From Thermoanaerobaculum sp. (GTDB taxonomy: Bacteria > Acidobacteriota > Thermoanaerobaculia > Multivoradales > UBA5704), in contig JAJKHS010000161.1 of the NCBI GenBank assembly GCA_021154885.1, positions 1-32,055 of the forward strand: DNA of 32,055 nt, read 5' to 3'. The first letter of the stretch is position 1; each line of letters starts with the position of its first letter. Under the pieces are notes generated by a model. That model ran no database searches and was not told where the DNA came from. It saw nothing but the letters and a program-made list of their open reading frames with translations. This document shows, one piece after another, positions 1 to 32,055 of the stretch. The position numbers were made by a program, and so were the translations under genes.

Positions 1-197
1 ATCCCCGATCTCAGCTCTTTCTCCATGACTTCCACCCCTTTGTGGTCGAAGGGGGGAAAATTAGCGTCCAGCATGGGGGGAGTTTAGGCGTACCGGTGAC
101 AGACCGCGATCCGGGAGCTCCAACGTCAGCGCCAGGCCAGTCGCACGCCCTCGAAGTGCATGTCCGAGCTGATCGGATGAACCTACTCGAAGACCGC

Positions 198-365
198 GCG
201 AGCGTCGATCTCGACCTGTTCGCCGCCGATGCCTCCTGTCTGAGGCCCGACCTCTGGGCCGACCTGCAAAGCCGAGGCGTAGCCGTCCAGGTCCGGAAGG
301 GGGACCTGACCGATGCCCTGGCGGGCGTAGTGCGGTTTCAGGCTCCGGGCGTTCGAGAAGCGGAT
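198..365 (+). pseudogene. Fragment of nucleotidyltransferase-like hypothetical protein
   Basis: The frame that is open from about 42 to 419 contains, between about 198 and 365, a stretch that reads like a real protein: DRASVDLDLFAAD, then RGVAVQVRKGD, then DALAGVVRFQAPGVREAD. This pattern (an Asp-rich strand, a charged 'R-x-GD' turn, then 'PLAGVVR-x-x-PG') resembles small nucleotidyltransferase or AbiEii-like proteins often found in accessory regions; that is from memory of the family, not a search. Similarity stops at about 365, just where such proteins normally continue, and the following residues look random before the frame ends at the hicA promoter. No good ribosome binding site or N-terminus is visible upstream. 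I read it as a decayed remnant; it could instead be a chance ORF. Confidence 0.3.
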
Positions 366-393
366 GGGCCTCGGTCTTACGGCTCAGGGAGAC

Positions 394-422
394 TTGCTCC
401 TGCTAGCGAAAAGTGCTAGCAT
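394..422 (+). promoter_or_regulatory. Promoter and inverted-repeat operator of hicAB
   Basis: A -35-like TTGCTC (394-399) and a -10-like TAGCAT (417-422) are separated by 17 bp. A perfect inverted repeat, TGCTAGC at 401-407 and GCTAGCA at 415-421, with a 7-nt centre, covers the spacer and most of the -10. HicB proteins with a C-terminal DNA-binding domain usually repress their own operon through such dyads, so this is the natural operator candidate. The -10 ends 8 nt before the GTG at 431. Confidence 0.5.
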
Positions 423-430
423 CTAACCCT

Positions 431-685
431 GTGCGGACCAGGCACCGAAAGACGCTTCAAGCAATCTTCGCTCGGCCAACCTCGCCGGCAGTTGTCTTCT
501 CTGACATCGAAGCGCTGGTTGTTGCCCTAGGCGGCTCGGTCACGGAACGCGAAGGTTCGCGCGTCAAGATCACATTACAGAGTGAGCATTGGTACTGTCA
601 CCGCCCTCACCCGGGCAAAGAGGCCAAGCGCTATCAGGTCGAAGAAGCTCGTGAATTGCTGGAACGTGTAGGAGTCAAGCCATGA
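431..685 (+). CDS. hicA: HicA-family toxin (mRNA interferase)
   Basis: A type II toxin expected to be a double-stranded-RNA-binding-fold ribonuclease that cleaves mRNA until neutralised by HicB. The 84-residue product has the HicA layout: N-terminal RHRKTLQAIF, then FSDIEALVVALGG, GSRVKITL, and the catalytic-histidine region HRPHPGKEAKRYQVEEARELLERVGV. The frame opens further upstream (GTG at 413), but homology begins at RTRHRKT, so GTG 431 is preferred. There is no Shine-Dalgarno sequence in front of it and the predicted promoter ends 8 nt away, so the message may be leaderless. The stop overlaps the hicB start (ATGA at 682-685). Family is clear; activity is not shown. Confidence 0.88.
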   Translation: MRTRHRKTLQAIFARPTSPAVVFSDIEALVVALGGSVTEREGSRVKITLQSEHWYCHRPHPGKEAKRYQVEEARELLERVGVKP

Positions 686-1014
686 ACACCATGAATCACA
701 AGGGGTACACCGCCCGAATCGAGCTCGACGAGCGCGACAACATCTTTGTCGGCCGCGTTCTCGGGCTGCACACCATGATCAGCTTCCATGGTGAAACGGT
801 GAAAGAGTTGCGTGCCGCGTTCGTGACGGCCATCGAAGATTTCTTGCGCGACTGCAAGGAACAAGGGGTCCGCCCCGAGAGGCCTGCGTCTGGCAAGCTC
901 ATGCTGCGAGTACCGCCGGAGGTGCACGGTGCAGCCTTGGTTGCAGCTCAGGCTGCCGGCAAGAGCCTCAATCAATGGGCGGCCGACGTGCTCGAAGAAG
1001 CCACACATGGTTGA
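682..1014 (+). CDS. hicB: HicB-family antitoxin
   Basis: The antitoxin partner of HicA, 110 residues. The N-terminal half (about 1-65) is the HicB RNase-H-like fold: YTARIELDERDNIFVGRVLGL, then a FHGETVKELRAAFVTAIEDFL helix, typical of HicB domains that cap the toxin active site. The C-terminal part (about 70-108; GKLMLRVPPEVHGAALVAAQAAGKSLNQWAADVLEEA) is a ribbon-helix-helix DNA-binding domain of the Arc/HicB type, which fits autorepression at the inverted repeat at 401-421. The start overlaps the hicA stop by 4 nt, so translation is likely coupled. Toxin-first order is usual for hicAB. Confidence 0.9.
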   Translation: MNTMNHKGYTARIELDERDNIFVGRVLGLHTMISFHGETVKELRAAFVTAIEDFLRDCKEQGVRPERPASGKLMLRVPPEVHGAALVAAQAAGKSLNQWAADVLEEATHG

Positions 1015-1072
1015 TCGCTACAACCGAAAGCGTCCAACCCCCAGATGAGGTCCGGGAACGACCTCGCGGCAT

Positions 1073-1180
1073 GAGCTGCCGTCGCCCTTTCAGGGCTATG
1101 GGGTTTCTGGGGACCGTCTTACCAGGGGCTGGCAAACAGCGCCAGCCCCTGGCTACATGCCTGAGCTCCTTCGGAGCAAA
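1073..1180 (+). repeat. Dispersed three-hairpin element, copy A
   Basis: This intergenic block starts with AGCTGCCGTCGCCC, continues through a perfect 12-bp hairpin (CCAGGGGCTGGC at 1122-1133 and its complement at 1141-1152, loop AAACAGC), then GGCTACATGCC and a smaller hairpin around CTCCTTCGGAG. The same order of parts occurs twice near the right end (31617-31723 inverted, 31734-31838 direct). It has no convincing ORF. It behaves like a REP- or MITE-like dispersed palindromic element; whether it is transcribed is unknown. Confidence 0.75.
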
Positions 1181-1254
1181 GACATTGGGTGATAGCGTCA
1201 TCGCATAGTGCTCCCATGCCGCGGTGACGGATCTTGGAGTCGGCTCAGTCCTGT

Positions 1255-1875
1255 CCATGCGCCGCGTACGATGGACCGTCGCCCCGATACGACGGAAATG
1301 CGCCGCGTACAACGTCCCATTGTCCGCGTACGACGGTCCGTTGTATGGCGACGATGGAAATGCGCCGCGTACGACGGAACATCGTCCGCGTACAGTGGTT
1401 CGTCGTCCGCGTACGATGGACCGTTGCATGCGTACGACGGTCCACTGTCTCGAGACAATGAAAATGCGCCGCGTACAACGGGTCGTTGCACGCGTACGAC
1501 GGTCCGTTGTATGGAGACGATGGAAATGCGCCGCGTACGACGGAACGTTGTCCGCGTACGATGGACCGTCGTATGCGTACGATGGTCCGTTGTATGGAGA
1601 CGACGGAAATGCGCCGCGTACAACGGAACGTTGTCCGCGTACGACGGACTGTTGTATGCGTACGATGGTCCGTTGTACGGGGACGATGAAAATGCGCCGC
1701 GTACGATGGATCGTTGTCCGCGTACAACGAACCGTCGTATGCGTACGATGGACCGTTGTCTCGATGCAATGAAAATGCGCCGCATACAACGGACCATTGT
1801 CCGCTTACGACGGAACGTTGTCCGCGTACGAAAATCGTTGTCCGGGGACGACGGGAGTCTTTCCGCGTACGGCTG
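1255..1875. repeat. Nested tandem repeat array (21-bp monomers, 62/83/104-bp units)
   Basis: About 29 degenerate copies of a 21-bp monomer with core GCGTACGAYGGWCCGT run through this stretch. Roughly every fourth monomer is a distinct 20-bp variant ending GGAAATGCGCC. The junction AAATGCGCC recurs at 1296, 1358, 1462, 1524, 1607, 1690 and 1773, giving spacings of 62, 104, 62, 83, 83 and 83, that is 3, 5, 3, 4, 4 and 4 monomers. Each monomer contains the palindrome CGTACG and a near-palindromic ACGGWCCGT, so the array could extrude hairpins on either strand. Stop-free frames occur on both strands because the repeat lacks stops, but the higher-order units are not multiples of three, so protein coding is unlikely. 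Degeneration is strongest at both ends. Confidence 0.9.
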
Positions 1876-1914
1876 GGCGTCGTCTCGGCGGCGGCTCGGG
1901 CTTGACGGGGGAAG

Positions 1915-1951
1915 GAAAGAAAAAAAGCGGGGGCGCGACGAGCGCGCCCCC
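1915..1951 (-). terminator. Intrinsic terminator of the 1964-2386 gene
   Basis: Read on the minus strand, a 9-bp G+C-only stem (1943-1951 pairing with 1929-1937) with a 5-nt loop is followed by GC and a T-rich tract (1926-1915). It begins 13 nt beyond the stop of the minus-strand gene. Confidence 0.88.
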
Positions 1952-1963
1952 CGGCAGGATGAG

Positions 1964-2386
1964 CTACTGATCCGACTTGACGGTGGCTGCGGAGCCGGCG
2001 GGCGCCGGCGGGTGGGCGGGAACGGGGGTGGGGGTGGGAGCAGGCTTGTCCGTCGCCGGCTTCGCCTTCCGGCCGCGGAACGGCTGCACGCCGAATTCGG
2101 CGACCTTCTCTTCCCGGGGGCCGAAGTGGTCCTTCACCGCCGTGCGCACGACGTCGGCAATCCGGTTCCCCTCGATGAGGAGCTTCCGGAGCTGCTTCGA
2201 GCTCTCCTGCTTGGCGACCTTGTGGGCGGCCTGTTGCTTGGCGACCTCGAAGGCCTGAGTAGCGATTCCCGTGAGCTTGAGCCGGAACGGCTCCATCTGC
2301 GGAAGCTCCTCCTTGTTGGCGTCCATTGTCCCCGACAGGCGCTGCAAGTCGCCCAGGATCCCTGCGCTTCTCGTCTCTCTGGCCAT
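1964..2386 (-). CDS. Conserved hypothetical protein, helical with Ala/Pro-rich tail
   Basis: A 140-residue protein starting MARETRSAGILGDLQRL. The ATG at 2386 is chosen because AAAGGAG lies 7 nt upstream; the frame stays open further upstream but those residues look random. Residues 1-105 are highly charged and predicted helical (DANKEELPQMEPFRLKLTGIATQAFEVAKQQAAHKVAKQESSKQLRKLLIEGNRIADVVRTAVKDHFG), ending in a conserved-looking EKVAEFGVQPFRGRK block. The last 35 residues are Pro/Ala-rich and probably disordered. I recall similar short proteins of unknown function in Acidobacteriota and other high-G+C bacteria. There is no signal peptide or membrane segment. It is monocistronic, with its own terminator. 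Confidence 0.85.
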   Translation of the reverse strand: MARETRSAGILGDLQRLSGTMDANKEELPQMEPFRLKLTGIATQAFEVAKQQAAHKVAKQESSKQLRKLLIEGNRIADVVRTAVKDHFGPREEKVAEFGVQPFRGRKAKPATDKPAPTPTPVPAHPPAPAGSAATVKSDQ

Positions 2387-2584
2387 GACTGCTTCTCCTT
2401 TCTGAGCCACTCCGGGCTCAAACATCCGGTGCCGTAAGCGGCCCGGAATTCCAATTTCTTCAACTTCTCCCCTGAGCTGCCCAGCCGGTCGCGGTCCAAG
2501 GAAGAACGGCAACGTTGGGGCGTTACCAGACGTCGAGGAGCAGAGAGTGCCTGAGAATTTTCCGCGTGTCAAGATATTTCGGAC

Positions 2585-2611
2585 TGAATCGGTCTGAAAT
2601 GGACCGAATCA
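2585..2611. promoter_or_regulatory. Imperfect dyad and -10-like box upstream of thiI
   Basis: TGAATCGGTCT and GGACCGAATCA (9 of 11 positions complementary) flank a 5-nt centre, giving an operator-like dyad. About 50 bp downstream, TACAAT at 2659-2664 is a good -10 match 21 bp before the thiI start, but no good -35 accompanies it. Tentative. Confidence 0.3.
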
Positions 2612-2684
2612 GGGTGATTGCTGCGCGGGGCGGGTCTGTGCGGGTCTCTGGCGGCTTGTACAATAGGGGTCAGGGATCTGCCCG

Positions 2685-4205
2685 ATGTCCGACCACCTCT
2701 TCATCCTCCGGCTCTCCGGCGACTTCTACACCAAGGCGCGGAAGACCCGCATGCGGTTCTTCCGCCGGCTGGCGGCGAACCTGGAGGCCGGCCTCGCTCA
2801 GCACGGCATCCCTTACCGGCTGGAGAAGACCTGGAGCCGCATGTACCTGGAGACCCCCGAGCCCACCGCCGCCCTTGCCGCGGAGATCGCGGGTCGCGTC
2901 TTTGGCATTCAATCGGTCTCCGAGGTCCAGCGCCGGTCCTGGGAGCGGCTGGAGGATCTCGTGGCCCTGGGCGTCGAGACCTTCGGCGAGGCCGTACGGG
3001 GGAGGAGCTTCGCCGTGCGAGCCACCCGCCGGGGCGAGCGCGACCGCATCGGCTTCGACTCGACGCGCATGGAGAGCGCCCTCGGCCGCGCCCTGCTGGA
3101 CGCCGGCGCCGGCCGGGTCGACCTCTCCGCGCCGGAGGTGACGGCTCACGTCGAGCTCGAGCCGGGCGCCGTCCACTTCTTCTTCGACAAGGTGCGGGGG
3201 CACGGCGGCCTGCCCATCGGCGTCGAGGGGCGGGCCGTGGCCCTGGTCTCCGGCGGCTTCGACTCCGCGGTGGCGAGCTGGCTGCTGCTCAAGCGGGGCG
3301 TGCAGCTCGACTACGTCTTCTGCAACCTCGGCGGCACCGCCCACCGCTTGGGCGTGCTCAAGGTGATGAAGCGCATCGCCGAGCAGTGGAGCTACGGCTA
3401 CTCCCCCCGCCTCCACGAGGTGGACCTCGCGCCCCTCGTCGCCGAGCTGCGGGAGAAGGTGCAGCCCCATCACTGGCAGATCGTGCTCAAGCGGCTCATC
3501 CTGCGCGCCGGCGCGTCGGTGGCCCACCGTGGCGGCCGCCTGGCGGTGATCACCGGCGACGCCATCGGCCAGGTCTCCTCCCAGACGCTGCAGAACCTGG
3601 CAGTGATCTCCCAGGCGTCCCCGGCCATCCCGATCCTGCGCCCCCTCCTCGGCTTCAACAAGGAGGAGATCCTGGAGATCGCCCGCCGCATCGGGATCTA
3701 CGAGCTGTCCGCCGCGGTGGCCGAGTACTGCGACCTGATGCCCCCCAAGCCGACCACCCGGGCCGCCCTCAAGGACGTGCTGCGGGACGAGGGCGCTCTG
3801 GACTTCGACCGCCTCGACGGGCTGGTGGATGCCCGGCAGGTCTTCGAGCTGCGCCAGGTGGACCCCGAGGCCGTGGCCGCGCCGGTGCCCGAGGTGGACC
3901 GCCTGCCGGCCGGCGCCACCCTCCTCGACCTCCGCGCGGCGCCGGCCTACCGGAGCTGGCACTACCCGGGAGCCCTCCACCTGGACCTCCCCCAGGCCCT
4001 CGCCGCCTATCGCTCCTTCGCCCGCGACCGGGCCTACGTCCTGGTCTGCGAGGTGGGCCTCAAGAGCGCCCATCTCGCCGAGAAGATGAAGGAGGCCGGC
4101 TTCGAGGCCTACCAGCTCAAGGGCGGCCTCAAGGGATTGATGGAGCTGGCCGAGCGCGAACGGAAAGCCGACCTCTCCCTGCTGGCCCCCGCGGTGCGGG
4201 ACTAA
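2685..4205 (+). CDS. thiI: tRNA 4-thiouridine synthase ThiI with rhodanese domain
   Basis: ThiI adenylates U8 of tRNA and transfers sulfur to make 4-thiouridine; in some bacteria it also supplies sulfur for the thiazole of thiamine. The 506-residue product has the long architecture: N-terminal ferredoxin-like and THUMP domains (about 1-170), a PP-loop ATP pyrophosphatase domain with SGGFDSAVA at 189-197, and a C-terminal rhodanese domain (about 405-490). Cys455 in VLVCEVGLKS is the persulfide cysteine, and Cys349 in EYCDLMPPKP matches the second redox cysteine of E. coli ThiI. The rhodanese extension is present only in some ThiI proteins and means sulfur can come from an IscS-type desulfurase through a persulfide relay. 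The gene stands alone; two hairpin elements follow it. ATG 2685 has only a weak AGGGA-like ribosome site. Confidence 0.95.
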   Translation: MSDHLFILRLSGDFYTKARKTRMRFFRRLAANLEAGLAQHGIPYRLEKTWSRMYLETPEPTAALAAEIAGRVFGIQSVSEVQRRSWERLEDLVALGVETFGEAVRGRSFAVRATRRGERDRIGFDSTRMESALGRALLDAGAGRVDLSAPEVTAHVELEPGAVHFFFDKVRGHGGLPIGVEGRAVALVSGGFDSAVASWLLLKRGVQLDYVFCNLGGTAHRLGVLKVMKRIAEQWSYGYSPRLHEVDLAPLVAELREKVQPHHWQIVLKRLILRAGASVAHRGGRLAVITGDAIGQVSSQTLQNLAVISQASPAIPILRPLLGFNKEEILEIARRIGIYELSAAVAEYCDLMPPKPTTRAALKDVLRDEGALDFDRLDGLVDARQVFELRQVDPEAVAAPVPEVDRLPAGATLLDLRAAPAYRSWHYPGALHLDLPQALAAYRSFARDRAYVLVCEVGLKSAHLAEKMKEAGFEAYQLKGGLKGLMELAERERKADLSLLAPAVRD

Positions 4206-4348
4206 GAGCCTGCGCGGCAGAAACAAGAAGCAAGGACGTAAAGGACATCAGGGACGACAAGGACCTCAAAGACACGAAGGATGATGATGCAAGTCTGGTA
4301 TTTTATTGTCCCTGCTGTCCTTGGTCGACTTTTCTGCCGCGCAGGCTC
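4206..4348. repeat. Hairpin element with AAGGAC-type microrepeats, copy 1
   Basis: A perfect 18-bp inverted repeat (4206-4223 with 4331-4348, GAGCCTGCGCGGCAGAAA and complement) starts immediately after the thiI stop codon. The interior has repeated AAGGAC/AGGGAC motifs on the left and GTCCCTGCTGTCCTT on the right, which pair imperfectly, so the whole 143 bp can fold back. It may act as a 3' end structure for thiI. A related element lies at 9795-9872. Confidence 0.8.
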
Positions 4349-4364
4349 CTAGGCAGGGCTTAGG

Positions 4365-4474
4365 GTAGGGGCGGGTCTGGACGGCAGGTTGGGGGCTCGA
4401 CCCGCCCTGAGAGAACGGTCTCGCCGCTGCAGGGCGGGTCGCGCCCCCTCCCGACCGTCCAGACCCGCCCCTAC
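4365..4474. repeat. 110-bp nested inverted repeat
   Basis: Outer arms at 4365-4384 and 4455-4474 (GTAGGGGCGGGTCTGGACGG and its complement) pair perfectly over 20 bp. Inside them a second pair, GGGGCTCGACCCGCCCTG and CAGGGCGGGTCGCGCCCC, pairs with one mismatch. The structure is G+C-rich, has no T-tract, and lies between thiI and the first GGDEF-EAL gene. It looks like a palindromic dispersed element or a strong RNA hairpin rather than a simple terminator. Confidence 0.8.
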
Positions 4475-4599
4475 TCTAAACAAAGGCCCGGAGTGATGAA
4501 CGGGCGGTGAGTCCGCCTTGCGCCAATCTCCGGGAGACCGTATTCTGGTGTTTCGTTTCTTCTGGAGGAACCCGGAAGGGGGGACTTCGTCCCTTTTAG

Positions 4600-7566
4600 A
4601 TGTTCGCTCAAAGCTATAACCGTGGTCGCGCGATGAGACAAGCCCTTCAGAGTCCGGCCGAGATCCCCTCCCGGCCGACGAACGACTGGTTTCGCACTCT
4701 CGCCGAGACCACCTCGACGGGCATCTTCGTCTTCCGTGCCGACCGTCTGCTGTACGTCAACCCGGCCTGCGAGACGCTGACCGGGTACAGCGCCGGGGAG
4801 CTGCTCGCAAGGCAGCCCTGGGACTTCGCCGCCCCCGAGACGCAGGCCGCCCTGCGCGACCGCGCCCTGGCCCGGCTGCGCGGCGAGCCGGTGCCGGAGC
4901 GCTACGAGGTCCGCATCGTCACCAAGGACGGGCGGGAGCGGTGGCTCGACCTCACCGCCGCCCTCATCGAGCTGGAGGAGGGCCAGCCCGCCACCCTCGC
5001 CACCGCCGTCGACGTCACCGAGCGCAAGATGGCGGAGGTGGCCCTGCGCGAGAGCGGCGCCCGCCTCGAGCTCGCCCAGCGGGTGGCCGGGGTGATCACC
5101 TGGGAGTGGGACCTGATCACCGACGAGATGGCGGTCTCGCCCCACGCCGCCGAGATCCTCGGCTGCCGCTCCGACCAGCTCTGGAAGACGGGGCGGGAGC
5201 TGATGGCCGCCGTGGTGCCGGAGGATCATCCGGCCCTGGTGGAGGCCCTGCGCAACTGCCTGCGGGGGGAGAAGGACTTCACCATCGAGCTGCGGGTCCT
5301 GGCGCCGGATGGCAAGCCGCGCTGGTTCTCCGAGCGCGGGCAGGCCTTGCGCGACGCCGCCGGCACTCCCGTCCGCCTCATCGGCGTCGGCTACGACATC
5401 AGCACCCGCCGGCTCGGCGAGGAGCGCCTGCGTGCCGTCGTCGAGGGGACCTCCTCCACCACCGGCACCGACTTCCTCCGCTCCCTGGTGCGCCACCTCG
5501 CCGTCGCCCTGGACATGGAGTACGCCTTCGTCGCCGAGGTCGTGGACGAGCCCGCCACCCGGGCGCGCCTCCTCGCCTTCTGGACCGGCAGGGACTACGG
5601 CGAGCCCTTCGAGTACGACCTCGCGGGGACGCCCTGCGAGACCGTCCGCAGCCGGGAGTTCTGCTACTACCCCGCCGCCACCTGGCGCCTCTTCCCCGGC
5701 GACCGCTGGCTGCGCGAGGAGGGGATCGAGGCCTATCTCGCCGTGCCTCTCTTCGACGGCAACGACCGGCTCCTGGGACACATCGCGGTGATGAGCACCG
5801 ACCCGGCGGCCGAGGACCTGGCCGCGATCTCCATCCTCAAGATCTTCGCCGCCCGCGCCGCCGCCGAGATCGAGCGCCACCTCGCCGAAGAGGCCCTCGC
5901 CCAGCAGAAGGAGCTGGCCCAGGTGACCCTGGCCTCGATCGGCGACGGCGTCATCCGCACCGACGCGGCCGGCGTGGTCGACTACCTCAATCCGGTCGCC
6001 GAGCGCCTCACCGGCTGGACCGCCGCCGAAGCCAGCGGCCAGCCGGTGACCCGGGTCTTCAGCGTCATCGACGAGTCGACCGGCAAGCCGCTGCCCAACG
6101 CCGTCGAGCACTGCCTGGCCGAAGGGCGGGTCATCGAGCACAACGGCTACTCCATGCTGGTGCGGCGCGACGGCCGGGAGTTCGCCATCCGCGATTCCGT
6201 GGCCCCCATCCAGGACCGCCAGGGACGCACCACCGGCAGCGTCCTCGTCTTCAAGGACGTCACCCAGCTCCGGGGCATGGAGCGGGAGATGATCTACCTG
6301 GCGCGCCACGATCCCCTGACCGGCCTCATCAACCGCCGGGAGTTCGAGAAGCGCCTCCAGCTCTGCCTCGACAGCGCCTGGCAGGAGAAGCGCGAGCACG
6401 CCCTCTTCTACCTCGACCTGGACGAGTTCAAGGTGGTCAACGACACCTGCGGCCATCTCGCGGGCGACGAGATGCTCAAGCAGGTCACAGCGCTCCTCAA
6501 GTCGGTGGTGCGCAAGAGCGACGCCCTGGCCCGCCTGGGCGGCGACGAGTTCGGCGTCCTGCTGGAGGACGCCAGCCTGGAGGACGCCCGCGAGCTCGGC
6601 GAGCGCCTGCGCAACGCCGTGCGGCAGTACCGCTTCGGCTGGCAGGAGCGGATCTTCGAGATCGGCGTCTCCATCGGCCTCGTCCCCATCACCGCCGAGA
6701 GCGGCGACATGGCCCGCGTCCTCTCCGCCGCCGACGCCGCCTGCTACGTCGCCAAGGAGAGCGGCCGCAACCGCATGCACGAGTACCAGCCGGACGACAG
6801 CGCGATGGCCGAGCGCTACGGCGAGATGCAGTGGATCTACCGCATCCACAAGGCCTTCGCCGAGCACCGCTTCTGCCTCTACCGGCAGAGCATCCACCCG
6901 CTCCACGACGACGGCAGCGAGCCGCCGCTGTGCGAGATCTTCATCCGCATGCTCGACGAGGAGGGCCGCATCGCCAGCCCCGCCGCCTTCATCCCGGCCG
7001 CCGAGCGCTACCATCTCATCGCCTCCATCGACCGCTGGGTGGTCCACGCCGCTTTCGTCGCCCTGGCCTGCGGCACCCTCTCCCACGGCGACACCACCCG
7101 CTTCGCCATCAACCTCTCGGGCCAGTCGGTGGGGGACGACGCCTTCCTCGACTACGTCCTGGCCGAGATCGAGGCCACCGGCATCGCTCCCGAGCGCATC
7201 TTCTTCGAGATCACCGAGACGGCCGCCGTGGGCAACCTCGGCAAGGCCATGCAGTTCATCCGCGTCCTCCGCGAGTTGGGCTTCCACTTCGTCCTCGACG
7301 ACTTCGGCAGCGGCCTCTCCTCCTTTGCCTATCTCAAGAACCTGCAGGTGGACTTCCTGAAGATCGACGGCACCTTCGTCAAGGACATGACGGCCAACTC
7401 GGTGCAGCGCGCCCTGGTGGAGTCCATCCACCAGATCGGACAGGTGATGGGCATCCGCACCATCGCCGAGTCGGTCGAGGATCGCACCACCCTGGAGGCC
7501 CTCCGCGACATCGGCGTCGACTACGCCCAGGGGTACGGCCTGTCGATGCCAGAACCTTTGATTTAG
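4600..7566 (+). CDS. PAS-PAS-GAF-PAS-GGDEF-EAL c-di-GMP signalling protein
   Basis: A 988-residue cytoplasmic sensor that probably makes and/or degrades cyclic di-GMP. Order of domains: PAS about 30-140 (ending VDVTERKMAE), PAS about 150-270, GAF about 280-430, PAS about 440-558, GGDEF about 565-735, EAL about 740-985. The cyclase signature GGDEF is intact at 647-651 (RLGGDEFGVLLED). In the EAL domain the signature is E779-I-F rather than EAL, but the metal and substrate residues NLSG, FEITETA, DDFGSG and LKID are present, so phosphodiesterase activity is possible. There is no membrane segment or signal peptide. ATG 4600 is given; ATG 4633 (MRQALQ) would match the start style of the downstream paralogue and is a fair alternative, since neither has a well-placed ribosome site. 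The paralogue starts 45 nt after its stop. Confidence 0.92.
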   Translation: MFAQSYNRGRAMRQALQSPAEIPSRPTNDWFRTLAETTSTGIFVFRADRLLYVNPACETLTGYSAGELLARQPWDFAAPETQAALRDRALARLRGEPVPERYEVRIVTKDGRERWLDLTAALIELEEGQPATLATAVDVTERKMAEVALRESGARLELAQRVAGVITWEWDLITDEMAVSPHAAEILGCRSDQLWKTGRELMAAVVPEDHPALVEALRNCLRGEKDFTIELRVLAPDGKPRWFSERGQALRDAAGTPVRLIGVGYDISTRRLGEERLRAVVEGTSSTTGTDFLRSLVRHLAVALDMEYAFVAEVVDEPATRARLLAFWTGRDYGEPFEYDLAGTPCETVRSREFCYYPAATWRLFPGDRWLREEGIEAYLAVPLFDGNDRLLGHIAVMSTDPAAEDLAAISILKIFAARAAAEIERHLAEEALAQQKELAQVTLASIGDGVIRTDAAGVVDYLNPVAERLTGWTAAEASGQPVTRVFSVIDESTGKPLPNAVEHCLAEGRVIEHNGYSMLVRRDGREFAIRDSVAPIQDRQGRTTGSVLVFKDVTQLRGMEREMIYLARHDPLTGLINRREFEKRLQLCLDSAWQEKREHALFYLDLDEFKVVNDTCGHLAGDEMLKQVTALLKSVVRKSDALARLGGDEFGVLLEDASLEDARELGERLRNAVRQYRFGWQERIFEIGVSIGLVPITAESGDMARVLSAADAACYVAKESGRNRMHEYQPDDSAMAERYGEMQWIYRIHKAFAEHRFCLYRQSIHPLHDDGSEPPLCEIFIRMLDEEGRIASPAAFIPAAERYHLIASIDRWVVHAAFVALACGTLSHGDTTRFAINLSGQSVGDDAFLDYVLAEIEATGIAPERIFFEITETAAVGNLGKAMQFIRVLRELGFHFVLDDFGSGLSSFAYLKNLQVDFLKIDGTFVKDMTANSVQRALVESIHQIGQVMGIRTIAESVEDRTTLEALRDIGVDYAQGYGLSMPEPLI

Positions 7567-7610
7567 GCCCGCTTCTTGCTTACCCCAATTCCGGTTCCGA
7601 AACAGGCCGC

Positions 7611-9764
7611 ATGAGAACTTTTTCCTCTGTGAACGCGCTTCTCCAGCCGGACGACACGCCGGAGCCGTACCGCATGTTCGACGGCGAGTCGCGAGCTCCT
7701 CTTCGCCCGGTGCCCGATCTGGACGACTCCACCGCCTCCCCGCTGCGGCTGCTGGTGGAGCCCATGCCGGCCATCGTCTGGACCACCGACTGCGACCTCG
7801 TGTTCCACTCCGGCCTGGGAGGCGGGCTGGCCTCCTTCGGCCTGCGGACCACTCCCGGCACCAGCCTCTTCGACTACTACGGCACGCGAGATCCGGATGC
7901 CGTGCCCATCCGCGCCCACCGCCTGGCCGTGACCGGCGAGTCGGTGAGCTATGAGCAGGAGTGGCAGGGCCGGACCTTCCAGACCCGCGTCGAGCCCCTG
8001 CGCGACGAGGCCCGGGCGATCGTGGGCTGCATCGCCGTGGCGGTGGACATCACCGAGCGCAAGCAGGCGGAAGAGGCCCTCTACCGGGAGAAGGAGCGCG
8101 CCCAGGTGACCCTCGCCTCGATCGGCGACGGCGTCATCCGCACCGGTCCCGACGGCGGCATCGACTACCTCAACCCCGTGGCCGAGCGCCTCACCGGCTG
8201 GAAGTCCGAGGACGCCCTCGGCCGCCAGGTCTCCGAGGTCTTCCAGGTCGTCGACGAGCTCACCCGCAGGCCGCTCGCCGATCCGGTCGCGCGTTGCGTG
8301 GCCGAAGGGCGGGTGGTGGAGTCCTCCGGGCACGCGCTGCTCCTCTCGGCCGACGGCAAGGAGTGTGCCGTGCGCGACTCGGCGGCACCCATCTACGACC
8401 GCACCGGCGCCTCCCTCGGCGTCGTCCTGGTCTTCAAGGACGTCACCCAACTCCGGGGCCTGGAGCGCGAGATGGCCTACCTCGCGAGCCATGACGCCCT
8501 GACCGGCCTCATCAACCGCCGCGAGTTCGAGGTGCGCCTGAAGCGGGCCATCCGCACCGGCCGCGCCGAGCGCCGGCACCACGTGCTGCTCTACCTCGAC
8601 CTCGACGAGTTCAAGGTGGTCAACGACACCTGCGGCCACTTGGTGGGCGACGAGATGCTCAAGCAGATCACCGCCCTGCTGCGCTCCCGGGTGCGGCGCA
8701 GCGACACCCTCGCCCGCCTGGGCGGCGACGAGTTCGGCGTCCTCCTGGAGGACTGCCCCCTCGACCACGCCCGCGAGATCGCCGAGGAGATGCGGCGCAC
8801 GGTCCGCGAGTTCCGCTTCTGCTGGCGCGAGCAGATCTTCGAGGTGGGCGTCTCCATCGGCCTCGTCCCCATCGACGCCGACAGCGGCGATCTCGCCCAC
8901 GTCATGAGCGCCGCCGACGCCGCCTGCTACGTGGCCAAGGACAACGGCCGCAACCGCGTCCACGAGTATGAGTTGGACGACACCCTGGTGGCCGAGCGCT
9001 ACGGCGAGATGCAATGGATCCACCGCATCCACCGCGCCTTCGAGGACCGCCGCTTCCGCCTCTTCTACCAGCTTATCCAACCGCTGAACGCCGAGACCGG
9101 CCCTCGCGACCTGCTCTGCGAGGTGTTCATCCGCATGCTGGACGGCACCGGCAAGGTGCTCGAGCCCTCGGCCTTCATCGCCGCGGCCGAGCGCTATCAC
9201 CTCATGGTCTCCCTTGACCGCTGGGTGGTGAAGACCGCTTTCCGCGCCTTGGCCGAGGCCCAGCGCCGCGAGCTGTCGCGGCCCATCCTCTTCGCCATCA
9301 ACCTCTCGGGACAGTCGATCGGCGAGGAGAGCTTCCTCTCCTTCATGATCGAGGAGCTGGAGAGCAGCCGGGTCGATACCCGGCGCATCTGCTTCGAGAT
9401 CACCGAGACGGCGGCCATCAGCAAGCTTGACAGCGCCATCCGCTTCATCAAGGTCCTCAAGGCCAAGGGCTTCCGCTTCATCCTCGACGACTTCGGCAGC
9501 GGCCTCTCCTCCTTCGCCTACCTGCGCGACCTCCAGGTCGACTTCCTGAAGATCGACGGCGAGTTCGTGCAGAACATGATGGAAGACCGGGTGAAGCGAG
9601 CCATGGTCGAGTCCATCAACCAGATCGGCCACGTCATGGGGCTCACCACCATCGCCGAGTGGGTGGAGAACCGCCAGACCCTGGAGGCCCTGAAGGAGAT
9701 CGGGGTCGACTATGCCCAAGGGTACTGGCTCTGCCGGCCGCAGCCCCTGGTGCACGACGTCTGA
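7611..9764 (+). CDS. PAS-PAS-GGDEF-EAL c-di-GMP signalling protein (paralogue)
   Basis: A 717-residue relative of the upstream protein, lacking its first PAS and GAF domains: a divergent PAS (about 45-155, ending VAVDITERKQAEEAL), a second PAS (about 160-285) nearly colinear with PAS3 of the neighbour, GGDEF with the motif intact at 371-375, and EAL with the signature changed to E504-V-F. NLSGQS, FEITETAA, DDFGSGLSSF and FLKIDG are conserved. The frame is open far upstream inside the preceding gene, but ATG 7611 is chosen because the protein-like sequence MRTFSSVNALLQPD begins there. The two genes are on the same strand 44 nt apart and are probably co-transcribed. Long nearly identical stretches in the GGDEF and EAL modules point to tandem duplication followed by sensor divergence. 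Confidence 0.92.
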   Translation: MRTFSSVNALLQPDDTPEPYRMFDGESRAPLRPVPDLDDSTASPLRLLVEPMPAIVWTTDCDLVFHSGLGGGLASFGLRTTPGTSLFDYYGTRDPDAVPIRAHRLAVTGESVSYEQEWQGRTFQTRVEPLRDEARAIVGCIAVAVDITERKQAEEALYREKERAQVTLASIGDGVIRTGPDGGIDYLNPVAERLTGWKSEDALGRQVSEVFQVVDELTRRPLADPVARCVAEGRVVESSGHALLLSADGKECAVRDSAAPIYDRTGASLGVVLVFKDVTQLRGLEREMAYLASHDALTGLINRREFEVRLKRAIRTGRAERRHHVLLYLDLDEFKVVNDTCGHLVGDEMLKQITALLRSRVRRSDTLARLGGDEFGVLLEDCPLDHAREIAEEMRRTVREFRFCWREQIFEVGVSIGLVPIDADSGDLAHVMSAADAACYVAKDNGRNRVHEYELDDTLVAERYGEMQWIHRIHRAFEDRRFRLFYQLIQPLNAETGPRDLLCEVFIRMLDGTGKVLEPSAFIAAAERYHLMVSLDRWVVKTAFRALAEAQRRELSRPILFAINLSGQSIGEESFLSFMIEELESSRVDTRRICFEITETAAISKLDSAIRFIKVLKAKGFRFILDDFGSGLSSFAYLRDLQVDFLKIDGEFVQNMMEDRVKRAMVESINQIGHVMGLTTIAEWVENRQTLEALKEIGVDYAQGYWLCRPQPLVHDV

Positions 9765-9794
9765 TTCAGACCGGCCAAAGAGAAGAAGAGAAGC

Positions 9795-9872
9795 AAGGAC
9801 GACAAGGACGGCAGGGACTCCAAGGACGAGGAAGCCCTGGCGGTTCCTTCGTGCGACGTCCTTGTCGTCCTT
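9795..9872. repeat. Hairpin element with AAGGACG microrepeats, copy 2
   Basis: AAGGACGACAAGGACG at 9795-9810 is the exact complement of 9857-9872. The arms and interior carry the same AAGGAC/AGGGAC words as the element at 4206-4348. It sits between the convergent ends of the GGDEF-EAL gene (stop 9764) and pckA (stop at 9886), so it could serve as a two-way transcription end. Confidence 0.75.
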
Positions 9873-9885
9873 ACTGCCTTTACGT

Positions 9886-11502
9886 CTACGCCCGCACCTT
9901 GCTCGGCCCCGCTGCCTTCACCTCTTCGGTGACGCCGCTCTCGTACTTCTTGAAATTGTCCGCGAACATGTCGGCGAGCTTCGTGGCCTGGGCGTCGTAG
10001 TCCGCCGGGCTCTGCCAGGTCTCCCGCGGGCGGAGGAGCTTGTCCGGCACGCCTTCGACCTTCACCGGCACGTTGAGACCGAAGATCGGGTCCGTCCAGG
10101 TCTCGACGCCGTCGAGCTCGCCCGAGAGGGCCGCCGTCACCATGCGGCGGGTGAAGCCGAGCTTGATGCGTTGCCCCACGCCGTAGGGGCCGCCCGTCCA
10201 GCCCGTGTTGAGCAGCCAGACCCGGGCGCCGTGCCGCTTCAGCTTCTCGCCCAGCATCTCCGCGTAGACCCCGGGATGGAGGGGAAGGAAAGGCGATCCG
10301 AAGCAGGTGCTGAAGGTCACCTTCGGTTCCGTGATCCCCCTCTCCGTGCCCGCCACCTTGGCCGTGTAGCCCGAGAGGAAGTGGTACATGGCCTGCTCCT
10401 CCGTCAGCCGGCTGATCGGCGGGAGCACGCCGAAGGCGTCGCAGGTCAGGAACACCACGTTCTGCGGGTGGCCGGCCTGGCCGCCGAGGTCGACGTTGTC
10501 GAGCTGGGTGAGCGGATAGCTCGAGCGGGTGTTCTCCGTCAGCCGGTCGTCGTCGAGGTCCAGCTTGCGGGTCTGGGGATCGCAGACCACGTTCTCCAGC
10601 ACCGTGGCGAAGCAGCGGGTGGTGGCATAGATCTCCGGCTCGCCCTCGGGCGAGAGACGGATCACCTTGGCGTAGCAGCCGCCCTCGACGTTGAACACGC
10701 CGTCGTCGCTCCAGCCGTGCTCGTCGTCGCCGATGAGCGTGCGGGCGGGATCGGCCGACAGCGTCGTCTTGCCCGTGCCGGAGAGGCCGAAGAACAGGGC
10801 GACGTCGTCCTTCGTCGCGCCGTAATTGGCGCTGCAATGCATGGAGAGCACCCCCTGCTTGGGCAGGTAGTAGTTCATGACGCTGAAGATGCTCTTCTTG
10901 ATCTCGCCGGCGTAGCGGGTGCCGCCGATCAGCACCATGCGCTTCGCCAGGTCCAGGAGGATGAACGTGGAGCTGCGGGTGCCGTCGCGCTGCGGCTCAG
11001 CCTGCAGGTGGGCGACGTTGACCACCGTGAAGCTGGGGACGAAATCCGCCAGCGCCGCCGGATCCTCCTCGCGGATGAACATGTTGCGGGCGAAGAGGTT
11101 GTGCCAGGCGTCCTCGGTGACGACGCGGACGTTGATGCGGTAGCGGGGATCGGCGCCGGCGTAGCCGTCGAAGACGAACACGTCCTTGCCCTTCAGGTGC
11201 TCCTGGGCGCGGGCCAGCAGCGCCTCGAGCTTCTCCCGCTCGAACGGCCGGTTGACCTCCCCCCACCAGACGTCGGCGTCGATCGACGGGTCCTTGACCA
11301 GGAACTTGTCGTTGGGCGACCGGCCCGTGTGCGGCCCCGTCTCGCAGACCAGGGGACCCTCGGCGGCCAGCACCGCCTCGCCGCGCTGCACCGCCATCTC
11401 CACCAGCCGCGCCGGCGGCAGGTTCCAGTAGGCCGTGCGGACCCCCTCGATGCCGTGTTTGTCCAAACCAAAGCTGCTGACGACCGGACCGTCATTTTGC
11501 AT
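9886..11502 (-). CDS. pckA: Phosphoenolpyruvate carboxykinase (ATP)
   Basis: Converts oxaloacetate and ATP to phosphoenolpyruvate, CO2 and ADP, the first committed gluconeogenic step. The 538-residue product is full length. It shows [15 protein letters not shown] near the N-terminus, SMHCSANYG, the P-loop GLSGTGKTT with Lys245, the metal-binding segment [27 protein letters not shown], and the later [13 protein letters not shown] region of ATP-type enzymes. ATG 11502 is chosen because GAGGTGAT lies just upstream; that ribosome site is inside the last codons of the amidohydrolase gene, whose stop is only 4 nt away. Translation of the two is therefore probably coupled. Confidence 0.97.
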
Positions 11503-11506
11503 TCCA

Positions 11507-12832
11507 TCACCTCGGAGAGTGGTTTCCATACGAGGAAAGAAAATCGGCGAGGAGCCGCGACATGACCCGGATGCCCATCGGCACCGCGCTGTCGTCGGCG
11601 CGGAAGGTGGGCGTGTGCAGGCCGCCGGAGGTCGTGCCCGGCGCGACCACGCCGAGCCGGTAGAAGAAGCCGGGCGCCTGATTGGCAAAGTAGGCGAAAT
11701 CCTCTCCGGCCATGCTGGGCTCCACGAGCTTGACGTTGCCCGCCCCCACGATCCGCTCCAGGAGGGGCTGCACGCGGCGGGCCAGCTCCGGATCGTTCAC
11801 CGTGGCGGGGGCGTTGCGCTGGTACTCCATGTCGAACGAGCCGCCGTTGCCCCGGGTGACGCCGTCGAGGATCTCCCGCATCCGCCGCTCCACCAGGTCC
11901 TGCACCTCGGCCTTGTAGGTGCGGACCGTCCCCTCGAGATGGACCTCCCCCGGAATGATGTTGAACCGCTCGCCGCCGCGGACGATCCCCACCGTCAGCA
12001 CGCTGGGCTCCAGGGCCGGGACGTTGCGCGAGCGGATGGTCTGAAATGCCGTGATCGCCTCGGCCGCCATCACCACCGGGTCCACCGCCAAGTGGGGATA
12101 GGCGCCGTGCGCCGGCTTGCCCTTGATGGTGATCCGGAACTGGTCCACGGCCGCCATGGTCGGCCCGGGGTTGAATCCCACCTGGCCTACGGCCAAATCC
12201 GGGAACGAGTGGAGGGCGAAGACCGCCACCGGCTTGCCCTGGGCGAAGGCCCCCTCCGCCAGCATCAGCTCGGCGCCCCCGCGCTCGCCGGCCGGCGGTC
12301 CCTCCTCCGCCGGCTGGAAGATGAAGAGGACGCTCCCCGGCAGGTCCTTCCTCATCGCCGTCAGCACCGTGGCCGTCCCCAGCAGCACCGAGGTGTGGAC
12401 GTCGTGGCCGCAGGCATGGGCCACCCCCACCTCCTGGCCCATGGAGGTGTCCTTCTTCTTCGAGGCGAACGGCAGGTCCGTCTGCTCGACGACCGGCAGC
12501 GCGTCCATGTCTGCCCGCACGGCGATGAGAGGACCGGGCTTGCCCCCCTGAAGGAGCGCCACGACGCCGTACTTCCCGATTCCGGTCCGGGGCTCCAGCC
12601 CCAGCGCGCGCAGGTGGGCGGCCACCAACTCGGCCGTCTGCGCCTCGCGGTTGGACAGCTCGGGATTCTGATGCAGGTGATGGCGCACCTCGACGAGCTG
12701 CGCCGAGACCTTGCCCGCCTCCTGGTCGACCCGGGCGTCGAGGCCGGCGTCCGCACCCCACGCCACAGGCGGAGCCGCCAGGGCGACGAGCAGGACCGGC
12801 ACGATTCGGGCTGTTCTCCAGCGAGGAAGCAT
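11507..12832 (-). CDS. Secreted M20-family amidohydrolase/carboxypeptidase
   Basis: A 441-residue zinc- or manganese-dependent hydrolase of the M20D group (hippurate hydrolase, N-acyl-amino-acid or IAA-amino-acid amidohydrolase type). An N-terminal signal peptide (about 1-26, [17 protein letters not shown]) sends it to the periplasm. Metal-site residues are visible: [15 protein letters not shown] (Cys141, His143, His146), QPAEE (Glu176/177), and a C-terminal HTPTFRADD. The dimerisation lid segment follows [18 protein letters not shown] sits 5 nt before ATG 12832. It is the first gene of a two-gene unit with pckA, an unusual pairing; released amino acids could feed gluconeogenesis, but that is inference. 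The exact substrate cannot be told from sequence. Confidence 0.92.
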
Positions 12833-12984
12833 CGATCTCCTCCAGCAAAGGGATGCCGCCCGGCCGCCCCAGGCGCGCGGCGCGGCTAAGCAAACCCGGG
12901 GAGTTTATACCCAGACGGGGCGTTTTCTCATCTCTTCGGTGCAGGTGTGAACGGATTGCGAGTTTCCGCGATAAGATCCGCTCG

Positions 12985-13218
12985 ATGAGCAATGGAGCCG
13001 CGCCCCACTTTGGGGTCTGCATCAGGAACCAGGGCTGTGAGGATCTTCAGATCCTGAAGCTTTATCCGATTCTCCCTGACCCGACGGCTGAGCAGGCAGG
13101 GCTGATCCGGGTCGTTGACGATTCCGGAGAGGATTATCTCTATCCCGCTGAGAACGTCATTCCTGTTCCGCTGCCAGATGCGATCGAGCAGATCCTTCGA
13201 CGATTCCCGTCAGCGTGA
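12985..13218 (+). CDS. Small conserved hypothetical protein
   Basis: A 77-residue protein starting MSNGAAPHFGVCIRNQGCEDLQ. It resembles a small family I recall from many phyla whose members read 'C-I-x-N-x-G-x-E-D-L-x-x-x-K-x-Y-x-x-L-P-D', then 'GxxRVxDxSGEDYLYP', then 'PxxLPxAxxxxL'; here VCIRNQGCEDLQILKLYPILPD, LIRVVDDSGEDYLYP and VIPVPLPDAIEQIL fit well. The role is unknown; the fold is probably a small beta barrel. ATG 12985 is chosen because family similarity begins there, though the frame is open upstream. It is divergent from the amidohydrolase gene and convergent with vapC. Confidence 0.8.
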   Translation: MSNGAAPHFGVCIRNQGCEDLQILKLYPILPDPTAEQAGLIRVVDDSGEDYLYPAENVIPVPLPDAIEQILRRFPSA

Positions 13219-13289
13219 GATCCAGGTAGGTAGCCATGGCCCTACCATTGTTCCTCCCCCTTCGGGGCCGTCCCAATCGCGTCGCTTCA

Positions 13290-13748
13290 TCAAGTCTCAG
13301 GACTTGGAACAGCCGATGCTCCGGCAGTGAAGGGATTGACAACTCGCACCCCGCGGAGGATCTGACCGTCGTTGAGATCTTCGGTATAGAGAATATCTGC
13401 GCCGCTGCGGACGGCTGCGGCCACGACCAGCGCGTCCCAGAACGAGAGGACGGCGTCGCGCGATAGCAGGACCGCCTCCCGAATGAGGGACAGATCGGAA
13501 ATGATCACCGGCCAGGCAGCAAAGTCGTCGAGCTTTGCGAGCGCGCGATCAGGACTCCACAAAGGCCGAGCCTTCCGCGTCATCGTGACGTAGAATTCCT
13601 GGAGCACCTGCGTACTCAGGCGCAGCCGGTCCTCGTCCATCAGGCGTGAAAGCAGTTGCGTTGCGGAGCGGTGTCGAGTCGGGTCTGCGCTATCAAAGGC
13701 ATAGACGAGGACGTTGGTGTCGACGAAGGCCGGTGCCTCATCGTCCAT
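13290..13748 (-). CDS. vapC: VapC-type PIN-domain toxin
   Basis: A 152-residue PIN-domain endoribonuclease, the toxin of a VapBC pair. The four acidic active-site positions are visible: Asp in FVDTNVLVYAFD, Glu in LSTQVLQEFYV, Asp in LSFWDALVV, and Asp in YTEDLNDGQ. FVDTNVLVYAFDSADPTRH and ILYTEDLNDGQ are typical of this branch. The frame is open upstream, but ATG 13748 overlaps the end of vapB by 11 bp and starts the PIN fold (MDDEAPAFVDTN). VapC proteins usually cleave tRNA or rRNA; the target here is unknown. It is convergent with the 77-aa gene. Confidence 0.9.
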   Translation of the reverse strand: MDDEAPAFVDTNVLVYAFDSADPTRHRSATQLLSRLMDEDRLRLSTQVLQEFYVTMTRKARPLWSPDRALAKLDDFAAWPVIISDLSLIREAVLLSRDAVLSFWDALVVAAAVRSGADILYTEDLNDGQILRGVRVVNPFTAGASAVPSPET

Positions 13749-13968
13749 ATAAGTCCTCGCGCGTCCAGGTGCGGGGACCGACCTCCACCAACTCCTCCCG
13801 CATCGCGCGCTTGAGGCGCTCGGCCGCGGCACGGCGCCGGCTCTCGCGCGCAACCAGGTCTGCCAAGTGATCGCGCACGAGCTGGTTGAGGGTCGTGCCG
13901 TGCTCGAGCGCCAGCCTGCGTGCAGCCTCGAGCACCTCGTCTTCAATCGCCAGGGTCAGGTTCCGCAC
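13738..13968 (-). CDS. vapB: VapB-type ribbon-helix-helix antitoxin
   Basis: A 76-residue antitoxin: RNLTLAIEDEVLEAARRLALEHGTTLNQLVRDHLADLVARE is a ribbon-helix-helix DNA-binding domain, and the C-terminal tail (REELVEVGPRTWTREDLYGR) would bind the toxin groove. It starts at GTG 13968 with GGAGGA 6 nt upstream. Its stop lies 11 bp inside vapC. A palindrome upstream (13996-14008) is a likely autoregulatory site. Confidence 0.88.
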   Translation of the reverse strand: MRNLTLAIEDEVLEAARRLALEHGTTLNQLVRDHLADLVARESRRRAAAERLKRAMREELVEVGPRTWTREDLYGR

Positions 13969-13978
13969 TTTCTATCCT

Positions 13979-14008
13979 CCACAGGATCAGTGTACCACAG
14001 GACCTGTG
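13979..14008 (-). promoter_or_regulatory. vapBC operator candidate
   Basis: CACAGGACCTGTG (13996-14008) is a perfect 13-bp palindrome. The half-site CCACAGGA occurs at 13979 and again at 13995, 16 bp apart. On the minus strand a -10-like TACACT (13994-13989) lies between them, about 20 nt before the vapB start. The arrangement fits binding of two VapB dimers across the promoter. Confidence 0.45.
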
Positions 14009-14162
14009 TGCAAGCCGTTCTCTCCCCAAGAGCCGGAAAATTCGCCGGGCGCTGGGCTCGGCCTCCGGCTTGCCTCCGCCCCATGGCACCCTGTCGGGAG
14101 CGGCGGACTCGCCCCCGGTCATGACGGCCGGCGCGGCGCAGCCGCCCCTGAAAGGAGCCCCC

Positions 14163-14459
14163 ATGCGTTCCTTCCTCTCCCGCCGCTCGGCCGCGGCCCT
14201 CCTCCTCACCCTCCTGCTCGCCGCCCTTTCCCCGGGCCTCGCCCTGGCCCGCTCCCGCCCACGGGCCGCCGAGCCGCGGCAGCCCGCCCCGGCGAGCGTC
14301 CTCTCCCGGCTGGGAGACTGGCTCCTGGCCTTCGTGGAGAAGAATGGAGCGGAGGTCGACCCCAATGGCGCTCCGAAGAATGTCAGTCCGGCCCCGCCGC
14401 CGGGACCGCCCGCCACGACGGACAACGGCGCCGAGTTGGATCCGAACGGCCGGCTCTGA
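14163..14459 (+). CDS. Small secreted Pro/Ala-rich protein with repeated DPNG motif
   Basis: A 98-residue protein with a strong signal peptide (MRSFLSRRSAAALLLTLLLAALSPGLALA). The mature part has a short conserved-looking helix (VLSRLGDWLLAFVEKNGAEVDPNG), a Pro-rich linker and then a repeat of the same tail, NGAELDPNG, just before the stop. AAAGGAG lies 7 nt before ATG 14163; the frame is open upstream but without protein character. An intrinsic terminator follows. Duplicated acidic DPNG motifs might bind calcium or be a sorting signal, but I know no assigned function. Confidence 0.8.
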   Translation: MRSFLSRRSAAALLLTLLLAALSPGLALARSRPRAAEPRQPAPASVLSRLGDWLLAFVEKNGAEVDPNGAPKNVSPAPPPGPPATTDNGAELDPNGRL

Positions 14460-14478
14460 CCGGCCCGGGTGGTCGAGG

Positions 14479-14518
14479 CCGGGCCGGACGCCGCCGTCGT
14501 CCCGGTCCGGCTTTTTTC
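14479..14518 (+). terminator. Intrinsic terminator after the small secreted protein
   Basis: GCCGGGCCGGACG at about 14481 pairs with CGTCCCGGTCCGGC (one bulge), followed directly by a run of T residues around 14513-14518. Confidence 0.75.
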
Positions 14519-14605
14519 TCCAGGTGTCACGATTCGGCGTTCTGCGGCAACTCTCCTTACAGAAGCTCTCGCGTTTCGCGGTAAACTCTGAGGAGGGAGT
14601 TGCGG

Positions 14606-15943
14606 ATGGAAGACATGGAGCACGAGCACCTGGAGGAGGGGGATCTGGACCTGCTGCTGGCCGTCGAGGCCGGAGAGGCCTGGCTCCGCTCTCTGCTGCA
14701 CGAGTTGGCCGTCTGCCCCGAGTGCTACCGGGTGGGCGGCTACATCCTGGACCTCTACCAGGCCGGGAGCCTGAAGATCCCCTTCGGCCCCGTGGACCTG
14801 GCCCTCGCCCGGTCCCGCGCCGAGGCACCCGCCCTATGGCGGGAGTTGGCGGGGCGCGCTCTCGCGGAGCAGCGCTCCCTCGTCCAGGAGGATCGGCGCT
14901 TCGCAAGCTGGGGCCTGTGCGAGCTGCTCTGTTTGGAAAGCGAAAAGATCGCCGCCGCCGATGCGACTCAGGCTGTGGAGCGGGCCGAGCTGGCCGTGCT
15001 CGTGGCCGACCTTCTGGAGGATGGCGAGCCGGCCGAGGACCGCTGGATCTACCAGCTCCGGGGATACGCCTGGGCCCACTTGGCCAACGCCCGGCGCGTG
15101 CTCGGCGACCTGCCGGCCGCGGACGAGGCCTATCAGATGGCCGACTCCTGGTGGCAGGCGGGCGAGATCGTCGGCGACGCGCAGGGGTACGGCCCGGTGA
15201 TCCTGGAGCTGGCGGCGTCGCTGCGGACGGCCCAGCGGCGATTTCCCGAGGCGCTGGAGCTCCTGGATCAGGTCATCTCCCTTTATCTGGACGATGACCC
15301 TGAGCACAGGGACCGCCACCGGGCCGGCCGTGCTCTGCTCCAGAAGGCGCTCGCAGTCTCCCAGATGGGCGCTCCGGAATCCGCGATCCGGTACCTGCGG
15401 GACGCGAAGACAATGATCGATCCAGAGCGGGAGCCGCGCCTTCGCTTCTGTCTTGATCACAACCTCCTGGCCAGCCTCGCAAGCGCGGGGAGGTTCCGCG
15501 AAGCCGAGTCCTTCCTGCCCGTCGTGGAGCAGGTTTGTCGAGAGGTGGCGACGGATCTTGACCAGTTCCGCGTGCGCTGGGTCGAGGGCAGGATCGCCAC
15601 CGGTCTCGGCGAGCGCGAACGGGCGCGGACCGCGTTCGCGGAAGTGCGGCGGGAGCTCACGGAGCGCGGGATGGGGTACGATACCGCCCTCGTCTCCCTG
15701 GAGCTGGCGGCCCTCGACCTTGAAGAGGGACGCACGGCCGAGGTCAAGGAGCTGGCCCGGGAGATGGTGACCGTCTTTCGCGCCCAGGAGGTGCAGCGCG
15801 AGGCTCTCGCCGCCCTGCTCCTCTTCCGGCGGGCCGCCCTCAAGGAGAAGGCCACGGCCGAGCTCGCCCGGGACGTGGCGGATTTCCTGAACCGGCTGCG
15901 ACACGATCCCGATCTGCGCTTCGAGCGCCGGGGAATTTTCTGA
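14606..15943 (+). CDS. TPR-like helical repeat protein with degenerate zinc-finger N-terminus
   Basis: A 445-residue soluble protein. The N-terminus (DLLLAVEAGEAWLRSLLHELAVCPECYRVGGYIL) resembles the anti-sigma zf-HC2 segment, but spacing is H-x4-C-x2-C rather than H-x3-C-x2-C. The rest, from about 75 to 445, is helix pairs with TPR character: LRGYAWAHLANARRVLGDLPAADEAYQMADSWW, FPEALELLDQVISLYL, AGRALLQKALAVSQMGAPESAIRYLRDAKTMID and LASAGRFREAESFLPVVEQV. Acidobacteriota encode many such 'Cys/His + TPR' proteins next to ECF sigma-factor genes, but no sigma factor is present here. ATG 14606 is 9 nt after AGGAGG; a TTG at 14600 is too close to it. A scaffold or regulator role is likely but not shown. 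Confidence 0.85.
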   Translation: MEDMEHEHLEEGDLDLLLAVEAGEAWLRSLLHELAVCPECYRVGGYILDLYQAGSLKIPFGPVDLALARSRAEAPALWRELAGRALAEQRSLVQEDRRFASWGLCELLCLESEKIAAADATQAVERAELAVLVADLLEDGEPAEDRWIYQLRGYAWAHLANARRVLGDLPAADEAYQMADSWWQAGEIVGDAQGYGPVILELAASLRTAQRRFPEALELLDQVISLYLDDDPEHRDRHRAGRALLQKALAVSQMGAPESAIRYLRDAKTMIDPEREPRLRFCLDHNLLASLASAGRFREAESFLPVVEQVCREVATDLDQFRVRWVEGRIATGLGERERARTAFAEVRRELTERGMGYDTALVSLELAALDLEEGRTAEVKELAREMVTVFRAQEVQREALAALLLFRRAALKEKATAELARDVADFLNRLRHDPDLRFERRGIF

Positions 15944-15975
15944 GACCCGGGCCGGGCAACTGGAGGACCTCCCCT

Positions 15976-16407
15976 ATGTTCGCCGCCGTCGTCATCCCCT
16001 ACGATTCCGAGGAGCACGACTTCACCCTGGAGGATCTCCGGGAGCATCTCGCCGCGAACCTCTCCGTCGAGTGCACCTTGACGGAGTGGCAGGGGTTCTC
16101 GGCAGCGGTTCCGCAGTTGCGGGTCGGGACCGCCGTGCCCCTGACCATCCAGATCGAGGACGATCCCGAGCTCGTGCCCGACGAGCTCGCGGACCTGGCC
16201 GACCGCGCCGCGGGCGTCCTCTCCGAGGACTGGGGCGAGGCCATCCGCCTGTGCACGGCACGGCTGGACGTGCAGGAGGCCGAGGACACCGGCCCCCGCC
16301 TCGACCCCGCCGAGCCGGAGGTGGAAGCCGTCGTCGTCGAGATCGCCCGCTTCGTCGACAGCCTGGCCTACGACGTCGTCAACGACGAATGGCTCGTGCC
16401 GGCGTGA
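15976..16407 (+). CDS. Acidic hypothetical protein, paralogue 1
   Basis: A 143-residue, strongly acidic, probably cytoplasmic protein with no recognised domain. It shares with the next gene an ordered set of blocks: AA-x-[VL]-IPY near the N-terminus, FTL-x-DL, L-x-VEC-x-LTE, PL-x-I-x-IEDD-x-EL, the C-x-ARL-x-V region, and a C-terminal ELARFVD/EIARFVD, then AYD-x-V-N[DN]EWLV. GGAGG lies about 9 nt before ATG 15976. It starts 32 nt after the TPR gene on the same strand and may be in its operon. I do not recognise the family. Confidence 0.8.
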   Translation: MFAAVVIPYDSEEHDFTLEDLREHLAANLSVECTLTEWQGFSAAVPQLRVGTAVPLTIQIEDDPELVPDELADLADRAAGVLSEDWGEAIRLCTARLDVQEAEDTGPRLDPAEPEVEAVVVEIARFVDSLAYDVVNDEWLVPA

Positions 16408-16482
16408 GGGGTCCGGCCGGCCTCGAAAGCGCGTTGAGGCGGAAGGTCGCCACCAGGGCACGTATTGTGAGAAAATCCGTGC

Positions 16483-16959
16483 ATGCTAGCCGCCGCCCTC
16501 ATCCCCTACGTCCCCGAAGACCGTAACTTCACCCTCCAGGATCTTCTGAAGTACCTCACCTCCAAGCTCGACGTGGAATGCGAGCTGACCGAGGTGGAGG
16601 AGTACGGCGAGCCCATCCTGGAGATCCAGGTCAAGACGAGCACCCCTCTCTCCATCCGCATCGAGGACGATGCCGAGCTGGTCTTCGACGAGCTCGGCTA
16701 CCTCGCCGAGAACGGCGAAGGCATCCTCCCCCTCGACTGGTTCGACGTCCTCCTCCGCTGTACCGCCCGGCTCGAGGTGGGGGAGTCCGAGGACGAATGG
16801 GTGGAACCGGACGAGAACGGCGTCATGGAGCTCGACGTCTACTCCAACCTCGACCTCACCCTGCCAGACGTGCGAGCCGTCGTCCTCGAGCTCGCCCGCT
16901 TCGTGGACGGGTATGCGTACGACAACGTGAACAACGAGTGGCTGGTGGGGGCGGGGTGA
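16483..16959 (+). CDS. Acidic hypothetical protein, paralogue 2
   Basis: A 158-residue homologue of the preceding gene product (see the shared blocks there), with an acidic insert of about 15 residues (EWVEPDENGVMELDVYSNLDLTLPD) before the conserved C-terminal RAVVLELARFVDGYAYDNVNNEWLV. No signal peptide, membrane segment or catalytic motif is visible. Unlike paralogue 1 it has no clear Shine-Dalgarno in front of ATG 16483. Tandem duplication is the simplest origin. A small charged partner, immunity-type or chaperone-like protein would fit the look, but nothing in the sequence proves this. Confidence 0.8.
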   Translation: MLAAALIPYVPEDRNFTLQDLLKYLTSKLDVECELTEVEEYGEPILEIQVKTSTPLSIRIEDDAELVFDELGYLAENGEGILPLDWFDVLLRCTARLEVGESEDEWVEPDENGVMELDVYSNLDLTLPDVRAVVLELARFVDGYAYDNVNNEWLVGAG

Positions 16960-17018
16960 GAGGAACTGGAGGACTTGAGATGAAGGAATCCGCGATTTCG
17001 AGCTGCTCATCGCCAGCC

Positions 17019-17324
17019 CTAAGCCGTCCGAGCAAGCACCGCCACCTCAGTGGCGAGCCGATCTCCAAGCCGATCTTTTTCTGTCTCCAGGTCGTAGAGC
17101 GCCTGCAGGTTGAGCCAGAACCTCTCCGAGGTCCCAAAATAACGCGCGAGTCGCAGGGCAGTATCCGCGGTAATCGATCGTTTCCCAAGTACAATCTCGT
17201 TGATCCGGCGAGGAGGAACGCTGATGTCTCTGGCGAGCCGGTACTGGCTTAGGCTTAAAGGAGCAAGAAACTCCTCCGAAAGGATTTCGCCAGGGTGAAC
17301 CGGTGGCATCTTCTGCTGCGACAT
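17019..17324 (-). CDS. higA: HigA-family antitoxin (XRE helix-turn-helix)
   Basis: A 101-residue antitoxin and repressor. PPVHPGEILSEEFLAPLSLSQYRLARDISVPPRRINEIVLGKRSITADTALRLARYFGTSERFWLNLQALYDLE is the classic HigA/VapI-type helix-turn-helix domain. It is downstream of the toxin, separated by 15 nt, the usual inverted order of higBA. It probably represses the promoter at 17630-17658. Confidence 0.93.
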   Translation of the reverse strand: MSQQKMPPVHPGEILSEEFLAPLSLSQYRLARDISVPPRRINEIVLGKRSITADTALRLARYFGTSERFWLNLQALYDLETEKDRLGDRLATEVAVLARTA

Positions 17325-17339
17325 GTGGCCGCTTCCCCA

Positions 17340-17621
17340 CTAATGGTAGTCGACGATCTCCACGTCCATTGCATCCCCGTCCTTCCAGACGAAACAAATT
17401 CGCCAACGCTCGTTGATCCGGATGCTGTGCTGCCCTTCACGATCTCCGGTGAGTTTCTCGATCCGGTTTCCAGGAGGCTGACGCAAGTCCTGAATGGAGA
17501 CGGCTGAATCGAGGAGCACGAGTTTCCTCAGCGCGTTGCGCAAGACATCCGGCGGCAACCGCCGCGATCCCAGGCGGAGGAAGAGCCGCTCCGTCTCGGG
17601 ATCACGGAAGCTCCGGATCAT
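17340..17621 (-). CDS. higB: HigB-family toxin (RelE-like ribonuclease)
   Basis: A 93-residue RelE-superfamily toxin expected to cut mRNA on the ribosome. IRSFRDPETERLFLRLGSRRLPPDVLRNALRKLVLLDSAVSIQDLRQPPGNRIEKLTGDREGQHSIRINERWRICFVWKDGDAMDVEIVDYH is a complete HigB, including the RINERWRICF strand that carries the basic active-site residues. The ATG at 17621 lies 8 nt after the predicted -10 box and has no Shine-Dalgarno, so the transcript may be leaderless. It begins 11 nt beyond the purK stop codon on the same strand. Confidence 0.93.
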   Translation of the reverse strand: MIRSFRDPETERLFLRLGSRRLPPDVLRNALRKLVLLDSAVSIQDLRQPPGNRIEKLTGDREGQHSIRINERWRICFVWKDGDAMDVEIVDYH

Positions 17622-17629
17622 CAGAAGGC

Positions 17630-17658
17630 ATGTTAACGCCGGCCGTTAATAGGGTCAA
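17630..17658 (-). promoter_or_regulatory. higBA promoter and operator embedded in the 3' end of purK
   Basis: On the minus strand, TTGACC (17658-17653) and TAACAT (17635-17630) are 17 bp apart. Between them is an inverted repeat, TTAACG and CGTTAA (17633-17638 and 17644-17649) around a 5-bp centre. The -35 and most of the operator encode the last residues of PurK (VDPINGRR) and its TAA stop. Confidence 0.6.
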
Positions 17659-18802
17659 CCCCTACCAACGCCCCCCGCGCCCCCACCACCCGCTCCACCG
17701 CCTCCGCCGGCGTCCGTGCCAGCGCCGTGAGGTGGCCCATCTTCCTGCCAGGTCTCGCGGCGGCCTTGCCGTAGAGGTGGAGCTTGACGTCGGGGTAGCG
17801 GCAGGTGGCGGGCCAGTCGGGGTCTCCGTTCGCCCAGAGATCTCCCAGGAGGTTGGCCATGGCGGCGGGGCGGAGGAGCTCAGTCGAGCCCAGGGCCAGG
17901 CCGGTGATCGCCCGGAGCTGCTGCTCGAACTGGCTGGTGACGCAGGCGTCGAAGGTCAGGTGGCCGGAGTTGTGGGGACGGGGGGCGAGCTCGTTGACCA
18001 GCAGGCGGTCGTCCCGCGTCAGGAACATCTCGACGCAGAGCACCCCGACCACGGACAGGCCTTCGAGGATGCCGCGGGCGATCTCCACGGCCTCTCTCTC
18101 CACCCGGGAGGACACCGCGGCCGGGGCGATCGAGACGTCCAGGATGTGCCGGCGGTGGCGGTTCTCGATCACCCCGAAGTGGGCGAAGGAGCCGTCGAGC
18201 CCCCGCGCGGCCACGACGGAGACCTCGCGCTCGAAGTCCACGAAGGCTTCGAGCACCGACTCCTGCCCCCCGACCGCCTCCCAGGCAGCGGGGACCTCTT
18301 CTAAGGATGCGATCTTCACCTGGCCTTTGCCGTCGTAGCCCCAGCCGGCCGTCTTGAGGACGGCCGGCGTGCCGAGGGCGGCGAGGGCAGCCGTCAGGTC
18401 CTCCAGGGAGCGGACGGCGGCGAAGGGGGTGACGGGGAAGCCGGCGCCGGCGAGGAACCCCTTCTCCCGCAGGCGGTTCTGCGTGGTATGGAGGACGGCG
18501 CCGGCCGGCCGCACGGGTGCGTGCTCGGCCGCGGCCTCGGTGGCGGCGGCGGCGACGTTCTCGAACTCGAAGGTGACCACGTCCACGCCGCGGGCGAACT
18601 GGCGGACGGCGTCCAAGTCGTCGTAGGCGGCCTGGACCTCGAGATCGGCCACCTGGCCCGTGGGGGTGTCGTAGTCGGGGGAGAGGGTGTGGACCCGGTA
18701 GCCCATGCGCCGGGCGGCGATGGCGAACATGCGGCCGAGCTGGCCGCTGCCCAGGACCCCGACCACGGAGCCAGGCGCGATGACGCCGTTCAAGCCCCTC
18801 AA
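17633..18802 (-). CDS. purK: N5-carboxyaminoimidazole ribonucleotide synthase
   Basis: PurK uses ATP and bicarbonate to convert AIR to N5-CAIR in purine synthesis; PurE then rearranges the product. The 389-residue protein has the N-terminal dinucleotide-like motif [13 protein letters not shown], the ATP-grasp core ([34 protein letters not shown]), [30 protein letters not shown] with the metal-binding Glu/Asn residues, and the C-terminal [20 protein letters not shown]. It starts with TTG at 18802, overlapping the purE stop as TTGA, so translation is coupled. Its final codons double as the higBA promoter. Confidence 0.95.
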
Positions 18803-19293
18803 GACAACGTCTCGTGCCGCACCCGGCGGGTCTGGTCCTCGACGAACTGCCGGAGCTTCTCCTTGAGCGCGGGCCGGGTGGTCGCCAGGATGCGGACCGC
18901 CAGCAGGGCGGCGTTGGCGGCGCCCGACCTGCCGATCGCCATCGTCCCCACCGGCACGCCCGAGGGCATCTGGACGATCGAGAGGAGAGAGTCGAGGCCG
19001 TTCAGGGCATGGCTCTGGACGGGGACGCCCAGTACCGGCAGCAGGGTCTGGGCGGCGACCATGCCCGGCAGGTGGGCGGCGCCGCCGGCGCCGGCGATGA
19101 TGACCTCGATCCCCCGGCCCTCGGCGCCCTTGGCGAACTCGGCCATCCAGTCCGGCGTGCGGTGGGCGGAGACGACGAGGCGCTCGTGGGGGACGCCGAA
19201 CCGGGCGAGCATCTCGGCCGCATGGCCGAGGGTCTCCCAGTCCGACTTGCTCCCCATGATGACGCTGACGAGGGGGCGGTCCTCAGAGTCCAT
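18799..19293 (-). CDS. purE: N5-carboxyaminoimidazole ribonucleotide mutase
   Basis: Class I PurE, 164 residues, which interconverts N5-CAIR and CAIR in purine synthesis. Motifs: [12 protein letters not shown] for phosphate binding, [11 protein letters not shown] with the catalytic His, [19 protein letters not shown] and [35 protein letters not shown] 19293 fits the family N-terminus ([19 protein letters not shown]), although only a weak GAGAT-like ribosome site precedes it. First gene of purEK. Confidence 0.96.
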
Positions 19294-19444
19294 GCTGAAT
19301 CTCGAAGGCGGAAAAGAGGAGCGCGGGAGGCCGGTCCGGGGTATAATCCCGTTCGTCCATCGACCGCATTCGCGGGCGGAGCTTAGCACAGCGGGCAGCG
19401 GCACCCGATCGCCAAGGGCCTGTCACAAGAAGGTCGCCAGGGGC

Positions 19445-19475
19445 TTGCAGGTGGTCCGTCCTCTTCGCGTAGAAT
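19445..19475 (+). promoter_or_regulatory. Candidate promoter of the TonB-dependent receptor gene
   Basis: TTGCAG (19445-19450) and TAGAAT (19470-19475) are separated by 19 bp, longer than ideal. The start codon follows 43 nt later, preceded by AAAGGAGG. Tentative. Confidence 0.35.
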
Positions 19476-19518
19476 CCGCCCGTCAAAAACCTGCGTTGCG
19501 CAAAGGAGGGCTTCATCT

Positions 19519-22470
19519 ATGGTGCGTGTCCGCTCCAACCGCTCAAGGAACTGGGTCTGTGCCCTGGCCGCTCTGCTGCTGGCCTTCGGGCTGGCCGGCT
19601 CGGCTCTCGCTCAGACCGACGTCACCACGAGCCGCATTTCCGGCACCGTGGAAGGTACCGACAAGTCTCCCCTTCCCGGGGTGACCGTCGAGGCCACGAA
19701 CAAGGATACCGGTCTGAAGATCGTCGACGTCTCCGACGCCAAGGGCTTCTACCGGATCCTCAACCTGCCGACCGGCAACTACACTCTCTCGGCGACCCTG
19801 GACGGCTTCGCGACCGCCACCGCCGAAAACGTCCGCCTGCTGCTCGGCTCGACGCCGACCGTCAACTTCACCCTGCAGAGCGCCAAGATCTCCGAGAGCA
19901 TCACGGTGACCAGCGAGGCGCCGCTGGTGGAGGTGACCAACACCACGGTGGGCACCACAATCCAGCAGGAGCAGATCAAGAACATCCCCAGCGCCGGCCG
20001 CGACTTCCGGCAGCTCGTGCTGCTGACGCCGGAGACCCGGCTGGAGTCCGAGCGCAACACCTTGTCACTCTCGGGCGAGCGCGGCATCAACACCAGCGTC
20101 AACGTGGATGGCGTGGACTACAACAACGCCTTCTTTGGCGGCACCGTGGGCGCCGCCGAGGGCCGCGCCCCGCTCTCCATCTCCCAGGAGTCGATCAAGG
20201 AGTTCTCCGTCGTCACCAACGGCGCCTCGGTCGAGTTCGGGCGCTCGGGCGGCGGCTTCGTCAACATCATCACCAAGAGCGGCACCAACAGCCTGCGCGG
20301 CTCGGGCTTCTACTTCAAGCAGCCGCAGAGCCTGATCTCCAACTTCCCGGCGGGCTCGCGGCCGGCCGGGGCGAGCCTGTCGCCCGCCGACCAGAAGAAG
20401 GATCAGTACGGCGGCTCGCTCGGCGGCCCGATCATGCGGGACAAGCTGTTCTACTTCCTGTCCTATGACAAGCAGAAGCAGGACCTCACCGTCCCGATCG
20501 TGGCGGCCCAGCTCGATCCCTCGTTCTTCGCCAGGTACCCGGTCCTCGCCTCGCCGCCCCAGTACGTCCAGACTCAGGATGGCTCCGTCGCCTTCGGCCG
20601 GCTCGACTATCAAGCCACCGAGGCGCACCGGTTCATGCTGCGCGGCAACTTCACCAAGTACAACGGTGTCAACGGCACCTCGAACGCGGGAACCCGCACC
20701 GAGAGCTACAACGGCATCGAAGGGCTGAACGCCAAGTCCTACGTGGGCTCCTACACGGGCCAGTTCAGCGCCAACCTGCTGAACGACCTCAACCTCAACT
20801 ACGTCAACGAGGACACTCCGCGCGCGGACAAGGGGCTCAACCTGCCCGAGATCCAGGTGGGCGGCCTGCGCTTCGGCGAGGTGAGCTTCCTGCCGATCGC
20901 CACCACCACCAAGCGCAAGGCGTTCGCCGACACCGTCACCTACCTGCTCGACCGCCACGTCGTCAAGGGCGGCGTCGAGTACAACGAGACGAGCGTGGAC
21001 CAGGTCTTCAAGGGCAACTGGCGTGGCGTCTTCATCTTCGCCAACAACGCCGACTTCCTGGCCGGCAAGTGGCGCGAGTACCGCCAGTTCGGCGGCCTCA
21101 ACGGCCTGACCTCGGACCAGGCGGGCAAGGCCGCGTTCAGCCAGAAGGAGACGGCCTTCTTCCTCCAGGATCAGTGGTTCGTCCGCCCCAACCTCACGGT
21201 CACCGCGGGCGTCCGCCTCGAGAGCCTGGACAACCCGAACGACCCGATCCTCAATCCCAACGATCCCGGTCCGAACGGCACGCTCAAGCTCACCGGCCAC
21301 ATCCCGGACACCAACAACGAGCTCTCGCCCCGGCTGGGCATCTCCTGGGCTCCCGATGAGAAGACCGCGGTCCGCTTCTCGGCCGGCCGCTTCTGGAGCC
21401 GGACCCCGGCCCTGCTGTGGGCCCAGCCATTCACTTCCAACGGCATCCAAGGCGCCCAGCTCTCCATCTTCGCCACCCAGAACTCCAGCGGTGGCGTGAT
21501 CGGAGCTCCGACCGATCCCAACGCTCCAGGCTGGGGCACCGCCTTCACCCCCGTCGGCGTCGAGCGCGTCAATTTCAACAACGTCACCAAGGTCTCGACG
21601 CCCGGCGTCTTCACCGTCAACCCGAACTTCAAGAATCCCTACACCAATCGCGCCACCCTGGGCTTCGAGCGCGAGATCCTGCCCAGGATCTCCCTCGGCC
21701 TCGACTTCACCTACGCCGACGGCCACCAGCTCCAGCGCCTGACCGACATCAACCGCGTATACGACGGCACGACCTCCGTTAACGGCCTGCCTCACTACAG
21801 CTCGACCCGGCCCCTCTTCGCCTACGGCTCGATCATCACCGACCTGTCCGACGCCTCGGCCCACTACAAGGCGGCGACCATCACCCTCCAGCGGCGGTAC
21901 GCGGACAATTTCAGCCTCTACGGCGCGGTGACCTATTCGAAAGACCGGGACAACGACTCCAACGAGCGGAACTTCGCCGGCATCCAGGCGGAGGACGTCA
22001 ACAACCTCGGCCTCAACTGGGGTCCCTCGAACCGCGACCAGACGTGGAAGGGCGTGCTCAACGGCGTCTGGACCACCCCGTGGTGGGGGCTCGGCGTCGC
22101 GGGCGCCTTCCGCTATTACACCGGCCAGCCGTTCACCCCGACCGCCAACGCCGATCTCAACAACGACGGCCAGTCCGGGACGGACCGTCCGACGATCAAC
22201 GGCGTGCACCTCGGCCGCAACAGCGAGCGCCAGCCCGACTTCTACACGCTGGACATGCGGCTCAGCAAGAGCATCCGAGTCGGTCCCACTGACCTCTCCA
22301 TCTTCGCCGAATGCTTCAACTGCGCGAACAAGGCGAACCGGTTCATCAGCAGCAACGACCAGATCTGGGGCACGCTCCAGACGCCGCGGACGAGCTTCGG
22401 AGTCGAGGATTCCCTGAACGTGGCCTACGTGCCGCGGACCTTCCAGATCGGCGCCCGGTTCGAGTTCTAG
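19519..22470 (+). CDS. TonB-dependent receptor with carboxypeptidase regulatory-like domain (Oar type)
   Basis: A 983-residue outer-membrane beta-barrel. A signal peptide ends at about residue 31 (LLLAFGLAGSALAQ). Residues 38-118 form a carboxypeptidase-regulatory-like beta sandwich (ISGTVEGTDKSPLPGVTVEATNKDTGLKIVDVSDAKGFYRILNLPTGNYTLSATLDGF), about 120-260 the plug (NIPSAGRDFRQLVLLTPE, NVDGVDYNN, GASVEFGRSGGGFVNIITKSGTN), and the rest the barrel, with GGSLGGPIMRDKLFYFLSYD early on. The chain ends ...QIGARFEF, a terminal Phe as expected for BAM-inserted proteins. Acidobacteriota carry dozens of such receptors, for which glycans, peptides or siderophores are possible ligands; the substrate cannot be read here. 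AAAGGAGG precedes ATG 19519. A strong terminator follows. Confidence 0.95.
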   Translation: MVRVRSNRSRNWVCALAALLLAFGLAGSALAQTDVTTSRISGTVEGTDKSPLPGVTVEATNKDTGLKIVDVSDAKGFYRILNLPTGNYTLSATLDGFATATAENVRLLLGSTPTVNFTLQSAKISESITVTSEAPLVEVTNTTVGTTIQQEQIKNIPSAGRDFRQLVLLTPETRLESERNTLSLSGERGINTSVNVDGVDYNNAFFGGTVGAAEGRAPLSISQESIKEFSVVTNGASVEFGRSGGGFVNIITKSGTNSLRGSGFYFKQPQSLISNFPAGSRPAGASLSPADQKKDQYGGSLGGPIMRDKLFYFLSYDKQKQDLTVPIVAAQLDPSFFARYPVLASPPQYVQTQDGSVAFGRLDYQATEAHRFMLRGNFTKYNGVNGTSNAGTRTESYNGIEGLNAKSYVGSYTGQFSANLLNDLNLNYVNEDTPRADKGLNLPEIQVGGLRFGEVSFLPIATTTKRKAFADTVTYLLDRHVVKGGVEYNETSVDQVFKGNWRGVFIFANNADFLAGKWREYRQFGGLNGLTSDQAGKAAFSQKETAFFLQDQWFVRPNLTVTAGVRLESLDNPNDPILNPNDPGPNGTLKLTGHIPDTNNELSPRLGISWAPDEKTAVRFSAGRFWSRTPALLWAQPFTSNGIQGAQLSIFATQNSSGGVIGAPTDPNAPGWGTAFTPVGVERVNFNNVTKVSTPGVFTVNPNFKNPYTNRATLGFEREILPRISLGLDFTYADGHQLQRLTDINRVYDGTTSVNGLPHYSSTRPLFAYGSIITDLSDASAHYKAATITLQRRYADNFSLYGAVTYSKDRDNDSNERNFAGIQAEDVNNLGLNWGPSNRDQTWKGVLNGVWTTPWWGLGVAGAFRYYTGQPFTPTANADLNNDGQSGTDRPTINGVHLGRNSERQPDFYTLDMRLSKSIRVGPTDLSIFAECFNCANKANRFISSNDQIWGTLQTPRTSFGVEDSLNVAYVPRTFQIGARFEF

Positions 22471-22500
22471 AACCCAGGCCCAGGCTCAGAGCCTGACGGA

Positions 22501-22529
22501 AAAGGGGGGCGGAAACGCCCCCTTTTTTT
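22501..22529 (+). terminator. Intrinsic terminator, probably bidirectional
   Basis: A GGGGGCG stem (22505-22511) with a GAAA tetraloop and complement at 22516-22522 is followed by seven T residues. The preceding A run gives a T-tract on the other strand as well, so it can also end the convergent endonuclease III gene. Confidence 0.93.
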
Positions 22530-22532
22530 ATT

Positions 22533-23216
22533 TCAACGGTGTGCCTCTACTCCCACCTGCCGGCACATGTCCAGCACCGGGCAGGTCGAGCACCGTGGGA
22601 GGCTGCCGGTGCAGACGTGCTTGCCGAACGGGACCAGCAGGCGGTTGATCTCCACCCAATGGGCACGCGGGAGCTTCGCCTCCAGCGCCGCCATCGTCTT
22701 TTCAGGCGTCGGCTCCCGGACGTATCCCCAGCGGTTGGTAATGCGATGGACATGGACGTCGACTCCGACCCGGGCCTCCCCGCAAGCGATGCCCAGCACG
22801 AGGTTGGCGCACTTCGGGCCGACGCCCTGGAACGAGAGCAGGACGTCATTCCGGCAGGGGAGGTCGCCGTCGTGCTCCTTCAGGATGCGGCGAGAGATCT
22901 CCAGGATCTGCCGCGCCTTGGGCTCGTGGAAAGTGCTGGCGCCGATCGCCGCGTTGATCTGCTCCGCCGTCAGCCGGCTCATCGTGTCCGGCGTGCGGGC
23001 GAGCCCGAACAGCCGCCGCGCACAGACCATCGTGACCTCGTCGCGGGTGCGAATGGAGATGATGCAGGCGACGAGCATCTCGAACGGGGTCGCGAAATCC
23101 TCCTCGGCCAGCGCGAACATCGCCGCCTTCGGAAAGGGCCGGACGGCATGACGGATGAGCTGAATCACGCGATGGATGTCGAAGGGATGCTTGGGATCCA
23201 TGCCGACATGATCCAC
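22533..23216 (-). CDS. nth: Endonuclease III (DNA glycosylase/AP lyase)
   Basis: Removes oxidised pyrimidines and cleaves the abasic site in base-excision repair. 227 residues: a helical N-terminal region (PFEMLVACIISIRTRDEVT), the helix-hairpin-helix LLSFQGVGPKCANLVLG with the catalytic Lys, then VDVHVHRITNRWGYV with the catalytic Asp. The C-terminal iron-sulfur loop has the canonical C-x6-C-x2-C-x5-C spacing (CTGSLPRCSTCPVLDMC). A Q in the usual LPGVG position (FQGVG) is a mild departure. The frame starts at GTG 23216; ATG 23201 (MDPKHPFDIH) is an equally good start. Convergent with the TonB receptor gene and monocistronic. Confidence 0.93.
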   Translation of the reverse strand: MDHVGMDPKHPFDIHRVIQLIRHAVRPFPKAAMFALAEEDFATPFEMLVACIISIRTRDEVTMVCARRLFGLARTPDTMSRLTAEQINAAIGASTFHEPKARQILEISRRILKEHDGDLPCRNDVLLSFQGVGPKCANLVLGIACGEARVGVDVHVHRITNRWGYVREPTPEKTMAALEAKLPRAHWVEINRLLVPFGKHVCTGSLPRCSTCPVLDMCRQVGVEAHR

Positions 23217-23336
23217 ACCGCGGGCCTGGATGTCCAGACCAAATCGCTTCGAGCGGGAACTTCGGCGGCCGAGGGGTTCTCGGCCGTCAGGTGCCGCTCT
23301 CGGAGTGGGACCGGTTGTGATGGGCGTCGTACCGCT

Positions 23337-23864
23337 CTACGTTTCGGCGACAGCTTTCAGATTGGCAAGGCCGGTCTCGAAATCCTTTCCGATCATCTTG
23401 TCCATGCTGAAAAAGATCCCGAAGACCCTCATGACGTAGGCCAGGGGACCGGCCATGTCCCACGTGACGGTGGTTTCGCCGCCCACGGGTTGTAGCGTGA
23501 AATCGACGACGTTGTGGCCTTCGAACGGCTTGATGAAGTCCAGTTGAATCTTGACCTTGGAAGGTGACGAGGCTTCCGTGATCTCCATGCGGCCCGAGCC
23601 GACGTCCCGGTTGCCTTCCCACGCGTACACGGCGCCCTTGCCGCTCGCCGCGCCGCTGAACGTTCGTTTCAACGCCGGGTCCTTCTTCTCCCAGGGTGAC
23701 CAGGACGTCCAATTGTGGAAGTCCGCGATCAGCGGGAAGATCTTCTCCGGCGACGCCTTGATGCTTGCCCTACGCTGAACCCGAAAGTCGCTGGACCGGG
23801 TCGCGGCGTACGCGAGAAGAGCGGCAATCAGAACGACGACGACGATGAGGATGATTTTGAGCAT
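23337..23864 (-). CDS. Membrane-anchored SRPBCC (polyketide cyclase-like) protein
   Basis: A 175-residue protein with an N-terminal membrane anchor (IILIVVVVLIAALLAYAAT, about 3-21) followed by a START-like SRPBCC fold (FRVQRRASIKASPEKIFPLIADFHNWTSWSPWEKKDP through VTWDMAGPLAYVMRVFGIFF). The SPEKIFPLIADFHNWTSWSPWEK block is typical of the 'polyketide cyclase/dehydrase, lipid transport' group, which binds hydrophobic ligands. GGGAGGGG precedes ATG 23864. It starts 22 nt after the VOC gene on the same strand and is probably co-transcribed with it. Confidence 0.9.
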   Translation of the reverse strand: MLKIILIVVVVLIAALLAYAATRSSDFRVQRRASIKASPEKIFPLIADFHNWTSWSPWEKKDPALKRTFSGAASGKGAVYAWEGNRDVGSGRMEITEASSPSKVKIQLDFIKPFEGHNVVDFTLQPVGGETTVTWDMAGPLAYVMRVFGIFFSMDKMIGKDFETGLANLKAVAET

Positions 23865-23886
23865 GGGCCCCTCCCAGTATTGAAAT

Positions 23887-24312
23887 CTAGGTGCTCGCCG
23901 TTGGGCCGCTGACCATCCAGGGCGTGCCGAAACGATCTTCCAGCATGCCGAAGGCTTCGGCCCAGAAGGTCTTCTGGAAAGGCATGTTCACCCGGCCGCC
24001 TTCGGCCAGGGCGTCGAACACCCGCTGCGCCTCGGCGACCGTCGGGTAGCCCAGAGAGAGCGCGAACCCCTTCTTCCCCGGGTACGGCCCGGGCTCGCCG
24101 CCCATCCAGTCGGACGCCATAAGGACGCGACCGTCATCGAGGACGAGGCGGGCGTGCAGGATATGGTCGCCGGAGCCGGGCGGCACCTCGGCAGCAGCCG
24201 GGGATTCAGACGCCTTCATCAACTCGAGCTTGCCGCCCAACGTGCGCTCGTAGAAACGCATCGCGTCGGCGCAGTTGCCGTCGAAGAACAGGTAGGGGCT
24301 GAGATTGGACAT
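23887..24312 (-). CDS. VOC-family protein (PhnB/glyoxalase-like)
   Basis: A 141-residue vicinal-oxygen-chelate protein of the PhnB/'3-demethylubiquinone methyltransferase-like' type: SPYLFFDGNCADAMRFYERTLGGKLELMK, HARLVLDDGRVLMASDWMGG, GYPTVAEAQRVFDALAEGG and MPFQKTFWAEAFGMLEDRFGTPWMVS. Family members bind a metal with paired beta-alpha-beta-beta-beta modules; few have a known substrate. AAAGGAGG lies about 7 nt before ATG 24312. VOC plus SRPBCC pairs are common in soil bacteria, often with an ArsR regulator, which is missing here. Confidence 0.92.
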   Translation of the reverse strand: MSNLSPYLFFDGNCADAMRFYERTLGGKLELMKASESPAAAEVPPGSGDHILHARLVLDDGRVLMASDWMGGEPGPYPGKKGFALSLGYPTVAEAQRVFDALAEGGRVNMPFQKTFWAEAFGMLEDRFGTPWMVSGPTAST

Positions 24313-24396
24313 GGCAGGTTCCTCCTTTGTCGTTGGAGTTAGAGTCTAGCACTGCAGGCAGCGCAGACCAGTCCGATGCCACCCTCTTCGCGGATG

Positions 24397-24418
24397 TACA
24401 GGCATCGGAGTGCCTGTA
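24397..24418. promoter_or_regulatory. Perfect dyad upstream of the VOC-SRPBCC operon
   Basis: TACAGGCA (24397-24404) and TGCCTGTA (24411-24418) are exact complements around 6 nt. The dyad lies about 85 bp upstream of the VOC start in the 233-bp divergent region shared with the NTF2-like gene. The rest of 24313-24545 shows no gene, only A+T-richer promoter-like patches such as TATACA near 24435. Confidence 0.45.
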
Positions 24419-24545
24419 GACATCTACCTGCTTATACAGACAACGGTCAGGATCTCTAGACGCCGGACGGCCGGGGTGAAACATCGGCTGCTTTCGTCTC
24501 GTATACCCCGGCTATTGGGGCCGACCTCAAAGAAAGCGAGAATAC

Positions 24546-25049
24546 ATGAAGAGCTCTCTTAGCATTCCGAAAGCGCTGCTGTTCCTACCTCTACTCTCGT
24601 CGTTAGTAATCCGGGCAGACGCTCAGTCTCGGCCAGGCACGGCGCCGGATGACCAACTCTTTCGTACGATCGCGTCGTTGGACGCCGAAGTCTTCGACGC
24701 CTATAACCGATGCGACCTGGAGAAGTTCGGCTCGTTCTTCACGGAAGAGCTGGAGTTCTATCATGATAACGGCGGGCTGACGGACCGGACACGGCAGAGC
24801 CTGGTCGAGAGTGTCAAGAAGAACATCTGCGGCAAGGTGCGCCGGGAGCTCGTTCCAGGAACGCTCGAGGTGTATCCCCTGCACGGCTATGGTGCGGTCG
24901 AGATCGGTGTCCACCGCTTCCATCATCCGGGGCGGGATGACGTGGAGCCGGTCGGCGAGGGGAAGTTCGTTCAGATCTGGCAAAACAAAGATGGAAAATG
25001 GAAGATCACGCGGGTCATCAGCTATGACCATCATGCTCTCGCGAAGTGA
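24546..25049 (+). CDS. Secreted NTF2-like (DUF4440/SnoaL) protein
   Basis: A 167-residue protein with a signal peptide (about 1-26; ALLFLPLLSSLVIRADAQ) and an NTF2-like cone fold: DDQLFRTIASLDAEVFDAYNRCDLEKFGSFFTEELEFYHDNGGLTDRTRQSLVESVKKNIC, then YPLHGYGAVEIGVHRFHHPG, ending GKFVQIWQNKDGKWKITRVISYDHH. This is the DUF4440-type pattern seen in ketosteroid isomerase-like secreted proteins with unassigned substrates. ATG 24546 has only a purine-rich ribosome region (AAAGAAAGCGAGA). Divergent from the VOC gene and convergent with the UbiA gene. Confidence 0.9.
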   Translation: MKSSLSIPKALLFLPLLSSLVIRADAQSRPGTAPDDQLFRTIASLDAEVFDAYNRCDLEKFGSFFTEELEFYHDNGGLTDRTRQSLVESVKKNICGKVRRELVPGTLEVYPLHGYGAVEIGVHRFHHPGRDDVEPVGEGKFVQIWQNKDGKWKITRVISYDHHALAK

Positions 25050-25118
25050 AGCGACAACTCTATACCCTGCCGCCTGCGGGTTCATTGGAAGAAACCCGCG
25101 CCAAAAGCTCCGAGATTT

Positions 25119-26165
25119 TCAGTCGAGCCATAGGGCTGCCACTATTGCCAGGCCGATGATGGCATAGAGCGCGCGGTAACGTGCTTGCAGGCGGCGGATG
25201 CTCGCGTAGGTGAGGCCCTCGGCCAGAGTCTTGAGCGACCAGCGTAGGTGAACGGGGTAGAGGACGACGAGGGCTGCCAGGGGATGGGGGAGGATGCCCT
25301 GGAGGGCCAGGAGGAGAAGGAGGGCGTGGGCCAGGGTGAAGAGGGCCAGGCTGGCGGCGAAGGTACGGCGTGGGCCGAAGATCACCGCGTTGGTCCTGAT
25401 GGCGTTGAGGACGTCGCCCTGGTGGTCGCTGACCTCTTGGGTCAGGTGGCCGGCGGCGAAGGTCAGGGCGAAGAAGGTGGCAGTGGCGAGGCCGCGACGG
25501 TCGATGGCGTTCCCCAGGGAGTAGCCGAGGAGGAAGTGGAGGGCGCCGCCGGCCAGGTGGGCCGCTGAGTTGAGGAGCGGTCTGCCCTTCCAATTCAAGT
25601 GGGGCAGGGAGTAGAGGGCGCTCAGGGCAGCGATTGCCAGTGACAGCCAGAGGGTGCTTGGGCCGAGGCGGCTGAAGAGGAGGAGACTCAGGACCAGCAG
25701 GCTGGCCGCCAGACCGCCGATCTCCTTGCGGCCTACACCTCTGGCCGTGAAGACGCTGGCGGCCTTGTTGGGATCGGTGAGGTCGGTGGTCAGGCCGGAC
25801 CAGTCGTTGAGCATGAAGATGTGCGCCATCAGGCAGACGTTGGCGACGGTGAGGATCGCCAGCGGCCCCACGTTCTCCGCCGCCGGGTGGCGGATCGCGA
25901 AGGCGGCGCCGAGCAGGGGCGAGCCCTGGAGAACGAGGATCTCTTGCAGGCGCAGGCAGGACAGGTAGCGGCGAAGGCGCTCGCCAGGGCGGCCTCCGGT
26001 CGAGATGGCAGCCGGCACGGCGGGCGCAAATCGGGGCGGAGCCTGCCGGGGGGCCTGCCGGGGGATCGTCGCCGGCCTAGATGGCGGCGTGCGATCCGTC
26101 ACCGGTGGCTTGAGCCGCGCCGCGGAAGCTTCAGCCGTTCGAATGAGGGTGCTTGAGATGCGCAT
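25119..26165 (-). CDS. UbiA-family membrane prenyltransferase with an altered first Asp motif
   Basis: A 348-residue multi-pass protein of the UbiA superfamily, which transfers or cyclises prenyl diphosphates in the membrane. After a Pro/Arg-rich cytoplasmic stretch (1-65), LRRYLSCLRLQEILVLQGSPLLGAAFA begins the helical core of about eight segments. The first Asp motif reads ND-x-x-G-x-x-x-D (N120, D121, G124, D128), with Gly replacing the middle Asp. The second is SDHQGD (D247, D251). SALYSLPHLNWKGRP is the usual YS-x-P region. ATG 26165 overlaps the upstream gene by 35 bp, indicating tight coupling; an in-frame GTG at 26018 is an alternative that removes the odd leader. Two Asp sites remain, so catalysis is plausible, but the substrate is unknown. 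Confidence 0.85.
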   Translation of the reverse strand: MRISSTLIRTAEASAARLKPPVTDRTPPSRPATIPRQAPRQAPPRFAPAVPAAISTGGRPGERLRRYLSCLRLQEILVLQGSPLLGAAFAIRHPAAENVGPLAILTVANVCLMAHIFMLNDWSGLTTDLTDPNKAASVFTARGVGRKEIGGLAASLLVLSLLLFSRLGPSTLWLSLAIAALSALYSLPHLNWKGRPLLNSAAHLAGGALHFLLGYSLGNAIDRRGLATATFFALTFAAGHLTQEVSDHQGDVLNAIRTNAVIFGPRRTFAASLALFTLAHALLLLLALQGILPHPLAALVVLYPVHLRWSLKTLAEGLTYASIRRLQARYRALYAIIGLAIVAALWLD

Positions 26166-28899
26166 GTTCGTAAGCGAGCCTCAGCCAGAGCGCGTAGCCG
26201 GCGTCCTCCGACCAATAGTATCTGGGGGTCGTCGCGGTGAGATCGTTGTGGTAGAGGAGCGGCGGACTCTTTCGCAAAAGGGCAAAGTCGTCTTTGGCAA
26301 GCTGGCGCAGCACCGCCTGGATTTTCACCGCGTCGGCCGCGTCGGCCGGTGGGCCTCCGGGGGGCAGCGCGCGCCCCAGTAGCCGGACGACGGACACCCA
26401 GATCTCCTGGCCTGGCACCGGCGTCCGCATCCGCGACTCGGGCAGCTCCAGCTCGCAGCCGGCGCGCCGGAGGTCGCTCAGGCGCAGGATCGGGACCAGC
26501 GGCGCCATTCGATAGTAGACCCAGACCCGATCCTGGTCTACAACTGGGCGGAGAGCTTCGCAGAGCGCACGGCCGGCCGGCGGCTGCACCTTGGCAAGCA
26601 GCAGCAGCACGTGCATCTGGATGGTGATGTCGGCAGGGTTAGGATCGCCGCCGGGGTCGAGGCACTGGTAGGCCTCACGCGGCGCGAGCCAGGTGCGGTA
26701 GAGGCCCTCGCGGGTGCGATATTGGTCGAGGGTCGCCAGGGCGGCCGGCAGCCGCCGGCGATCCCGGCGGTCATTGTCGGGAGCGAGCCTCCAGACGAGC
26801 GCCGTGTCGTCGGTATCGGGTGTGATAGCGCACCCCAGGGTGCCGATGCCAGGAGCGTCTGGCAGGCCATGGTAGCGCACCAGTCCGCCGGCCTCGATCT
26901 GGCCGGTGAGGTGCTGGCGGGCGCGCTGCAAGCTGTCGCCGAGACCGCCGGTGGCCGCCAGCGGATCGAGCAGGTCGAGCAGGAGAGCGGTGAGGAAGGT
27001 GTTCATCTCCTGGCGCGGCTCCTGGAAGTGCGCCGCGCTCGTGTAGGCGGTGAGCCAGTAACCCGGCCCCTGCTGGTGCGCACGAAGCCGCGCCGCTGCC
27101 GTCCTGAAGCCGTCGTCGAGGTCCTCCGGTGCCATCCGCACGGTCAGCTTGCGCTCCTCCAGGTAATATCCCTCTCCCTTCTCGGAGGCCCAGGCGAAGG
27201 CGGTCAGCTTGTGCTCGCCGGGAGCGAGGCCGGCCGTGCCGAGTGGGATGCGCCAGCCGGCGGGGCTCGCCTCGTGCAGCGTACCGCGGACGTCGGGCCG
27301 GTCGAAGAAGGTGCGGGAGGCGACGGTCTGTCGGCCGTCGATGATCACTGCCACCTGCCAGGGCGTTGCGTGGCCGGCCAGTGCCCAGCCGGCGGCGACA
27401 ACCTCCTGGCCGGCGGTGACAGCGGAGGTCGCGCGGCCGCCGGCCTCAATGGCGTCGAGATTGCCGCGCATCTCGATCATCAACTCCGCCGGCGCGAGGC
27501 CATGCTGTAAGGAAGCGACGAAGGGTGCATTCCGCCAGTCCCACGCGGCCCGCATCTGGTGGGGACCGCTGGCAACGGCGAAGATCGCGCTGTCGGTCGC
27601 GCCGGTGTACCAGAAGGCGCCGATGGCTTCGATGGCGACCGCGGCGCCGACCGCAAGCAGGAAGCACGTCCGGCCGAGGCCGCGCAGTGCGGCGACCACC
27701 GGCACCAGCATCCACAGGAGCAGCGGCAGGAGGTCGGTCATATAGCGCGGCCCCCAGGAGATGCCGGCCCGCCAGTCGGCCTTGGCATAGAGCAAGACCT
27801 GGAGAACGACGCCGACGCTTATCGCCAGGGTGAGGCCGCGCTCGCCGCGCTGGCTGCGGTCATGCGGCAGGTGCCTCCAGGCCAGGACGAGGAAGAGCAG
27901 GAAGGGTGAGAAGACGAACAGCCCCCGCGTCGGGCTGAACAGCAATCCGCCGAGGCCGGAAAGCAGGTCGTGCTGGAAGAAGCGGGCCTTGCCCATCAGC
28001 CCGTAACCGCCGGCGAAGTGGCCGGCCACGCCGAGGTTGTAGAGCAGCACCAAGCCCGCCGGCAGCGCCGCCGCGGCGGCGAGCAGCGCCGCCCGGCGGC
28101 CGGCCCAGAACAGTCCGTAAGCGCCCAGCACCGCCGCGAGGATGACATCCGGAGGGCGGGTGCCGGCGATGAGCCCGCACAGCAACCCCGCCGCAAGCGC
28201 CCGCGGCGCGGTGCACGGCCCGGTGAGGAGCAGCAGTGCGCCGATCACCAGGAGCTCAGCCATCCCGTGCTGCCACAGAGCCTGGCTGCTGATCACCCAT
28301 GTGGTGGTGCCGAAGGCATAAGCCAAGGTGAGCAGCAGTGCGATCGGCGCCGCCGCCCGGCGCCGCAGCAGCAGGTAGAGGAGTGACACGGAAAGCGCCG
28401 CCATGAGCGAGGCGGACAGCTTCTCCATGACCCTTGCTATGTGGTCCAGCCGCCCATCCGTCCAACCCCGCAGGTGCAGGTAACCGACCGCGGGGAGGTA
28501 GAGCGGCGCGATGAGCACCGGCAGCACCACGGGGTACAGCGAGATGACGTGGCCGCCGCGCGCATGCACCATCCAGAACGCCGTATCGCCTCGCCCTTGG
28601 GCGGTGAGCGTCGCGATCGGATCGAGAAGGATGCTGTGGTACTGCCAGATCGCGAACGGCAGGTAGCGCGCCGGGTAGGTGTCGCCGGCGCTGATCGCCC
28701 GCCGGTTGGCGTTGTAGACCAGCAGGCAGCAGAGCCCGATGAGCAGGCTCGCCCGCAACTCGCGCCGGCCGCGCAAGAAACGTTGGGCTTGCCCATGCTC
28801 CTCACCGGACGCCGAGCCAGGAACCGGACCACAGCCGCGGACCTGGGCCTCGGGCTGAGCGGCGGGTGCAGACCGCCTGCCGCCGAGGACGGGGGTCAT
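26131..28899 (-). CDS. GT-C-like membrane protein fused to DXDD-type helical cyclase-like domain
   Basis: A 922-residue protein (from ATG 28899; a GTG at 28983 would add 28 residues). Residues about 50-445 are a polytopic region resembling GT-C/PMT-type glycosyltransferases that use polyprenyl-phosphate sugars: RAISAGDTYPARYLPFAIWQ follows the first helix, and FGTTTWVISSQALWQHG, SPTRGLFVFSPF and GISWGPRYMTDLLPLLL follow. About 470-590 is a beta-rich region. From about 595 on comes a helical domain with YTSAAHFQEPRQEMNTFLTALLL, RARQHLTGQIEAGGLVRYHG, ITPDTDDTALVWRL and EGLYRTWLAP. D695-x-D697-D698-T-A matches the catalytic DXDDTA of class II terpene cyclases. The fusion to a membrane glycosyltransferase and overlap with a UbiA gene suggest polyprenol or terpenoid-lipid modification. 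Function is inferred. Confidence 0.8.
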   Translation of the reverse strand: MTPVLGGRRSAPAAQPEAQVRGCGPVPGSASGEEHGQAQRFLRGRRELRASLLIGLCCLLVYNANRRAISAGDTYPARYLPFAIWQYHSILLDPIATLTAQGRGDTAFWMVHARGGHVISLYPVVLPVLIAPLYLPAVGYLHLRGWTDGRLDHIARVMEKLSASLMAALSVSLLYLLLRRRAAAPIALLLTLAYAFGTTTWVISSQALWQHGMAELLVIGALLLLTGPCTAPRALAAGLLCGLIAGTRPPDVILAAVLGAYGLFWAGRRAALLAAAAALPAGLVLLYNLGVAGHFAGGYGLMGKARFFQHDLLSGLGGLLFSPTRGLFVFSPFLLFLVLAWRHLPHDRSQRGERGLTLAISVGVVLQVLLYAKADWRAGISWGPRYMTDLLPLLLWMLVPVVAALRGLGRTCFLLAVGAAVAIEAIGAFWYTGATDSAIFAVASGPHQMRAAWDWRNAPFVASLQHGLAPAELMIEMRGNLDAIEAGGRATSAVTAGQEVVAAGWALAGHATPWQVAVIIDGRQTVASRTFFDRPDVRGTLHEASPAGWRIPLGTAGLAPGEHKLTAFAWASEKGEGYYLEERKLTVRMAPEDLDDGFRTAAARLRAHQQGPGYWLTAYTSAAHFQEPRQEMNTFLTALLLDLLDPLAATGGLGDSLQRARQHLTGQIEAGGLVRYHGLPDAPGIGTLGCAITPDTDDTALVWRLAPDNDRRDRRRLPAALATLDQYRTREGLYRTWLAPREAYQCLDPGGDPNPADITIQMHVLLLLAKVQPPAGRALCEALRPVVDQDRVWVYYRMAPLVPILRLSDLRRAGCELELPESRMRTPVPGQEIWVSVVRLLGRALPPGGPPADAADAVKIQAVLRQLAKDDFALLRKSPPLLYHNDLTATTPRYYWSEDAGYALWLRLAYEHAHLKHPHSNG

Positions 28900-29048
28900 G
28901 GTTTCATGCTCACTTGCGCTGGCTTCCCACAGGGGTCCGTCTCCATCCACTACGAGTGTTGGCGAGAGGTCGGAGGCTACCACAAGGCGCCGCCGCCAGG
29001 ATGGCAGCGGCCGGGTGGGCGACCGGCGCAGCCCGGGAACCCCGCTGA

Positions 29049-29366
29049 CACCCCGAGCGGACGAGGTTCAACCCCCAGGCCGCCTCCGGGTTCGAGGCAA
29101 GTGTCGAATTGATCGGCGAGGACCGTTTCCACGCCGAAATCGCGGGCGGCCAAATGGAGCTCGCCCGCGGCAGCGCAGACCAGCACGACGCCATTATCGA
29201 GACCGACTCCGACACACTGGCCGCGCTGATCTACGGTGGGTGCCAGCTCGCCGAAGCCTTGCGCTCCGGGGACCTGAAAGTCGAGGGGGACAAGTCGGTC
29301 GTCAAGCGCTTCTTGACCCTCTTCCCGCTCTCCAGGCCGGCAGCAACGTGTTTGCTCCAGGGATGA
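29049..29366 (+). pseudogene. Truncated HxlR-type regulator, C-terminal SCP2-like domain only
   Basis: The frame read from 29049 gives TRFNPQAASGFEASVELIGEDRFHAEIAGGQMELARGSADQHDAIIETDSDTLAALIYGGCQLAEALRSGDLKVEGDKSVVKRFLTLFPL. This is the C-terminal SCP2/sterol-carrier-like half of winged-helix (HxlR/ArsR-type) regulators, down to the usual FLTLFPL ending. The DNA-binding half is missing: an in-frame TGA lies at 29046-29048 and the sequence upstream has no winged-helix character. It is a remnant truncated at its 5' side, next to the vapB/vapC remnant. Confidence 0.65.
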
Positions 29367-29389
29367 GAGAGACAGGTGTCACTCTTTGT

Positions 29390-29487
29390 GTCGCAGGCGA
29401 TGGCGCTCATCCTCGGCCAGCACTTCACCGAGCAGGATCACCGGCCAAAAGAGCAGAGACAGCGTTGGTATCGAGGATCACCGCCAC
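29390..29487 (-). pseudogene. Broken vapC (frameshift and truncation)
   Basis: From GTG 29487 the sequence reads VAVILDTNAVSALLAGDPAR then TGA (29427-29425). Moving one nucleotide, the frame continues EVLAEDERHRL, which is how PIN-domain toxins of this type normally go on. Homology then ends, so about 100 further codons, including the remaining acidic residues, are lost. The start overlaps the vapB stop by 10 bp, as in an intact pair. Confidence 0.75.
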
Positions 29488-29729
29488 TCGTCCGGATCGA
29501 TACTCTCCAATTCCTCGGCAACCACCGCGTCGACCGGCTCCACCTCTTCTCTCCGTGCCTGACCGAAGACGCTTCTCCAGCCCTGCTGCGATGAGCCCCG
29601 AGCGGTCTGTCGCTCCAGATGCTCCTGGAGTGCTTCTATGACGAACTCCTTGAGGCTCTCTCCTCGCCTCGCCGCCGCGGCCTTGGTTCGCCTGAAGAGG
29701 TCGTCCGGAATCTCGAGGGTGGTCTTCAT
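29478..29729 (-). CDS. vapB: VapB-type antitoxin without functional toxin
   Basis: An intact 83-residue ribbon-helix-helix antitoxin: MKTTLEIPDDLFRRTKAAAARRGESLKEFVIEALQEHLERQ is the DNA-binding part, and WRSVFGQARREEVEPVDAVVAEELESIDPDEWR the toxin-binding tail. The toxin downstream is frameshifted and truncated, so this is an orphan that could still repress its promoter or cross-neutralise another VapC. ATG 29729 is the first Met in the conserved frame. Confidence 0.85.
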   Translation of the reverse strand: MKTTLEIPDDLFRRTKAAAARRGESLKEFVIEALQEHLERQTARGSSQQGWRSVFGQARREEVEPVDAVVAEELESIDPDEWR

Positions 29730-29825
29730 GAACCCACTTTCGCATATTTATCGGAAGACGTAAAGGTGGTCCCCCGGCGAGGTCCCCCGTGTTGTGTTGT
29801 AAGATAGGTAGTATAGGAGGAAGCG

Positions 29826-31148
29826 ATGGCTCACACGCCCAGGGCACAGCTTCAGCAGAGTTTTCAGGAAATTTCCAAGCTTAACCACATCCTTGGGAAA
29901 GACACGATGCGTAGCTTTTCTGCGATGAAGGATGTCGTCTTGCGCTTTGATGCGGGAGAGAAGTCGAAGTCGCTCGGTGGTGACGCGTGCTTTCTTATTA
30001 AGACTACAATAAGAGCGTTCCTGGGACAAGTGGATGGTCTTGGATACGCTCTCAGGCGTGCAGTTTTGTCTAGTGCCGAGGACGCAGGACTAGTGTTAAC
30101 TCAGAAGGAAAGAGCGAAACTAAGCGAGAAGAGATACGATTCTAAGACTAACACCCTCACGGATAAACGCGCGCTTCTCAATACTCCCGAAAGCATTAAG
30201 GTCGGCTTCGAGTACTTCCCCAGACTCGTTGGTACTACTTTCAATCTTGATACGAGCGGGGATGGCTGGCGCGGTTTCAAGAGGCTAGTCAGGGTGCGTA
30301 ATGGCTTTACGCATCCGAAGACTATCGAGGATCTGTCAGTAACGAATTCTGGACAAGCCCTTCAGCCGACCCTGGCATGGTTTTCGAGTCAGGCGCAGAA
30401 CTTAGTCATTGAGTGCGGGCGAGCAATGGGGGTCAGTCTTGCTTCTGCAGGAGTACTCGATGCCAAGGCTCTGAAGTACAGGGAGTCAGAGCATCCATGG
30501 GTAACGATTTTTAGGGACGAGGACTACGAACTCATTGCGGCGGATGCTGGAAGGGCCTTGGAGTACATAAAGACAATGCTCCGTCTTTCGAGTGAGGATA
30601 CGTTGCGCGCGCTGACTTTGATGACCAGAAAAGATTTTCCAATGTTTAGTTACGAATGGGAATACGCCACGCGGATGGCTGTGCGCACCATGTTTTCTGA
30701 TGTAGAGGCGATAACTGCGGCTGCGCAGTTTTTCACAGATGCAGCGGCGAGGCGTGGCGATATTCCTGTGCATGGACTTCTAGATAAGTCAGACGGCGAC
30801 GAAATTGAGGACAAATTTGCGACAGCTCTCACAAGATTTTCGGCTGAATTCGGCAACGAGACGGTACTGCCGACGAGCGGGGATTCTTGGAAGGCGTTCC
30901 GAGGTGCGCGCTTTCTTAGAAATCGGTTAACACACCCGAAGGCGGTGGGGGACCTGAGAGTCGAGTTGAAGAATTTTCAGTTAATTCATGATGCGTTGGG
31001 GTATTTCTTGGGAGCACACGACGCGCTTTTTATAGATGCAGAGAAGTGGGCCTCTTTGGCTTCAAGCGTAGGGAAGGCGATTAAGGAGAGGCACGAAGCC
31101 ACAGAACAGAGAGACTCTGAAGACGAGGAGGAGCTAAGCCACACTTGA
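29826..31148 (+). CDS. Protein with two HEPN-like RN-x3-H repeats (putative RNase)
   Basis: A 440-residue soluble protein I do not recognise as a named family. It has an internal duplication: TSGDGWRGFKRLVRVRNGFTHPKTIEDLSV (143-172) and TSGDSWKAFRGARFLRNRLTHPKAVGDLRV (350-379), each near the end of a mostly helical half. Both carry R-N-x3-H (R158/H163 and R365/H370), the R-x4-6-H ribonuclease signature of HEPN domains. HEPN proteins serve as toxins and in anti-phage defence. AGGAGG sits 6 nt before ATG 29826. Base composition is far more A+T-rich than the flanks (about half G+C in 30061-30120), suggesting recent acquisition. Low similarity outside the repeats leaves room for a non-catalytic role. 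Confidence 0.78.
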   Translation: MAHTPRAQLQQSFQEISKLNHILGKDTMRSFSAMKDVVLRFDAGEKSKSLGGDACFLIKTTIRAFLGQVDGLGYALRRAVLSSAEDAGLVLTQKERAKLSEKRYDSKTNTLTDKRALLNTPESIKVGFEYFPRLVGTTFNLDTSGDGWRGFKRLVRVRNGFTHPKTIEDLSVTNSGQALQPTLAWFSSQAQNLVIECGRAMGVSLASAGVLDAKALKYRESEHPWVTIFRDEDYELIAADAGRALEYIKTMLRLSSEDTLRALTLMTRKDFPMFSYEWEYATRMAVRTMFSDVEAITAAAQFFTDAAARRGDIPVHGLLDKSDGDEIEDKFATALTRFSAEFGNETVLPTSGDSWKAFRGARFLRNRLTHPKAVGDLRVELKNFQLIHDALGYFLGAHDALFIDAEKWASLASSVGKAIKERHEATEQRDSEDEEELSHT

Positions 31149-31212
31149 TATGCCAAATTCACAGCGATAGCATCGAGTACGTGCTGCAAGTACAACTCGT
31201 CTCGGCTTCGGC

Positions 31213-31500
31213 TCACGGCGGGGTGGCTTCAGAGAGGACGCGCTCGCGCAAATACGGGGAAAGGGCTCGCTCGGTGACCACGTCCACCGGGCGCTGAACG
31301 AGATCCTCCAGATCTTGTTTGAGCCCCACGAGGTCCAGGAGCGAGCGCCCTTCTCCGAGCGTCACGAGCAGGTCAAGGTCGCTTCCCTCCCGGCCTTCGC
31401 CCCGGGCGAGGGAGCCGAACACGCGCACGTTTCCTGCGCCGTGGCGCTTGGCAAGATCGAGGATTTCCGAGCGGTACTTTTGCAGGATCTCGCTGCTCAT
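31213..31500 (-). CDS. MNT-type minimal nucleotidyltransferase (MntA-like)
   Basis: A 95-residue protein of the minimal nucleotidyltransferase group. VRVFGSLARGEGREGSDLDLLV gives the GS-x10-DxD catalytic signature (G29, S30, D41, D43), and RPVDVVTE supplies a third Asp. In HEPN/MNT toxin-antitoxin systems such proteins AMPylate or neutralise a HEPN toxin encoded directly downstream. Here no HEPN gene follows on the same strand; the only HEPN-like gene is convergent, ending 64 nt away. It could be an orphan antitoxin or act on the neighbour. No clear ribosome site precedes ATG 31500. Confidence 0.88.
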   Translation of the reverse strand: MSSEILQKYRSEILDLAKRHGAGNVRVFGSLARGEGREGSDLDLLVTLGEGRSLLDLVGLKQDLEDLVQRPVDVVTERALSPYLRERVLSEATPP

Positions 31501-31616
31501 GGTGCAGCCAGTTTACAGTAGGGGGAGGGGATTTGGCTGGGATGCAGGGATTCTGCGGATCAGAGACTCTCCGCCGCCCGGGATTGAACCCACCCCCTAT
31601 ACACATCTCACCATGC

Positions 31617-31723
31617 TGCCCCGAAGGGGCAAAGGCATGTAGCCTGGGGCTGGCGCTTTTTGCCAGCTCCAGGTAGGCGTGACCCTAGAAAACCCTGAAG
31701 CCCCGAAGGGGCGGCGGCAGTTT
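31617..31723 (-). repeat. Dispersed three-hairpin element, copy C (inverted)
   Basis: Reverse-complement orientation of the element at 1073. From left: TGCCCCGAAGGGGCA hairpin (31617-31631), GGCATGTAGCC, the central arm CCTGGGGCTGGC (31643-31654) with a near-complement after GCTTTTT, then the outer GCCCCGAAGGGGC hairpin and GGCGGCAGTT. Confidence 0.78.
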
Positions 31724-31733
31724 GCTCCAACGA

Positions 31734-31838
31734 TAAGCTGCCGTCGCCCCTCCGGGGCTCTGGGAAATGTGGGCATAGGTTCCTGGGGCTGGCAAAAAGC
31801 GCCAGCCCCAGGCTACATGCCACTGCCCCTTCGGGGCA
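31734..31838 (+). repeat. Dispersed three-hairpin element, copy B
   Basis: Same order as copy A: AGCTGCCGTCGCCCC with TCCGGGGC hairpin, the central perfect 12-bp stem (CCTGGGGCTGGC 31782-31793; complement 31801-31812; loop AAAAAGC), GGCTACATGCC, and a TGCCCCTTCGGGGCA terminal hairpin. It is divergent from copy C with a 10-nt gap. Confidence 0.8.
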
Positions 31839-31906
31839 AGAAACCCGGGCTTGCAGGTCATCCAGTCAACGAAATGTGTATAAGAGAGTGGATGGAATCC
31901 CGGAAT

Positions 31907-32055
31907 GCCGTTCATGAACGGCGTAGAAGGATCTTCGGCGCTCGTTAAGAAGCGAGGTATCTGTTTACCGGCCTACTCCGCAGGTAGTGGGAGCCTCTGG
32001 TAGGCCGGAGCGCTCAGTAGGGGCGGCCTCGGGCTTTCGCGGGTAACGGCTTGGA
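31907..32055. other. Structured non-coding stretch at the window edge
   Basis: No convincing gene is seen here. GCCGTTCATGAACGGC (31907-31922) is a perfect 16-bp palindrome. Further right, CCGGCCTAC and GTAGGCCGG form a 9-bp stem around 31968-32005. It may be the start of a mobile element or a structured RNA that continues past the window; it cannot be identified from this part. Confidence 0.4.

Follow-up and report, generated by a model that had tools for sequence, protein, structure and literature searches.

What might a bacterium make with a protein that joins a glycosyltransferase-like membrane region to a helical domain carrying a DXDDTA motif, and whose gene overlaps one for a UbiA-family protein? 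This question arises from a locus in Thermoanaerobaculum sp. (assembly GCA_021154885.1, contig JAJKHS010000161.1), and all coordinates below are positions in the window, the whole 32,055-nt stretch of DNA that was analysed. A sequence-only reading of this DNA had suggested that the pair could prenylate, cyclise and glycosylate a membrane isoprenoid or its acceptor in one pathway. The gene pair that it described is confirmed as real (Table 1), and its interpretation as a whole is partly supported.

Table 1. Features of the fused gene and the adjoining UbiA gene in the window
Feature	Position	Strand	Remarks
Fused gene (GT-C membrane domain, beta-sandwich, terpene-cyclase-like toroid)	26131..28899	-	922 aa from ATG
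GT-C glycosyltransferase domain	27505..28767	-	residues about 45-465; about 11 TM helices (hydropathy, own reading)
Asp73	28681..28683	-	invariant, 43/43 rows; shortly after TM1, in first external loop
Beta-sandwich between membrane domain and toroid	27136..27489	-	residues about 471-588; strands in model
Terpene-cyclase-like alpha/alpha toroid	26134..27135	-	residues 589-922; AF2 pLDDT 92.7, pTM 0.92
DTDDTA motif (D695, D697, D698, T699)	26800..26817	-	D, D, D, T in 51/51 rows
Tyr795-Tyr796 pair	26512..26517	-	invariant, 51/51 rows
UbiA-family membrane prenyltransferase gene	25119..26165	-	348 aa; PF01040 E 3.8e-19; adjoins fused gene in relatives
Altered first Asp motif of UbiA, NDWSGLTTD	25782..25808	-	NDxxGxxxD instead of NDxxDxxxD
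Second Asp motif of UbiA, DHQGD	25413..25427	-	DxxxD
Overlap of fused-gene and UbiA frames	26131..26165	-	35 bp; UbiA ATG at 26165, fused-gene TGA at 26133-26131

An alternative GTG start at 28983 would extend the fused protein to 950 aa. The start and stop codons agree with the overlap reported earlier; the first ~60 residues of the window UbiA frame do not align to relatives, so the true UbiA start, and hence the exact overlap in the window genome, is uncertain. The 20 other frames scanned in the window include no glycosylation, phosphatase or flippase gene.

Structural comparison revealed that the modelled N-terminal half matches the GT-C glycosyltransferase fold over residues about 38-465, with ALG12 (Z 23.8 over 342 residues), AglB (21.4), ArnT (19.7) and AftB (19.2) among its matches, in line with the proposed resemblance of this region to polyprenyl-phosphate-dependent enzymes; a lipid-phosphate sugar is its putative donor. 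Identity to these four enzymes is 10-14%, and to our knowledge they all lack a DXDD toroid. In a full-length Foldseek search, the first GT-C match appeared only at E 1.5e-3, with complement proteins ranking above the GT-C chains. The NCBIfam model for the LA_3751/LA_3752 putative glycosyltransferase matched this half at E 5.9e-15, its 55 bits falling short of the model's cut-off of 200; no Pfam family matched the N-terminal part, which gave a GT-C match instead of a HAD phosphatase domain. Hydropathy delineated a large first external loop at residues 63-125, and within it Asp73 sits where GT-C enzymes usually have their catalytic Asp; we regard it as the putative catalytic residue.

Mean pairwise identity over 41 rows was 0.36 for the beta-sandwich, 0.52 for the GT-C domain and 0.53 for the toroid. 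By our own reading of the topology, the toroid is probably extracytoplasmic and faces outward from the inner membrane. This location was absent from the earlier interpretation.

The C-terminal part, modelled as an alpha/alpha toroid as had been predicted, best matches the terpene-cyclase type of this fold. Foldseek placed a squalene-hopene cyclase (8pak) and AsDMS at the top (E about 2e-5). Among the best 50 VIA-align matches listed, AsDMS came first (Z 24.2 over 275 residues, 3.1 A, about 13% identity), MstE reached Z 20.4 and squalene-hopene cyclases Z 18-20; chains whose titles name another kind of protein began at rank 31 (Z 16.2), and the title of the match at rank 6, 6ij1, was uninformative. 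Sequence searches returned a different picture: a Pfam scan of 51 toroid members at E up to 10 yielded no cyclase family and no family matching more than 3 of them, a PDB sequence search with the toroid had no cyclase among its matches, and hhalign against squalene-hopene cyclases gave a probability of only 46-57% while aligning another repeat, not DXDD. Kinship with known cyclases is unsupported by sequence profiles.

The full DXDDTA match noted earlier, ITPDTDDTALVWRL, is present as D695-x-D697-D698-T699-A700 in the 922-aa numbering, at the start of predicted helix 108-117 of the domain model. The sequence-only reading had made its proposal depend in part on the conservation of DXDD among homologues, and the motif is retained in every row of the 51-row toroid alignment, a partly circular count because 49 rows were recruited by motif patterns, and, less circularly, in 13/13 strong matches of two profile searches. 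The remote L091 carries DADTT in its place. The distance of the invariant Tyr795-Tyr796 pair from the motif approximates that of Y426-Y427 in AsDMS, so that by spacing only the two pairs may be counterparts. In AsDMS, Y426 is a required residue that holds the diphosphate, and Y427 forms a bond to D333, the proton donor (PMC12365925). We consider the toroid a putative class II cyclase.

A UbiA gene adjoins the fused gene in all 13 strong hits of the two profile searches and in 49 of the 51 pattern-found loci; among 98 related genomes, every testable genome with the fused protein (8/8) has a close UbiA, and two others have much weaker matches. The linkage anticipated earlier is conserved. Toroid and UbiA distances correlated (r 0.82, n=47), a value reached in none of 2000 permutations, and at L034 the adjoining UbiA comes from a different subclade within its family. 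The unit has a scattered distribution across several phyla, and this recurrence, together with the retention of DXDDT in both sets of homologues, indicates that the gene pair is more than chance. Six loci keep the toroid and UbiA with a different N-terminal half, either in a single clade (L041, L047, L060, L061 and L065; support 100/100) or, at L090, as DUF6077. The occurrence of the toroid on different N-terminal halves, nearly always beside UbiA, suggests a shared substrate class. A scan of 57 downstream genes found GT2 domains in 14, in neighbour counts that carry no background control, and these domains are only a hint of lipid-phosphate sugar donor use; in two neighbour listings, of 87 and 63 families, no polyprenyl synthase stood among the 25 commonest.

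Collectively, the observations are the predicted domain folds, the fusion, motif conservation, the UbiA link and the differing N-terminal half in two lineages. A cyclase-like domain on a sugar-transferase-like protein, with a near-constant prenyl-transferase neighbour, points to an undescribed route to a glycosylated isoprenoid lipid. We judge the chances to be even that the pair is a membrane system whose product is an envelope lipid of isoprenoid type carrying both ring and sugar, or else a lipid-linked glycan of the envelope. UbiA would attach a prenyl chain to an acceptor at the inner membrane's cytoplasmic face, and the product would reach the outer leaflet. There the extracytoplasmic toroid, to judge from its fold and conserved DXDDT, would protonate a terminal double bond with D697, while D695, D698 and possibly Y796 assist, and would close at least one ring without a cofactor. 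The membrane domain, given its GT-C fold and D73, would glycosylate the same lipid with a lipid-phosphate sugar as donor. A more specific claim, which we advance tentatively, is that a class II, proton-started cyclase borne by a GT-C enzyme outside the cytoplasm rings a UbiA-made prenyl lipid, yielding a family of ring-bearing isoprenoid glycolipids in several phyla.

The UbiA protein itself belongs to its family (PF01040, 69.4 bits; cut-off 34.2). Its first motif, N120-D-W-S-G124-L-T-T-D128, indeed has Gly in place of the middle Asp described as lost; 46 of 49 rows, that of the window among them, share this Gly, and 3 have Asp. In the second motif the first Asp is kept in 43/49 rows, again with that of the window, and is Gly in 6, and the last Asp is kept in all 49. 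The loss of the first-motif Asp in 46 rows, and in six rows also of the first Asp of the second motif, speaks against the proposal, as does the fact that UbiA plus GT-C is also the signature of lipid-phosphate-sugar pathways.

It is conceivable, if on balance unlikely, that UbiA charges polyprenyl phosphate with a sugar, that the GT-C domain transfers this sugar outside the cytoplasm, and that the toroid, instead of being a cyclase, serves as an accessory domain for binding glycan or lipid. Models for such an arrangement are decaprenyl-phosphate phosphoribosyltransferase, the three-component pentofuranose systems and the carbohydrate-binding modules of other GT-C enzymes. The pentofuranose systems (GT136; PMC11127046) and mycobacterial arabinan synthesis also combine a UbiA-family protein with a GT-C enzyme that has, following TM helix 11, a beta-rich domain of predicted periplasmic location. 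Their UbiA is a polyprenyl phosphoribose synthase, the set includes a phosphatase and a flippase, and the passages covered mention no toroid; mutants of ORF15 at D251, the Asp position lost here, keep some activity in vivo and none in vitro (PMC11127046). GT1, GT2 and nucleotide-sugar genes beside some copies of the fused gene fit this alternative too. However, the UbiA profile matched prenyltransferase structures (7.3e-9 and 3.1e-6) better than the phosphoribosyltransferase DPPR synthase (0.023, third of four matched), and the PRK12875 prenyltransferase model matches 49/49 members, whereas phosphoribosyltransferase models match 8/49 and 6/49. Nor would an exceptionless DXDDT and Tyr pair be expected of a mere binding domain, and the toroid persists where the N-terminal half differs.

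We consider it improbable that the toroid is instead an (alpha/alpha)6 hydrolase, lyase or epimerase acting on a GT-C-made glycan. Such a role would suit the probable periplasmic location and the glycosyltransferase neighbours, and the fold also occurs in glucoamylases, cellobiose epimerases and mannosidases (Z 15-16), but terpene cyclases score well ahead (24 and 20 against 16) and DXDD, placed at a helix start, is the class II cyclase motif. Moreover, 9 of the 40 invariant columns are Trp or Tyr, an aromatic content like that of cyclase cavities. It appears just as improbable that the toroid is a true class II cyclase whose fusion serves folding or location alone, with it and the GT-C domain acting at separate steps or on separate molecules: fungal fusions of a terpene cyclase (TC) with a glycosyltransferase (GT), EfuA and FsoA, catalyse non-consecutive steps with activity raised by fusion (PMC12667498), but the shared substrate class suggested by the differing N-terminal halves beside UbiA argues against it.

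Several known systems resemble the fused protein in part. AsDMS (a HAD-TCbeta drimenol synthase; 9m7d, 9m7e, 9m7f; PMC12365925, PMC9128629), the closest solved fold among those 50 matches, likewise bears a single TC beta domain C-terminal to a second enzyme domain and has a similarly spaced Tyr pair; its acid motif is DXDTT rather than DXDDT, its partner is a HAD phosphatase domain rather than a GT-C membrane enzyme, and the substrate of AsDMS is farnesyl diphosphate. MstE (merosterolic acid synthase, 6sbb-6sbg; about 15% identity) is a single-domain class II cyclase acting on a prenylated acceptor, the kind of reaction proposed downstream of UbiA, and has no GT domain. Squalene-hopene cyclases share the toroid fold, with YPDCDDTA and the like in place of TPDTDDTA; the classical enzyme has two toroid domains, and the window's genome has no PF13243 match at E 1e-10. 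The glycosyltransferase of EfuA and FsoA is a soluble nucleotide-sugar enzyme. These natural fusions serve a single fungal triterpenoid pathway in both their reactions (PMC12667498). The earlier claim of novelty holds in that our literature searches found no described fusion of GT-C with a DXDD terpene cyclase; it does not extend to cyclase fusions in general, as the fungal and the HAD-terpene-cyclase fusions are already known.

The unit is directly testable, since it is carried by named strains: Tahibacter aquaticus DSM 21667 and Acidovorax delafieldii DSM 64 have the window's kind of N-terminal half, and Hydrogenophaga pseudoflava NBRC 102511 has the other kind. Terpene cyclisation is usually seen as a cytoplasmic or cytoplasm-facing step. 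If the proposal is true, this chemistry would gain a new place, in a class II cyclase-like domain borne outwardly by a glycosyltransferase, and the conserved, scattered unit would add an unknown class of envelope lipids.

Re-derivation of the reading frames recovered both genes of the pair, together with an overlap of 35 bp, as the sequence-only reading had placed them. Pfam identified a UbiA domain in the 348-aa product (E 3.8e-19), for which every NCBIfam model listed fell far under its cut-off. The 922-aa product matched no Pfam family at E up to 1, and in NCBIfam its residues 165-399 weakly matched the LA_3751/LA_3752 putative glycosyltransferases (E 5.9e-15; 55 bits against a cut-off of 200). 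Among 20 other window frames scanned, there was no glycosyltransferase or nucleotide-sugar gene of the GT2, GT1 or GDP-mannose dehydratase kind; three long open frames (9712-11565, 11435-12889 and 7563-9755) had no Pfam match at E 1e-3.

Features of the window and of the unfused locus L091 (contig G401:C151)
Feature	Position	Strand	Remark
Fused gene, 922 aa	window 28899-26131	minus	open reading frame
UbiA gene, 348 aa	window 26165-25119	minus	open reading frame
ThiI	window 2685-4205		ordinary
PAS/GAF/GGDEF/EAL protein	window 4600-7566		ordinary
TonB-type outer-membrane protein	window 19519-22470		ordinary
L091 locus frame	7296-8702	plus	
L091 locus frame	4826-5839	plus	
L091 locus frame	12069-14402	minus	

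Modelled alone from 51 aligned rows, the C-terminal toroid reached a pLDDT of 92.7 and a pTM of 0.92, with the DXDDT motif predicted to cap a helix. Foldseek placed a squalene-hopene cyclase (8pak) and the HAD-TCbeta drimenol synthase AsDMS at the top of its matches. VIA-align ranked drimenol synthase entries first (AsDMS, Z 24.2 over 275 residues, 3.1 A), with 6ij1 and the merosterolic acid synthase MstE (20.4) next, then squalene-hopene cyclases (19.9) and, lower, glucoamylases, epimerases and mannosidases at Z 15-16. Sequence profiles gave no link between the toroid and known cyclases, and HHalign against squalene-hopene cyclases did not align the DXDD. An ordinary squalene-hopene cyclase was ruled out by the differing architecture and profiles, and the window's genome (G000) contained no match to that family (PF13243) at E 1e-10. 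The same genome holds a second, weak toroid match (L030, G000:C129:46589-46879; 36% over about 90 residues, E 0.038).

In AsDMS, mutants of D331, D333 and Y427 are all inactive, D333 is bonded to Y427 and held to be the proton donor, and phosphate recognition requires Y373 and Y426 (PMC12365925). The three aspartates and the threonine of the motif, as well as Y795 and Y796, are invariant in 51/51 rows of our toroid alignment, from which L077 and L079 (truncated) and L089 and L091 (remote) are omitted. From their spacing, we propose Y795-Y796 as the counterpart of AsDMS Y426-Y427.

The full-length model (pLDDT 88.2, pTM 0.73) matched GT-C enzymes over residues about 38-465, namely ALG12 (Z 23.8, 342 residues), AglB, ArnT and AftB; in Foldseek the first GT-C chain appeared at E 1.5e-3, beneath several complement proteins. 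The first external loop contains D73, which is shared by 43/43 rows of the fused-protein alignment, made without truncated loci and those with another N-terminal half. Averaged hydropathy, which printed broken segments, Lys/Arg counts and the helices of the model together point, in our reading, to 11 membrane helices and an inside N-terminus; on this topology the beta-sandwich and the toroid would lie outside. This plan resembles that of GT136, the glycosyltransferase of three-component pentofuranose systems, where TM helix 11 is followed by a beta-rich domain predicted to be periplasmic (PMC11127046). The window's genome also encodes a GT-C paralogue (36% identity, 763-aa frame, no toroid match; L002, G000:C116:6824-8080), at a locus that holds, as judged by eye, a GT2-like frame.

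To place the unit among its relatives, we surveyed 98 related genomes and identified the fused protein, whole or in part, in nine, the window's own included; among these, G001 holds a fragment at a contig end and G002 a copy cut by one. In the six fully readable relatives besides the window, the open UbiA frame overlaps the end of the fused gene (frames run stop to stop, so starts are not fixed). Few further neighbours were common at E 1e-10: one locus gave a GGDEF-domain match, and two small window frames (17022-17645), situated there at a distance of 9 kb, have relatives in the G002 locus.

With one genome scanned per species, 51 loci with the toroid were recovered. They were selected by the peptide patterns HQQ[AGP][PE]GYW or ITPD[TA]DDT, and motif counts on them are therefore partly circular. 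These loci come from Acidobacteriota, many Pseudomonadota (Tahibacter, Mesorhizobium, Hydrogenophaga, Acidovorax, Comamonas, Variovorax and Pseudomonas fluvialis), Chloroflexota, Verrucomicrobiota, Gemmataceae and single bins of other groups, where bins may contain foreign contigs. The same GT-C domain is joined to the toroid in 45/51 (by BLAST at E 1e-3, some of them incomplete at a contig end); in five the N-terminal half is a different one, and the L079 copy is truncated. Of the 51 loci, 49 contain a UbiA gene, on the same strand and downstream in 48. Its frame is broken in two in L059 and convergent to the toroid gene in L034; L077 stops within the toroid, and L038 has no UbiA in the locus but two UbiA pieces on other contigs of the same genome. 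The L034 contig is binned as Betaproteobacteria, its toroid lies 11% from that of Thermoanaerobaculia L031, and the two have neighbouring frames in common; it is probably a misbinned Acidobacteriota contig.

The toroid profile matched 8 of 396 genomes of the phylum (seven strongly, one remotely; up to 5 candidates scored per genome) and 6 of 299 genomes from the family of Hydrogenophaga pseudoflava, at E 3.0e-96 or better (up to 7 candidates). The unit is thus rare, at about 2% of genomes in both searches. DXDDT was present in 13/13 strong matches, which are less circular than the pattern-found loci, though the profiles were made from motif-bearing rows; UbiA adjoined the toroid gene in all 13, once upstream rather than downstream. 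Several matches duplicate known loci (L031=G093, L032=G003, L035=G090, L036=G084, L039=G078, L051=G087, L077=G002, L066=G438, L061=G449), and G738 and G543 look identical to L065 and L076, so that four matches are new beyond the pattern loci and first orthologues: G102, G461, G476 and G673. On G461:C1 (L098, L099) an open UbiA adjoins an interrupted toroid gene, which could reflect either gene decay or a fault in the assembly. The presence of DXDDT in all aligned relatives and the recurrence of the pair rule out a chance motif. As to a viral or plasmid origin, viral contigs scanned once with the large protein and plasmids scanned once with the toroid yielded no match.

A UbiA profile, built from rows beside toroids and hence favouring toroid-linked UbiA, matched 10 of the 98 relatives at E 1e-20 (up to 22 candidates scored per genome). 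Eight matches, at E 1.8e-126 or better, all fell in fused-protein genomes; the ninth such genome, G002, stood outside this comparison because its contig stops in the toroid. The other two were much weaker (4.0e-59 and 8.1e-37) and came from genomes without a toroid by the first search. Toroid and UbiA distances were correlated (r 0.82, n 47; 0/2000 permutations as high). The L034 toroid is close to that of L031, but the UbiA beside it groups with those of L049, L052 and L066 and is a replacement from the same family.

In the UbiA alignment, made without L059 and L065, the first motif reads NDxxGxxxD in 46/49 rows, with the Asp retained in three (L071, L073, L090), and the second reads DxxxD in 43/49 and GxxxD in 6/49. 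The GxxxD rows, in which the second motif too has lost its first Asp, belong to Pseudomonas and Comamonadaceae (L057, L063, L074, L076, L078, L080). An initial 7-row profile found nothing in the PDB; the 49-row profile matched four structures, a prenyltransferase (4tq3, 7.3e-9) and DGGGP synthase (3.1e-6) and, more weakly, decaprenyl-phosphate phosphoribosyltransferase (0.023) and UBIAD1 (0.2). Likewise, the prenyltransferase model PRK12875 matched 49/49 members at E 0.01, and phosphoribosyltransferase models matched 8 and 6. These matches bear on the strongest rival explanation, a lipid-phosphate-sugar pathway in which the toroid would be an accessory.

The N-terminal half is not uniform. L041, L047, L060, L061 and L065, which carry a different one, form a single clade (support 100/100, in a tree whose bootstrap had not settled); L060 gave a weak PMT_2 match below cut-off (E 6.5e-4), and four other members of the toroid alignment and L089, scanned alongside, gave none. 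In L090 (G102:C227) this half is DUF6077 (E 2.1e-18). Given this variation in one clade and in L090, the toroid and UbiA are the parts that vary less. The UbiA gene of L090 is located on the upstream side of the fused gene.

The remote locus L091 encodes an unfused toroid with DADTT (profile E 5.1e-6) and a UbiA (Pfam E 1.4e-19) with the canonical NDLCDYDTD. The start of this toroid looks, by eye, like a lipoprotein signal with a lipobox-like motif. Several frames resembling membrane glycosyltransferases and a second toroid-like frame without a proper motif were also noted by eye. L091 is perhaps an unfused form of the toroid/UbiA/glycosyltransferase system; its toroid is 23% identical to the window's, and with that E-value we keep the locus only as a hint rather than count it within the family.

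Neighbouring genes, predicted by a codon-usage script at 43/51 loci, were scanned at E 1e-8 (57 of 86 downstream and 55 of 70 upstream genes). Counted without a background control, GT2 accounted for 14 downstream and 7 upstream genes, GT1 for 10 and 7, and GDP-mannose dehydratase for 3 and 3. A GT2 gene directly follows UbiA in L048, L050, L055 and L057. In Hydrogenophaga, a Crp-like regulator gene lies 22 and 49 bp past the UbiA frame (L060 4104-4883; L061 9872-10594).

Among the matches listed in searches of openly licensed papers, none described a fusion of a GT-C domain with a terpene cyclase. The HAD-TCbeta enzymes (PMC12365925; PMC9128629) and the fungal TC-GT fusions EfuA and FsoA (PMC12667498) are known relatives in kind. 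The predicted folds, the motif, the fusion and the linkage to UbiA are what the analysis shows. The account with the best support, whose substrate, order and product we infer, is that UbiA would make a prenyl lipid, the toroid would cyclise it, and the GT-C domain would then glycosylate the lipid.
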